Positions 1 through 64,000 of a stretch of 64,000 nt of DNA are shown one piece after another. This stretch comes from Diphasiastrum complanatum (Eukaryota > Streptophyta > Lycopodiopsida > Lycopodiales > Lycopodiaceae). Under the pieces are notes generated by a model. That model was given only the letters and a program-made list of their open reading frames with translations, made no database searches and had not been told where the DNA came from. Made by a program: the position numbers and the translations under genes. The first letter of the stretch is position 1; every line of letters begins with the position of its first letter. The stretch spans positions 5,063,125-5,127,124 of the forward strand of contig CM055097.1 in the NCBI GenBank assembly GCA_029204225.1, given 5' to 3'.

Positions 1-779
1 CACAATGGGCATACTCCACATGACAATCCGATATTTTATATTAAAAAAACACTATGAAAGTCATTCTCACTCATATGACATATGATTGAGGTCATGATGG
101 ACATTTATGTCATGTCCTTCATAATTATATAGTTCACAAGGAAATTATTTGATGACTAGTAGATAGACTTTATTAAAATATGTTTGATTATCAATGTACA
201 TCGCCATTGTGCTTAAGTGAGAGATGCTTATTAGAATTGTACAACCTAGCTTGTGTTTATACTTAAAAAGCATTTCTCTGGATTGAGTTGTTTAGTGGAA
301 AGCTGAATATGCTATAATATTTGTGTATAAATAAATGGCTCGTCTTGATTGTTCTTCGCATTATTATGTAGTTAAGTTATTGTCATGCTGAGTTAGATTT
401 GTTAAAATCCTGTTAGGATCTAGTGCAGTATTATGCAGATCACATCAATCAATTACCATAGACACTCCTCACAAGCTCTCAAAGATGGCACACAAAAGCT
501 TAAACTGTATTACCAAAGAAACTGTACATATAGAGTATTCACAAACTGCATGAAAAAGACGGGTGTCCTAAAATTGGCCTACCACCTGCCCAGTGTGGCC
601 AAATTCGACCAACAAACTTGAGACATGCCCTCGAGTATAGCATACTGTACATAACTCTGTACAGGCTAATTTTTCCTATGTGTGGCTACCCGGCTAACCC
701 AAGTAGCCGTCTACGGAACAAAAGACCGGTTGATATAACAAGTGTAGGTCCAAGTCCCGATTATTTGACGATGTGCTTA
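1..779. other. No gene seen; AT-rich flank of a Gypsy element
   Basis: No supported coding region, RNA gene or clear LTR end was found here. Short open frames lack recognisable motifs. The Gypsy integrase homology begins near 780, so the 3' part may be degraded pol sequence. Confidence 0.5.
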
Positions 780-1908
780 TGAATCTGAGATACGACCGAT
801 AATATCTCAAGCTCATGAGGGCATTGGAGATGGCCACTTTTCTACTGAAGCCACAACGAAGATTATTCTTTGAGCGGGATTGTGGTGGCCATCTTTGTTT
901 AAAGACATGTTTGTTGTTATTAAAGCGTGTGATGTCTGTCAACGAGCAAAGAAAAATACCAAAGCAGACTTCACACCATTGACTCCCATTATAGAAGACG
1001 AAGCCTTCCATAAGTGGGGGATCGACTTTGTTGGACCAATCAGTCCAGCAGCAAAACATACCCAAGCTCGATACATCCTCATAGCCACAGATTACGCCAC
1101 TAAGTGGGTGGAGGCTCGAGCAACGAAGGACGCCAACGCAAAAACAGTTGCACATTTTTTTTACGAAAACATTATTACCCGTTTTGCCTATCTCATAGAG
1201 CTTGTTAGTGATCGCGGCACACATTTTTTAAATGCTGTCGTTGATAATCTCCTACGCCATTACCTTGTCGTTCACAGAAAAAGTACACCGTACTATCCTA
1301 GGTGTAATGGCCAGGCTGAATCAACTAACAAGACGATCTGTAAAATTTTAACCAAGATAGTTGAAACCAGTCGTTCCGATTGGGAAACAAAACTTTTCTC
1401 AGCTATCTGGGCTTACTGCACCACCCCGAAGAAAACCACTGGGTGGATTACACCTTTCCACTTAGTATATGGTCAAGAAGCAGTAATGCCCGTAGAATTC
1501 TTAGTACCTTTGCTAAGAGTTACGGACGCTTTTTCAACAGATCTCTGTGAAAAGGCTTCAATAGAACAAGAAGTCAAAACCAGGCTATTTACGTTAGCCC
1601 AGTTATGCGAGACAAGACTAATATCTTATCATGCACAACTAGTTAACAAACGACGCCAAAAGGCCTGGCATGACCGTCAGCTGCGCAATAAAGATCTACA
1701 CTTAGGTGACCAGGTGCTTCTTTATACATCAAAGAAGCACCCCAGCAAATTAAAGTTCAGAAGTAAGGGGCCATATGTTGTTAATAAAATTTTTCCTAAT
1801 GGTGCCGTCCAATTACAAACACTTGACGGGATACTCCTAGACATTGTCGTAAACGGTGGTCGTCTACGACGGTATTACGAAGAGTTGTTCTTTGTTGACC
1901 CAATTTAA
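780..1908 (+). pseudogene. Ty3/Gypsy (Tat-like) integrase, 5'-truncated, one nonsense codon
   Basis: C-terminal part of a Gypsy pol polyprotein; integrase joins retroelement cDNA to host DNA. The zinc-binding module is visible as HEGIGDGHF and, about 40 residues later, CDVCQRAK (HHCC type). The catalytic core has all three acidic residues: WGIDFVGP, VSDRGTHF and GQAESTNK. The end resembles the non-chromodomain Tat/Athila type and no chromodomain is seen. A TGA at 871-873 interrupts the frame just before the LWWP motif, probably from CGA. The frame is otherwise open to the TAA at 1906-1908. Reverse transcriptase, protease and gag are not found upstream, so the element is truncated. The Tat assignment rests on motif style only. 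Confidence 0.85.
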
Positions 1909-2247
1909 CATCTTTTCCCTAGTACATATTCTACATTTCTCTATATTTTATTATTTTTAATTTTATTCTATTTTACTTCTAGTTTTGCATGCCTCGTTTC
2001 CTTCCTGTACATACTCATGGGTCATGAAGATCCTAGATCAACAAATGATAGGCTACACCATAGGAACTGGTTCTCACACTTTAGCCACCTCATCTCTGAG
2101 TCTAACTGGTATCTCCGGCATACAAACATCCCTGGGGATACACTATTTTCATAAGAACTTGTACTCTGGGCCGCAATCATATTTTTTCCCCCTTGAAGTT
2201 CTTCACTTGCATACAACAGATCCATTCCTTCATATTGAGGTTTTGAC

Positions 2248-2394
2248 AAATCTCAACCGACGGGATCCGCTTCAATCTCAACCGATGGGATCCGCTTCAA
2301 TCTCGACCGATGGACTTTCATAAGATCTCGACTGACGGACTTTCATAAGATTTCGACCGATGTGACTTCATTAAAATCTCGACCGATGCTACAG
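2248..2394 (+). repeat. Tandem array, about six 26-bp units
   Basis: Units share the core ATCTCRACCGAYG followed by GGATCCGCTT or GACTTTCATAAG tails. The array lies about 340 bp after the integrase stop. Tandem arrays between pol and the 3' LTR are a known habit of Tat/Ogre-type Gypsy elements, which fits the integrase type. Confidence 0.85.
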
Positions 2395-2960
2395 ACACGT
2401 CCCATCGCGCCCACGCCCACCCAAAGGCATCCATAAATGCCATCACTTTGACTACATTCGCACCTCAGCGAAGTGCAAACTCTGGAGTTCCTTGGCGACG
2501 ATCCTCTGGCGATTTTCAGACTCTCCTACATAATCCTGGTGCTCTCTCATTCGGTGTATCCGTCAGTGCTTCTACACCATTTCCACTCAGTTTCAGCCAT
2601 CCTCATGTGTTTTTCATTGAGAGCTCCATCACAAACCGTTTCCAACCTTTATATCGCTAGTGGAGAACAAAGCATTTGATACATTTTGCATGTTGAGGGG
2701 TAGTGTCAGGCAAGCATTCCAAATGCTTCCGTTACACTATTGAGCATCAACTTTTAATCTTCGACACTTTTCATCCTCTCCAAACAACCGTCTTAACCTC
2801 TTCCGCTTAGTCACAACCATATACCCACATCTTCTTTCTTGGAACTTCTACAATCCATTGTTCACACCATACTTCGATTACCACACATCCTCCATACCCT
2901 TCCATCCACAACACCTCCACTTTCACACACCCTCCTTCCCATCCTCAATTTCTCAACTTT

Positions 2961-3155
2961 CATTCCATCTCAACCCACGCATTTTCCTTCCATCTCACCC
3001 GACGCCTTTTCCACTCCATCTCAGCCGACGCATTTTTCTTCCATCTCAGCCGACGCCTTTTCCACTCCATCTCAGCCGACACATTTTCATTCCATCTCTG
3101 CCGACACCTTTTCCTTCCATCTCAACCGATGCCCTCCGCCCATCTCCACTGACAC
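2961..3155 (+). repeat. Tandem array with alternating 27/24-bp units sharing the same core
   Basis: Units begin TCCATCTCAGCCGACG and alternate CCTTTTCCAC and CATTTTTC tails, giving roughly a 51-bp higher-order period that then decays. The core ATCTCRNCCGAYG is the same as in the array at 2248-2394, so both arrays probably grew from one short sequence. Unit lengths are multiples of three and the array reads open on the + strand, but it precedes the better start at 3202. Confidence 0.85.
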
Positions 3156-3201
3156 CCTTTTTCCAGATTATTTGTTTCTCTCTTCTTCCAATTTCTTCAT
3201 C

Positions 3202-3795
3202 ATGTCTACCAAACCTGCCTCCAGCTCTGATGACCCTGCAACCAATAAGCTTGACATCCACTTATCCACATTGGACATTACAGAAATGCAACACTGTTAC
3301 AAACATGCAACACCTTTCCTTCAAGCAATTGAGTTCCAAATGCATGTCCTAACGGGGTATCAAAGCCCCTATCTCGTGCACATGATCTACGCCAACTACA
3401 ATGCTACTGCAAGGTCGTGCCAGCTAATAGTCCCTCCTGTGAGGAACTATGTTTACAACCTATCATTTGCACCGGCCGACTTGCAACCTTTTGGGTTCCC
3501 AAGAGGACCCAATGCTGTCACGAGAACACTTAAGAAAATCGAGCAGACAACATATGTCAAATTTATTGATCCATCAGTGGCAAACTGGAAAAACAAAGAT
3601 GGGTATCGAGTTGACGCAATCAACGACTCCCAATTACAAGCGGCATGTGCGTACTTGACAAAGTGCACACAACGACCAAGGAAAAAGTTGCAGAGGGTAC
3701 CCATGTCCCTATTTCACATGATGGCAGATTCACGATTGCACTCCCAGAATCTCTATGACTGGGCACGAGCACATCACTGGTGGGATCAGTTTTAG
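3202..3795 (+). CDS. Hypothetical transposon-associated protein, N-terminal part
   Basis: Start chosen at the ATG opening MSTKPASSS, after a long C/T-rich leader; it gives 197 residues and ends at a TAG. I do not recognise the family. No zinc knuckle, membrane segment or signal peptide is seen, so there is no support for gag or env. It lies on the same strand downstream of the integrase and tandem arrays. Tat-type Gypsy elements often carry an extra ORF outside gag-pol, so this could be such an ORF (inference). The sequence continues in shifted frames to about 6161, which suggests a longer original protein. Confidence 0.45.
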   Translation: MSTKPASSSDDPATNKLDIHLSTLDITEMQHCYKHATPFLQAIEFQMHVLTGYQSPYLVHMIYANYNATARSCQLIVPPVRNYVYNLSFAPADLQPFGFPRGPNAVTRTLKKIEQTTYVKFIDPSVANWKNKDGYRVDAINDSQLQAACAYLTKCTQRPRKKLQRVPMSLFHMMADSRLHSQNLYDWARAHHWWDQF

Positions 3796-4126
3796 ATGGT
3801 TCCACCTCAGATGCAGGCAACTCATCCACGACATCACAACAACACTCGTCACCCTCACATGTCATCGATGGGGGTGATGGAGCAACTACATCTACACAAC
3901 CACATGATATGGCAGTAACTCAAGCCACAGGTCAATCAGATGAAGCCACCACCCCATCCACACTGATTACTATGCCAATGCCACCAACATCACCACTGGC
4001 ACAAATTTTGGGGGGGGGGGAGGAGTGGGGATATCCAGTCCCCAGGACACATAAGCGGCTCAGCAACCAAAGGCCCAACAAGTCCACACACTGGACACGT
4101 CGCAATATTTTGATGCTGAGGACCTG

Positions 4127-5440
4127 ATGGAAATAAGTGACGACGAGCCAGAAAAGGGGATGCAGCCAAGAAGAAGTCAGACCCCTCCACTAACCACCAC
4201 CACCACAACAGTCACTAACATCATCCCTTCACTCCCTCCACCTCCACCTCCATCTTCAACTCTAACACTGTGTTTATATTTTGGTTTAGCCTCACCATCC
4301 CACACTCCAGATCAGTACCCAACCCTCACTAACCCTGAAAAGCTCACTGAAGCAGCCAAGATTTCGATGATTGGCCTATCTGAAATGAGCTACCACATGC
4401 ATTAGTTGGTGAGCCAACACCAAATGCTCGAGAGCAAAGTCCAGCATCAAGACCAAGAGATTGTGCAATATCAAAGGTTGGTCAAAGAGAAAGAGAAAGA
4501 AACAATGAAAACCAAATCCGTGATGGCTGGACAGAAGTCCACTCTGGAAGAGGTCCAACAACAACTGAACCACCAGATGGTCCAAATCGACCAAGTACGG
4601 GACGGATCATCAAGTGCAATGATAGTCATCGTAGCTCTAGTCAAGCCCGAAGACATTCAATTCCAGGCCCCACAGGCCTCAACCATCCGGATGGAAAAAT
4701 ACATAAGGCTAATCCAGGAACGGGAAGCCGAGAAGCAAAATTTTGGAAACATTGTGGCCAAACAAGAGAAGATCATCCTGGAGTCCCAGAAGCAGCTGGA
4801 AGACACTACGAAGGCCCTGCAGCAAGTCTTGGACAAGGTGAACCAACTATGGGACACGGCGTGCAAGGCTCAAGCAGGTGCTCAATCAACAAAGCCGCGG
4901 GATGATGATGGGAATGATGGTGCAGGAAATCAAGGCGGGCAAACCCACCCTTCAGACGGTAGCTCGAGATCGGGTGGCCAGAGAGCTGGTGCTGCTTCCA
5001 TGACTTTTCCCCGACCCCCTCCCACCTTTAACACTTCCTCCTATTCTGCATTTAATTTTTCTGAAACATTCATTCCAACTTACCCAATTCTTTCATCTCT
5101 CCTCTCTTCATCATCTCCTAGCAAAATAATGGGCCCATCAAAAGGTTCAGTTGACACTTACAAAGTCCGACAAGACGAGTTCCTCCAACAACTCCACTCC
5201 CCCGGTGCTGCGTATAACTTGTTGATCCCACCTCCTCCTAAACCCATCACCCCCGCACCCCTCTCCCTAGATCATTCCATCCCCGACCTTCCAAAAACTA
5301 ACACCGACATGGGGGGTGATGATGACTTCTTGGCAAACCAACCAGAAACGAGAAAGTTCTCGCCCAGGCCAAACACGGGTGCAGCTGAGCCGTCGACAAG
5401 TGACGAGCAAAAGAGAAAGATACGGGCACCAAGGCCTTAG
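4127..5440 (+). pseudogene. Coiled-coil, low-complexity ORF with an internal amber codon (unknown)
   Basis: One frame interrupted by a single TAG at 4403-4405 (context MSYHMH-stop-LVSQHQ). Before the stop it is Thr/Pro-rich. After it comes a highly charged Glu/Gln/Lys stretch of coiled-coil character (QHQDQEIVQYQRLVKEKE), then Gly/Asp-rich and Ser/Pro-rich linkers. A frameshift near 5412-5425 lets the protein continue as DDYLARPSQLRKTT. Likely the middle of the product that starts at 3202. No catalytic motif is visible; function unknown. Confidence 0.45.
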
Positions 5441-6161
5441 ATGATTATCTGGCAAGGCCATCCCAACTACGCAAGACAACTTCCCCTACTAGGCCCAGAG
5501 GCAAACTGGTCGACACAAGGGAGTCCGAGAAATTTGAGAGGAAATACCCTCCCAACATGAGGGGAGGCAAAGAAGACATTGAGCAAAGCCAATACTCCAC
5601 CAGGGCCGAGATCATTGCCGCGCTACAACCGCAGCCAGAATGGCGGACTAAAGTCCTGAAAGATAGCAGGCGGCTTCAAGAGTATTTGAAGGCACCGACA
5701 TGGAAGCGAGTGGATTCTTTCTACATGCCACTCAAACGCAGAAACACATGGCCGGTGGAAAAGCCTTGAGTGGAGTTAGTAAACTGGCCAGTCATTCCAA
5801 GAATTTCAGAGAGAACCTCCCCGGATGATCTGAGGCTGCAGTTACTCGACTTCGGACCGATCTTTGCGTGCAGGAAAGTGTCGAGTATTGCAGATCCATG
5901 GCCTTCCTGATGCAAAAAGATTGTTACTAGGATCGAGGCATGGAGCCCATCAAAATCAGCCCAAGTGTCGCCCTCCAGTCGGAAGAAGACCATGAAATGA
6001 TGGCCAGACTATACTACAGAGCGGCCTTCATGTTGTCACGCTATGTGACCATGGTGGAAGACTGGCAGGAAATGGGCTTTGTAGAAAATATAAGAGAATA
6101 TCTGGGGCTCCTCAATTTTGGAAGTAAGCTCCGCTTCCAAGTTTTTGAAGACCTGGGCTGA
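5441..6161 (+). pseudogene. C-terminal remnants of the same unknown ORF
   Basis: Two shorter open stretches, about 5441-5769 (ending RRNTWPVEKP) and 5940-6161 (ending RFQVFEDLG), continue the charged, helix-rich style of the preceding ORF in shifted frames. The gap between them has several stops. No family recognised. Treated as the decayed tail of the unknown transposon ORF. Confidence 0.35.
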
Positions 6162-6249
6162 AAAATGAGCGAGCGAAAGCAGACGGCTCGACAACGAGGC
6201 GAGCAGGATTCACAAGAATTGCTCAAGAGGGCTGGTATGTAGCGGCCAA

Positions 6250-6813
6250 TTGGGAGACTACCAATTTTGACAAACAAATTTTGCGGATAATAAGCACTTG
6301 TAACCCATAAACCAGGAAGGAGGGAGGGGTGAAGGCCATGCCCAAGAGTATTAGTTTATCAAAGGTAAAGACCACTTCCTTGCTTTGTGCCTTTATGGGC
6401 ACGATGCCTTGCCAAGGTAGTTGTCCAAGTTGATATGGGTGGGTGTACACGTAATGCCTTGTCCACATAAACAAAGTAGGTCTTCATGACATGTAAACAA
6501 GGTGATATGAAATATCACAAGAGTCTTTTTGGTAGACAACTGAGAACTTAAAAAGCCTTCAAATAAATCAAAAAATAAGAGGGAACCCATTTCAAATCAA
6601 GCTCTCCTAAGAGCTACATCTCATATTTTTAGGTGGGTGGCAAAGCTAAAAACACACAGGTTTTGTTCTTGTGTTATACCACCTCCATGAAAATGTTGTA
6701 GGCATTCTAGATGGTTGAAGAGCGCTCAATCATAATAGACCTCCACACATGAAGCTAACGCAGCACGACTTATGTTGTTGATTGTACTCAGCTGCTCGCT
6801 GCTAAAAAATGCT
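6250..6813. other. No gene seen between transposon remnant and SINE
   Basis: Open frames here are short and share no recognisable motif. This interval separates the Gypsy-associated ORF from the tRNA-like SINE and the chitinase. Confidence 0.5.
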
Positions 6814-6890
6814 TCTTGGTTTCCAAGGGGAGGCTCGAACCTGGGACCAAAGAAACTTTGGATGCCAAGCTAACCAGTTGAGCCAACCCC
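6814..6890 (-). repeat. tRNA-derived SINE head (Pol III A and B boxes)
   Basis: Read on the minus strand it starts GGGGTTGGCTCAACTGG, giving an A box TGGCTCAACTGGTTAG at 6885-6870 and a B box GGTTCGAGCCT at 6841-6831. The acceptor stem does not close: the 5' GGGGTTG has no matching 3' strand. It is therefore a tRNA-like SINE promoter rather than a working tRNA. It sits 27 bp past the stop codon of the chitinase, in the same orientation, probably in its 3' UTR. Confidence 0.65.
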
Positions 6891-6917
6891 ATTGAGTGCT
6901 GCTCAAAAATGGATAAA

Positions 6918-8045
6918 CTACAAGCTAGATTTGATACTTGAACTGTAGCCATTGTCACCGGAAAAGTCCCAGAACATCACTCCACCGTACTTGCTCGAGG
7001 ACCTGATATGGGGAAGTATGGAGGAGATGAGAACATCGCTTGGAATGAAGCCGTTGTCAGTTGCAGAAGGCGACACTAGCAAGCCCAAGAAGATCTTCTC
7101 CGCTGGAGTGTGTTGAACCCATTTGTTCCAGGCTGCCAGACCGCTGGACTGATCTCTGTTGGCATTCGGATTGAAATTACAAGGTGGGTTATTGTAGAAT
7201 TGCACCCATACGTAGTCGAAAAGCCCAGTCTGAAGAGCTAAGCCTTTACCTGGGCCTACGTAAGCATCTGGGAAGAGACACTGCGGTGCGGCACTGAGAT
7301 AGTAATGCTTCGATTTGCCTTTGGTAAGCTTGCGAATAGATTGGGCTAGTTGGGCATACGATTGCAATCCGTTGCCTTTCTCGATGTCAAAATCGATGCC
7401 GTCCAGCACTGCCTCACCCAAAGGCCTGTGGCTGGAAGTACCTCCCAGGAAGTTGTGCCACAGATATTGTGCCAATGAGTCTGCCTCTTTCTGTGAGCCC
7501 ATGCCATATTGTCCATCTGCCCCTCCGAGAGAAAGCAAGATCTTTACTCCTTTCTGTTGGCAGGTGTGTATGTCTGTGGATAATGTAGTACATCCTCCAC
7601 TAGGAGGATCACAATGCCCAGCAAGGTCAAGCCCCGGAGACTGTCCTCCTCCGAAATTGTTCAAAAAAGCCATAATGATGACCCCATAGTTTCCAGTGTT
7701 ACATGCATCAGCGAGAGAGCCTTCCTTATCGCCTTGCCCCCAGTAGACAGCTATGAATCCCTTTCCCTTTCTAACAGCATCGAAACTTGTTTGTGCAAAT
7801 GGTGCTGGTCCTGGGCCAGAACTAGGTGTTGATGCTGGTGCTTGGGTAGAATTAGAACACTGGATCAGGCAGCCACTTCCGCAATAGACATCTGTAGATC
7901 CACAGTATCCATGTTGGCCACAACAAAGGCCCTCACTACATAAATTGGTGGCTGAGCATCTCTGCGCAGCTGAAAAATCCAACTCATACATTAGAATCAG
8001 TGATTGGAGTAACACAATAGCGGCGGAACGCTGATTTCGTGCCAT
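6918..8045 (-). CDS. Secreted chitinase: hevein (CBM18) domain + GH18 catalytic domain
   Basis: Hydrolyses beta-1,4 bonds of chitin; expected outside the cell or in the vacuole, in defence. The ATG at 8045 gives 375 residues and matches the MARxQ start of its paralogue. Residues 1-27 are a signal peptide with likely cleavage before QRCSATN. Residues 28-63 form a hevein domain with all eight cysteines; the usual aromatic ligand positions read His, Tyr, Tyr (CGQHGYCGSTDVYC). Residues 65-95 are a Pro/Ser/Thr linker. GH18 spans about 97-375 with LSLGG, the catalytic DGIDFDIE (Glu222) and YVWVQFYN. No intron or frameshift is seen. Hevein domains in plants usually accompany GH19, while class III GH18 enzymes usually lack one, so the architecture is uncommon. 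A paralogue lies at 60596-61525. Confidence 0.93.
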   Translation of the reverse strand: MARNQRSAAIVLLQSLILMYELDFSAAQRCSATNLCSEGLCCGQHGYCGSTDVYCGSGCLIQCSNSTQAPASTPSSGPGPAPFAQTSFDAVRKGKGFIAVYWGQGDKEGSLADACNTGNYGVIIMAFLNNFGGGQSPGLDLAGHCDPPSGGCTTLSTDIHTCQQKGVKILLSLGGADGQYGMGSQKEADSLAQYLWHNFLGGTSSHRPLGEAVLDGIDFDIEKGNGLQSYAQLAQSIRKLTKGKSKHYYLSAAPQCLFPDAYVGPGKGLALQTGLFDYVWVQFYNNPPCNFNPNANRDQSSGLAAWNKWVQHTPAEKIFLGLLVSPSATDNGFIPSDVLISSILPHIRSSSKYGGVMFWDFSGDNGYSSSIKSSL

Positions 8046-8135
8046 CTTCACGTAGTTGTGGTTAGCAGTGGGTGAGTGTATGTGTGATCTCTTGATCGTT
8101 TGCGCTTCTATTTGAAATCAAGAAGACAAGGTGGG

Positions 8136-8167
8136 GAGAGAGAGAGTGTGTGTGTGTGTGAGAGAGT
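8136..8167. repeat. (GA)n(GT)n(GA)n microsatellite in the chitinase leader
   Basis: A compound dinucleotide tract of GA, then GT, then GA. It lies between the candidate TATA box and the start codon, so it is probably transcribed as 5' UTR. Confidence 0.8.
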
Positions 8168-8187
8168 GAGTGTTTGCTCGTTTGTGC

Positions 8188-8195
8188 TTTATATA
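8188..8195 (-). promoter_or_regulatory. TATA box candidate for the hevein-GH18 chitinase
   Basis: TATATAAA on the minus strand, about 145 bp upstream of the ATG at 8045. A start site roughly 30 bp downstream would leave a leader of about 115 bases containing a GA/GT microsatellite. Confidence 0.5.
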
Positions 8196-8433
8196 TTTGA
8201 ATTCAGGAACACATGAAGTAGGCAGAGAGGTATAAAGTGTTCTTAATGGCAAGTATTCAATTTTTCTTTGTATTTTGGATGCATCTTTAAGGTGTCAATT
8301 TTTTTTTTGTATTTTGGATGCATCTCCTAAGGTGAATAGCCACTTGTTGTATTAGAAGGATTCTCATAGCATTTTGCCCATAATTTATGAGAGAAAAGTT
8401 TTGACTTACTTAGTGGAAGACTTGTGACTCTTA

Positions 8434-8507
8434 GGGCCTTCCATGCAGGTCGGGCCTGCCCTCGATCTCCCCCCCTCGGACAAGGGCCCTCCTTGCAAGG
8501 AAGGCCC
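8434..8507. repeat. GC-rich inverted repeat
   Basis: GGGCCTTCC at 8434-8442 is mirrored by GGAAGGCCC at 8499-8507, with a smaller palindrome CCTTGCAAGG at 8491-8500. It is a GC-rich patch in AT-rich DNA upstream of the chitinase. No coding signal. Confidence 0.6.
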
Positions 8508-9594
8508 TGGGACGGGGGCCTTCCACCCCGTGAAAGTATCATTTTTTGAGAATAGAACCTTGGTGCATCTTTTTGGAAGTGCACCTATTAGATTCATTCA
8601 TAGTACAATGTTAAAATTTGATGCCCTTGATGCCCTTCAAAGGCCAATTTAAGCGTATTTGACAGGCCCTTGCAATTTTGGATTGTCAACACTATAAGTG
8701 TAAAATGTGTATAAAACCGTCAAAGTGACAGGTTTAAATCTATTTAAAACGTCATATACAAATGATGTCATATATTTATAAGATAACATATTACTTGATT
8801 CTTTTCAACTTTCAAGTTTACATTAGCATTTGCAAACTTCAAAAGCTTCTTGTTGAAGATTGAAGATTGAAGTATTAGCTTGGCCATGGCCATATGCTTC
8901 AATATTCCATTTTTCAAACTTTTAGACTTTGATTGTGCGGTGTTGTTTCGATTTTCAAGTTTCCAGCTTTATCATGTAGCATTTTCAAGTTTCCAGCTTT
9001 AACATGTAGCATGGGCCATGGCCCTGGACTTCATACACCCAATTTTCATACTTTCAAAGTTTGAGACTTGCAATCCATGGCCTTGGACTTCAAAATTCCA
9101 ATTTTTTGACTTTTAGAGTTTCAAAAGTTTTGGTTCAAGCTTTGATGATGTTCTTTGAAGAGTTTATTTAGTAACCAATTTTTTGAGTCAATATTTTACT
9201 TGGAATTTGTTATGGGAAATGTAAATAGTTTCATTCTAATAAACTTTTTACTTGAAATTCAATACTGAAGAACATAAAATGAAACTTACATGAAAGTTCA
9301 CTTTTAGGAAAATGTAATTTGAAGGGCAAGTCTTATGCAATGAGGTCACTTTTGAAAAACAAATTCTATGTGAAGACGTCATATGTTTGAAGGGCAAGTT
9401 TTATGTAAGGATTTCACATGAAGGCCATGAACATTGCACAAGAGGTCATGCAAATAAAGCATGAAGGGCAACCCTGAACGTCAAATTTCAACACTGATTC
9501 ATACACACTGTTTGCCAAGAATGAAAAACCAAATGACACCGGCTTGGAACCGGTCTTCGAAACGAGATGCACGCCTAAACTTTTTGCAAGATAA

Positions 9595-9670
9595 GTGTTT
9601 GGGAAAGCTGGCAAAGTACAGGAATGGAACTGGCATCTTCTCTTCATATTCAGCATCCCGAAAATTTTGA
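9595..9670 (+). repeat. Dispersed repeat, partner at 60056-60130
   Basis: About 75 bp beginning GTGTTTGGGAAAGC matches 60056-60130 in the same orientation with roughly three quarters of bases alike by eye. The two copies lie in different orientations relative to the two chitinases, so this is a mobile repeat and not a shared promoter. Confidence 0.6.
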
Positions 9671-12600
9671 CGGTCTTTTATATAAGCAAATTAATTTTCT
9701 GCACACTAATGCAAGTCTTAACTTTCATCCTTGCACTTCTTTGGGTGAGAGGGTGAGCACCATAGATGTATAGGAGGTCAACTAGTATCAATCACATTAT
9801 TAACCCAAGCATGATGGAACCATCGAAGTGGTATTGTGCCACTAGGGTCAATACCCCCACCTAGCTTGAAATTGGCTTTGACAATACTCAACTAGTGTTT
9901 GCCCAAGGAATATGATGGACAATACTCAAAGTAGGGAGGGAAATGGGAACCTTGCACATGGTATCAACATTGCATGTGGGCTAGTTTTGAAGATAGGATA
10001 CCCAACCTAGACAAGCGAGAGAAAAAGGGGCATGCACATGGTATTAACATACTTGAGGTAGCATTAACGACAAAGGTCCCTTCCTCAAGAAATGCAAGGA
10101 TTAAGCATCATCCTAGACTTGGATATAATGGTACTATAGTACACGAGATTATTGGTTACGCCTCATTATTTCGACTAGGCTAAAAAATGTATTTAATAAC
10201 CTTGTGAGGGCCCAGTCACATATGTGGAGCTAGTGCATTGGTTAGGACAACTATTGGCATGTGTAGAGTGTCAATCATGATGAAAAACACTTTTGAAAAT
10301 CATTCTTGGCTTGCATGGGGCCATGCATAGGAAAAGCTGAGGCTATACATCCAGTTAGGAACTTACCCTACTATGATTCTTATTTGTGGTTTTCATCCCC
10401 AATTTTCAATCTCTACACCTACATTCTATCCAATGGCTATTGCTATTGGAGATTGATCGGGGGCTTCTCATTGGTTGGGTGTTGCTCCATTGTTGTTCAT
10501 TTGTGTTTGTCTTGTAAGCTAAATCTTAAGGTAATTTCCCTTTCAATGAAATTAGAGCAAGGCTTACAAAGATCGAAGGAGTGGAGCTTTCCCTTTCATT
10601 AAGCAACATCTGTTCGATTTTTGGTACATTTGTATGTGTAATTGAAGGCTTATAAAGTGGAGTCATGGTTTATTAGATTCCCATATTGCAAGAGTATTGC
10701 AATTATTCATGCTTGGCCTGCTAGTATCACCTTGCAATATGAGTACTTTGATTGATACTAGCTTGCAACTCATAAATGAAGTTTGTAGCAATATATGTGT
10801 GGTATCAAAAATTTTGAAAATATTATAATAACATGGAATCTGCTAGTTTCAATAAACAACAAACCAATCTTTTGATACCAGGGCATTGGATGGTATTGAA
10901 ATAATGATACTCTCTCAATAACGGTTTCAACAAAAAATCCAAGTTGACTTCCGAAATTTGCCATTTATTCTCTTATGTCGAAGATTGTGTGCATTGAAAT
11001 AGTAACCAGACTCTTACAAATGTACTTTATTGGAACGTACAATTTTGTTGCTCCTCATTGAGACTAATGATATTGGTATTTGCTTCTTTTGTGAATGATG
11101 ATACTAGCATTTGTTAGTTACAAACAAACAAACACTTTACATCAAGTAATAGGCCAGCCTAAACACTGAGCACAAGGTACCAAGTTGCCAATGACATCGA
11201 GGTTGGAGCCTACATCAGTGTGGCAATAAGTCTCCTCGTAACCAACTTAGTTCTTTGGGCTTGGCATAGATTTTTGTTTTCATCAAATTTTATGTTGTAG
11301 AAAATGACAATTTTCATTGGAAATGTTGAGGCATCCTAATTGTATAATGCAAAGCCCATATCTTTTGTTTTTTTGTGCAGTTTTGTTGCGACAAATCATC
11401 ATGTTCATTCTCTCAAAGCCAATGTGCCTCTTCTGGCCATAGACGAGTTTGACTTGGAAAAGAATCATTTTAAATTACATGATTTTTGTTGTTGTTGTTG
11501 TTGTCATTTTTAATGGTTGTGGAACAAATGCTTGCAATCTTCTGGAACACCTTGTTTTATCTTGTCTGTGGAACATATATTTAGAACATTAGGTAAATAC
11601 AAAAACACATTGACATGATAATTAAAAAATGTGTATAAAACAACGATATGTAAAACCTATTTATATCATTGGCTACACAGAAACAACTAGAATTGAAGGC
11701 GAACCTCTAAGATTGATATTTAAAAATATAAAAAACAACATAAGATAGGTGTTGTATATTGTCTAGATGATTCTTGTCTTTTGGTGTGCACTTTTTATGA
11801 GTGTAAGTGTAATTGAATAACACAAATTCATATATGTTATGTTGCATGTTATTTGAAAAGAAATTGCAAATTAAATTGCTCTTCCAAATTTATGATTTGG
11901 AGATTTTGTCCTTTTCTCTTGATAAATGAAATATGAAAATGGAGTTCAAAAATTTATAATTGATATAAAACTATGTTGTTATATGTAATGACATATTTTT
12001 AAGTACCAATATTCTTTCAAATTGCTTGGGTTGTTTTTTATAATGTTATAACCATTTCAACCACATGAAGCAAATAAATATGTATTGAATAATTTGAATT
12101 TAGTTGCAATCTTTTACCATGAGTAGTACAAATTGTAGATATGATACACCTCACAAAAACTTTCTCTTCCATTTTGTCAATATCTACATGAACCTTGCCG
12201 ACCCATTTCATGCTAGACAATTTTCAAGCTAGACTTTGTCCAAATTTGAAACAACTTTAGGAATCTACAAAAAGCCCTAAAATCAAGCTCTTTGGCAGTG
12301 TTGAATCTTGTTAAAATACAACTCTAAAACAAAATTTTGGCCTTGAAAAATTAGCTACATGATATAAGAAATCTAAGCAAAACAAATTCCACTAGCTAGA
12401 AATCAAAGTAGAAGTTGGTCTATTTATAACCTATAGTTTAAAAAAAATCTCAAATTTGAGATGCAGTAAAAAAATTTAGTAGATCTTTGGAAACTGTATC
12501 TTTGCTTCAAAATCATGTAAAGATGGAACAATCCAAGGATCAAATCAAAAATCCCTGAGAATCTATTAAGTAGTCAAGGTTAAAAATGTATGGTCGGGCA

Positions 12601-14374
12601 AGTTGAGAACAAGGTAAACTGTGAAATGAGACGCAATACAAATTGCAACACATGCAATTAATGCATGATAAGTTTTGCAAGTATCACAAGGTCAATAAAT
12701 ATGCTGGAGGACCAAAGAAAATGAATGTTTAAAAAGAATAATTGACTATTTCTACAAGTTTTCCTTCCAAAATGTTTTAAAGTTGTTGTAGTCCTTGACC
12801 ATTGACAACCTTTTTCTATGTCTCAACACAATATTGAAAAAATAAACTAATTGTAAAATGTACATGCCAATACTATTATTGAACGTTTGCCTCTCCAGAT
12901 GTGGAAGAAGACATTTATCATATTTTCCACCTTAAATACAAGAGTGAGAGTTTGTTCAAAATCAACTACAAGCTTTCAAAGTAATTTAACAATAACCAAT
13001 TCGATTTCAAGATGACATTATCCAAAAAGTTGAATAACTTTTGTTGGCACAAAAATGTTTCAGTGGGAACTATCTCAATCTAATATATCATTAAGGAGTT
13101 GTATATGAGCTTTTGTACGTAGCTTAGTAAAAACTACTCGTAGTTTATAAAAAAATAACAGTGTAAGATTCTTACTAGTTAAAAATAAGAAAAATCATTT
13201 TGATAAAAATCTCCATAGATAACTCTCTTTCCCATGAAATCTAATGCAATTGCATGCAAATTGTCCCTCCAACCCCAAAAATAGACTACAATTTTTCAAG
13301 TAGTAAAATTTTTGGATTTTTAGCTTCCGGTTGCACATACAATTTGTGTGCTGACAATGCCAATACAAAGACCAATGACTAGATGAGCCCTACTTTTGTC
13401 CACCAAAATCTTAGTAGAATGTTTGATTAAAACAACAGAAAAATAGATTGGATAAAGAAAACTTCATCAATCACTACTAATCAAGCAACATGATGTAATA
13501 TGAGTAGAAGCTAATAGGAATGCCAAAAGAAAATATAGGCAAGAGAATTTTTTTAAAATGATCTATCATAATTGTAACAAACAAACTACATTCATAAAAA
13601 AAACTACTACAAGCAAGCTCATTAGTGTATTTGAGCTATTTGATGTTTATATTGGAAAGACAAAACAATAGTGGAAACAACAACCATTCATTTTTGCATT
13701 AAATGATTTCATTCTAGAAGATCTAACAACACATCCATTAAAAAAAAAAATTCAAACAATTTGCTATCACAATTGGTTGCAAACTTTTCATTAGGGAAGC
13801 TTTTAGCTCCAAAAAGACCCTTTAAGAATTCGTGCAAGATGTCTTTTGTATTAACACTAATAATTTTGACTTGCCAAAACTTTTTAATCGTAGCTCGGAA
13901 GTATGTCATCTAACATATCATTGAAAAGCCCTTGTCAAGCGCTTTTCAATGCACCAAACTCCGATAAATTCGGACTTACCACTAAAACATTATGCCATTT
14001 TTAGTGTGGAATCAAAATGTGGACTCAAAAAGTTACATTATGTAGATTTCAAATTTAAGTGTTTTGATTGGTCCATGTGTAAGAAAAATTTGAGAAAAAA
14101 TATGAAAAGAATCTTCACAAAGGGTCTTTTTTGGATTTAGAACTCCTCTGATGGATTCTATAATTTGATATATTGCTAAAAAGATCAACCACTATAATGC
14201 CTTACCAAACAAAAAAAAAAAACTAGATCAACAAATTATCAAAAATTCAGAAAGGCGTGCAAATTTATAAACGAAAGTAATATTGATGCAAGACTCAACC
14301 CATAGTAATTTTCATGATATCAGACGAAAAAAGTATATGTATTATATGGCATCATTTGACGTACAATGCACGAC
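9671..14374. other. 4.7 kb of AT-rich DNA without a supported gene
   Basis: Open frames are few and short, with no recognisable domains. The base composition is strongly AT-rich with A/T runs. No LTR, TIR or RNA gene could be supported. It may be old, unrecognisable transposon sequence. Confidence 0.5.
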
Positions 14375-14896
14375 AAAATCGTTGTTTCTCTTTATCTTTA
14401 ATGATCAGCTTTGCTGTGTGGTAAATTTTTTTTCTATCATATGGACCTAGAAAATCAATGGATCTTCTTTTGCTCAAGTCTATGTATCCGAAGAAAACAG
14501 TTAAGGAGGAAGACCTTTTAGGAACTTCCTCAACTACATAGCCAAATACTTTTATGACAATGTCTCTCCTCGCAAAAATAATTTTATATGTATTCTAAGG
14601 GTATTTAGCAAATCTCTTTATTTACAAAGCACTTCAAATAATGGGACAGGGATGAATCCCTTTGTTGTGATCCCTGGCCTTCCCTCACATATCCCTATCT
14701 TGTTGCAAAGGCATCTACCTCCACAGTAGCTTGTAAAATACGAGCAAACGTCACATATCTTGAAAAAAAAATAACTATATTTGAATAGAAATCTCATTCA
14801 AATAAAACCGAATTTACTTACCAGATCACGCTCATCAGCTTGAATAATTGTAGCAGTATGTAAATCATGACCAACAATTATGGTCGTCGAAGCCAT
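14375..14896 (-). pseudogene. Copy A, left gene: internally deleted remnant of unknown acidic protein
   Basis: Homologue of the gene at 53101-54632. The first exon is reduced to 14822-14896: ATG, three codons matching the start of copy B, then the exon-1 end GHDLHTATIIQADERDL, directly before a GTAAGT donor. Copy B has about 1 kb more here, so copy A carries a large in-exon deletion. The second exon, about 14375-14729, is recognisable (VEVDAFATR, SLSHYLKCFVNK) but has several stops. The conserved intron position in both copies shows that the ancestral gene was spliced. Diverges from the histone-like gene at 15143. Confidence 0.7.
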
Positions 14897-14942
14897 CACT
14901 CGAGCGTCTTCCTCCCCTTGCGTGACTTTGCTACTCTTTCAT

Positions 14943-15080
14943 GTCATAGCGATACCAGCCTCAGTTTCTAGTATCGCCATCACGCGTGAAATCTGTCTTG
15001 GTCTTCTTCTGTGACGTTATCCTCACATCGTAGAGATATCCATCTGTACCTCCCAATATCGCCATCACACAAACGAGTCT
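14943..15080. repeat. Motif array ATATCG-N-CACGCG in the divergent spacer of copy A
   Basis: The spacer between the two divergent genes holds repeated short blocks: AGCGATACC, GTATCGCCATCACGCGTG, AGATATCCATCTG and AATATCGCCATCACAC. The same ATATCG plus CACGC arrangement recurs in the spacer of copy B. Confidence 0.55.
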
Positions 15081-15142
15081 GTTATTCATTGCCATAGTAA
15101 TACTCTCTTACATGGTAAAAGTATCCGACCTCAATAGCTCGG

Positions 15143-16911
15143 ATGAATCAAACTGCTAGGCTTACTAGCTTTGTTGAACCAGCCCGTCCACAGACTTCTG
15201 GACCCGTACCTCTGCAAAGATGCAGAAGACCTCACCGTCCATGGTTGAGGGACATCTGGGCATTGCAAAGGAGCACCAAGCTTCTGATCCCGAAAGCAGC
15301 CTTCTACCGGGCTCTGAGAGAGGTCACGCAAGATATGACTGCTCATCTGCCCTATGGAGTGAGGTGGAATATCACTGCATTGGAGGCACTCCATACTGCA
15401 TACGAGGACTTCCAGACAAAACTGTTTGAGGATTCGATCATGCATGCCAAGAGGGTGACATTGATGCCCAAGGACATGCTTCTTTTCATGAGGCTTCGAA
15501 ACACCTATGACAGTATTTTTAAGTTTGGCTTCACATAGAGGCCAGTTCCTCTTGAAAGGGGGCTTGTCCCACCCCAAAAAAGAGAGAAAGCAAGCACATT
15601 TGAAGCGTTCACAACCCAAGCCTAGGCCTAGGTCTCCCAGCTCTTCATCATCGCCTCCTCGCATTAGAAAAGATGTGGTAAGTACGTCGAGAATTCCATG
15701 GGTTGAGAGTCCTCCCCCAAACCCTGATCTTGAAATGCACAGTTCTCCTTCTCTACATGCAGATGATTTAAATATAGTGGTGGACATGATTGTTTCTAAT
15801 GTTGATGCAATTGATAAAGAGTTGCACATCAGACTCCCCAATGATCCAAAGGACACATTTTGATTTTGAGAGGTACATTGATTTTGACATGTATATAGCC
15901 AAAAAAATAGACGATCTCAGAGGAGAGTTTATGTTTTGTTTATATGATATTAATTTTCCAATGCATATCAAAGACCCACATTGTAGGGAGCTAAAGGAGA
16001 AGACCTCCCATATCTCAAACACAATAGTTGAATCTGGGTGTGTATACTATGTACATAAATATACATATACAATCAAGAAGGAGATTTTTGTTGTATCCCC
16101 ATTTTTTGGGCATCTATTGAATAAAGAGAGGAAAGCTAGAAGGCTCTTCAGGCACACAAGCAAGGAGGCATCAATCTTCATCATCCCATACTGTGCTAAG
16201 TAAGATAATTTCTTTTTGTAATATTTGTTTTTTGTAAGATTTTTCTTTTTGAAACTCTTTTAGATTCTAGTAATTCATTGCTTATTGTCATTTGCTAGCA
16301 GTAAACATTGGAGCATGCACGTCATATCTATGAAAGTGGATTTTACTAGAAGCTGCACACCTATGTGCATGACAATGAATTCCTTGCATGCCACCCATTC
16401 CACTGTTAAGTCCATGTACAAGAGGATGGTGGAGCTATTGCCCAGGCCAGATGGGCTGATTGTAAATACTAACATAGAGATTGTTGATGCAAAGGTGAAA
16501 AAGATCTTTTCACGTTTTTTATTTACATGATGGCATGGAGTTTAGAATTATATTGAATTATAATTTAGCATTTTTTCGCTGTGATTTCTCAGTCTTTGCA
16601 ACAAGATGATGCTTTCAGTTGCGGATGGTTTTCCATCTAGAATGTAAAATCATTCTTGGATTGGTATATGGTGCAACCTCCAAATGCTAATATTCGTGAG
16701 ATAAATTTCTTAGCTTCCAGTATCCTGATGATATTATGGTAACTTTCTGTATTTTAGACATTGGCTTAACATACATACATACACTCGATATTTTAAATTG
16801 CAGTTCCAATGTCCAGAGGTATCAACAAATGCTATTCATCAGTACCGGCATGAAATGTTGAAAATCTTACTATCGTCTGCAAGGCCCTACAAGCATGAAG
16901 CCCTCAGATGA
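15143..16911 (+). pseudogene. Copy A, right gene: CENH3-like histone H3 fold fused to Ulp1-like (C48) protease
   Basis: Residues 1-131 (15143-15538) match histone H3: tail NQTAR for KQTAR, then STKLLIPKAAF, ALEALHTAYEDF, LFED and HAKRVTLMPKD. A Trp and extra residues in loop 1 recall CENH3. A TAG at 15536-15538 interrupts; a basic Ser/Pro linker and a helical region (ERYIDFDMYIAKKIDDL) follow after frameshifts. The protease is spliced: exon end at 16199, exons 16302-16494, 16593 to about 16710 and 16804-16911. It shows HWSMHVI (His), an Asn where Asp is usual (MNSLH), then QQDDAFSCGWFS (Gln, Cys at 16620-16622). A TAG at 16638-16640 follows. C48 proteases cut SUMO-type conjugates. Role of the fusion unknown. 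Confidence 0.75.
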
Positions 16912-17240
16912 AATTGTCAGGGGTTCTGTGGATTGCGAAGTTGCAATGCTTGAGGATCTGCCTCAGACACTTATGATTGAGATGTAAATATTGAAATATA
17001 AGTTCCGACAAATACATAGAAATATATCATCACATGATGATGCATAGAACAACAGATAGGGGGCTATTATTGAAAGCCACGAATATATTATTTCGATTTT
17101 AAAAACAATGTACATTTTTCAAAATACTAAATGCTAATTGTTCGATGAAATCTTGAAGTCATTTGAGACTACTTTGTATTTTTTTTTTGAAAGGTACATT
17201 GTTGTTTCACGTCTACCATTCCACAAGTAAAGTCTAATTA

Positions 17241-17521
17241 TGTTAAAGGACCCTATCTTGACTTTTGGGGGTGCCCTATAATTAGTAGTGGGTTTGGAAG
17301 GTTCTAGAACTTAGGGTTTGGAAGACTCTAGGCCCTTGGAAGGCCTATTTATATATACTCATTATTCATTTGTAATTCATTCCCTTTCAAGCATTGCTAC
17401 TACTTTCTCTCTCCTTGAGAGCGCCTAACCCTCACCCTCTCCCTCTCCCTTTTCTTCTTCTTCTGCTTCTTGTATATGGAGATTGAATGTTAGAAGGGTC
17501 TTGGCATTTTGATTTCCTACA
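17241..17521 (+). mobile_element. Copia-type 5' LTR
   Basis: Begins TGTTAAAGGACCC and ends CCTACA, with a TATA-like run near 17346-17357 and a pyrimidine-rich 3' part. It is followed directly by a primer-binding site, so it is a 5' LTR. Almost no internal element sequence follows, so the element is truncated or a recombination remnant. Confidence 0.7.
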
Positions 17522-17534
17522 TGGTATCAAAGCC
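17522..17534 (+). other. Copia primer-binding site (initiator tRNA-Met)
   Basis: TGGTATCAAAGCC, one base off the usual TGGTATCAGAGCC, immediately after the CA end of the LTR. The tRNA 3' end primes minus-strand cDNA synthesis in Copia elements. Confidence 0.75.
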
Positions 17535-17811
17535 ATGGATCTTCTATGCTTGATTTAAGGCGCCCTGTTTATGCAGTTTCGACATTTTCTAAGCTTCTTT
17601 TTAAATCCTTGCACTGTATGCGATTTTCTTGTCTTGGTCTTACCTGTACATCAAAAAAAACTTGTTAAACAATATCAACATTGAGATTATTTTAAATGAA
17701 ATCTTGCAATCCTAAAAACATCGAAATAAGTCTAAATAAAATCATTGAAAATCATTTCAAATGTGTATGTATTATAGAAAACATACATACATCTACCAAT
17801 CTCTCATTGAC

Positions 17812-18177
17812 TCAAAAACAGAAGTGTTCAAGAATATCATATTGCAGCAAGGTAAGCTCTGATCGAATGTGATCGAGTGTCCAATCTTTCTCCACCTCAA
17901 TTGTTGTAATAGTAGAATTATTTTGCTTCTCTTGGATTTCTATTTGATCTTGATGATTCATTGTAAAATCCTGATCCAATGCTTTCCATTCATTGCCAAC
18001 TTTGGACCATCTTCTATAATAAAATGTTAAAGAAAGCACTTGTTTTTCTATAAGATATCTAAAATTCATTGATGATCTATTAACTATGCACTCGGTATTG
18101 CCATTACTCTTTTTATCCCAATGATCATCAAGGAGGCGTGATGACATATCGTCTATTAAATCACTACAAATTAACAT
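17812..18177 (-). CDS. Hypothetical 121-residue ORF
   Basis: An uninterrupted frame ending QYDILEHFCF, with a charged segment TLDHIRSELTLL and an aromatic stretch FYYRRWSKVGNEWKAL. I recognise no family. It begins about 280 bp past a Copia primer-binding site but on the opposite strand, so it is not gag. It may be a captured exon or a chance frame. No start context or promoter supports it. Confidence 0.25.
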   Translation of the reverse strand: MLICSDLIDDMSSRLLDDHWDKKSNGNTECIVNRSSMNFRYLIEKQVLSLTFYYRRWSKVGNEWKALDQDFTMNHQDQIEIQEKQNNSTITTIEVEKDWTLDHIRSELTLLQYDILEHFCF

Positions 18178-18510
18178 TGTGTTGTTCTACAAATATTACA
18201 TTAAAAAAATCTACAAACATTGCAAAAGGCAAAAACCAATGCAATCTATTGTTTTTTGAGCATGTGCTACATTTCATACAGTTTGAATGTCCATAAAAAC
18301 CCTTGATCGAAAGCTCTATGCTATGGTGGAATCCGGAGGAATCAATTCTTCGCTTGAGAATGTCATTGCAATTCGACCATTATCCAACAATAATCGATTC
18401 TTTGTGAGGATTATGCCCAATTTTTGGGCTCTTTAAAAAGCAAAAAATGTCATTGGCTTTTTTAAAAAATTTCTGACAAAAAAAATCACGTGCGTCAGTC
18501 CACGTCAGCT

Positions 18511-18522
18511 TGCCACGTGGCA
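18511..18522. promoter_or_regulatory. Perfect palindrome with G-box core
   Basis: TGCCACGTGGCA is a 12-bp perfect palindrome around CACGTG, a bZIP/bHLH site type. Another CACGTG lies at 18487-18492, ACGTCAG at 18502-18508 and a TTGAC core at 18527-18531. No gene start is close: the dioxygenase ends at 19205 on the minus strand. Confidence 0.4.
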
Positions 18523-18607
18523 GTTATTGACTGGTCCAAAAAAAAGTCGGACTGCCCATTATGCTTTATTAATGGCATGTGAAAAAGTCAAAGAATCCGT
18601 TACGCAA

Positions 18608-18726
18608 TGGAATGGGCTGGGCACAGGCCATTCTGCCCGGTAAGGCTCTCCAGAATTTTTATAGGCGAGGCCTGGAGAGCCTAAAACATTATGGAAAGCC
18701 AAACCGGGCAAAATGGCCTCATTCCA
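18608..18726. repeat. Long imperfect hairpin (119 nt), fold-back candidate
   Basis: Left arm TGGAATG, then AGGCCATTCTGCCCGGT and GGCTCTCC. These pair with the right arm, which ends ACCGGGCAAAATGGCCT then CATTCCA. Within the loop CTGGAGAGCCT repeats the complement of AGGCTCTCCAG. The DNA could fold in two ways. A MITE, a fold-back element or a small-RNA precursor are all possible. Confidence 0.55.
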
Positions 18727-19204
18727 TAGTATGTCTCTAGGAGTTGACGAGTGTTTTTGGAGCCAAATAAGGATGCGCCATAATTTTGTGTCTGTTAAGC
18801 AGAGCATAGCCTGCCATAAGTAGGGAACTTTTGATGGTCTTTGCAATTGCTCCTGGGGAGAATGGGAACAAAATACATCTAATCACTCTGTAGAGTTCAT
18901 TGTGTTGTCTTGATTTCTCTTGCAATCATGTCTTCATACATGAAATCTTGTAGTTGATCAGTAGTTCATTACAACAATAGACACATCCCTAACCTGTCAC
19001 AGAGCTATTGGGCTTCTACATCATGCTTAGAACTTTTAGCAAACCTCCTTCTAGGTTTTGCCCAATCAAGCTCTCATCTCCTATATATGAAATACACTAC
19101 ATATCTTGTAGAAGCATCTTGAAACTACTCATGTACTTAGCTCTCTTTTCCAGAAGGTGTTTTAGGCTAAAAAAGCTTTAGGTCAGCTTATTATGATGCG
19201 TCAA

Positions 19205-21116
19205 TTAACCACTGAGTTTCAGAGAATCCACAGCAGACTTCCTGTTCAGTCTGTTTGTGAAAAAATCTCGGAGGTAGACTCCGAATAAGCTCTCTCTGTA
19301 CATGGGTGGCTGCCCACCAAGAAGCTCTGGAATTGGAGCAATCTTTGCATCTGCTGCGGGCTGGAAAAACGTGGAGATTGAAATGCGTGCCCTCTGTGCA
19401 TTCACTGTTGCTCGATGCTCTACACTTTTATATTTCCCATTCGTCAGGATCTGCATACATGGCACACTGTGTTAAGCGGATGCAAAATCGGGCCCTGCAA
19501 AGCTGGCAACCCCAAGCATTATATGCTGTTCAGAACTAATAAGAGTTTGAACTTGGTAACGAATCAAATCATCTAGATCATGGCTTTTCAATGGTTGAAT
19601 GAGTGGGTTTTGAAAAGAATCCTCGGTAAAAGCGTTGGAGGTTGGCTGTACAGATGCATCCCCTTCCTTCACAGCCAGGTTTCCCTGCCAGAATTGCCAC
19701 TATATTAAAAAAATTGCTTACATTTTTGGCTATACCTGAGTCTGATCAGCCAAATTAACGACAAAAGCATCAGGCAAGGGTTTGACTGCAATCCACTGTC
19801 CTTCATTGAACACTTCCAATCCCCCAACGTGATCTTGCAGGAGAATTGTGATGCCACCTGCATCAGAATGGGCACTTAAGCCAATAGTGAGGTCTGGATT
19901 AGGGCAAGCCGGATAGTGATTTGGCATTAAAATTTGCTGGTGCTTGCCAATGACCTCATACAGACATTCAGACTCTAAGCCCAGACTTTCTGATAAAGCA
20001 TAACACAGTCGTTTAGCCAGCGCCGCAATCTCCTTGGAATATTCCATTGTAACTTCTCTGGCAAGGCATAGGACAATCATCAGCTTACATTAGCGGGTGA
20101 ATTGTAGAACGGCAAACACGACAAAAGTGGAATATAAAGTTGCATTCATTCAATGAAGATGTTAGTTTTCCAAAGTGCTATTCTAGATGGTTTTCTTTTA
20201 ATTCTAATTATCACAGTTTACTCTTGAAAAGTTTCATTCTTTCAAGCTCAAGCTGATATAATTCTCTGAATCTCAGAGCAAGATGATGTATGTGCAGCAA
20301 AAGCATACAGCTGTCACGATTGATTACATACCGGAACGTAGAAGGCTTGGCAGGCCACAAATGAATGAAATCTGACAGAGGCCTACAAGGGCATCTAAGA
20401 TAATCCCTCCATTCAAGAACCGTATCCTTTGAGAGACTATAGCTGGTTCCAAAACGCACAGGTTTCAGCGTATCATCCGAGTAAAGTTCCATCTTTTCTT
20501 CCGTGGGAAGGTCAAAAAATTCCTGGCAAACTTGCATCATACTATGGATCACAGATGTTGGTACTCCGTGGTTGATCACCTGTGATTAATTCTCCAAAAT
20601 TTATAATGGCAACAGTTTCTTGCTGTGACTTCTGTATCTGATCCCCCTAGCATTTAAATTTTACAGGGATACTCGAGGCTAAATGATCAGATCGTTGAAT
20701 TTGTTTAGAGATTGCAATATATCAGCCATCACCGACCCAGACATCCATTATTTCTTAAAATCGGAATGCACCAGCCCAGAACTGAATTTCTAGACTCTAG
20801 CTACTACTGATTCAAATGCAACAATTACCTGGAAAAACCCCCATTTCTCACAGGCTTCGCCTATGGTCTTCACTACCTGATCTTGACCGTCACCATCCAG
20901 ATCTGCTAGGTCTATCACTGGAATCTCAATCTTATTACCATCTGCTGCTGCTGCAGCTGATAATTTTGTTGGGCGCTCATCCAGAGGCTTGACGTAAGCA
21001 TTGGGAATCCGAGTGATGCCGCTCTCCATCAGCGCCTTTACCCCCTTCAAATTCTGCTTGAAAACATTCATCTCAGCTTCACCGAATGTCAATTCTTCTT
21101 CCTCCGAACTCCCCAT
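19205..21116 (-). CDS. 2-oxoglutarate/Fe(II)-dependent dioxygenase, four exons
   Basis: Exons on the minus strand: 20829-21116, 20332-20579, 19736-20057 and 19205-19450. All introns are GT-AG (donors GTAATT, GTATGT, GTATAG) and the joined frame gives 367 residues, normal for the family. The ATG at 21116 (MGSSEEEE) is chosen over an upstream in-frame non-ATG extension. The N-terminal domain (IPVIDLADLDG, WGFFQVINHGV) precedes the jelly-roll core. Iron ligands are His242 and Asp244 (SAHSDAGG) and His298 (VEHRATVN); Arg308-Ser310 (ARISIS) binds 2-oxoglutarate. The enzyme is cytosolic and oxidises a small molecule. The style recalls the DMR6/SRG1/flavonol-synthase group; the substrate cannot be read. 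The only intact intron-bearing host gene seen here. Confidence 0.92.
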
Positions 21117-21118
21117 AT

Positions 21119-21147
21119 CGATCGATCGATCGATCGCTCGCTCGCTC
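21119..21147. repeat. (GATC)n/(GCTC)n microsatellite in the dioxygenase 5' UTR
   Basis: ATCGATCGATCGATCG followed by CTCGCTCGCTCG, immediately upstream of the dioxygenase start codon. Confidence 0.8.
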
Positions 21148-21263
21148 GAGAGTATTTTATGGACAAATGTTATGCTACAGAACAATTCTCTTGTGACTTG
21201 AGAAGTGAAATAATAAGGTTGATCTAGGGGTGGGTGGTTTCACATACAAGTATATTTCAAATA

Positions 21264-21312
21264 TGCACTTATTACAATTTTGTCCTATGTCAAAGTTTTA
21301 CCTCTTTACTCA
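21264..21312 (+). repeat. Dispersed short repeat, partner at 46839-46886
   Basis: The block TTGTCCTATGTCAAAGTTTT and its flanks (ATTACAAT before, CTCAAA after) recur at 46839-46886 in the same orientation. It is probably a fragment of a mobile element. Confidence 0.7.
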
Positions 21313-21349
21313 AAGACAATAGTCACCTCTTTACTCCATAGTCACCTCT

Positions 21350-22123
21350 ATGGAGAGCGATGGTGATGGCGATGGCCACCTTTGCTCTTCTTCTCCTCTT
21401 CTCACTGATTGTGGGGATTTCTCTCAGGATGTGGACATGGATGTGCAGGCTTCTTCGCCCTCTTTTTCCGCTCCTCAGCATATGCCTTACGTGCCCTCTT
21501 CTCCTCTCAGTCACGTGCCTCCATCATCTCTCGCCCCTGCCTTGCTCCCTTCTTCCTGTGGAGGGGACGGCCTCCTACCGGCTCCCTCGTGTGATCTGTC
21601 AGGCTCCTCTGAGCCTCTCTCTTTTCCTCCTTTCCCTTTTCTTTTCTCTCCTCTTCCTTCTTCTTCTTCAGCTCTTCCTCCCTTATCCTCCGCTGCTCCT
21701 ACTGTTCCTTCTGGTCTCCCTTCTTCTGCTCCTCTACTGCAGGTCCCACTCCCTGCCTTGCTCTCCCCTGCCAGCTTGTATCCTTCTAACAGCTTTCCCC
21801 CTTTGAGCGCTCTTGCTCCTCGTTTTCCTCTTCCCCATGGCTCATCGATTTCCTACGCCTCTGTGGCTGCGCAGGCCCATGGCTCCAATGCCTTCATCCC
21901 CTCAGCTGTCTCCTTCAGTGACTCAGCCTGCCCCGGATTGGCCCCCTCTGTCACAGGTGGTGGACAGCTCTTCGCTCGGCAAGGATTTTCGGCCCCAGCA
22001 ACGTCTTCAGCCTCAGCGGCTGGCTCGCGGCTGACCGGTTGTCCACTTTTCACCTCCTCTTCTGCCAAAAATACTCTATTAGGCATAGAAGAATGTAATT
22101 TTATCATTGAGGGAGAGTGTTAG
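21350..22123 (+). pseudogene. Ser/Pro-rich ORF running into a Copia LTR
   Basis: The frame is open from the ATG at 21350 to a TAG at 22121-22123. It is very rich in Ser, Pro, Ala and Leu, with one SYASVAAQA segment of the kind seen in LINE ORF1-type proteins. The last residues (IIEGEC) are only the translated polypurine tract and LTR start. The ORF is therefore a chimera of a low-complexity reading frame and a Copia 3' end, joined somewhere near 22040-22080. No function can be assigned. Confidence 0.35.
22108..22117 (+). other. Copia polypurine tract
   Basis: TGAGGGAGAG sits directly before the TG of the LTR at 22118, the usual plus-strand primer of Copia elements. It marks the LTR as a 3' LTR. 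Confidence 0.7.
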
Positions 22124-22380
22124 AAATCAATGATAAACTTCATTGTTACTGTTTACGAGGTACATTAATGTTGACAGCTGTGACCAGCTGTCATTAGTCG
22201 TAGGCTAGTCTATTAGTCTACTCATAGGATTTCTCTCTCTATCAGGGGTTCAGGATTTATTTGTACATTTTACATTCTGTATGAGTTAGTGTGATAGAGT
22301 GACAGTGCGTGTTCTTCTTCCGCCTTCTTGTGGTTATTGCTTATGGTGAATGCTTGATGTTGCATATCTAATTCTTGACA
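22118..22380 (+). mobile_element. Copia 3' LTR, 263 bp
   Basis: TGTTAGAAATC ... ATTCTTGACA. The 5' boundary is set by the polypurine tract. The 3' boundary is set by the match of its last 20 bases to the LTR end beside the primer-binding site at 34491-34502. A second copy lies at 36253-36490. Almost nothing of the element body remains upstream. Confidence 0.8.
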
Positions 22381-22802
22381 AAATCACAATCAAAATTAAA
22401 GAATAGAAGGAAATCAATACAAAAGGAAGATGGATTTCATGTGGATTGAGCACATGAGACCTAGCAAGCTCAATTCCCAAGGCTCACATTTACAAAGAGG
22501 AAGCTTAGTTTTCTCCTTTGCACATGAGGCAAAAGATCATTCCATTGATGTCTCTTGCCTACTTATAGAAAAAGGCCCTAGCTTAACTAAACATAACTAT
22601 CATGAAGGGTAGGTAGCCTTGTTAAGCCTTATTAAGTGTACTTCGTCCTTCTTGGCCTATTATCCTTATTTGAGTACTTTGAGGGATCTAAAGAGGAAAC
22701 CACCTTACTTCTTAAAGCTAATAATTTATTTTGGGCCCAACAAAGCTTAGATTGGATATTGTAATATATTTGTGAGAGCTTATGTATTGGCAATACATGA
22801 CA
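22381..22802 (-). mobile_element. Probable 3' LTR of the minus-strand Copia remnant
   Basis: On the minus strand a polypurine tract GTAGGGGGAG (22812-22803) is followed by TGTCATGTATTGCC, a typical LTR start. The far end is not fixed; the coordinate is the upper limit set by the neighbouring LTR. It belongs with the pol remnants at 23255-24480. Confidence 0.45.
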
Positions 22803-23254
22803 CTCCCCCTACTTGAACATTTTTGTCCTAAAAAATAAGGCCACTTCTTTGATAAGCTTGAATACTCTAGTTCTTTAATGGAAGTATTTAAGATGGGGGA
22901 TGTCATGTCTAGCTGCTTGTCATATTGTTGCAGATCCAAAGATGTTCAAATTGAAGCCATTTGATAGCTTACATCTGCAATTTGCTTTCTAATAAGATGA
23001 AAAAAATGATGGCCAAAGAAGAGATTGATAAAACACCATATTGCTTAATGTACAAGTATTTACAATAGGTCCACATTACCTTTGGATTTTATTAGAGATA
23101 AAAATCTAACACTTCTCCAAGTAATGTGGCTTTTGGAAAACCTTGATTCTCAAATTTAACGAATTGTGAAACCCAATATGATTTTTTTTGTAAAAATGTC
23201 CCTTGCCATTAACTGAGTTCTGCAAAATGTAAGTGTAATTTCTTGAGTAAGTAC

Positions 23255-24480
23255 CTAGTGTTTGATATAATGATACTTTATCTCAATGTGCTTGGACCTG
23301 GAATGAAACCTAGGATTAGGAAATAAAGCGATAGTACCTTGATTATCACAATTAACTGTTGTAGGTTGACGTGATGGTGCAAGATCAAGATCTAATAAAA
23401 GATGTCGTAACCAAATCACTTCTTTAGCAGCATGTGCAATGGCAATGTACCCGACTTCTATAGATGACAATGTAGTAGGTGTCTATTTTTTACTGTTCCA
23501 TGAAATAGGACCATAGTTATATAGAGATTTATAACTTGAAATTGATCTCTGAGTGTCAACATCTTTCGCCCTCGTATATCGTTCAGGTAAAACTGATTAT
23601 TAATAGTTGAGATGCATACATAATATATGCATAAATTCTTTGTTAACTACAAATACCACAAGACTTGTAAAGAGCTTTCCAATGTATAAAATGACATGTA
23701 TTGGCTCAATGTTCTAGTTGAATATGCTATGTCAAGTCTAGTGAATATCATAGCATACATCAATGCACTACTAACTGAATGATGAAGATACTTTGCCATC
23801 TGCTTCACTTTCTCTTGAAATTGTGCGTTGGAGTTTAATCTTAATCCTACTACTCACCTAAATTCATCTTCTGAGTACCCCTATACAATGTAAACATCCA
23901 CTCTCTACAACAGTATGTAGAAACGAACTGTTATTCGAGATAGTCTACAGATAATTACATGGTTATTTGAAGCAGAGCCAAGGTCTACTTGACACTCAAC
24001 ACTCGACAAAATTTGAGTTCGAGTCTCATGACTCACCATCGACAAGTCAACCGGTCAACTCGACTCGACTCGGACCTAAAAATTTGACACTACTATGATG
24101 ATAAGGAAAGATGATGCTACTACCTTGAAGTATACATTAGAGTTGATTGAACTAGGTATACAACTATGTCCCAACAAAAATGTGTGGATCTCTTGAAACC
24201 ATGTCCGTGGTGACTACTTAAGCTTGTAAAGAAATTTATGAAGTTTACACATTTGACGCTCTTTGCTTTCAAGTTCATAACCTTTTAGGTGAGACATGTA
24301 TATGTCTTCATCAATAATACCATTAAGAAATGTTGTTTGAACATCTATTTGATGTACTTCAAGACTTTTTGTAGGTAAAATATCTGATTGAAGTTATAAG
24401 CTTGTCTAGGAGACTAAAAGTTTTCGTAAACTTAATGCTAAAATATGGAAAAACCCATTGAAAACCAATAGAGCTTTCCA
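23255..24480 (-). pseudogene. Degenerate Copia pol: reverse transcriptase and RNase H
   Basis: Reading from 24480 down, RT motifs are clear: HQIDVQTTFLNGIIDEDI, then HLKGYELESKERQMCKL and LYKLK. The RNase H end is at 23255-23470 (YIAIAHAAKEVIWLRHLLLD, CDNQGTIAL, HIEIKYHYIKH). The part between them, which should contain YVDD, is too decayed to read. Stops and frameshifts are many. Upstream integrase, protease and gag are not seen. Confidence 0.75.
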
Positions 24481-25129
24481 TCAACTTTGAATCTTACTCT
24501 GAAATGTGATCTTAATCCTTAGTAAATGTCATAACTCTATCTTTCTTCCTTGGTGTTGGATGTTTTGTGTACAATTTGATTGGCAGTTGCCCCTTTAAAA
24601 TGTTTGTTAACAACTAGTGATTTCCATCATTTTTTCATTACTTCATTGAACTTCAATTCTAAATCTTTAATTTTCGCTAGTAGTAATGGAATGTGACTTC
24701 CTTGTACTCTCTTATTGGGGATCGAATATATTAGAATTTATTAAATTTTGTGATAAGTATGTCTGCCACCTGATCATGTGTAGAATAAGTTAAATTTTGC
24801 TCCGAACATAATCGTAGATGATCATACACAATAACACACTTTGGAAGCACTCTCCCACACCAAGCTCACACACCAACTATATTTTTCAAAACAAAAAATA
24901 ATGTACATATAGCTTCTTTTTTTGGCATGGCCCAAGTTGCCTTTGGCGAGACGCATGTCCCGTCGTCTTGCCTTGTCATGAGGCCAACTGGTCCTAGTCG
25001 ATTGACCATACCCACATTATAGTAGCACAATAATTCTACTTTTATTCTAACTCTCTCACTAAAAGCAAAATCTACTTTTCACTCATTTATATACATAGCA
25101 TCAAAGCTAATAAAATTTAAGTATAGAAA

Positions 25130-26990
25130 GTTTTGATCTAAACTTATCAAACTTTTCTCTAATGAGTGGCTTAGTGAAAATGTCAACTAGTTGCTCATCT
25201 GTGCTACAATGAACAACATTTATTTCTCTATCAATAGTCTCTTACGCATAAAGTGATAGTGAATCTCGATATTTTTTATTCTCTCATGGAACACCAAATT
25301 ATTTGTCAATTGAATGCCACTTTGACTGCCTCTACGTATAATTGTGAGATTTTCCTGCTTCATGTCTATCTCATCCAAGATCAAATGGCTTCTTGAGCCG
25401 CACTACACAATGCCTTATACTCTGCTTATGTCGTAGATAAAGTAATTGTGCTTTGCTTTTTATTAGGCCAAGAAAAGCAATTGCCACAAAGTTGAAATAC
25501 ATACCCACTGGTCAATCTACGATCGTCACACTATAAAATATGTTTGGCTACCTTCTCATGTGCTTCAGTAGGTGCCGCCACAAACTGACTTACAATACCA
25601 ACAAAATAGCATACATCAAGATAAATCAAGCTTCCTACCAGTAGCCTATACACTGTAGCATTAAATGGTTGTGACTCATCAAGCTTAGAAAGCTTTTTAC
25701 TTGGCTCAATAGGAGTGTTCATTGTCTTGCAATCTTGTAGCTTGTGCAACAATTCTCTGACATGCTTAACATGTGTTAGTCCCTCTTCATGTCCTTTTTG
25801 CCACACTTCCGCTCCAAGGCAATAGTGCATAAGGTTGAGATCCATCATCTCGATTTGGTTCATGAGATCATTTTTTATTATATCTATCATCTCTTGATTA
25901 TTTCCAATGGTAATGAAGTCATCAACTTAAAGAGCAACCACGACAATCATACCATCAGAAAATAAGACATAAAGTCGGAATGTGTTCTCACTATTCCCTT
26001 TGAACGGACTTAGGCACCGATCCTGCTATACCACGCATGTGGTGCTTGTTTAAGACCATACTTCAGGCAACATACTTTATGCTCTTGTCCATTTGTCACA
26101 AAGCCTTCAGGGTGATCCATGAACACTCCTTCTTCTTTCAAATCACCATTGAAAAAGAAGATTTTACATCCATCTGATGTAAAGGCCAACCAAAATGTGA
26201 AGCTAAAGCAACAAGCAAACGTAGAGTACTCCACTTACACAGTGGTGCAAAGGTCTCCTTGTAACACAAAAGGGCCATTATCAAGAGGAATTCTTACCAT
26301 ACTACTAGACCAATCTTTGTTGTTTGTCATATGTCTAGTGGCTCTCGAATCAATGTACCAAGCAAGATCTTCTTGATTTGATGACAATGCTAAAGATGCT
26401 AGAATCTTCAGTTTCATCCTCATCGTCAAGGTTGTCTGCTAGCTTTGGCTTTCCCTTGTCTGATTCCACCAAGAATTTTTGACATTTGCTTTTCCAATGG
26501 CCCTTTTGCCGCAATAGAAGCATTTGCCCTTCTTCTTGGTCTTATTGGAAAATCCCCCATCCTCTTGGGCCTTGGCATACTGTGTTTAAACTTTTTCTTA
26601 ACCTTGCCCTTGCCTTGTTTCTGGCGTGCCACAAGTGCTTTGATCGTTAATGTTTTGACATCAAGCTTTCACCATTTCTCATCGTTGTCCTCCTGCATCA
26701 AAATTCCTATGAGCTTGTCAAAGGTTGGTAGTCTTTCTCTTGATGTTATCCCACTTTCAAACATCTAATAGGGCCCTACAAGGCCACATAATGCATTTTG
26801 CACCTATTCTACATCTCTCATGCACTCGCCTATGAAATGCAATTCATCCCTCAAATGTCTTGATTCTGGTTATATATGTTTGAATATGCTCTCCTTGTTC
26901 CATTCGAGCACTATTCATCTTTGATCTTAGAAACATGATCTACGACAAATTTGATATCTTGAACTACTCCTTTAGTACATCCCATTCCTA
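25130..26990 (-). pseudogene. Degenerate Copia element with the integrase region deleted
   Basis: From 26640 down: a zinc-knuckle-like stretch (CFYCGKRAIGK), then a protease motif WYIDSRATRHM where DSGA has become DSRA. Directly after it comes RT sequence (FNGDLKEEGVFMDHPEGF, YGLKQAPHAWYSRIGA), then MMDLNLMHYCLGAEVW and LVGSLIYLDVCYFVGIVSQF at 25531-25890. RNase H is readable at about 25380-25530 and remnants of its end at 25130-25370. The join near 26235 lacks the whole integrase, an internal deletion of over 1 kb compared with intact Copia. Frameshifts and stops are frequent; a dead element. Confidence 0.75.
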
Positions 26991-27107
26991 TCTTGGTGTA
27001 AATGCAAGCCAATTACAAAAGTGTTTGGCATTGCATACGGTATATATACCACAGCTGACAGAATCAACTTGCTGGGAGGACTGAAGAATCCAAATTTGAA
27101 CATTATG

Positions 27108-27275
27108 AGATATCGGATCAACGCGTAGGATGTAAGAATAAAATCTACAACGGAAACAAGCGCACGTCAAACCGATATCAAATTTTTTTGATTGAATATC
27201 GGATCAGCACGCACGTTGGGAAAATAAACCAATCAATAACTACAAGGGCACGTCGAACCGATATCAAAAAATTTA
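27108..27275. repeat. Two tandem about 80-bp units, each with inverted ATATCGG ends
   Basis: Each unit opens with (G)ATATCGGATCA followed by CACGC/ACGCG and closes with GCACGTC then CCGATATC, so each can fold on itself. The two units are direct repeats of one another. The style resembles the arrays at 33709-33962, 14943-15080 and 54615-54780. Confidence 0.65.
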
Positions 27276-27736
27276 TACCTCTGCATCAACCATTTTTAGC
27301 TTCGAGTATGCTTTTTCATTTGGTACTGGAAAGAGTTCCAATATTTTCTGTATATGAGTCCTGGCAATTTTGTGTGTGTGTGTGTGTGTGTAATAGAGTT
27401 CATCTTCAAACAAACTGGATTACACACACCCTCATCATTGACGTATAGGGACAACACATATAAGCTCCAATGATCACTGAAATCAGAAAACAAGAAATCT
27501 ATGAGAATCAATGTGAAATCAAAATTCATATGAAAAATTCAATAAAATAAAATCTGAAAAATAGACATTTACTTTGTTATGTATGGCAGCACAAGAATTG
27601 GAGTCCCCAGTCTGACGTATTGGAGCATATCATTGTGCAAACTTTTGAAATCAGGGAAATCAAATGCTGCCATGAATTGAAGGGGAAACAATGCAACATC
27701 TATAAACAATGGGGTCTAAAAGAACTCCATTCAATA

Positions 27737-29286
27737 CTAAATTGCCCCACTTCCTACATTGTCCCCTAGCATTTTATCCCTACTTTCTAATTCACCAGTA
27801 TCTAAACTAGAAAGGGGGAGACCAGCATTGGTCTTCGGAATCCTAAAACTGTATCGAGGACCTAAACCTTTAAGATACGTGTTTAACAATTGGTCATACT
27901 GTACATATTGAGAACTATTTACAAAGGCAAGTGCAGGGGGTGACGGAAGTAACACTGATAAACCACATAAAGAATTGTCATTCAAAATTGATTCTACCTT
28001 TACACTAACAAAATCATCTAAATTGCTTCCAACAACAGGAGGAGGGGAACTAATATTTACGAGTTTAGGAGGAGGAGGAGATTTAGGAGGTGGAGATTGG
28101 TTAGGAGAGGAAGATTTAGCAGGAGAAGTTAAAGATGGAGTGGAAGGAGAAGAAGGAGACTTAGGAGGAGAATTAGGAGGAGAATGCCTAGAAGAAAGAA
28201 TAGTATTCAGAGGAGATGGCTTGGAAAAATCCCTCGCTTTAGATGGAGGGTCGAGAGACCTCCTCTTCTTTGAAACACTCCGGCTCTGTATACGAATAAC
28301 AAGCTGGGTTGGTTGAGATTGCTTTCGTTTTCTCCTCTCTGAATCTTGTTTTGGAGGAGAGGAGGGAGCAGGTCTAAAGTATTCAATCAAAACAGTCTCT
28401 ACAATTTCAGTTTTCATTTTTTCAAACCGAGCATTTTTTATCATTTCCTTTGCTGACTTTCTTGGTAAAACATGACTTGAAGATGATCCAATGCATGAAC
28501 GATCTGTTAATTAGTTCTTTGCCACCAAACATGATCTGCAACAAACATATGAAACTCAAATTATATTTAGTAAATAAATAATCCATGTTATCAAGTGCAA
28601 ATCAAACTTAAATGACATATACAAATTAAATAAACAGTTTAGATGACAACATACTTGAATGCTTGGATTCTTTTTTTCTGATTGCCGCTATGTGTAGATA
28701 GGTCATCAATATTCTTCATCGGTACTCTCTTTCTTTTTCACTTCATCATTGCCTTATTGATAACTTTTAGATCAACAGCAGATTTTAAACTCTCGGATCG
28801 CAACTTTTCCATGGATTCTAACATTTCTTGGTTTGATCCTCTAAGAGTAGTGACAGTTGCATTCAACTTTGACATAACATTCTTGAGTACATTGGTTTCA
28901 GCACTAGTGTGTTGCACATAATGAAGCAATTGTTGATTTGCACGTTGCAATTGTTGATTAGCAAACTGTAATTGTTGATTCAGACAAGATATGCTACTAT
29001 CACGCAACCTTTGACAATATCCAAGTAATCTGCTATTTCCTTCACATACATATCTGAGAAGATGAGTTACGAACTTAAAATCTGGACACAAATTGGTAGC
29101 TGGATCATTAGGATAATTTGATCCATCCAACCACAAATCTATATTCATATAATTATTCATTCTCAATTCTCTAACTATCGCTGCAACATTCTCTACAACT
29201 TTCGTATTTTCCTTAATAATTGGAGTGCATTCCATCGGAAGAGCAACATGCAAATGGAACATTACCATTGTTAAAGCTACAATCAT
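27737..29286 (-). pseudogene. Unknown spliced coiled-coil / Pro-rich protein gene, broken
   Basis: Exon 1 (about 28640-29286) holds charged and hydrophobic segments, then three near-repeats of ANQQLQ and a long coiled coil (SMEKLRSESLKSAVDLK). A TGA at 28738-28740 with a frameshift precedes basic sequence ending RIQAFK at a GTATGT donor. After the intron the frame resumes near 28539 with a TAA in context SCLVAKN-stop-LTDRSC. It continues as a basic and Ser/Pro-rich tail (KRKQSQPTQLV, repeated SPP) to 27737. Splice sites and the shared frame show it once encoded one protein. It lies between Copia remnants; host gene or transposon origin is open. No family recognised. Confidence 0.45.
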
Positions 29287-29687
29287 GTAAATGAATCTAC
29301 CTACAGTAAATCAATATGAATAGATCTAGCATTCCTTACTTTTGTAATGTTTATGTCGCATTGAAAAATCGTCCCGCCTCATATTTCACTATAAGCATAC
29401 AGTGATTTCAAAAGTTTTGCCTCTCCCGCTTTAGTTTTTGTATTGAGCACACCAAGATTTTCAGTCTTAAAGCTCTAATCCTGAATTTTGGAACGAGCAT
29501 GAAGAGAAGTTATTACATCTCATGCTAAACTAACTATTGTCTGAAGTTAACCATACTAGTTAAATGTCGGGCAAGGCCGAAAACTCAGAAAACGATGACC
29601 AGAAGTTACCGGTTTGCATTCTCTCTCTACGTAACCTCTCTCTAAAGTGAAATTTCTTAAAGGGCCCATTTTGAGCCCATATTTCCC

Positions 29688-31319
29688 CTAATGACCACAT
29701 CCAAAGCATGCTCCATCAAGAATTTTCTCTCGAACAAAATGGTAGTCTATTTCGATGTGCTTGGGTTGAGCATGTAGAACTGGATTTTTGGCAAGGTGAA
29801 TGCAACTTTGATTATCGCAAGATATAGTAGTAGCATCCACTTTTGGTTGACTTAAATCCACAAGCAATCTTTGTAACCATACCGCTTTTTGTGTAGCATT
29901 GCTGAGTGCTCGATATTCAGCTTCTGTCGATGATAAGGCTATTGTAGGTTGCTTTTTGCAGCTCCATGAAATTGCAACTATACCATAACTGAATGTATGA
30001 CCACTGGTAGATCTTCTGTCATCAATATTACCTGCCCAATCGGCATCTGTATAACCTACCAACATTGGCGCTTCAGGCTGATCATACTTCAAACCAAAAT
30101 TCAATGTCCCTCGAATGTATCTGAGAATACGTTTAATAGACTTCCAATGTGCTTGACTAGGATCTTGCATAAATTGACTAACAACACCAACAACATAAGA
30201 AATATCAGGTCGTGTGTGTGTCAAATAAATCAAACTACCCACCAGTTGTCTATACAAATAAGCATCCACTTTCTCAGATTCATCATATGCAGTAAGCTTC
30301 ATGTTGACATCCATAGGTGTACTCAAAGGCTTACAATCCTACATATTGAACTTATAAAGCAAATCTCGTGCATATTTGCTTTATGTAAGAAAGATCATGT
30401 CTTTCTTTTTCCATACTTCAATGGAAAGACAATAGTGCATCAATCCTAGATCACTCATATCAAAAGCATTGGAAAGATCTGATTTTATTTCATCAATTAA
30501 GCTCTCATTACTTCCTGTAATAATCAAATCATCCACGTACAATGCAATGAATACTATATCTGAGTCTTGCCTTAGAATGTGAAGATTAGGATCATCATCA
30601 CTCTTTACCATTCCCCTTCGCTTGAAGTGTTCATCAATGCAAGAGTAACACGCCCGTGGTGCTTGCTTCAATCTATAAATGGCTTTGTTGAGCTTACAAA
30701 CGAGATGCTCTCTCCCTGGCTCAACAAATCCTTGAGGCTGTACTAAGTACACCTCTTCATCCAACACTCCAGTAAGAAAAGCAGATTTAACGTCCATTTG
30801 CTGGATCTTCCAACCATAGAAAACAGAAATAGCAATGACAGAACGTATAGTTACCATCTTAGCTACGGGTGCGAAGGTTTTCTCAAAATCAATACCTTGC
30901 TGCTGCTCAAATCCTCTCGCAACCAACTGTGCTTTGTACTTGTTGAGTTGCCCATCATCTCCATAATTGATCTTGTATATCCATTTGCAAGTGATAGGCG
31001 TCTTACCATCAGGTACCTCAACCAAGTTCCATGTCCTATTTTTCATTATAGCTTCCATTTCTGTTTCCATAGCTTCACGCCACTCCTTGTGCTCCTTTGC
31101 TTTATCAAAAGTTTTTGGTTCTTGAGCCTTGAGCACAAAACCCATTAGGGCTAGATTCATCTCTAATCTTGCAGGAGGTTTTCGATTTCTACTTGATTTT
31201 CTAAGCTCTCCCTGCTCACTTGATTCGGGAGTATCTCCCTTATTAGCATCACTTGTTACTGACAAGTACCACTTAGGCACTCTCCTAGGAATCTCATTAT
31301 TGACCCTGTCTTTTTCCAT
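29688..31319 (-). pseudogene. Copia reverse transcriptase and RNase H, two nonsense codons
   Basis: RT runs from 31319: WNLVEVPDGKTPITCKWI, QMDVKSAFLTGVLDEEVYL, KAIYRLKQAPRA and an intact YVDD catalytic box (ALYVDDLIITGS). A TAA at 30381-30383 and a TAG near 30340 interrupt, then the same frame continues through LVGSLIYLTHTRPDISYV and RNase H (ALSSTEAEYRAL, CDNQSCIHLA, HIEIDYHFVRE) to 29688. This is the best preserved pol in the window. No clear polypurine tract or LTR follows, so the 3' LTR has been lost. Confidence 0.88.
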
Positions 31320-31543
31320 TGGCTCTCCATATCGACACCAACTTCTTCCTTCACTTGCACTTTAGCTTTATCATCAAAGAGATCAATTGTCAATTTTATT
31401 TGGTCATTTTGACCCATCTCATCAAAAGTAGCATCTCTGGAAATCATGATCTTTTGTGCATCTGTGTCATACATCCTGTATGCCTTGACTCTTTCATCAT
31501 ATCCAAAAAAAAAACACTTAACAACTTTTGCATCCAGCTTCTT

Positions 31544-32381
31544 TCATTTTTCATCAGGTACATGAGCGTAAGCATCACAACCAAATACTCGTAAATGAGA
31601 AACATTAGGTTTCTTTCCAGTAAAAGCTTCGTAAGGTGTCCTACCCTCCACGGACTTCGTAGGACACCGATTCAAGATATGAGTAGCTGTGTTGCATGCT
31701 TCTGCCCAAAAAGTATTTGGCAAACCCTTGCTCTTAAGCATTGCCCTAACCATCTCCACAATGGATTTGTTTTTCCGTTTTGCAACTCCGTTCTGTTGTG
31801 GTGAATAGGGTGTAGTGGTTTGTCTCTTGATCCCCTGATCCTTGCAAAAGTTTATAAACTCTGTTGAAAAATACTCACCGCCACCATCTGATCTAAGGGT
31901 CTTAATATAACAACCTGTTTGTTTTTCAACTAGAGCCTTGAACTCTCTAAACTTGGCAAAAGCATCAGATTTCTTGCTTATGAAATATATCCAGATATGT
32001 CTATTATAGTCATCAATGAATGTGATGAAATAGTAACAACCACTAATGGACCTAGTTTGTATTGGTCCACACAGATAACTATGAACAAGATCAAGAATGC
32101 CATTGGCTCTTCTTGCTCCATCTTTGGGAAATCTCTCTCTCTCTATGTTGTTTTCCCAAAATGCAAACCTCACAAATTTTTCCTTCAAAAGAGATATCAG
32201 GCAATCCAACAACTAGATTACCTCTTCTAAGAATTTGCAAGCTTTGAGCACTGATATGACCAAACCTTTGATGCCAAAGATCACTTTGACTATCAATAGT
32301 GCTTACCATAGCTTGAGTAAAAGATCTCGCATTCAATTTGTAGAGTCGATTTCCGTTGACTCTAGCTCCTGTAGCAATCAC
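31544..32381 (-). pseudogene. Copia integrase with catalytic Glu changed to Lys
   Basis: The pre-integrase and integrase region reads in two frames (32091-32381, then 31544-32212). Visible parts are LWHQRFGHISAQSL (His pair), CEVCILGKQ (Cys pair), the core FITFIDDYNRHIWIYF, LRSDGGGEYFS and PYSPQQNGVAKRKN. The Glu of the usual GVAERKN is Lys here (codon 31780-31778, AAA), which removes the third member of the DDE triad. The first two Asp remain. The frameshift between the ORFs also prevents a full product. Confidence 0.85.
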
Positions 32382-32441
32382 TTTGTAGTGATTCTTGATG
32401 CCTTTAACAAGACATTTGTCACTGTCAAACTCAATCTTGAG

Positions 32442-33638
32442 CTATTGATCAGCCATCATCCCAACAAATAGTAGATTGTTAGCTAAGCCAGGTACATATT
32501 GCACATTGCTTATCTGCTTTATCTTCCCGCTGGCTAACTTCACTGGTACCACTCCAACTCCTTTAACAAATAGCAATTTGCCATCAGCTTGTCGAACTTC
32601 ATCACCATTGTCAGTTTCCTTGAGTTTTGAAAACCACTCTTTCCTTGAAGTCATGTGCTTGGATGCACCACTATCATCATTGTATTGATGTCGATCAGGA
32701 TAGTTGTCTTTATAATTATAGTCATCAAATTGATGTTGATAAGCATAATTTCCCGCTTGCCATTTGTCTTTTCTTTGTTCCATCTCCTTCTGTTTCTTGA
32801 AGCATTCATGCTCCCAGTGGCCAGGTTTGTTGCAGTACCTATAATTTCCAGGTTTATTTTGTCTTGAATAGCCGTGTCCTTAACCTCGGCCTTGATTCCA
32901 ATTGACTCGATTCAGAATATCATTGACTTGCTCATGAAATTGTTGAAATGATCCCCGGGTTGAGTTTCCTCTTCTCGATTGATACCTTCCACGGCTAAAT
33001 CTTCCACCTCGTCCTCTAACTGCAAGAGCTTGATCATAGCTCCTGTTACGATGGTTCAAGTTCTCTTGACATTGCTCTTCTTGCAAAAGCAATCCACCTA
33101 GTTCTTCATAGGTTGGAAGATTTTCTCTTGTGGCTATACTCATCACAAACATCTGATGTGACTCACTCAGACTATTCAATGTCAATTGCATGATCTCACA
33201 ATCTTGTACTCGCTCTCCAACTGCTGCTAATTGGTCACAGATCTCTTTGATCTTCAGTATGTGATCGGCAATAGTTGCATCATCATCCATACGCAATGTA
33301 TGCAACTTCGTCTTTAGAAACAATATTCGAGATGTATTTGTCGTTTCAAACAATGCCTTCAATGTATCCCACGCTTATTTTGGTCCTTATGAATCTGAAA
33401 TATAGGGAAGAATTGCATTTCTAACTGATAAGTTGATGACATTCTAGACTTTCCGTTTTCTCCTATCAAATGCCCGCTGATCTTCTTCAATCACTGACCT
33501 TGTCTCTTCACCTGTCACGATCTCCCACAGTTCATTTTCCATCAAAATGTTCTTCAGTTTGAATTTCCAAATTGCATAGTTGCCGACACCTTCCAATTTG
33601 CTTGACTCATTAAGGACACTCTCGCTTAGAGTTGCCAT
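32442..33638 (-). pseudogene. Copia gag and protease region, frameshifted
   Basis: Gag starts at the ATG at 33638 (MATLSESVLNESSKLEGVGN, then the YAIWKFKLKNILME motif) and is interrupted near 33444. It resumes at 33362 (LKTKLHTLRMDDDATIADH, FVMSIATRENLPTYEEL) with an RGRGGRFSRGRYQSRRG stretch. A zinc knuckle follows near 32800-32880 (YRYCNKPGHWEHEC, read through a frameshift). The protease motif is DDSGASKHMTSRKEWF in 32442-32783, with the catalytic DSG intact. Gag packages the RNA; the protease cuts the polyprotein. Confidence 0.8.
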
Positions 33639-33708
33639 TACTGGATAGATGATTCTGGCTCACAAAATTTATCACACCATAGAACTGTAAATTTTTGGTT
33701 GGACACCT

Positions 33709-33962
33709 AATATCGGTACGATGCGCGGGTGCACGACTACTCGAGATTCTCTTTAGCTCGTGCGCATGGATCCGATATTGGTACAAATATGCGATATCGG
33801 TATGACGTGCAGATGGATGACTGCTGATCTAGATTTTCTTTACCTCTGGCGCGCCGCTCCAATATTGGTACTGATATGTGATATCTGTATGATGCGCGGA
33901 TGTACGATTGCTCTTGGTTTTCTTTACCTCTGGCATGTCGATCCGATATTGGTACGGACAAG
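33709..33962. repeat. Three tandem units (84-87 bp) with inverted ATATCGG/GCGC arms
   Basis: Units start near 33709, 33793 and 33880 with ATATCGGTA then YGMTGCGC-like sequence. Each closes with a GCGC/CATG block followed by CCGATATTGGTAC, the inverse of its start. The array lies inside the Copia leader between primer-binding site and gag. Confidence 0.75.
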
Positions 33963-34490
33963 ATGAAAAGTAGAGAGAATATAAGAACTTTTAGAGAGAA
34001 TATTCTAGATTCCCACTTCAGCGAGGCGGCTACGCTGTCTCCTCTTTGCAAAGATTTCGAAATGTGTGATCGTTGAAAAGGCAGAGATCAGTGATGTGAA
34101 AAGTATGAAGCTTTCTAACTCTGAATGACAGTACTAGACACTATCTAGTGTGATTTGTGGTAGTCCAAACAGACAAATGAGAGATTTCTTGGCAAACCTC
34201 TCACACAAATAGCACTTTCCACAACAACTAGGAAGTATTGCAAGAATCTTCCAACTCAACAGATTTTCAACTTGTTTGATGTTGCCCTGGCCTTTCTGAT
34301 GCCTCTAGGACTGTGTCTTCGTTCCCCACTGATGATTTTAAGCTCCAAACCTGCAAAATACACCAAAGAAGGATTTCTTCCAGCCTTTTTTTATCTCTCC
34401 AAGCTTTCACCTCCTGTGAAGGGCTTTCTCACTTCGTTGCGGAACATGTGACAAGCTGTATCCATTGATCAGGCACGCGAGACTATTGCT

Positions 34491-34502
34491 GCTCTGATAC
34501 CA
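34491..34502 (-). other. Copia primer-binding site (initiator tRNA-Met)
   Basis: On the minus strand TGGTATCAGAGC directly follows the LTR end ATTCTTGACA. It fixes the 5' boundary of the element whose gag starts at 33638, leaving a leader of about 850 bases. Confidence 0.85.
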
Positions 34503-34523
34503 TGTCAAGAATTAGATATGCAA
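34503..34523 (-). mobile_element. Stub of the Copia 5' LTR (last 21 bp)
   Basis: The 21 bases next to the primer-binding site equal the last 21 bases of the LTR at 22118-22380; similarity then stops abruptly. The element at 29688-34502 therefore belongs to that LTR family, or a very close one, and lost most of its 5' LTR. Confidence 0.65.
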
Positions 34524-36252
34524 AAAATCTCAGACTTATCTCAAGTATCCTATCTACCGGATTTCTACTGGACCAATCGTTCGAGATCTAGCCACATGTT
34601 TTCTAACTTTCCATTATGTTTCGACACCTTTGCAAGGTGTATTGACTTTATAAAAGCAAAACCATTATGAACTTTTGATATTATGATACTAGTATCTTCA
34701 AAATGTAGAAAGTTTTTGGATGTATACCTTCTCTCATTTTTCTAAAAAGTTGTTGATTGTTGAGTGCTTATATATGAAAAAGTCTAGAAACAACTTCCTG
34801 TTGATTACATTTGCACAATGCAGGCTATAAGCTAAGTCAATTTTGAACTCTTCATCTTTGTTCATGCCGTTGGTGGTTACCCTTTCTATGCCAATGCAAG
34901 ATGAGTGTCCAATAATCTTTGTATATCAGAAAGTAACAAGGACATTTGCCCCAATCGATTAAGTAGTGCCATATATATACCTTTATAGTAACAATTCTTT
35001 TCAAAAATATCAAATAAAAAACCGTTGTTTGAAAGAATACTGAGTGAGCTTTGTATACTATTTGAGATGTTTCATGGCAATTTGCAAATCACAATTTCGA
35101 ATTTCATTTTTCGTATTGCATTATCATTCGAGAGAAAGGCAAATCTCCCAATTCATAATTTTGAGAGGAAAATCACCACCTCTTCTTTTGCCATCTAGTT
35201 ACATTTGATAAAAAAGATGGCTATAACGACTGACTTTTTTTAACAAACACTAACATTGTGGAAAGATCTCAAATACTCTACAAAGCTTGCTTAGTGTTCT
35301 TTCAAATGATAATTTTTTATTCTATGTTTATGAAAAGAACAATTTGCTATTCTGGTTTCAAATTTAGTAGGGCAATTTTCAAAATAATAAATAATCCTTT
35401 TCAACAGAGCAAGTACAACTATTTCAAGGAATTCTTTTGTTGTGTCATTTGAACCATCGAGCTAGCTTCCAAAAAAGCTTTGTTTATTTCAGAATCAGTC
35501 CTTGCCAATTTTAAATAGTTACCATGTGTAAGGATAAAGGAATAGGGTTAGCATTTGACACCAACATTACTTTTAGGTATATCTTTTTGGTGAAATTGAA
35601 ATAGACCTTAATTTACAAATTCCATTTCAGATTTCGTTTATATCATTAGATAATGCCTAGAAAAATAATAAGAGTCTCTTGTTAATATTAAATCTACCTA
35701 TTTTATTTTCATAAATAGTTTCAGGCATTTGAAGCATTTTTCTAAACAATCATTTATTTTTGAAGCATTGCTTAAATCACCTCAATCTTTGGTAATAGCA
35801 AGTGTCATCAAATTTGTGAACCGTTTACAAAAGAGTCATTTTGGAATTGTTATGAAATATCATAGAACATGCAATATCCTAGTTTAGAGCAAAGCATATT
35901 TTCTTGCTTGTTTTGAAATACAAAACTTTAAACCAAATGAAACTATGTACAAATATTTGAGAAGCAACAATGGAAAGCAACGTTTCAAAATTGGTAGCCA
36001 AAAACCTTCATTTTACACAGACTCATTCGTAGGCAAAATAATTTTAGCTCCATGCTAACTACCGTACATGGCATGACATGAAAACAAAGCATGTAACTCG
36101 GGCTATTTGGAAATAATATTGGGTATTGATTGTTTTTCAAGTCTTATATTGAAAGGTTGGGACATTTCACTTAAAAAGCTCAACTTTTGATGACATTGAG
36201 TTATCCGCCCTGTTTGATAGTTCTCTCTAGAGTGTGGATTGATATTCCAACA
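34524..36252. other. No gene seen; AT-rich
   Basis: No coding or RNA signals that I can support between the LTR stub and the lone LTR at 36253. Confidence 0.5.
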
Positions 36253-36490
36253 TGTTAGAAATCAATGATAAACTTCATTGTTGCTGTTTACGAGGTACAT
36301 TAATGTTGACAGCTGTGACCAACTGTCATTAGCCGTAGGCTAGTCTATTAGTCTACTAGTAGGTTTTCTCTCTCTATCAGGGGTTCATGGTTTATTTGTA
36401 CATTTTACATTATGTATGAGTTAGTTTGATAGAGTGACAGTGCGTGTTCTTCTTCCGCCTTCTTGTGGTTATTGCATATAGTCAATGCTT
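36253..36490 (+). mobile_element. Lone Copia LTR, 3'-truncated
   Basis: Matches 22118-22355 with about 13 differences over 238 bp by eye, same orientation. It lacks the final 25 bp or so. There is no polypurine tract before it and no primer-binding site after it, so it is a solo or broken LTR. Confidence 0.85.
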
Positions 36491-38409
36491 TTCAATCTAC
36501 ATAGGACCAAATATGGATGATGTCTGGGTAAAAGATCACTAAACCAAGTACAACTAATAAATAAGTTAAGTTCAAAGACATTTGCAAAAAGCAATACTTA
36601 AGAGCTCATAATTAATTAGCTAAAATATACAAAGGGAAGGCATATACAATGACAAACCATGCAACTCACAACCAGCTAGAAGGTAGAAGTTCCACCCTCT
36701 GAAGGGACATCAACCGAAAAACCTCCTGCCCAATCTGAAATCTACATATAAATCTCGATTAAACAAGAGATGGAAAAATTCGTCAAAAATTGCATTAAAC
36801 CAATCCTTTAACTAGTCACTTTCCAAGTTATGATTGAAACCATAACTTCAAAATTTGCTTTATCTTAAAATGAACCTTATTTGCAAGTGGCACACTGTTG
36901 CATGGTGCAAAAGAAGATGACTAGAGTTTTCTTGATCTTCTGGCATGCCATCTTTGTGACAAACTTCTAACAAGTAGAAAGATTTCTAGACATTGTAGAA
37001 ATGGAAGTTAATATCTTGTTCACACATGTTTCCACTACATTGTTAGGGGCCTTTGCATAAAACTTGATCATTCTCTCCATGACTCCTACCATCACTTCTA
37101 TTATCTCTGAAGTCAGGGTCGCTCGCATCACTTTCTTTGCCTTTTTTTCTACATCCCCCAACAGCTTTGCTTTGCAGAACAATTTATATGTACATTCCAC
37201 ATTGAGATTTGTCATCAAAAAGTAGTTACAGAAAGAGCATTGAACATGAAACAGAAAGATCGTTCAACTATCTTCTCGAACATGCTTAAGAATTAAAATG
37301 CACAAAAATTGCTCCTATAGAAATACATTGACAGCCACACTATTGACCTTTTACTAAAAGATAGCCTAATGCTTGATCTATATTGTAAGGCTAACAAATA
37401 ATCCTCATTGAATTATATCCCTTGAGAAACTCTATCAATTTCCATGGTTCATATTTTCATAATCGAGCCATAATCCTCTTGCATAGCAATCGTCCACACA
37501 TCATCTTGGCTTCTAGATAACATAAGGCTCAACGACATCCACAATCAGGTCACGATGGCATAATTCCCCTCATACCTCTCGAGGTGCTATGTTGTGTCAA
37601 TCTCCCTACTCCTTGCTCACTTTATTCTCTTTTTTCCAAGACATGGCCTTTTATCATCTGATAATGCAACTAGGTAGTTTCTTTGATGGTGATGTCGATG
37701 GTGAATGGTAGTACAAGATGTGGGCATAATAAGCTATGCACCCAAAGACTCTCACAAGTGCGCAACCTTAGGTTTCATAACACTGTAGGCCTCTTTAGAA
37801 GTAATCAAATGAAAGCATATTTCTTTGATAATTACTTTGATTTTACTTAGAGTCATGTACATACAATAGATACGTGCTCACTTAAATGCAAGCAAGCAAT
37901 GGGGTACTTACGTTCTATAACAAAATAGACATTAATTCCATCAACTACCAATGAAAAAGTTACATTGCTACTGAAAAATGAGTCAATCTTTTGCTGAGGA
38001 TTTGTTGCCTTATAGAAAAATCAATCACTTCCCAACACTAGAGAAGTCCAAGCGTCAAGCATGTAAGTGAGATGTAAGTGATTTCAATCCTTGCAAGTGA
38101 TTGTCCTAGTAGCACTTCAAAGCTCCAAAAAATTTCATTTCTTTGGTTTTTTAACCTAATCAGATCGTCTTTCAATAAAATTCAATGTGTCAAAACTTTT
38201 CATATTTTCACAACTTCTCCCTCTCCTTATGCAATTTTTTAATTTTTTAAAAAAGAAATAGGATTTTTCTAAGTGATTTGACAAAGGCTTGATTCGAATA
38301 TCTAACAAGGTGATCAGATGCGATTACAAAAGGCCCTACATGATGTTATGATTTTGTAATACAGTGCACCCTGGATAAATGTTAGGGTTGGGGAGTAATA
38401 AAGAGCTAA
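36491..38409. other. No supported gene; possible Copia scrap near 37430-37780
   Basis: On the minus strand near 37780-37720 the stretch LVRVFGCIAYYAH resembles the integrase-to-linker region of Copia pol, but flanking sequence is too decayed. An 83-residue minus ORF at 36967-37218 has no recognised motif. Confidence 0.3.
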
Positions 38410-39468
38410 CTAATATAGAGGGTTAACAATATAATAGATAAACAGAGTGGGAAAGAGAAATGAGCATATTTGAAGGGAACATATATGATTGTAATATCTT
38501 GCACAAGTTACAGGATCATGTCGAATAAGGTTTTGTATATTGCTTTCTTCTAAATGCAAGTGTGTATCGGAGTTATGAATATTTGCTAAGCTATGCAAAC
38601 ATGTTACAATTTCTGGCCAATGTGACTCAGCACTTGTGAACATTACAAATAATGTTGTGGATCCTAGTTGTCTGATCATGGCAAATATGTCCTTTTTTGT
38701 TTTGTCAAGATAATCGGGTGATGTGCGTAGCATTCCTAGATCTCTATATCCAATATCAGATTTCATTATTGTGGCAATTTTCGAAGTGTCAAGCATGTCT
38801 TTTACTTTAAGAGTACGTCCATAAGTTTTTCCTTTTCGTATATGAAATTGTGCAGTTGATAAAATGAACTTAATTTGACATTTAATAGTTTTTTAAAATA
38901 GATTTGGAATGTGAGTTGCGAAACGCCTATCATGGTGCATGATTTTCCATTGTGCAATTTGTTGATATGTATTGTTTTTTGAAGAGCATTTTCTGTTGTC
39001 GACATCTATAAAACAAAGTTGGGAAATTTGAAATAATCCAAATGGTTGATAACCTTCGGCTGGTGCTATTGAGATGATTTTGTCTTCAAAATTTTGTATT
39101 TTTGTGATGTTAAAAAATTATGTAAATAATATTGCTATCAGTATTCTGTAATATTCATTGGCTTGTAATTGTTCTTTCCAATTAGGAAGAATTTGTATGC
39201 CCAATTTAGTATACAAAGTTTTGCAAAGGTCTTAAAATGTTGTCATTACGATATCAGGTCTAATTAAGGCTGAAGCAAAAACTTATTTATATTCAAGCTT
39301 TCGCTTTATTTGTATAGCTATAGTGGAATTCTCATCAGGGAATTGAGGCAGTGTAGTTTGAATCTTATCCAAGTTACTAGGTACATTAACAATGCTTCCG
39401 TGCAAACTAAATTGCATTTGCCGAATTTGTGCAAATGCATGTCTAGGTGATACTAAGCGTTCTTCCAA
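38410..39468 (-). pseudogene. Helitron Rep/helicase protein, Helitron-like N region, truncated
   Basis: Helitrons move by rolling-circle replication using a Rep-helicase. Visible here are LEERLVSPRHAFAQIRQMQF (start of the N region), then KNNTYQQIAQWKIMHHDRRF, GMLRTSPDYLDKTKKDIFAM and IRQLGSTTLFVMFTSAESHW. The last two are diagnostic of the helitron_like_N domain, ending at HDPVTCARYYNH. The sequence stops there, before the Rep HUH motif and the helicase, neither of which is found downstream. Stops and frameshifts break the frame near 38800, 39005 and 39280. Confidence 0.8.
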
Positions 39469-40785
39469 TTAGTTCAATTTTTCAACAGTTGGTATTTTTT
39501 TGTTCATTGATACATTTATTGGGAATAGAAATGGCGGCATTCTTTTAGCCTTCAAATATTTATAACAATTCCTGCAAGTTCGCATTGTATGTTCATTTGC
39601 ATAATCGACATTGTTTTGTTTTAATTGTTTTAAATATAGGCTTATTTCTACTGGTAATTGCTTTGTTTGACGTTTGAAATTGAGTTTTCCACAACTACGA
39701 CATACATGTATAGGTGTGTCTTTTATTTGTCGAAGGTACCTTTGTTGTTCTTTATTTTGAGCAACATTATGATTTGTATCTTGAGAAATATGGTAATGTG
39801 CAGATTGATTATTTGGGAGTTCATTATTTTGTCTTTTTAAGTATCGTATATATCGGGCAATTGCAGTTATTTGAATATGTGCATGTAAATCAATAATTGA
39901 GCAAAATTGTTTTGATTTCAATACTAGAGAGATATTTGTTATCATGAATTAGTTGTAAAATTTGTTCACGGTATAAAGTTGCCCATTCAAAACAAGTTCT
40001 ATTTTCAACATTTTGTTGAACATATGTTCTTGGCATTATGCCATGACAATGTTCTGTGTTTTGTTTTTTCAAGTATTTGATGTGTCTTGTGACTTGTTTT
40101 GTAGTCAAACATTCGGTTGGGATTTTCATAGTTTCTAAAAAAGAATTCGCAATTTGCTCGATTTTCAAAGTTTTGTCAGCCATTATTTTGAGTAATTCAC
40201 GATTCATATGAGCATGCCAATAGAACTTTGTATGTCGTTTTCTTTTCCGGTTTATTGTTTTAGTAATTGGCATGATTTCCGTATTGTATTCAAAAGTTGC
40301 CTTTTCAGTAGCAACATTGACACTTGCTTGTTGAGTATTGCAAATAATTGTTTGAGAACTTGGTATTGAAGGCAAATATTGTTTGTTTTGTGCATCATAC
40401 AATAATGTTACTGTTTTTGAACTACTAACAGGACATGTTTTTATACTATGCCATATTTCTTTGAAATTGGTTGACAAAACAATGATTATATTGATGTTTA
40501 AAGCCAAAGAAGTCCAAGTGAGCAGAAATTCGTCAAGATATACAACAGTAGTGTACTTTACTTGTGTTTGATCTTTGATAAGATATTCTGTCATAAACAA
40601 TGTATTTTGTGCATATTTTGATCTGTATCAAAATATTTTTGTTGCCAATGAATCACAATTGGATCTCTTTCATCTAAACATGTTTCAAAATATTGTATAA
40701 TTGCTTGGAAGTTGATTTCTTGTGGCCTACTTTTGTGTTCTAGCGACATTGCCAAACTCTCAAAAAAGTTGCTTGCAGTAGCCAT
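39469..40785 (-). pseudogene. Helitron N-terminal part: OTU-like domain, two HTH-like repeats, CxxC module
   Basis: From 40785: SNFFESLAMSL, then LDEFLLTWTSLALNINIIIV and VTLLYDAQNKQYLPSIP. These resemble an OTU cysteine protease, with Asn where the catalytic Cys is expected and QY for HY. Next come two related basic repeats, one ending VTRHIKYLKKQN and one ending IARYIRYLKRQN, like helix-turn-helix DNA-binding units. A module CRSCGKLNF ... CRNCYKYLKAKRMPPFLFP leads into the N region of the next entry. OTU domains are known from Helentron/Helitron2-type elements. Frames shift near 40600 and 39900. Confidence 0.6.
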
Positions 40786-41827
40786 TTTTGTATCTGTTTA
40801 ACAAACATATATTGGGAAATGGAAAATTTTTGGCTTTTCAAGAAGAGGTTAATGTACTACAAAGTTACACTTTATATAGTTGAAGAGATTTGCTTAAAAT
40901 TTAAATTTCCAAACCATGTAGGCTAAACTGTCAAAACATAGATCATATAATTTACTTGAAAAAAATTGCATTCCCAAAGCAATAATATAGCCACGAACCA
41001 ACTATGCAGAAATTGAAATGACTTTCTAACGTAATTGTTGAAAGATGAACAAGAATTTGCCAAATCAAGATATGTAAGGAAAGTAGTTGTCGTAATTGGT
41101 AAGAATTTTATCGGAAGAACTTGGAACTTTCATGCAATCAGATTTTGTCACTCGATAAGTTAAGGATATCAAATGAAGAAGCTATTAGGGTAAACCAAAG
41201 TTTCCAAAAACTTTGCATTTACTATATCTTTGTAACAAACCTGTATTCTAAAACGGAATTTTTCGGGTTTTCAAATAGAAGTTTCAAATATTCAATTGTA
41301 GAAAAATATATACATTGGAAAAAAAGTAATACAGACAATGTAGAAATTGATTTTAGAAAAACAAATATTATTTTCAATCGAAGATTATTACTTTGAACAT
41401 ACTATAGTAAAATCAAAGATATGATACAAGATTAGATTCGACTTACGTTTGTAATTTGTAAACTACAAATTTAGAGTTACATAGTTTAAAAGATTTGCTT
41501 TAAACGTACATTTTCAAAGCATATAAGGCGAATTGTCAAAACATATAACATATACACACACATTCGCACAAATTGAAGCAGTTTTGAACAAATTTTTTGA
41601 AAGATGAACAATACAGTAAATCAAGATCTATAAGCAAATCAGTTGTCGTAGTTGGCTATCAGTGTAAACAAAAGTTTCAAAAAATCATGCATTTACTGTA
41701 ATAGTTTATAAAACAAGAAACATGTATTGTCGGTATTAACAAAGTCAAACACGACCAAAACTAAAAGCATTTGTCAGTTATTAAACATATATAGATACAG
41801 AACTATACCTACGGTGTCATGTTCATG
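40786..41827. other. No gene seen upstream of the Helitron ORF
   Basis: AT-rich sequence with similar blocks repeated near 40880-41060 and 41480-41660 (GAACAA...AGTTGTCGTAATTGG style), perhaps an old duplication. No coding support. Confidence 0.4.
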
Positions 41828-42336
41828 TTAAAAGTTGGTTTCTTCATATAACATTGCAGCGGCATTATCAGCAGAGGTAGAGCATTCCACCATTGGCAAG
41901 TCAGCTTGTTGAAAGGGTTTCATACAAAGTTGTGAGGTACTTACATCAGTTCTGGCGATCTGAGTAAAAATAGGCATGTGAGCAGGTATAGAACTGCAAC
42001 ATACAATCTGAACAAAGGATTTAGAAAACCATATATGGAAAAAAGCGAAATAATTGAAGTGAATAAGAAATTGCATTCTATCAAAAATACGTATATGTAC
42101 CTTGTGCAAGGCATCTCCACTCCAATAAGATTGTTTTAACCATCAAGTTGATATTTTGCTTTTGTTTCAACAGCCACCATTTTTGCACGAATGGAGATTG
42201 GGTCTTTTTCATATGCTGCTGGCAATGATTCAGTTAGCTCCTTTATTGTTTGGGCCCATTCATCATAAATACTCACCGCCACAATTTTACCATTGTCATC
42301 TTCAATTTCTGTCGTAAGCACACCCACCTTTTTCAA
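41828..42336 (-). pseudogene. Possible OB-fold (RPA-like) fragment next to the Helitron
   Basis: From 42336: a stretch beginning VLTTEIEDDNGKIVAVSIYD, then WAQTIKEL, and PISIRAKMVAVETKAKYQL. This has the spacing of an RPA70-type OB fold (NG-x-VxVxxYDEWA, then a VKVxxYxGxYQL-like end). A stop follows; a second short piece (SQLCMKPFQQADLPMVECS) lies at 41828-41960 after a plausible intron acceptor. Plant Helitrons often carry RPA-like genes, and this lies on the same strand just upstream of the Helitron ORF. Assignment is tentative. Confidence 0.3.
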
Positions 42337-42349
42337 TAATGTGGTATTA

Positions 42350-43405
42350 TCACATGTACGACAAAAACATGTCGCCTACATGAAAGACTGGAAAAACCTT
42401 ACTGCTGTGTGGGAGTTCTAGTTCATAGGTGACCTCGCCTAGTCTCCTACTGATGGTAAAGGGACCACAATACCTTGGAGACAACTTAGCACACACTCCT
42501 GATTTGAGGGTTTTAGAGTCGACTGGGACCCTCAAGTAGACTTTCTCACCAGTGGAGAACTGCACAGCCCGTCTGTGTGGATCTGCATAATGTCTGGCTC
42601 GATCCTGGGACTGCCTAATGCTACGCTTAGCATGTTCTATCATCTGATTTAGGTCCTCTAAAAAGTTTCTGGCTGCTTCAACTTTTTCTTGTTTAAACCC
42701 TACAGCTGTGGGTGAGCGTGGCTGAAAATCGTACATCAACATAAATGGGCTGTATCCCGTAGCTAAATGTTTGGTATTGTTGTAAGCAAACTCTAATATC
42801 GAGAGATACTCCTCCCAATTAGTCTGCTTCTTGCTGACGTATGCACGAAGCATATCCTCCAGCACCTGATTTACCCTCTCTGTTTGACCGTCCGTCTGTG
42901 GATGGTCGGTGGTATTCATATTAAGTTTAGTATGGAGATGATGGAATACTGCCCTCCAAAAATTTCCAGTAAACTTACTGTCCCGGTCGCTGACTATGCC
43001 GGAAGGTAGACCGTACAATTTAAATATCCCATCTACAAACAACCTCGCTAACTTTGGAGCTCTAACGGTTGTTTTGGTCGGAATGAAATGAGCCATTTTG
43101 GTCAGACGGTCAACTGTGACCCATATAGCGTCATTACTCTTTTGGGTTTTAGGCAGGCCTACTATGAAATCCATGGAGATACTCTCCCATTTACCAGCTA
43201 GTATTTCTAAGGGATGCAACAACCCTCCTGCCTTTAAACGCTCTACTTTGTTTACTTGACATTTCTGGCAACTGGTTACATACTGGTGGACGTCCTTTTT
43301 CATACTGGGCCAGAAAAATTGCCTACGAAGAAGCTCATAGGTCTTCTGTATGCCTGGGTGTCCCGCACTAGGATTGTCATGACATTCATATAGGACCTCA
43401 ACCAC
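42350..43405 (-). CDS. Ty3/Gypsy integrase, open but without a chromodomain
   Basis: A 351-residue open frame. The zinc module (HDNPSAGHPGIQKTYELL, CQKCQVNK) precedes the DDE core: MDFIVGLP, VSDRDSKFTG, DHPQTDGQTERVNQVLE. The C-terminal linker is present (GVCAKLSPRYCGPFTISRR, VFPVFHVGDM) and then the frame ends. The style is chromovirus-like, but the stop comes where a chromodomain would begin, so the end is truncated or mutated. All three catalytic acids are present. Start given is the first Met; the protein is really part of the upstream polyprotein. Confidence 0.85.
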   Translation of the reverse strand: MVEVLYECHDNPSAGHPGIQKTYELLRRQFFWPSMKKDVHQYVTSCQKCQVNKVERLKAGGLLHPLEILAGKWESISMDFIVGLPKTQKSNDAIWVTVDRLTKMAHFIPTKTTVRAPKLARLFVDGIFKLYGLPSGIVSDRDSKFTGNFWRAVFHHLHTKLNMNTTDHPQTDGQTERVNQVLEDMLRAYVSKKQTNWEEYLSILEFAYNNTKHLATGYSPFMLMYDFQPRSPTAVGFKQEKVEAARNFLEDLNQMIEHAKRSIRQSQDRARHYADPHRRAVQFSTGEKVYLRVPVDSKTLKSGVCAKLSPRYCGPFTISRRLGEVTYELELPHSSKVFPVFHVGDMFLSYM

Positions 43406-43531
43406 TTGGGTTTGCTTGGATTGGGGACACGTACTCTATCTCTATAGAGCAAGTACTCATCCTGAATGGAATATTGTTTCCATTTGAATCCTTGAGTTAA
43501 TTGACCCTCAACCACTTGGGTTTGCTTGGAT
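43396..43531. repeat. 26-bp direct repeat, 110 bp apart, inside Gypsy pol
   Basis: CCTCAACCACTTGGGTTTGC with flanks occurs at 43396-43421 and again at 43506-43531. It lies where the pol frame shifts between RNase H and integrase, so a local tandem duplication probably caused the break. Confidence 0.8.
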
Positions 43532-44505
43532 AATACAAGCTCAGAATCCTCAAGGTCATCTGACGACGTATACTCGGACTTATTATCATCCTCAACGGAA
43601 GCTGCCGTATTCTTGGATGAACTGGCACCAACCCCGGGAACTGGTTCTGGAGTCTGTAACTGTCTGCTCTGGACCGAGTTCCAGATAGTAGAGAAGAATG
43701 CATCATGCTGGCATTTCCCTCTCAAGGACTCGAGTAACTCATTACGAATCATAATAAAACTCAGCTCATTTATCATAGGCATTCTGCTAGGGCATCTGCT
43801 ACTGTATTGAATTTTCCACGTCTATATCTGATAGACATGTCAAACTCTTGCATCAACTCTGCCCAACGAGCTTTCCGACCTCTAAGCTCAGGTTGATTGC
43901 AAAGGTATCTGAGACTCTCATGGTCTGTCAGGACTTCAAAGTTGGCACCATACAAATAATGCCTCCAAGTCTTAAGGGCATGGACTATAGAAAAGAGTTC
44001 CTTTTCATAGGCACTGTACCTAGTTTGAGCTGGCTCGAGTTTTTTACTCTCGAACGCAACTGGTACCCTGAGTTAGCACAACACCTACTGCAAAGTCGCT
44101 AGCATCTGTTTCGACCACAAATGGCTGATTGGGGTCGACGACTTTTTCAACTGGTGCTGTAGCTAAGGCTGTTTTGAGAGCATCAAAGCTCTCCTGCTGT
44201 GCGGACTCCCAAATGAACTCCTTTCCCTTCCCATTTAAGAAGATTTGTCATAGGAACTGCTAGCTGAGCATATTCCTTGAAAAATTGTCTGTAATATCCC
44301 GTCAAACCAAGAAAGATCTGAAGTTCCAAAATATTCTGAGGTTTCAGCCAACTGAGTATGGCTTTAACCTTATTTGGGTCCATCTTAATCCCATCTGAAG
44401 AGATAATGTGACCCAAATATGCTACTTTTTCAATGAAGAATTCACACTTGGATTGTTTAGCATAAAGCTTATGCTTTCTGAGTAGTCGAAACACCTTTTT
44501 GAGGT
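43406..44505 (-). pseudogene. Gypsy RT thumb and RNase H remnants, truncated at 44505
   Basis: RT end at 44183-44494: LYAKQSKCEFFIEKVAYLGH, ISSDGIKMDPNKVKAI, LGLTGYYRQFF. RNase H end at 43773-43955: VLTDHESLRYLCNQPEL, RRGKFNTVADAL. RT palm with YxDD, protease and gag are absent because the element is cut at about 44505. There it meets a plus-strand Copia fragment directly. Confidence 0.8.
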
Positions 44506-44509
44506 GTTT

Positions 44510-45302
44510 TAAACCGGTTGGAAGTAAGAGAAATTACTTGGACACTTCCTGGGACACATACTCTCCACAAAGTGTATCACCTGAGTCTAAGATTTCCATC
44601 ACCCCTTGCAAAGCTGGTAAGAAATTATCTCATGTTGATGATAATGCACATGTTGACGCTACTTTATTTCGTCAGCTAGTTGGGAGTTTGATCTATCTTA
44701 CAACTACACGTCCTGATATCTGCTATGTTGTAAGTCTGATTAGCCAATTCATGTCATCATCCACCATGGATCATTGGAAAGTTGTACACCTAACCTTGGC
44801 CTGGTCTACAAAAGACAAAGTGCTTTATAAGTTGCAATGTTATGTTGACGCTGATTGGGCAGGAAATGTAGATGATAGAAAGTCAACAACAGGTTATGCC
44901 TTCAATTTTGGTGGCGGTTGTTTTTCATGGTCGAGCAAGAAGCAAGACACCATTTCTCTTTCTTCTACATAAGCTAAATATAAAGCGTTAAGTTCTGCCA
45001 CTCAGGAAGCTATTTGACTGCGTAAGTTGTTACATGAGATTGGCATGAAGCAGGTACATCCTACTGTTATTTTCTGTTATAGCCAAAGTGGAATACAATT
45101 GGCTAAGAATCATGTCTTTCACGCGAGAACAAAACATATTGAGGTAAAATATCACTTTGTGCATGAAAAGCTACAATCTGAAGATATAAGTATTGCACAC
45201 TGTTCTACGTTGTTGCAAGTTGCTGATATATTTACGAAAGCTTTAAGTAAAGAGAAGTTTGAAACTTTTAGAGCCAAACTTGGCTTAGATCTGGTTATGT
45301 AA
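44510..45302 (+). pseudogene. Copia RT end and RNase H, three stop codons or shifts
   Basis: Reads VDATLFRQLVGSLIYLTTTR, YVDADWAGNVDDRKSTTGYA, SWSSKKQDTISLSST, then a TAA and a TGA interrupt. RNase H continues as HARTKHIEVKYHFVHEKL and VADIFTKALSKEKFETFRAK to the TAA at 45300-45302. Everything 5' of the RT C-terminus is missing at the junction with the Gypsy element. Confidence 0.85.
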
Positions 45303-45384
45303 AAGGCCTTTACTTATGATACTATCATGGAGGTATGTTCCACGAATCGAGTAAACTTTCAAATAAAGAGAGACATTGATCATT

Positions 45385-45660
45385 GAGGGAGAGAGTTAAA
45401 ATAGCAATGATCGACTTATACAGTGCTTTCTAATTGCGACGGCACCACGTGTGCTCAGTCCTAGAATTATCGGGCCGTCTTTCTTTTACGAGCCCTTTGA
45501 GTGCTCTTAAGTAATTTTATCTTTGTACTTGTTCATTAGTGTGAATATACAGTTTGTGGGAGAGCAATTTTGTTGTCTTGTCTTATTGCACTTGACGTTG
45601 TGCTGTGGTGATTGATTCAGTCGGGGTTTTAAACTGTATTTCAACTATAGATTATTAATC
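45385..45660 (+). mobile_element. Polypurine tract and probable 3' LTR of the plus-strand Copia
   Basis: ATTGAGGGAGAG (45385-45396) is a Copia polypurine tract, followed by AGTTAAAATAGCAATGATC, where the LTR TG seems mutated to AG. The start resembles the TGTTAGAAATCAATGAT family. The 3' end is uncertain. Confidence 0.5.
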
Positions 45661-46059
45661 GACTCACCAAATGAAAATCCGGATGTTGCAATGAACATGG
45701 ATCAATAGGATACAATGTTTTTTGATGACCATAAATCTACATGCTTTAGCTTTTCCTCCCTGTATCAGATCATATCAGAAGTTGACAATTTGGGTTGCTT
45801 TGAATTTCTTGTCCTAAGCAGAGCATATTCTGGTGATAGATCCACATGAAGATGATAAAGCTTTGTCATTAGTACAGTAGTATAGTAACAAATAGCACAA
45901 TAACAATAACAAAGCTGGAGATGGCGCTAATGACACTCTGGAAATAGAGATGGCGGAGATAGAGATGGCGTAGGCTTTGTTTTGCTGGTTAGTATAATGA
46001 AATTTGCTAACCATACTAGTAACAGTTATAGAAATACAGTATGTATAGTTACTTAAAAC

Positions 46060-46476
46060 ATGGTATACACAGTAACTGTGACTATGGTGATTCACATTAG
46101 ATTAAATGTGATACAAAAAATTGAAATTAAGGATCATATCAGAGAGCTTTTTGGCACCCAAGCTTTCAAAATAGCAATGGCAAGGAGACCCAGATCTACA
46201 GTCGAGTCTGTGATTCTTTACATTGAGAAAGATCAAGCTGATAACTGGAAGCCAACAAAATATACGAAGAATTCATGGGTGTTGCTGCATCCATCATCAA
46301 AGGGCAACTTCTGACAAAAGAAAAGAGCAAAAATGACATACAAATCTTATTGGAAAGCAAAAATTCTGGAGTTTAATACTACCCCGAGAGGTCAATCAAT
46401 ATCAAAAATTTTAGTACATCATGTATATATGCATTTAGAAATCAAAGTACATGATATCAATCCTCATGATCATTGA
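46060..46476 (+). pseudogene. Unknown transposon domain (copy 1), one TGA
   Basis: The frame runs from the ATG at 46060 to a TGA at 46474-46476 with one internal TGA at 46312-46314. Its second half (SWVLLHPSSKGNF, stop, QKKRAKMTYKSYWKAK, TTPRGQSISKILVHHVYMH, NPHDH) matches a minus-strand copy at 57566-57849, where the TGA position is TGC (Cys). The paired copies show the stop is a mutation and that this is a repeated coding domain. Family not recognised; probably part of the unclassified element group. Confidence 0.5.
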
Positions 46477-46838
46477 CAATGTAATTATAAGTATATCAAA
46501 ACATACGCACTCTACAACAATCATAGGTGATTTTCTTTATTGATGTTCTTCAGATTATGATTTGAATGCTTCAACATTGTTTTTTTCTTTCAAATTTATA
46601 TCCATCATGCATAAGTGAATGGGAGCCAGCACAATCACTTGCAGGAATATTGGACGTGATTCACTCTGATGTTGGAAAGCTGCAATACAGAGGAAGAAGT
46701 CCAAAGGAACTTGACTTTTGGCGTGCTCCGAACACTTTCTCCGCGATATTTCAAAATTGAATTCAATTATCAATATCGCATATAGTTCCTTGCCTTAAAA
46801 GTTTCTATTCAGTTCGAATCAGGACAAAATTGCATAGC

Positions 46839-46886
46839 TAATTACAATGTTGTCCTATGTCAAAGTTTTACTGCTTTGCTCAAATA
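46839..46886 (+). repeat. Dispersed short repeat, partner at 21264-21312
   Basis: Shares TTGTCCTATGTCAAAGTTTT and flanking bases with 21264-21312, same orientation. Confidence 0.7.
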
Positions 46887-46948
46887 GGATAGCCATGTAT
46901 GTGGCATATTGTGAACCGTACATGTGCATTAAAATCGAGGGCTAAGAT

Positions 46949-47018
46949 TATATAAACCAACTGGTAAAGAGGAAAGATATGTGTATGGCTTTCTATCTAG
47001 AAAATCTCTGGCTTTCTA

Positions 47019-47061
<43 letters not shown>
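46949..47061 (+). promoter_or_regulatory. Orphan promoter-like segment: TATATAAA plus (CT)n leader
   Basis: TATATAAA near 46949-46956 is followed about 70 bp later by a long CT tract (47019-47061), the layout of many plant 5' UTRs. No downstream coding region could be supported before the LINE-like element on the other strand. It may be the first exon of a gene cut by insertions. Confidence 0.35.
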
Positions 47062-47062
<1 letters not shown>

Positions 47063-47973
47063 TTTGACTTTCTAGTTTTTCTACAACATCCCATCTTCAT
47101 CTTTTGCTCTCTTGCCTTTTTCCTTTTGCAATCGAGCTTGGTTTTAGCTGCTTTCGCACACCGATCAGGAGGTGTAGCATTGGGTAATATAAATCCATTT
47201 CTGATATAATTTGTTGTGCAGCAGATTGTGATGCCCTTTTGTGTTTGCATTGATCTGAGAAGAGGTTAGACTTGGTCTCTGTATGGTTATGGTTATGTTG
47301 GCTGAAACGCTTTTTGGTTGCATTTGTTGGAGTTGAAATGCTTAGTTTCTATTACCTCATGTTAATATCTGCATACTCACAGCTTTTTTTGATCTCATCC
47401 AATTGTCCTTGGTTTTAAAAGTGTTTTGGTAGGCGGCATATCCTGTTCAATTTGCGTCAACAATACTATTTGGAGAGCTTGTTTTTGTATTGTTCTTTAG
47501 GAGGGTGTAAACTGAATCTTATAGCTCTAACTTAGATTGGGAATACAATGTGGGATGCCTTTGTCTGGAAAATCCCCACAGAAGCCCGAATTTTGAATGT
47601 AATTAGTTCGAGAGAGCTAGAGATGTCGTCTCGACACCCAGAGACTTTCTGCAGTAAACACGACAGCTTCAATGTCACACCAGAACATGTGATGTAACAA
47701 AGAGAAACACCCTAGTGCATTTATTCATAGGAAAAAGTAGTAGGTACATTGATGAAAAAGATATATACACCCCGAAGGGGAAGTTTAAACAAAAGTAAGC
47801 TCAAACAAGAGCGAAGCTTGCAGTAAAGTTAAGATTAAGCCAGATCCTGGCATTAAAAATAAAAGTGCATAAACTATGATGATGTCAATGGGAGTCTGCC
47901 AACTGACTGCAGTAGATTAGAAAAGTGAAGAGGTGGTGAGTCGGCTAATGAAGGGGGATGAGATGTAGCAGAC

Positions 47974-48430
47974 CTAGCCACCGTCGCCCGTTGCAGAATG
48001 GATAGGGCCTAAGCACGTTGCAGGGCAATGGAAATACGTTGTTTTCCACAAGAATAGAACCAGGAATACCTTGACGCTCGGTGCTGCCATGTCTGCCGCT
48101 TGTCCTGGTGTGAAGGCAGAGTGAGGCAATAGGTCACCACGCGTGGGATCAGCAGCAACAACATCTGCCAAAGTACGAAGCCCATCCCGAGAGAGGACAG
48201 TGTCAACATGCCTGCGGGAAGAGTGGGATGCGGAAGAAGGAAGGACATGAGATTGCTCTCTGAGGACATAGAATCCTCCATCTCTGGCTATAGCGGCCGC
48301 TGCATCTCTGACAACATCATGCGTAGCTGTGCGCTCACTCCCAGGAGGGCAGCGGAGGAGGTGGATAGCAAGAGCATCAATAGGGTGACCACGAAAACAC
48401 CTAGAGAGACCCAAGACTGAAGGATGAGTA
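47974..48430 (-). pseudogene. C-terminal zinc and putative PD-(D/E)XK nuclease part of the LINE-like element
   Basis: After a frameshift near 48430 the protein continues VLGLSRCFRGHPIDALAIHL LRC-type Cys/His sequence, then REQSHVLPSSASHSSRRHVD TVL and GLRTLADVVAADPTRGDL. The spacing HVD...ADVV resembles restriction-like endonuclease folds (Asp, then Asp-x-Val) found at the ends of some non-LTR elements; this is inference from pattern. The homologous frame ends at 47974. Confidence 0.5.
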
Positions 48431-50363
48431 GCTCCAAGCAAAGACGAAGAGCAGTGGTGAAGATGGCCGAAGACAACCGAAAGGAAGGAATAACAGGCCG
48501 AGCTGACAACCAAGCCCCTACACCACGACCGGCACAAGAAAGAAGTCGAGTTTGATGCAATGCCGAAGGAGTCTCAGAGAGCATGCTGAAAAGGGTTTGC
48601 TTGTGCACGCACTCCAAGATGGTCTCTTGCCGGTGATCTGAACTGAAAGTGAGGAGTTGCTCAAAAGGAGGAAGACAAGCTCGGGCAGAGAGGGGGAGGA
48701 GCTCTTGCACAACGATGAGGAGGTGTTGGAAAGGTAGAGAACTGGTATCCACATGAGCAATGCAATCTGCCAAGAGGAGGCGAAAGCCAGAGAGGAACTG
48801 AGAAGACAAAGCAGGGGCGACAAGAGCCCAGCTCCCAAGAAAAGCTATAAATGCAAAAGAAACCGTAGAGAGAAGACCCACACCTCTAGAAGAAATGGAT
48901 AGCCGAGCCTGGTTCCGAGCTGAAAGGGTCTCCACACTATCCAAAGAACTTGGGCCCAAAAGACGACCAAAAACATCCATAATAGAGCTGTCAAAGGAAG
49001 AGAGAAGATGCAAAAAGTCCTGAGTAGGGGGGAAAGTCCGCGACATATAAGAAGGACGCTGGATAAAGCAAGACGTCAAGATGCCAAACGCGACCTGAGT
49101 GTCGCCCAACCGGGGAAGTCGATATGAATGAGCAACATCCTCCTGGAGAGCCTCACCAAGAAAAGCATAGCTGAAGGAAGCAGACCCAAAAGGAACACCT
49201 AGAATGTGAATGCCATCCGAAGGAGCAAGAAAACCTTGAGGAGGAACAAAGTCCGGGGGAAGACCTGCAGGAGACCACACTGAATACTTGGAAGGTTGAA
49301 TAGACAAACCAAGAGAAGCCAACTGCTCAGAGAAATGATGAAATGCGAGGAGCACCGTAGGAGCAGGACCAACAATATGAGTGTCATCAACAACCGAAAG
49401 AAATAAGCAGGAGGGAAAGGCCTTTGCAGAAGCTCGAAGTGCACAAAAATGAGGTAGAGCAAAAAGAGGACCACCCAAAGGATCACCTTGACAAGTACCT
49501 GCTGCAGATTGGATAGTAGAAAGATCTCCAGAGTGCACATGGTGATTGTAAAAGAGAGGAGTCTCATAAGCATAGAACAACCGCACAAACGGAATAAGCT
49601 GAGCCAACTCACCACCATCCGCGTGCAGCTCCCGAAAGATCGCAGCTCTAGAAACAGAATTAAAAGCATTGAAAACATCCACTTGGAGAACAACCCAGTC
49701 AGGATGGAGGTTAAGGGTGGCACACAAACCATGAATGACAGCTTCATAGCCGCCAGGAGTAGAGATGCCAAACTGATGAGGGGAGAGAAAAGAGACGAAA
49801 ATATGTTGAAACTGAAAACAGATAGAGCGACTAACAAGACAGAAGAGGACTTCACCAATAGCAATGGAACGGACGCCACTCGAGGCTTTAGTCATGGCGA
49901 TTAAACGAGACGCAGACAGAAGACGTGCAACAGAAGAAGAAATGTGACCAGAGGTGATAAAAGAGCAGACCTGAAAGAGTTGAACAAAGCCACTAGCAGA
50001 GTCCTCAGGTGGAAAGCAATCACAAAGGTGTTCATAGACCAAACCGGAGGGACCACCAACAACAAGACGAGGACTACGATGGAAGGCATGAGAGAAAGAA
50101 TCACGATCAAGCACCAAGTCAACATCGGACACAAAGTCCTCCACAAACAAGGGAATAATGCCTTCAAAAGCAGTATGAAGAGCTTGGAGAGCAACAACAG
50201 TATCAACAGAAGAGGAAGTGGGTGTGAGAGGAGCTAAAGCTCGAGTTGCATGAGAATACTCACCAACTTGCCCAAGATGTAGGGTGCGACGAAGGCGACG
50301 GTGGAGAGGTGGGTCACCTTGAGGTTGAGAGTCCTTTGAGTTGCAAGTAGCAGTGCCTGACAA
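48288..50363 (-). pseudogene. LINE-like (non-LTR) reverse transcriptase, 691-residue open frame
   Basis: RT motifs in order: GPSGLVYEHLCDCFPPED, ASSGVRSIAIGE, DWVVLQVDVFNAFNSVSR (motif A, Asp), GTCQGDPLGGPLFAL (motif B) and FLSVVDDTHIVG (motif C; VVDD in place of the usual YADD). RT copies element RNA at the nicked target. The N-terminus continues in another frame to 50554 (ETHARLRRFLSRDWETL). The last 45 residues or so are out of frame because of the shift near 48430. GC content is higher than its surroundings. Intronless. No host role. Confidence 0.8.
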
Positions 50364-50554
50364 CGTGCAAAGTGTTCATCCTGAAGCGTTTCCCAGTCTC
50401 TCGAGAGAAAGCGACGAAGGCGAGCATGAGTTTCTCTATGACCAGCATCCCCACCCCTCAGAGGGAGGACTAGACACCAAAGGGGAAAAAGAAGAAAGAG
50501 ATTCCAAGCCGCAATGTCAAAGGGGTAGCCAAGCGATAACAACTGGAGTTTCAC

Positions 50555-51960
50555 AACGGAGAGCGAGGGGAATATGAAAGTAGAGCCTTGGACGAGGGAA
50601 GCTATTACGAGCTCATAACCAGTGCCGAACCCTAGGGAAAACAGATAGGTCAGATACCACAGTCCGGGTCGTGTCCAGCGTACATGACCAACAGGGCAAG
50701 ACAGTGTGAGTAGTGTGCCCCAGCACGGTCCATAGCCATGGCGGGCCTAACACAGTCTAGGGACCCTGTCAGCAGGATAGGGCCACAGTTGGGTCCCGAC
50801 GTGCAGTCGGCCACGTCAGTGCCACATGGCCGACACTTTGCAGTTGCATGCTACCAGTCCTCAAACTGGACTAGGAGGGGCTTACTCTATATCAGGGAGT
50901 AGGCAAAATTGGGTGGATCAGTTAGTGTTTGCCCTACTATGGTGTTAGGATCTATTACACTAGTATAAGAGCCATCTCCATCCTAGGGAGTTCAGGAGCA
51001 GCAGTAGAGTAAGCTATCAGAAGATAGGAAAGATCTCTGAGTTTCTCAACTGCTCCTTGGTAACCAGTTCGTCGAGTTCTTCAACGAACTGTTCATGTTC
51101 TTCCAATTCCATTGGTTCCTTCCCTTTTCTGTAAGCCACGGCTTCTGTTTCAAGTTCGTCGAAGCCTCTCTCCGGGGTTGATCAGGTCCCTGAGGAGTGG
51201 TCATCTTGGAAACTGAAAGAGAGCTACCTTAACTTCTGAAGTAAAAAAAATCTAAAAGACTAATTTACAACTGTACAAGGGAAAGGAAAGATGACTTAGT
51301 TGTTTCTGAGGATTGTACTTCCAAATAAATTACAAAGAGGAACCCTTTCAGCCCTTTTTCCCAAGATTTCAGACCTGCTATCCCGAAAAATGCCAGTTTG
51401 AAGCTTCAAAACGATGCCAAATTTCCCGGTTCTTGAGTTGAGTAGCTGACTAATCTGATTTCAGGTGTGGGGCTCCAACAAACTGAGTAAAAACCATAAT
51501 TTTACAACAAGAAATCCAAAATTTTTTGTATCTCTGCCCTCATTGACTGGACAGCCACCTGTCTGGCCCAATTTTCTAAAATTTAAGGCCCAATCTTTGC
51601 TTGAATCTCTGATCTGAACTCAGACAGTAGGTCGCTGGTCTGTGGCAATATGGTTTGATGTTCAAACTACTGAAAAATCCTCAAAAACAGTGATGAAAAA
51701 CCAATTTTTCACCTCCTTGTCCAACGCTGGCCCTGTTGGGAATTTTCAGATTAAACTCCACTCAGATTTACTGAAATCCCTTTTTGAAATCAGAGATAAA
51801 TCCCTGTATGTACAGCGATGGATCTACTGACTAAATCCTATTCTATTTCCGCTGGGAAATCCGTAGAGAACCCTCTGAAATCTGGAAAAAACAGTTGTCT
51901 ATCCAGCGAGTTACCTCTACAAAGAGTCTGATTCCTTTCTATTGTGATTTCTTAGTGAAA
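50555..51960. other. No gene seen; possible LINE 5' region and other repeat debris
   Basis: The part to about 50880 is GC-richer and may be the leader of the LINE-like element. The rest is AT-rich with many pyrimidine runs. No coding motif recognised. Confidence 0.4.
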
Positions 51961-51965
51961 ATTAG

Positions 51966-52941
51966 AAGCTTGAAGGCTGCTCCTACAACGATTCTCCTCC
52001 TCTAATCGAGCAAATTTAAAACATCCATGTCTATATTGTATGAAATCATCAAATGACATTTCAAGGAACACAAGAGTTTCAAGGGATATTGAAGATCCAA
52101 ACTGGAAACCAGTACTACCAATTCCTTTACAAAATGTGCATATTTGCACACTTCATGGAGAGGTGAGGATCATAGAGAAATTAATATATCTTCATATCTT
52201 GTTTGCATGGAATACTAAGCCAAAGTCAGCATCAAAACAAGCAATCGCTCTATTAGAGGAAGTGTTGTCAAAAGCAGGCCTTCATAAAGGCCATGTTAAA
52301 ATACAAAAACATGAAAAGCTTTTGAGAAAAATAGGAAATGTACCCAATAAACCTAGCATAGGAGGAGTCAAAGCTAGTCGATTTTTATCAAATCATTCTA
52401 AAGAGTTGTCTAAGATCCAATACTTGGTATGGAAAGATGTTATTTCTGCAACAGAAGACTTTGAAGATAAAGAAACAACAAGGGTAAAGAAGGTTGAAGT
52501 TTAAAAAAAGCTCGATAATATGGTTGAAGTGCTTAGAAAAGACACAATTTCATATGCAGATGCACTCCTATAGAAAACAACAATAGAGTTTGTAGATGCA
52601 GTTCGGGTGGCTTGGGGCTCAGATCACATCACCCACTACATGGTAAGATACATTTGAACAGTGTCTTACAATTTTATAATTTTAGTATAACTTGCTTGAT
52701 AGATTCTAACCAATGCATATTTTTCTAACCAATGCATAAATCTTTGATATTGCAGCACATACTAAGGCATCATGCATCATTTTTTGCAAAAAAGTATGGC
52801 AGTTTGAGTATATGGTCCTCACAAGGAATGAAGAAATCACATTGGTAGGCAAGAGCAACATTTCATCGAAATACACAACATGGCGGAACATCCTCAAAAA
52901 ATAGTTACATCATTCAGCTATTCCAATGGTTTTATAGATGA
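51966..52941 (+). pseudogene. Unknown spliced transposase-like ORF
   Basis: Exon 1 (about 51966-52642) reads LKHPCLYCMKSSNDISRN, then DPNWKPVLPIPLQNVHICTL, HGEVRIIEKLIYLHILFAW and PSIGGVKASRFLSNHSKEL. It has TAA at 52502-52504 and TAG at 52572-52574. A GT-AG intron (52643-52755) splits HITHYM from HILRHHASFFAKKYGSLSIW, followed by SSQGMKKSHW, a stop, and TFHRNTQHGG. The CxxC start and the conserved-looking tail suggest a mobile-element protein, but I cannot name the superfamily. It lies upstream of copy B and may belong to the same large element. Confidence 0.45.
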
Positions 52942-53100
52942 GCTCAAGTGCGATACACAACAAGATCAACTGAATATCAAAGATTCAAAAAAGCATCTAA
53001 ATTTATAAGCCAAATTTAGATTGATGCCATTCAATATAGATCAAATGCGTGTGATCAAAAATTCTCAAATTTTACATACATTAAATGGAAAAGAGTACAA

Positions 53101-54632
53101 TCATTTTTTTTCATTGTCTCTAAGGACAATTTTTGTTGTGTGGTCATGAAGGAACTTTTTCCTATCATAAGGATCCAAAAATCGAGTGGATTGCTTTTTG
53201 TTCAGATCTATATATCCTGATAGAATTGCCAGAGCAGATGATCTCATAGGAACATTTTCTGGCACGTAATTGAACACTTTAAGAGCAACATCTCTTTTGA
53301 CAAAAATGATTCTATATGTATTTTTTGGATATTTATGCCCTTGGGAAAAATAAGATAGGGCCTTGATGGCCATGATTAAGATTCTCGCATTCACAAAAAA
53401 CCTTTCATGAAGAATACAAATTTTGTTATTTACAAAATGTTTCAAATAATGAGCCAATGAGGCATCCTTCTGTCTCCCGCCTTCTCTCTCTCTCAATCCT
53501 CCATGCCTGCTAGCAAAGGCATCAACTTCAACGATTTCCTACAACACATAATCAAGTTTTGGTCAAACTAGCAGATCAATCATCAGTTACACGTTAAATA
53601 GTAAATTATTTTTGTGAGAAGGTGTACTTACCAAATCCTCCTCGTCAGCTTGGATCACACCAGCAGCTTCTAAATTGTGACCAGCAATAATGGTCAATTG
53701 CTGGTAAGCTGGAATAGTATATATGAGAGGTGGCAAATACTTTTTCTGAAAAGCCAAAAACTCCTCCTCACTCGGCATATTAGCTTCATATGCCATGCTC
53801 TCAGATAGCATCCTTTGAAAGGCATCTGTGCCACTTGCCCATTCTAGCTGGTCCTCATAGTCGATGCCATCTATGAGGTCGTCATCATCAAAGTCAATAA
53901 AATCATTAAATTCAGAAATTATCCTTGACATAAGAGATAATATCTCATCTTCTCTGAGATCCATTATGTCTCCGATGTCACTAATGGACAAGAATGCAAT
54001 ATCGTCCATATGGTACATAGGGAGGTCCATCAAAGTTCTGCTCTGGTCAATCTCGCTCACGGTAGATAAAGGAGAGATAGACAGAGAATGAGCCTTGGCA
54101 GGATCATATTGTTGTGCTTGCCTAGCCTCCTCTACATCTCCTAAAACCTCATCAGTAATGGAAACCTTTGAAGCCACACGGGTAGTAGGGGCAGGTAAAC
54201 CAATCATGGACGACCCAAAAGATTCTGTCTCGTCAGGGATAAGAGTAGATAAGAAAAACACGAAGCCCATACCCTCTTGAATGAAGCGACATACTCGATT
54301 GTGTTCCTCACAGGGTATGACACATTTAAATAGATCGATAAACTTATGATCATGCCTTTGCTTGGCACTAGGCTGAGCATGAGTCAAATCTATGAAATGC
54401 ACAAATCTCAGGCCGTCCATTAGAAGGGTACCATGTTGCAAGCACTCATAAAAATCCTTGTACAGTTTGGGAAAAGCTTCCATGTGCTCAATAACAAATC
54501 TCTCTATGTCAAACTGAAAATCAAATAAGACAAAAAATGGTCCTGTCTGTCGCTAACCCCAGCATCAACAAGAAAAGAACTAAGAGCTCTATCATAGATC
54601 GAACTAGTAGAAGAGGAGGCCATATCGATATG
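53101..54632 (-). CDS. Copy B, left gene: unknown acidic two-exon protein
   Basis: Exons 53632-54632 and 53101-53538 join at a phase-0 GT-AG intron (donor GTAAGT) in frame. The start MASSSTSS is matched by copy A. Near 54525 the frame shifts by one, or a 44-base micro-intron joins LVDAG to FDIERF. The product is about 470-490 residues: a helical N-terminus (EHMEAFPKLYKDFYECL), a very acidic middle (DFIDFDDDDLIDGIDYED), then IIAGHNLEAAGVIQADEEDL and a basic C-terminal half (TYRIIFVKRDVALKVFNYVP, DPYDRKKFLHDHTTK). No family recognised. It diverges from the histone-like gene. An acidic partner for a histone-like protein is an attractive but unproven idea. Confidence 0.6.
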
Positions 54633-54780
54633 AGGCGCCGATTAGCAAGGGGACATAAACGGTGTAATCCTGGGCGCGTGATGGCGATATACACTACTGT
54701 ACACGATTCTGCATATCGGAACTACACGCCAGGGGAGCAGTGCGACATTTAACCGTTTGTTGGGTGCGTGGTAGCGATAT
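54615..54780. repeat. ATATCG / CACGC motif array at the left-gene start of copy B
   Basis: Blocks ATATCGATATGAGGCGCC, GGGCGCGTGATGGCGATATA (inverse of TATATCGCCATCACGCG), CATATCGGAACTACACGCC and GGTGCGTGGTAGCGATATTG lie in both orientations. They match the style of copy A's spacer. Confidence 0.6.
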
Positions 54781-54853
54781 TGTATGTACTGATTTTGAAG
54801 CAGGTCGGTTTCTTGGACTCAATATGCGAAACTGAATTCCGAAAATGACACTC

Positions 54854-54861
54854 ATATATAT
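54854..54861 (-). promoter_or_regulatory. TATA box candidate for the copy B left gene
   Basis: TATATATA about 220 bp upstream of the ATG at 54632, on the side facing the left gene. Confidence 0.4.
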
Positions 54862-54954
54862 AGTCTAATTCAGAGCATTTGCACCGTACATGTATTTCGA
54901 AAACATGCGGTCAAAATTGCCACACATGTGGAAACGACAGCCACATAGTTTTTA

Positions 54955-55125
54955 TGACATGTGTACACTTCGGATCCTGACATGTGTCCTTGCAAGTGCA
55001 TGCCAATTGTACGATCGTCCGAGCCAGTCGTCCCGTGACACGTGTGTGGCCCAGATCGTGACACGTGTCCTCGCACATGCATGCCAATCGTATGATCGTA
55101 CGGATCGGTGATGTCTTGACACGTG
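54955..55125. repeat. Imperfect tandem duplication in the divergent spacer
   Basis: TGACATGTGTCCTTGCAAGT, TGCATGCCAAT, GTACGATCGT recurs about 80 bp later as GACACGTGTCCTCGCACATG, CATGCCAAT, GTATGATCGT. The duplicated unit carries the CACGTG boxes. Confidence 0.7.
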
Positions 55126-55189
55126 ACAGGCCGGTGTGATGACACGTGTGACCACACGTGCGGGGATTGGAGGTGTCACATCACACGTG
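55039..55189. promoter_or_regulatory. Cluster of six CACGTG (G-box/ABRE-type) sites
   Basis: CACGTG at 55039, 55062, 55120, 55143, 55155 and 55184, most inside GACACGTGT. bZIP and bHLH factors bind such sites, often in stress or abscisic-acid responses. The cluster lies upstream of the TATA box of the histone-like gene and may serve both divergent genes. Confidence 0.65.
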
Positions 55190-55214
55190 TGATATTGATG
55201 GGACGTTCTGCAGG

Positions 55215-55221
55215 TATAAAA
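55215..55221 (+). promoter_or_regulatory. TATA box for the copy B histone-like gene
   Basis: TATAAAA in context GGTATAAAAGG, 250 bp upstream of the ATG at 55465 and just downstream of the CACGTG cluster. Confidence 0.6.
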
Positions 55222-55464
55222 GGACATTTTGGACTCATATTTCCGTTTCGAATTTCTTTGTTCCCTAGCACTCCTCAGATTTCTTCGTTCACTTGTGCCC
55301 CTCGCTATCTGCATATCGCTACCACACGCCCAGAGAGTCAGTACAGCTTCCCCCTCCATGCGTCGTAGCGATACGCCACCTCTTGTATCGCCATCACGTG
55401 CCTCCCCTATCCGACATGCACTATTCTTTCTCATTGGCAGGTCATAACGATACCTTAGCTTGAA

Positions 55465-56986
55465 ATGGCCCATACCAAGCAAATAGCACGTCTTACCACA
55501 TTTGTCCCACCTCCTCGTCCTCCTGTACAAAGGGCAGTGGGCACTGGTAGGAGAGTAGATCGGCCTAGAAGACCATGGTGAAGGGATATCAGGAGACTAC
55601 AGAGGTTTGTGAGATTAGTGACAAGGTCAGTCCGACATGATGTTCGTTGGAACATAATAGCCCTAGAAGCCCTCCATATTTCCTATGAGGACTTTCAAGT
55701 TAAATTCTATGAGGACTCTACGCTTTGCACAGTGCACGCCAAGAGAGTTACCCTCATGCCTCAAGACATGCATCTTGTCATGAGGCTGAGGAGTACACAC
55801 GATCATGTCTTTAAGAGTGGCTTCACCTCTAGGCCACCACCTACAGAGAGAGGGCCTGTTTCTCAATGAAATAAGAGAAAGCAGACCAAGCTCACCAGGC
55901 CTACCAGGCAAAGGGTAGTACTCAGCGAATCACCATCCCGCCCTCATATCTCTCGTCCTTTGGTTGGACCATCACACCAGTCTGCAATGCATTCTTCTCC
56001 TCCCACCACCCCTAACTATTCAAGTAGTTCCTCTTCCATTCCCTCCATTCCATTCCACAATAACAAGGATATGACCTCTACGTAGATAAAATAATATCGG
56101 ATCTAGATATAAGTTTAATAGGTGATTTTTATAAGGATCTTTGTGTAAGATTTTTTGTTGATCTGAAAGATTCATTTTTGGATTCTGAGAGGTATATAGT
56201 TTTTGATGAGTATGTTGCCAAAGAGATTGATAAGCTAGGAGGTCAATTTTCTTTTTTTCTAAGTTCAATTAACTAGGTAAATCACATAATTAAAGACTTT
56301 TGTGATCCCCTGAAGGAGAAGACAACAGATATATCAGATCCAGTTGTGGAGGCTGGTTTGATGTATTTTGTAAATAGATGTAAATGCAATGATACTAAGG
56401 ACATTGGAGTTGTGCTGTCCTTTTTTGCACACAGCCTTCATAATCCAACTCAGGCAATGAAGTATCTTCTCCATACAACCTCGGATACCAAAGTCTTTAT
56501 TATTCCATACTAAATTACATAGAATATATTCAAGTAATATTTTTAATAGATATTGTAATTCCTTCAATTTAACTAATTATCTCTTGTTTGCAATAAGCAT
56601 TAGAGTATGCATATAATCTCCCTTAGGGAAGATTCAGATGGGATCATTAATCCCATCTGTTTAAAGATGAATTGCTTGAACTCTACCCATGTCAAAATGG
56701 ACGTGATGTACAACAGAATGTTGCAATCTTTGCCAAGGCCGGATGGGGCCACTGTAAATAGCCACCTGGAGATTGTTCATGCAGAAGTAAGTATTTCTCA
56801 TCAAGTATCTGATAGGTAATATGATTTGTTTTTTTTAGAGTGCACAACTAACCTATTATACGTTTTGTGATTGAAGTCAGCTCAGCAAGATGATGGACAT
56901 AGCTATGAATGGTTATCCATCCGCAATATACAGGACTTCTTAGAGTGGTACATCATACAATCCGGGGCTCCAGATATACGAAAGGT
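55465..56986 (+). pseudogene. Copy B, right gene: CENH3-like histone H3 fold fused to decayed Ulp1-like protease
   Basis: Begins MAHTKQIARLTTF, close to the H3 tail. A TGA at 55579-55581 falls where copy A has Leu (PW-stop-RDI). About ten residues of the first H3 helix are deleted. The rest is clear: VRWNIIALEALHISYEDF, FYEDSTLCTVHAKRV, TLMPQDMHLVMRLR. The LCTV segment, missing in copy A, is kept here. A Ser/Pro linker and the helical region (SERYIVFDEYVAKEIDKL, LKEKTTDISDPVVEAG) follow with stops. The protease part has HW changed to H-stop at 56600-56605 and SCGW changed to SYEW, so the catalytic Cys is Tyr. Introns match copy A (donor GTAAGT after 56786; acceptor before 56878). Confidence 0.75.
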
Positions 56987-57380
56987 AAATAGACTAGTGA
57001 ATGGCCTAACTAGGTTATTTTAGTGTACAAATGGTGTTTTTTTTATAAAATGGGGAAGGCCCTTGCCCCTCAATCCTATTGGCTAATATTCACAATGATC
57101 CTATCCATTCATCTTGGACCCAACTTGATCCAAGGGTCCACAAAAAGTACATTGGTAATCACAAGATTCATGTGAGTCCCAATTTAGGCGCAACTCTAAA
57201 AAGTAATCTCTAAGTTCAAAAATGACTTTGGGCCTCTAATTTTATTTTAACTCCAAGGCTCACGTCAAGTTTATTTTATTTACAACTTTACTTGCGTGCT
57301 CATTGGGCCATGGAGTTACGCGCGCAGGATGCCATGCCCTCACAACACATTTTACTGGATGATTTTATTTATTTACACTT

Positions 57381-57403
57381 TGTTGGGAATACTCCCAACA
57401 ATG
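57381..57403. repeat. Short perfect inverted repeat
   Basis: TTGTTGGGA and TCCCAACAA flank ATAC: a 9-bp-arm hairpin about 400 bp past copy B. Possibly the junction of an inserted element's ends. Confidence 0.55.
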
Positions 57404-57565
57404 ACATCTATAATACCCGAAAGAGACGCCACAGGTTCCCATTCATGTATATTTGAAGGATATAGATCTGCAATACAAAACCAAAATAAGCTCTGATTCA
57501 TAAATACAATTACGTTTTAAAAATGACAAGCAACCCAAAAAATTAAGGTACTTACAATTACACTC

Positions 57566-57849
57566 TCAAAAATCATGTGGATTTATTGCCTCCACATTAA
57601 GTTCTGGATGCATATAAACATGTTGAATAAGCACCTCTGAAATGGTTTGTCCTCTTGGAGAAACTTTGAAATCAATAATCCACCCTTTCCAATAAGATAT
57701 ATATGTATACATGGCCTTTTTTTTTTTTGGCAAAAAGCCCCTCTCGCCGATGGATGCATCAGTACCCAAGAAGCCTTATGATATTCACGAGCAATCCATG
57801 AACCTACAAGTACGGTACTTGGACTATAGCTACAAGTACAGTATCCCAA
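57566..57849 (-). pseudogene. Unknown transposon domain (copy 2), frameshifted
   Basis: Minus-strand match to 46060-46476: KASWVLMHPSARGAFCQKKK, then after a shift in an A/T run (near 57719-57729) SYWKGWIIDFKVSPRGQTIS, EVLIQHVYMHPEL and NPHDF. The Cys codon here replaces the TGA of the other copy. It lies about 600 bp beyond the histone-like gene on the opposite strand. Confidence 0.5.
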
Positions 57850-59519
57850 AATAGAGTGATTGCCATGGAAAAAGTGCTCGGTGGATGCAAACGTGATTTG
57901 CCCCTTTCAAGGAGTGTGAAAAATGTTAAAATCTAGCAACTAGATTCATGCCGCGTGGCACCATGATGGATTGACATGCATCATCCACATGTGTACATAA
58001 GTAGAATAGGATTCGATTGAATCAAGTCACCTTTGATTTCCTTGAATTATGTCTAATCAAGGCCAAGTCACATGGTCCTAATTTGTAGGAATTTTCCTTG
58101 AGGTTGGCCACCTCCAAAAAGAGGCACCTTGATCTAAGGGCTAATCTTCCTAACCTAAGGCCTTGATTAGGGTCTACCCTAAGTACATTATTTTTCATTA
58201 GTCTCAGTATTACTCTCATAGTGATTTGAAATGTCTTTGGCATCCTTATAACCCTCGTTATAAATCTCGAAAAGTAGAGCGATTTTGGGGATTTTTGAAA
58301 TGTCTCTGGCCTCCTTATAACCCCTGTTATAAGCCTCTTAAAAGTACGTTCAAAATTACGAGGCTTATTTTGAGGGCCGATGAGGACTCGAGCCATCGTG
58401 CCCCCTTATCGATTCTACCTTTAAAAGAACGCTGAAAATCGCGCGTCTTGTTGTAGTGCCTACTTATGAATTCTAGTAGAAAGCTCAATCAGACTATAAT
58501 TATGAACTCCTTCCCCCCTTCTTGTCTAGAATCACCTCCAAAAAGTCTCTTGGTCAAAGAAAGCATAAACTTTTCAAAGGAAAATCAACTAATCTATATG
58601 TTCTATGAATACGTTGAGCAAGAAGCATATAAAACATTAGAAGAACAAATGAAAAATTACCAAGATAACAAGAATACAAGATTTATTTTGAGAAGTATCG
58701 TATGCCATGAGAGTTCTCTTGAAATTCCAAGACCTGAGCCTTCTCTTTTTTGATGATTTGGTGTTTGTTATCTCTTTTTTCTATATTTTTTTCAAGGGAA
58801 ACGCATCTTCGACAAAATGCATGCAACATTTTACAATTTTTTTCAACATGCACCATTTATGCACTAAAAGGTGGACGTAGATTTGTTTACCTTTTTATGC
58901 ACACACCTTTCACCCCAGGAGTGTATGCAAAAGACAAAATTGCAACAAAAAAACATGTTGGGGAATGTCTGCCTCAGGCTATTGCCCTCTACGAAGGCCC
59001 TTCCCCAACAGAAGGACCTCGGAGAGAAACATCCCCCCCCCCCCTTTTATTTTTCATGTCATGCTTGTTGGAGGCCTATTGTATCATTCATTAACTAATG
59101 AGATAGTGTGTTCTATCTTCATGTCAAAATGTATGGAGTCAATGCTCTAACTTTTTTGTTTTCATGCTATGGATTGGATTGGACACTTGCAAGAGGAAAG
59201 CCTAGTCTCAACCAACAAGGGGAGTACTAGATCTCACTTAGAGCACAAGGGTTTCACATTAGTTTTTCCAATTTATTTGAAACATTGTTTAGCAAGATTT
59301 TGAACCAAAAGTCTAGTATTACATAGTGTTCTATTAGTCATAGTCTTTGTACCAATTGTAGAAGGAGAAAACCCAGGGAGTCACAAAAAAAAAAAAAAAT
59401 TAATGTAAGTCGTCCATTATTGCTACGTTACGTATACTTCATTTCCAACTGCCATGTTAGGTATACTTCATCTCACAGCTAGCTATAGCCTTGTAGCAAA
59501 GTTTTACCACTCATGGGAC
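57850..59519. other. No gene seen apart from small repeats
   Basis: AT-rich region with the 58226 duplication, a C-run at 59034-59044 and an A-run near 59385-59399. The stretch GAAGGCCCTTCCCC near 58996 recalls the GC patch at 8434-8507. Short open frames have no motif. Confidence 0.4.
58226..58345. repeat. 68-bp-spaced direct duplication, each half a TTATAAC hairpin
   Basis: GAAATGTCTTTGGCATCCTT followed by ATAACCCTCGTTATAA recurs as GAAATGTCTCTGGCCTCCTT and ATAACCCCTGTTATAA. Each contains TTATAAC-N4-GTTATAA. No coding role visible. Confidence 0.75.
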
Positions 59520-59860
59520 GATGCGGCTTCAAGGCACGCACACACACGTGTGGTGCCTTTGAGCCCGATGCAATTGGGAGGTGCCAATGTGGCGCCCGAC
59601 GCCGAGCCTGCCAGAACGAACCAGTGCTCTGGAAATTGGCTCATGGGCGCACCCGCGCTGTCCCGAGCAGACGCTCGTGGGGTGGGTCTCGGGCAATGCC
59701 CACGGCCCCTCGGGTAGTGCTTTGCGGCTCCTGAGCTATGTCCATGGCGTCGGCGGGCAGCGGTGTTGTGGCTCCCGAGCAGGTCCATCATCGAGTCCCA
59801 AGCGGCAGCATTGGAGCCGCTCTCACGAGCACTTGCTCACGTGAGAGCATGAGCAGGTTT
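59520..59860. other. GC-rich, CpG-rich island
   Basis: About 340 bp clearly richer in G+C and CpG than its surroundings, open in several frames on both strands, which is expected from composition. No protein motif recognised. It lies about 740 bp before the second chitinase and could be a repeat fragment. Confidence 0.5.
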
Positions 59861-60055
59861 TCATATATATGGCCCCAGCAAGCTCCCATAAATGATTATG
59901 AGATAACCTTCTGGTTGCCTGATGACGTGACGCTCATGGCAACAATTAAAAAAAGCAATGTGTGGCTCAGAGTGCATTGTGGCCAGAGACGCCTATGTGA
60001 CTCTTAGATATGAGGGCTCATGGGGCACTTGGGGCACTTAGAGAGTGATAGTACC

Positions 60056-60130
60056 AGTGTTCGGGAAAGCCGCCATAGTTCAAGAATGGAATCGACATCT
60101 TTTCTCAAAATTCGGCATGGCAAAAATTGT
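60056..60130 (+). repeat. Dispersed repeat, partner at 9595-9670
   Basis: GTGTTCGGGAAAGC and the following 60 bases match 9595-9670 in the same orientation. Confidence 0.6.
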
Positions 60131-60491
60131 ATAGGATTTTTTTATGTCATAAATCTTTGGTTTTATAAGGGAAAACCAGCAAGCAAGCAAGAGCTTGTCA
60201 CTCAATAGAGACAGAAGAACTTTTCACATATCGATTTTTGGAGGGAAACCTCAAAAAGGTTCCAAGAACACTGAGTGATACAGTGGATAGACATTACCTA
60301 CTTATAGTAAGAGCATTCAATATCATAGTGCCCTATTAGTTCACGGTTGATTGCCGTTGTGACACGCCTAAATTCTAGTCTTGTCGCCTTTTTTCTTCCC
60401 GTTTTCTCTTTCCTTTTTGACTAGACTAGAGGCTATGACGTCTGCGTCTCTCCTTCCCAGCCGCCCAGGTTTCCTCTTCCAACCCTGTTTC

Positions 60492-60498
60492 TTATAAG
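60492..60498 (+). promoter_or_regulatory. TATA box candidate for chitinase 2
   Basis: TTATAAG about 100 bp before the start codon. A second candidate, TATAAAG at 60534-60540, would give a shorter leader. If the first is used, a 15-codon upstream ORF starting at 60523 lies in the leader. Confidence 0.4.
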
Positions 60499-60565
60499 AG
60501 ACAAGAGACAGCAGCAAAAGCCATGAAATCAGTTATAAAGACAGCAAGCTGCAGCAAAATATTGA

Positions 60566-61525
<960 letters not shown>

Positions 61526-61760
61526 ATATATTTCTACACGTATTCCGGAACTGATCACGATCAGTCAAATAATGTTGAAAAATGCATGTCTCTTTGTGTA
61601 GGCGCTAGGGGATATATTTCCACACGTACTCTGCAGCTGATCACAATAAGTAATACTGAATAGCACGTAACCAGCAACATATGCCAGAATTAGCAGCAGC
61701 TGGATTAATTCTAAATTAGAGATGTGGAGTCAAATGTTGAAAAGTGCAGGTCTCTTTCCG
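61526..61760 (+). repeat. Imperfect duplication in the chitinase 2 3' region
   Basis: ATATATTTCTACACGTA at 61526 recurs as ATATATTTCCACACGTA at 61612, each followed by CTGATCAC. GTTGAAAAATGCATGTCTCT at 61574 recurs as GTTGAAAAGTGCAGGTCTCT at 61736. The duplicated 3' UTR begins right after the stop codon. Confidence 0.75.
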
Positions 61761-64000
61761 TACTATATACTTGTAATAAAGATTGCAGCAAAACTGCCAA
61801 TGCTGCACGCAGACTGCAGGATACTTTGCAACAAAGAATCGATGAACATATACACTGATTATGATGCCCGCCCTGGGTTGCTTTTGCTAAACATAAAAGT
61901 TAAAACTAGGTTAAAAGCCATGAATGATGAACATATACATAATTTTAGCAGTCCTCTTAAATACTCTAACGTGCAGCTTAATGAAACTAATTGCAATGAT
62001 TGTATGCTGCATATTACTGGGAGGAAAATAAATGTGCTATTCTCCCTCTTAAAACAGACGAAGGGTAGTGAAGTTCTGTGAAATGTATAATATCTAATGA
62101 ACATCCCATTTCTTGGTTGATGTATTGTGTGATAAGTTATCTTATGCAATTATATGCCTTAGCTTAATTTTGTTTTGTTGAAATGTAAACATTCCAATTG
62201 TATATTGAATTGTTGGTTTTGCTTCATTATATAAGAAAATTATCAAAGTTATTGAGATGATGAAGGACCTATTTTGGACCTGTAATAATGTCAAAAAACA
62301 TAGAACATAACATTCATAAAGATGCATGGGAAATAGGTCTTAATCATCATTCACATAAGCAACATAAATGAAAAAATTCTACACAATGTAAAGATCAATC
62401 TCCCTCTTGCAATATGATCACCAAAATGAGGCATGTACATCAGTTACCAAAATGGAAGGTTCTAGAAGTAGGTTTAGGCCCTAAATCTTCACCATCCATC
62501 AAATCAATGGTGAACCGTCTAGATTGGCTAGCTTGACAATGACTACATAGTCTTATGAAATATGAACATAAACATTAAAAGAATGTCATTTGGACCAACT
62601 TGTCCCCCTCCACATAATTTCCACACATGTGGCCTCCACTTTGACCCTTGCTCAAACTATTTGAAGTTTTCATATTTAGGCTCACGTTGATATTTGCCAA
62701 TTTGGACTATTTTTTCCATTCTCCCTCAAATTCAACTTGGCCAAACAAACACCATAATCACCACAATCGACATGTTTTTATCAAGGGCCAAAGTTTGACT
62801 AAGCTACACTTCATTATTATGGCTTATTATACAAGTGAGATCATCATTCCTTGCCTTTGCTCATTTACCATTCATCCTTCCAGTCTTCACTCCTCCCACT
62901 CGCTCTTGAGCTCTCCTTCATTCCACGGTGGTAGGGGCACCACTCATATTTGTTAAAATTGGTTGGAGGAGGTCAATTTCCCTGCCTATGCTCTCATTTT
63001 TCAAACGAAAGTGAAAGATGGACAAGTGGCATCTTGGCAGAATGGTTATGATCAAGAGATGCACGACTGTTGTTTCCAGCTATCAAAAAAGCATGGAGTA
63101 GCAGGCTAGGTGTGGCCACAATTGTCTTGGAGGTTGTTGTGCACTTGGCTAGTATCACATTCACCTTGCCTTTTTTTTTTATTGCCTTGCTTTTAGAGAC
63201 CGACCTCACTTTTTGCATCACTTGATCAATGTAATGTAATTTTAAATGGAAAATGCTTGTCTTTGCACATGCTTGATGTAACTGTTTGTTAGCTTTGATG
63301 CTTGATGTTTAGAGAGTGCTCACTAGAATTTGGAGCATTCTATATGTTCACAACTTTTGAGGAGCTTGGTTGATTTGTGTGATCTCAGCTTGGTTTTAAA
63401 CAAGTCAATCCATGTTTTGAGAGCATTGAATTTTGTTTGTTTCATTTTGATCAATAATGTTATAGATCTTCATGGCAAGACTTACTTTGTCATAGTTGGC
63501 AATGGATTAGCATCCTCTACGAAAAAAAATAGTCTGCATTCAACATCCATGAACTATCCTCTACGAAAAAGCATAGCTTGTCTCCGCATATCTTCAATAA
63601 CATATACAAAAAAAAACTCCAGAAACATGACTCTTTGCCTCTCCACGAGGGAAATGGCAATATTGTTCTTCTCTGTAGAAAAGAAACATGTACTCCACAA
63701 GATCGATGCATGTAAGGTGAGCACAAAGTAATTATCACCATCGAGAGAGATTTGATATGCAGAATGCAGGTATGTGGGGCTGACTAGGTTTGTGTTGTGT
63801 CGCATTCTCATAATTAGCTCAATCATGTTTTGGGAAAGGCTCTAGATTAATCTGTATTATTGTAGTTTGTAAAAGGTAGTAAAGTAGGAGTTGCACCTCA
63901 CTTGTACTAGGCTGGCGAATGGAGCCGAGAGAGTAGTACTTTAGGAGGAGAATAAACAAATTTGAGTGATACCCCTTGCCAAGCATCCTCTTTTGCTTTC
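61761..64000. other. No supported gene
   Basis: Several open frames up to 133 codons occur, but none shows a recognisable motif, splice pattern or good start. A direct repeat of ATCCTCTACGAAAAA occurs near 63512 and 63558. Confidence 0.4.

Follow-up and report, generated by a model that had tools for sequence, protein, structure and literature searches.

How does a histone H3 fold come to stand in one gene with a Ulp1-like protease, and what might the product of such a gene do? The question is raised by a locus in the genome of Diphasiastrum complanatum, for which a sequence-only reading had described, at positions 15143-16911 of the window, a mobile-element gene fusing a CENH3-like histone H3 fold to a C48 protease across matching introns. 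The window is the whole stretch of DNA that was analysed, 64,000 nucleotides long (GenBank assembly GCA_029204225.1, contig CM055097.1; C6:5063125-5127124 in the genome we searched, which comprises 1,744,706,496 bases in 5176 contigs), and positions below refer to it unless a locus is named.

The open reading frame of the H3-like domain starts with an ATG at 15143 and runs on the plus strand through 131 codons (15143-15535) to a stop codon at 15536-15538. Its match to the Pfam Histone family has an E value of 4.1e-17 and scores 63 bits, where the cut-off is 26.4, and 174 distinct PDB sequences match it at E ≤ 0.01; the best 60 of these 174 are H3, H3 variants or CENP-A, with S. pombe Cnp1 at the top (E 6.4e-18). 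The match is far above chance level, and the H3 histone fold proposed for the N-terminus is borne out by the family score and by its nearest PDB members. AlphaFold2 predictions for the H3 part, run by itself and with a second copy (copy 2, below), were poor, with pLDDT values of 54.1 and 53.6, and showed the helix order αN-α1-α2-α3. A Foldseek search with the first low-pLDDT model (~54) returned no histone at E ≤ 10; we took the models and the search outcome as uninformative and did not count them against the histone fold.

Downstream on the plus strand lie a basic, Pro/Ser-rich linker (15536-15858), whose frame is broken here and open in relatives, and then the remainder of exon 1, which encodes the N-terminal half of a Ulp1/C48-like domain (15859-16199) and was recognised by genomic matches and by the C48 match of the joined product. 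Exon 2 (16302-16494) carries the catalytic His at 16306 and, at the place usually held by Asp, an Asn at 16378, which we take to be in register with the Ulp1 Asp from the xDSL motif. The exon 3 region (16593-16740) carries QQ at 16599 and the catalytic Cys at 16620, within SCGW codons that start at 16617, and has one in-frame stop; exon 4, the C-terminal part (16804-16908), was placed by tblastn, by locus comparison and by the gene model of the genomic locus L028, described below. When the four pieces were joined (259 residues, with X at stops), they matched Peptidase_C48 with an E value of 2.7e-6 and 27.8 bits against a cut-off of 20.7; three of the protease pieces scanned singly matched no Pfam family above cut-off. 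The C48-like protease with HW, Gln and SCGW is therefore where it had been read. The claim of matching introns is supported: introns 1 (16200-16301) and 2 (16495-16592) are GT-AG and have counterparts of 99 and 98 bp in L028, and the third is not clean in this copy. The copy is broken: a stop follows the H3 fold, the frame changes twice before the Ulp1 part, and another stop stands shortly past SCGW. The sequence-only reading was silent on this breakage and on the Asn in place of Asp.

The same domain order recurs within the window at 55465-57017 (copy 2), where tblastn matched the H3 part of copy 1 at 51% identity (E 4e-32) and its Ulp1 part in three pieces (E 7e-26, 3e-19 and 7e-11). The H3-like domain of copy 2 (55465-55827, plus strand) starts with MAHTKQIARLT and contains one in-frame stop and an internal deletion. 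The end of its linker and its Ulp1-like exons (56070-57017, plus strand) were delimited by sequence matches to copy 1; a stop replaces the Trp after the His, the catalytic Cys is changed to Tyr, and the joined Ulp1 piece matched no Pfam family. Upstream lie part of a transposase-like gene that contains KHPCLYC (51974-53028, plus strand; tblastx to locus L029) and, in the opposite orientation, a gene we call divergent (53091-54628, minus strand; tblastx and blastn), which matches no Pfam family; downstream lies a 3' minus-strand region of the element (57368-57804), found by comparison with L029 and L037. A self-comparison of the window by blastn (word 11, E 1e-4) listed no match between copies 1 and 2, and only a relaxed blastn pairs them, at 58-65% identity, so the two copies diverged long ago.

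Around copy 1, a remnant of the divergent gene was found by tblastx and blastn (14219-14893, minus strand), its 5' part being absent relative to copy 2 and L029, as was the 3' minus-strand ORF region (17566-18360, minus strand), which is 88-89% identical to L037 and L029; the stretch between gene and ORF region, 17224-17565, does not align with these loci. Next to the remnant is an unstranded, MITE-like short element with family-like ends (13788-14156; inverted arms 13789-13828 and 14114-14153), whose part 14050-14156 corresponds to the right end of L029. A motif, TATCGCCATCAC, stands twice on the plus strand upstream of the copy 1 H3-Ulp1 gene (14972-14983 and 15057-15068), once on the minus strand ahead of the copy 2 divergent gene (54678-54689) and once on the plus strand ahead of the copy 2 H3 gene (55386-55397). 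These are its four exact copies in the window, every one upstream of an H3-Ulp1 or divergent gene; with one mismatch permitted there are five, against 0.11 expected.

A third copy, on the minus strand, retains a coiled-coil gene of the element (28654-29274; tblastx to L037), a linker with the N-terminal half of Ulp1 (27737-28510, by itself matching no Pfam family) and Ulp1 exon 2 with HW...MNS (27296-27538; tblastn E 2.9e-7). No H3 domain was found by tblastn in copy 3 as it stands in the window (27296-29274). When its open reading frame was compared with the genome (148 places scored from 9782 first-look candidates), all matches began at residue 39 or later, except those at its own place and at one near-identical place. 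In L086, a place with a frame of 405 codons and the one relative whose upstream stretch was examined, that stretch (MAWTKQTTRGHSGG...) encodes an H3 fold (Pfam Histone E 1e-14) that continues in frame into a linker of the copy 3 type. Copy 3 thus appears to be a deletion product; by itself it had suggested a part of the family without H3, a reading that these two observations disfavour.

The genome holds many relatives of both parts. In the search with the H3 part, all 150 scored matches had E ≤ 3.6e-54 (6354 first-look candidates), and in that with the Ulp1 N-terminal half all 150 scored places had E ≤ 6.8e-58 (3599 first-look candidates); the first-look numbers of our searches (6354, 3599, 5531, 6353 and 9782) are not copy counts. 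Among 40 loci taken from the H3 search, picked as best matches to copy 1 and so biased toward conserved H3 copies, 33 have Ulp1 pieces downstream of H3 at near-constant spacing, or 29 of 36 distinct places once four loci fetched twice are removed; the seven without Ulp1 are L004, L007, L008, L012 and three from a repeated block on contig C3. Many family copies carry stops. In L018/L021 the frame is free of stops for 382 codons, from before H3 through the Ulp1 N-terminal half, and in L010 a stop-free frame likewise leads from H3 into that half. With strict splice patterns, a complete set of sites was present in 6 of 41 loci (five distinct places), and only L028 is open to its end: its four-exon model (exons 4810-5879, 5979-6171, 6270-6377 and from 6488; introns of 99, 98 and 110 bp, all GT-AG) encodes 517 residues. 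L018/L021 and L028 thus join both parts at the level of the reading frame, and the refuting condition set by the sequence-only reading, that no genomic copy would have both in one open transcript, did not overturn the fusion at that level.

The full-length L028 product matches Pfam Histone with E 2.6e-23, and C48 is not listed for it at E ≤ 1; taken by itself, its Ulp1 part reaches 22.9 bits against C48, above the cut-off of 20.7. When seven joined Ulp1 parts were compared with this profile, five matched at E ≤ 1 and three scored above the cut-off (copy 1, 27.8; L028, 22.9; L020, 21.0), with L025 (20.2) and L036 (20.0) just below and no match for L006 and copy 2. A profile search of the PDB with the Ulp1 part gave no matches. 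The catalytic residues are mostly kept in 26 loci, each site being counted only where the best match of a locus covered it: His in 22 of 22, Asn in 24 of 25, QQ in 24 of 24 and Cys in 20 of 26, so that six have lost the catalytic Cys. L021, which has Asn at the His site, stands outside these counts because its match is split there. We base the C48 assignment on the modest profile score together with the conserved residues; we rejected a chance match to Ulp1 in view of the common exon order, the residues and the selection described below.

More distant members of the family have the same organisation. L048, a relative of window copy 2, has H3, linker and Ulp1 N-terminal half in one frame of 422 codons, and so do the members of subfamily C, L047, L052 and L053, in 402, 347 and 340 codons; the L047 frame begins inside the transposase-like gene, probably owing to a deletion. 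Subfamily D (L049-L051) has the H3-like domain, which in L049 and L050 follows a poly-proline stretch; the stretch examined shows no Ulp1. The Pfam Histone E values are 1.8e-25 for L047, 1.3e-24 for L048, 2.3e-29 for L049, 4e-28 for L052 and 2.4e-24 for L053. The H3-Ulp1 order is common to at least four subfamilies that have diverged from one another (A, B and C, together with that of L086), which argues that the fusion is old, and the open frames across subfamilies, together with the four-exon model of L028, uphold the proposal of a histone and a protease fused in one gene.

Both parts evolved under purifying selection, within subfamily A as well as between A and B. Between copies 1 and 2, the H3 part with the first linker codons differs at 49, 45 and 91 of 142 first, second and third codon positions, and pN/pS is 0.33 for H3 (95% interval 0.25-0.41), 0.45 for Ulp1 and 0.23 for the divergent gene, the synonymous sites being saturated or nearly so. 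Pooled over subfamily A, pN/pS is 0.41 in H3 (26 loci, of which seven contain a stop) and 0.57 in the linker (23 loci), and the Ulp1 pieces have values of 0.39, 0.43 and 0.35 (23, 18 and 25 loci). These ratios and the distribution of differences over codon positions indicate that both domains were under selection at the protein level for most of the time since copies 1 and 2 split.

The gene is carried by a family of high-copy DNA transposons, about 10 kb long, whose fixed ends are inverted repeats. Alignments of 10 kb end at the same bases, CATTA on the left and, inverted, TAATG on the right, and identical ends stand beside differing flanks. Allowing up to two mismatches, we counted 421 copies of the left end pattern and 260 of the right one in the genome, against none for the reversed-pattern controls. 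Among about 100 places listed for each end, at least 13 end pairs were recognised by eye, eight of them 9.88-10.12 kb apart (two share flanks) and five at smaller distances of 6.1-8.5 kb; some possible pairs of greater length are not among the 13. Most large contigs are represented among the listed copies. That the gene belongs to a mobile element, as had been proposed, is established by these ends beside unrelated flanks. From left to right the element contains the coiled-coil ORF (plus), the transposase-like gene (plus), the divergent gene (minus), the H3-Ulp1 gene (plus) and the minus-strand ORF region. Among the ORF pieces scanned, none other than H3-Ulp1 matched a Pfam family above cut-off, and the transposase-like pieces found no convincing chain in the PDB (best E 0.32). 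Target duplications were absent at 14 copies with both flanks, which represent 12 distinct insertions, and no common motif was seen by eye in the flanks of these 12 sites.

Several known classes were considered for the carrier. MULEs make a target duplication of about 9 bp, and the carrier does not fit a MULE, including those with the KIU genes discussed below: the ORF pieces scanned show no MULE Pfam family and the 12 sites no duplication. CACTA/EnSpm elements have CACTA/G ends, a tnp2-type transposase and a 3-bp duplication; the carrier, with CATTA ends, no such Pfam match in the pieces scanned and no 3-bp duplication, does not fit these either. Membership in Ginger or Polinton was also considered, and here the transposase-like pieces have no Pfam match above cut-off and no convincing PDB match, and no target duplication was found.

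Whether the histone part descends from H3 or from CENH3 is less clear. In subfamily A all 34 loci (near-duplicates included) have a loop-1 insert and a Trp; subfamily B shares the Trp but has no insert, L086 also has the Trp, and subfamilies C, which reads VRF, and D have neither. The N-terminus of subfamily A is like that of canonical H3, with MARTKQTAR in 13 and MARTKQT in 19 of the 34 loci. C110, H113, D123 and L126, which we take from the H3 structure to be the residues that hold (H3-H4)2 together at the H3-H3' and H4 interfaces, are conserved in 32-34 of these 34 loci. When 11 sequences were compared, all transposon H3s fell into a single group (100/100), set on a long branch, and neither a union with plant CENH3 (AU p 0.48) nor one with H3 (p 0.43) is rejected. 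In a tree of 17 sequences subfamilies A-D join plant CENH3, apart from H3 and from human and yeast CENP-A (82/92); placing them with H3 costs 8.8 log units and is not rejected (AU p 0.07). The plant CENH3 rows were entered by hand, and long branches meet. The ancestry of the transposon H3 thus appears to lean to the CENH3 side, without strong support: the description as CENH3-like fits the Trp and loop-1 insert of subfamily A and the larger tree, and does not fit the absence of these traits from C and D, the H3-like tail or the p value of 0.07. One search of the genome with an Arabidopsis CENH3 sequence entered by hand did not identify the host CENH3; topmost were 13 matches of 59% identity, of which L046, the one examined, is a canonical H3, and further H3-like matches followed, seven of which are the loci L047-L053 described above. 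The exons of the host CENH3 were probably too short for the search used.

Plant transposons with a Ulp1-type protease are known. The KIU (Kaonashi) genes are VANC-type genes with a Ulp1 domain that belong to plant Vandal/non-TIR MULEs; they are described as conserved and the role of Ulp1 in them as unknown (PMC13317346). VANC itself is a transposon-encoded anti-silencing protein of plants (PMC5735166), and together with the Ulp1-bearing KIU it provides a precedent for an anti-silencing outcome. The H3-Ulp1 gene resembles KIU in that both are accessory genes carried by plant DNA transposons and encode a Ulp1-type protease. It differs in its histone domain, the word histone occurring 0 times in the accessible text of PMC13317346, and its carrier differs in having inverted-repeat ends, no MULE transposase recognised by Pfam in the pieces scanned and no target duplication. 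Ginger (PMC2836005) shares with our element a Ulp1 protease on a DNA transposon. It has a Gypsy-integrase-like transposase; none was recognised by Pfam in the pieces scanned here.

The histone part is like plant CENH3 and H3 in its fold, in LLIP, in ED in helix 2 and in the start of the H3 tail, and like plant CENH3 in the loop-1 Trp (A, B and the L086 subfamily) and the loop-1 insert (A). It is unlike both in its separate long branch, its C-terminal protease and its high copy number in one genome. As in viral histones (PMC9145170), a histone fold is carried by a mobile genome; we know of no viral histone fused to a protease. With Asn as its third triad residue the protease is like pS273R of African swine fever virus, which reportedly has a Ulp1-like Cys-His-Asn triad. 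Viral contigs searched with the H3 part, the Ulp1 N-terminal half and the alignment A2 showed no relative at the sensitivity used, nor did bacterial and archaeal genome contigs searched with the H3 part; since these collections hold no plants, the scans are weak evidence. A transposon-encoded H3-Ulp1 fusion did not appear among the titles and abstract openings listed for the literature searched, outside which most subscription papers lie, and this is not proof of absence.

What could such a protein do? From its N-terminus it consists of an H3-tail-like segment, the H3 fold, a strongly basic Pro/Ser-rich linker and the Ulp1/C48-like domain with His-Asn-Gln-Cys. We propose that it is a transposon-borne chromatin effector, a histone-guided deSUMOylase that counters silencing, and hold the chances of this reading to be about evenly balanced. 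The H3 part would pair with H4, or be read as an H3 tail, and would bring the protease to nucleosomes, most likely the element's own; there the protease would strip SUMO or a similar modifier from silencing proteins, and the element, freed from silencing, could be transcribed and move. We infer a nuclear, nucleosome-directed, deSUMOylating and anti-silencing role from the interface residues, which are mostly kept, from the start of the H3 tail and from the basic linker. Among the steps, docking to chromatin through the H3 fold is moderately likely, deSUMOylation by the Ulp1 part is likely provided that the Asn triad is functional, and the anti-silencing outcome is the least certain. Against the proposal count the modest C48 scores, with no C48 match for L006, copy 2 and the full-length L028 product, the loss of the catalytic Cys in six of 26 loci, the Asn at the His site of L021 and at the usual Asp site, and the single place, out of five with complete splice sites, that is open to its end. 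Binding to centromeric chromatin, which the sequence-only reading offered as a speculation, found no support in the data examined; the listed copies are spread over most large contigs. A wider version, at the level of a superfamily, would have the transposon's private H3 variant built with host H4 into the chromatin of the element, or tethered to it, and so mark the element, while the fused protease blocks SUMO-dependent silencing marks; we offer it tentatively and think it rather unlikely. With no target duplications and no recognisable transposase, the carrier would then be a new transposon group too.

Other explanations have to be weighed against the histone-guided deSUMOylase. H3 and Ulp1 might be two adjacent genes with separate frames, as copy 1 by itself would suggest, where the H3 frame closes at a stop codon and other frames hold the Ulp1 pieces; we regard this as scarcely credible, because stop-free H3-Ulp1 frames occur in three subfamilies (L021 with 382, L048 with 422, L052 with 347 and L053 with 340 codons) and in L086 the H3 shares one frame with the linker of a fourth, which refutes the two-gene reading at the level of the reading frame. 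Only a little less improbable is that fragments of host H3 and Ulp1 genes were captured once and copied without function, as in Pack-type capture. Plant elements are known to capture genes (PMC13317346), and many copies carry stops; a passive passenger would, however, not be expected to show pN/pS of 0.33-0.45 at near-saturated synonymous sites, one domain order in four subfamilies and a mostly intact triad.

Two further alternatives grant the protein a function. The fusion might act as a dominant-negative histone that is incorporated into the nucleosomes of the host or sequesters H3 chaperones and tail readers, thereby disturbing chromatin generally, with the protease serving only to stabilise the product or to keep SUMO off it. 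The tail, which starts as in H3 itself (MARTKQTAR in 13, MARTKQT in 19 of 34 loci), speaks for it, but the constraint on Ulp1, about as strong as that on H3, is hard to square with an add-on, and we consider this explanation improbable. A better contender, still doubtful in our view, is a targeting or assembly factor: the H3 part, with or without H4, would tether the transposition complex to chosen chromatin or wrap the DNA of the element, and the protease would act on element proteins or assembly partners, so that the role would lie in transposition instead of anti-silencing. The presence of a transposase-like gene on the same element, the upstream motif common to the H3-Ulp1 and divergent genes and the conservation of the (H3-H4)2-holding residues in 32-34 of 34 loci are consistent with such a factor, whereas the spread of the listed copies over most large contigs and the absence of a flank motif, by eye, at 12 sites argue against it.

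A histone fused to the Ulp1 protease of a transposon, shared by four or more subfamilies and constrained by selection wherever this was measured, offers a direct clue that the protease acts on chromatin. It provides a natural candidate for a nucleosome-targeted deSUMOylase and makes testable the question of whether a private histone can serve a mobile element as an escape from silencing; it also shows that H3 variants have been spreading through a plant genome beyond the control of the host.

The element copy that carries the H3-Ulp1 gene at window 15143-16911 is directly adjoined on its left by a MITE-like element of 369 bp with family-like ends (13788-14156), and fragments of a further related element lie at 45647-45878 and 46183-46712, in which neither an H3 nor an Ulp1 piece was detected. 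The window also holds an ORF with a match to Pfam Helitron_like_N (38410-38892, E 1.6e-8), a pair of short repeats with 94.5% identity (22118-22355 and 36253-36490), and two ORFs, which we take to be chitinase-like, that are inverted copies of each other with 82% DNA identity by blastn (6917-7761 and 60682-61523).

Elsewhere in the D. complanatum genome, a block on contig C3 is repeated many times at 18.5-21.7 and 29.9-30.2 Mb. The three copies read (L038-L040) share common flanks, and each carries an H3-only remnant of the H3-Ulp1 element that lies within an open frame of 171-172 codons.

A second family, present in many dispersed copies, also encodes an H3-like domain (subfamily D, loci L049-L051; C17:36125806-36126129). 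Its H3-like domain ends C-terminally in RRERN/S. Two of the three loci read have a poly-proline stretch ahead of the domain, and no Ulp1 followed the domain within the stretch read at any of the three. Identity was 78-100% among the best 150 of 6353 candidates in the genome search, the candidates being a first look and not a copy count.

Contigs C13 and C20 had no entry among the 150 best matches to subfamily A, the close relatives of the window copy, in either of two genome searches; they do hold element ends or H3-like matches outside subfamily A.
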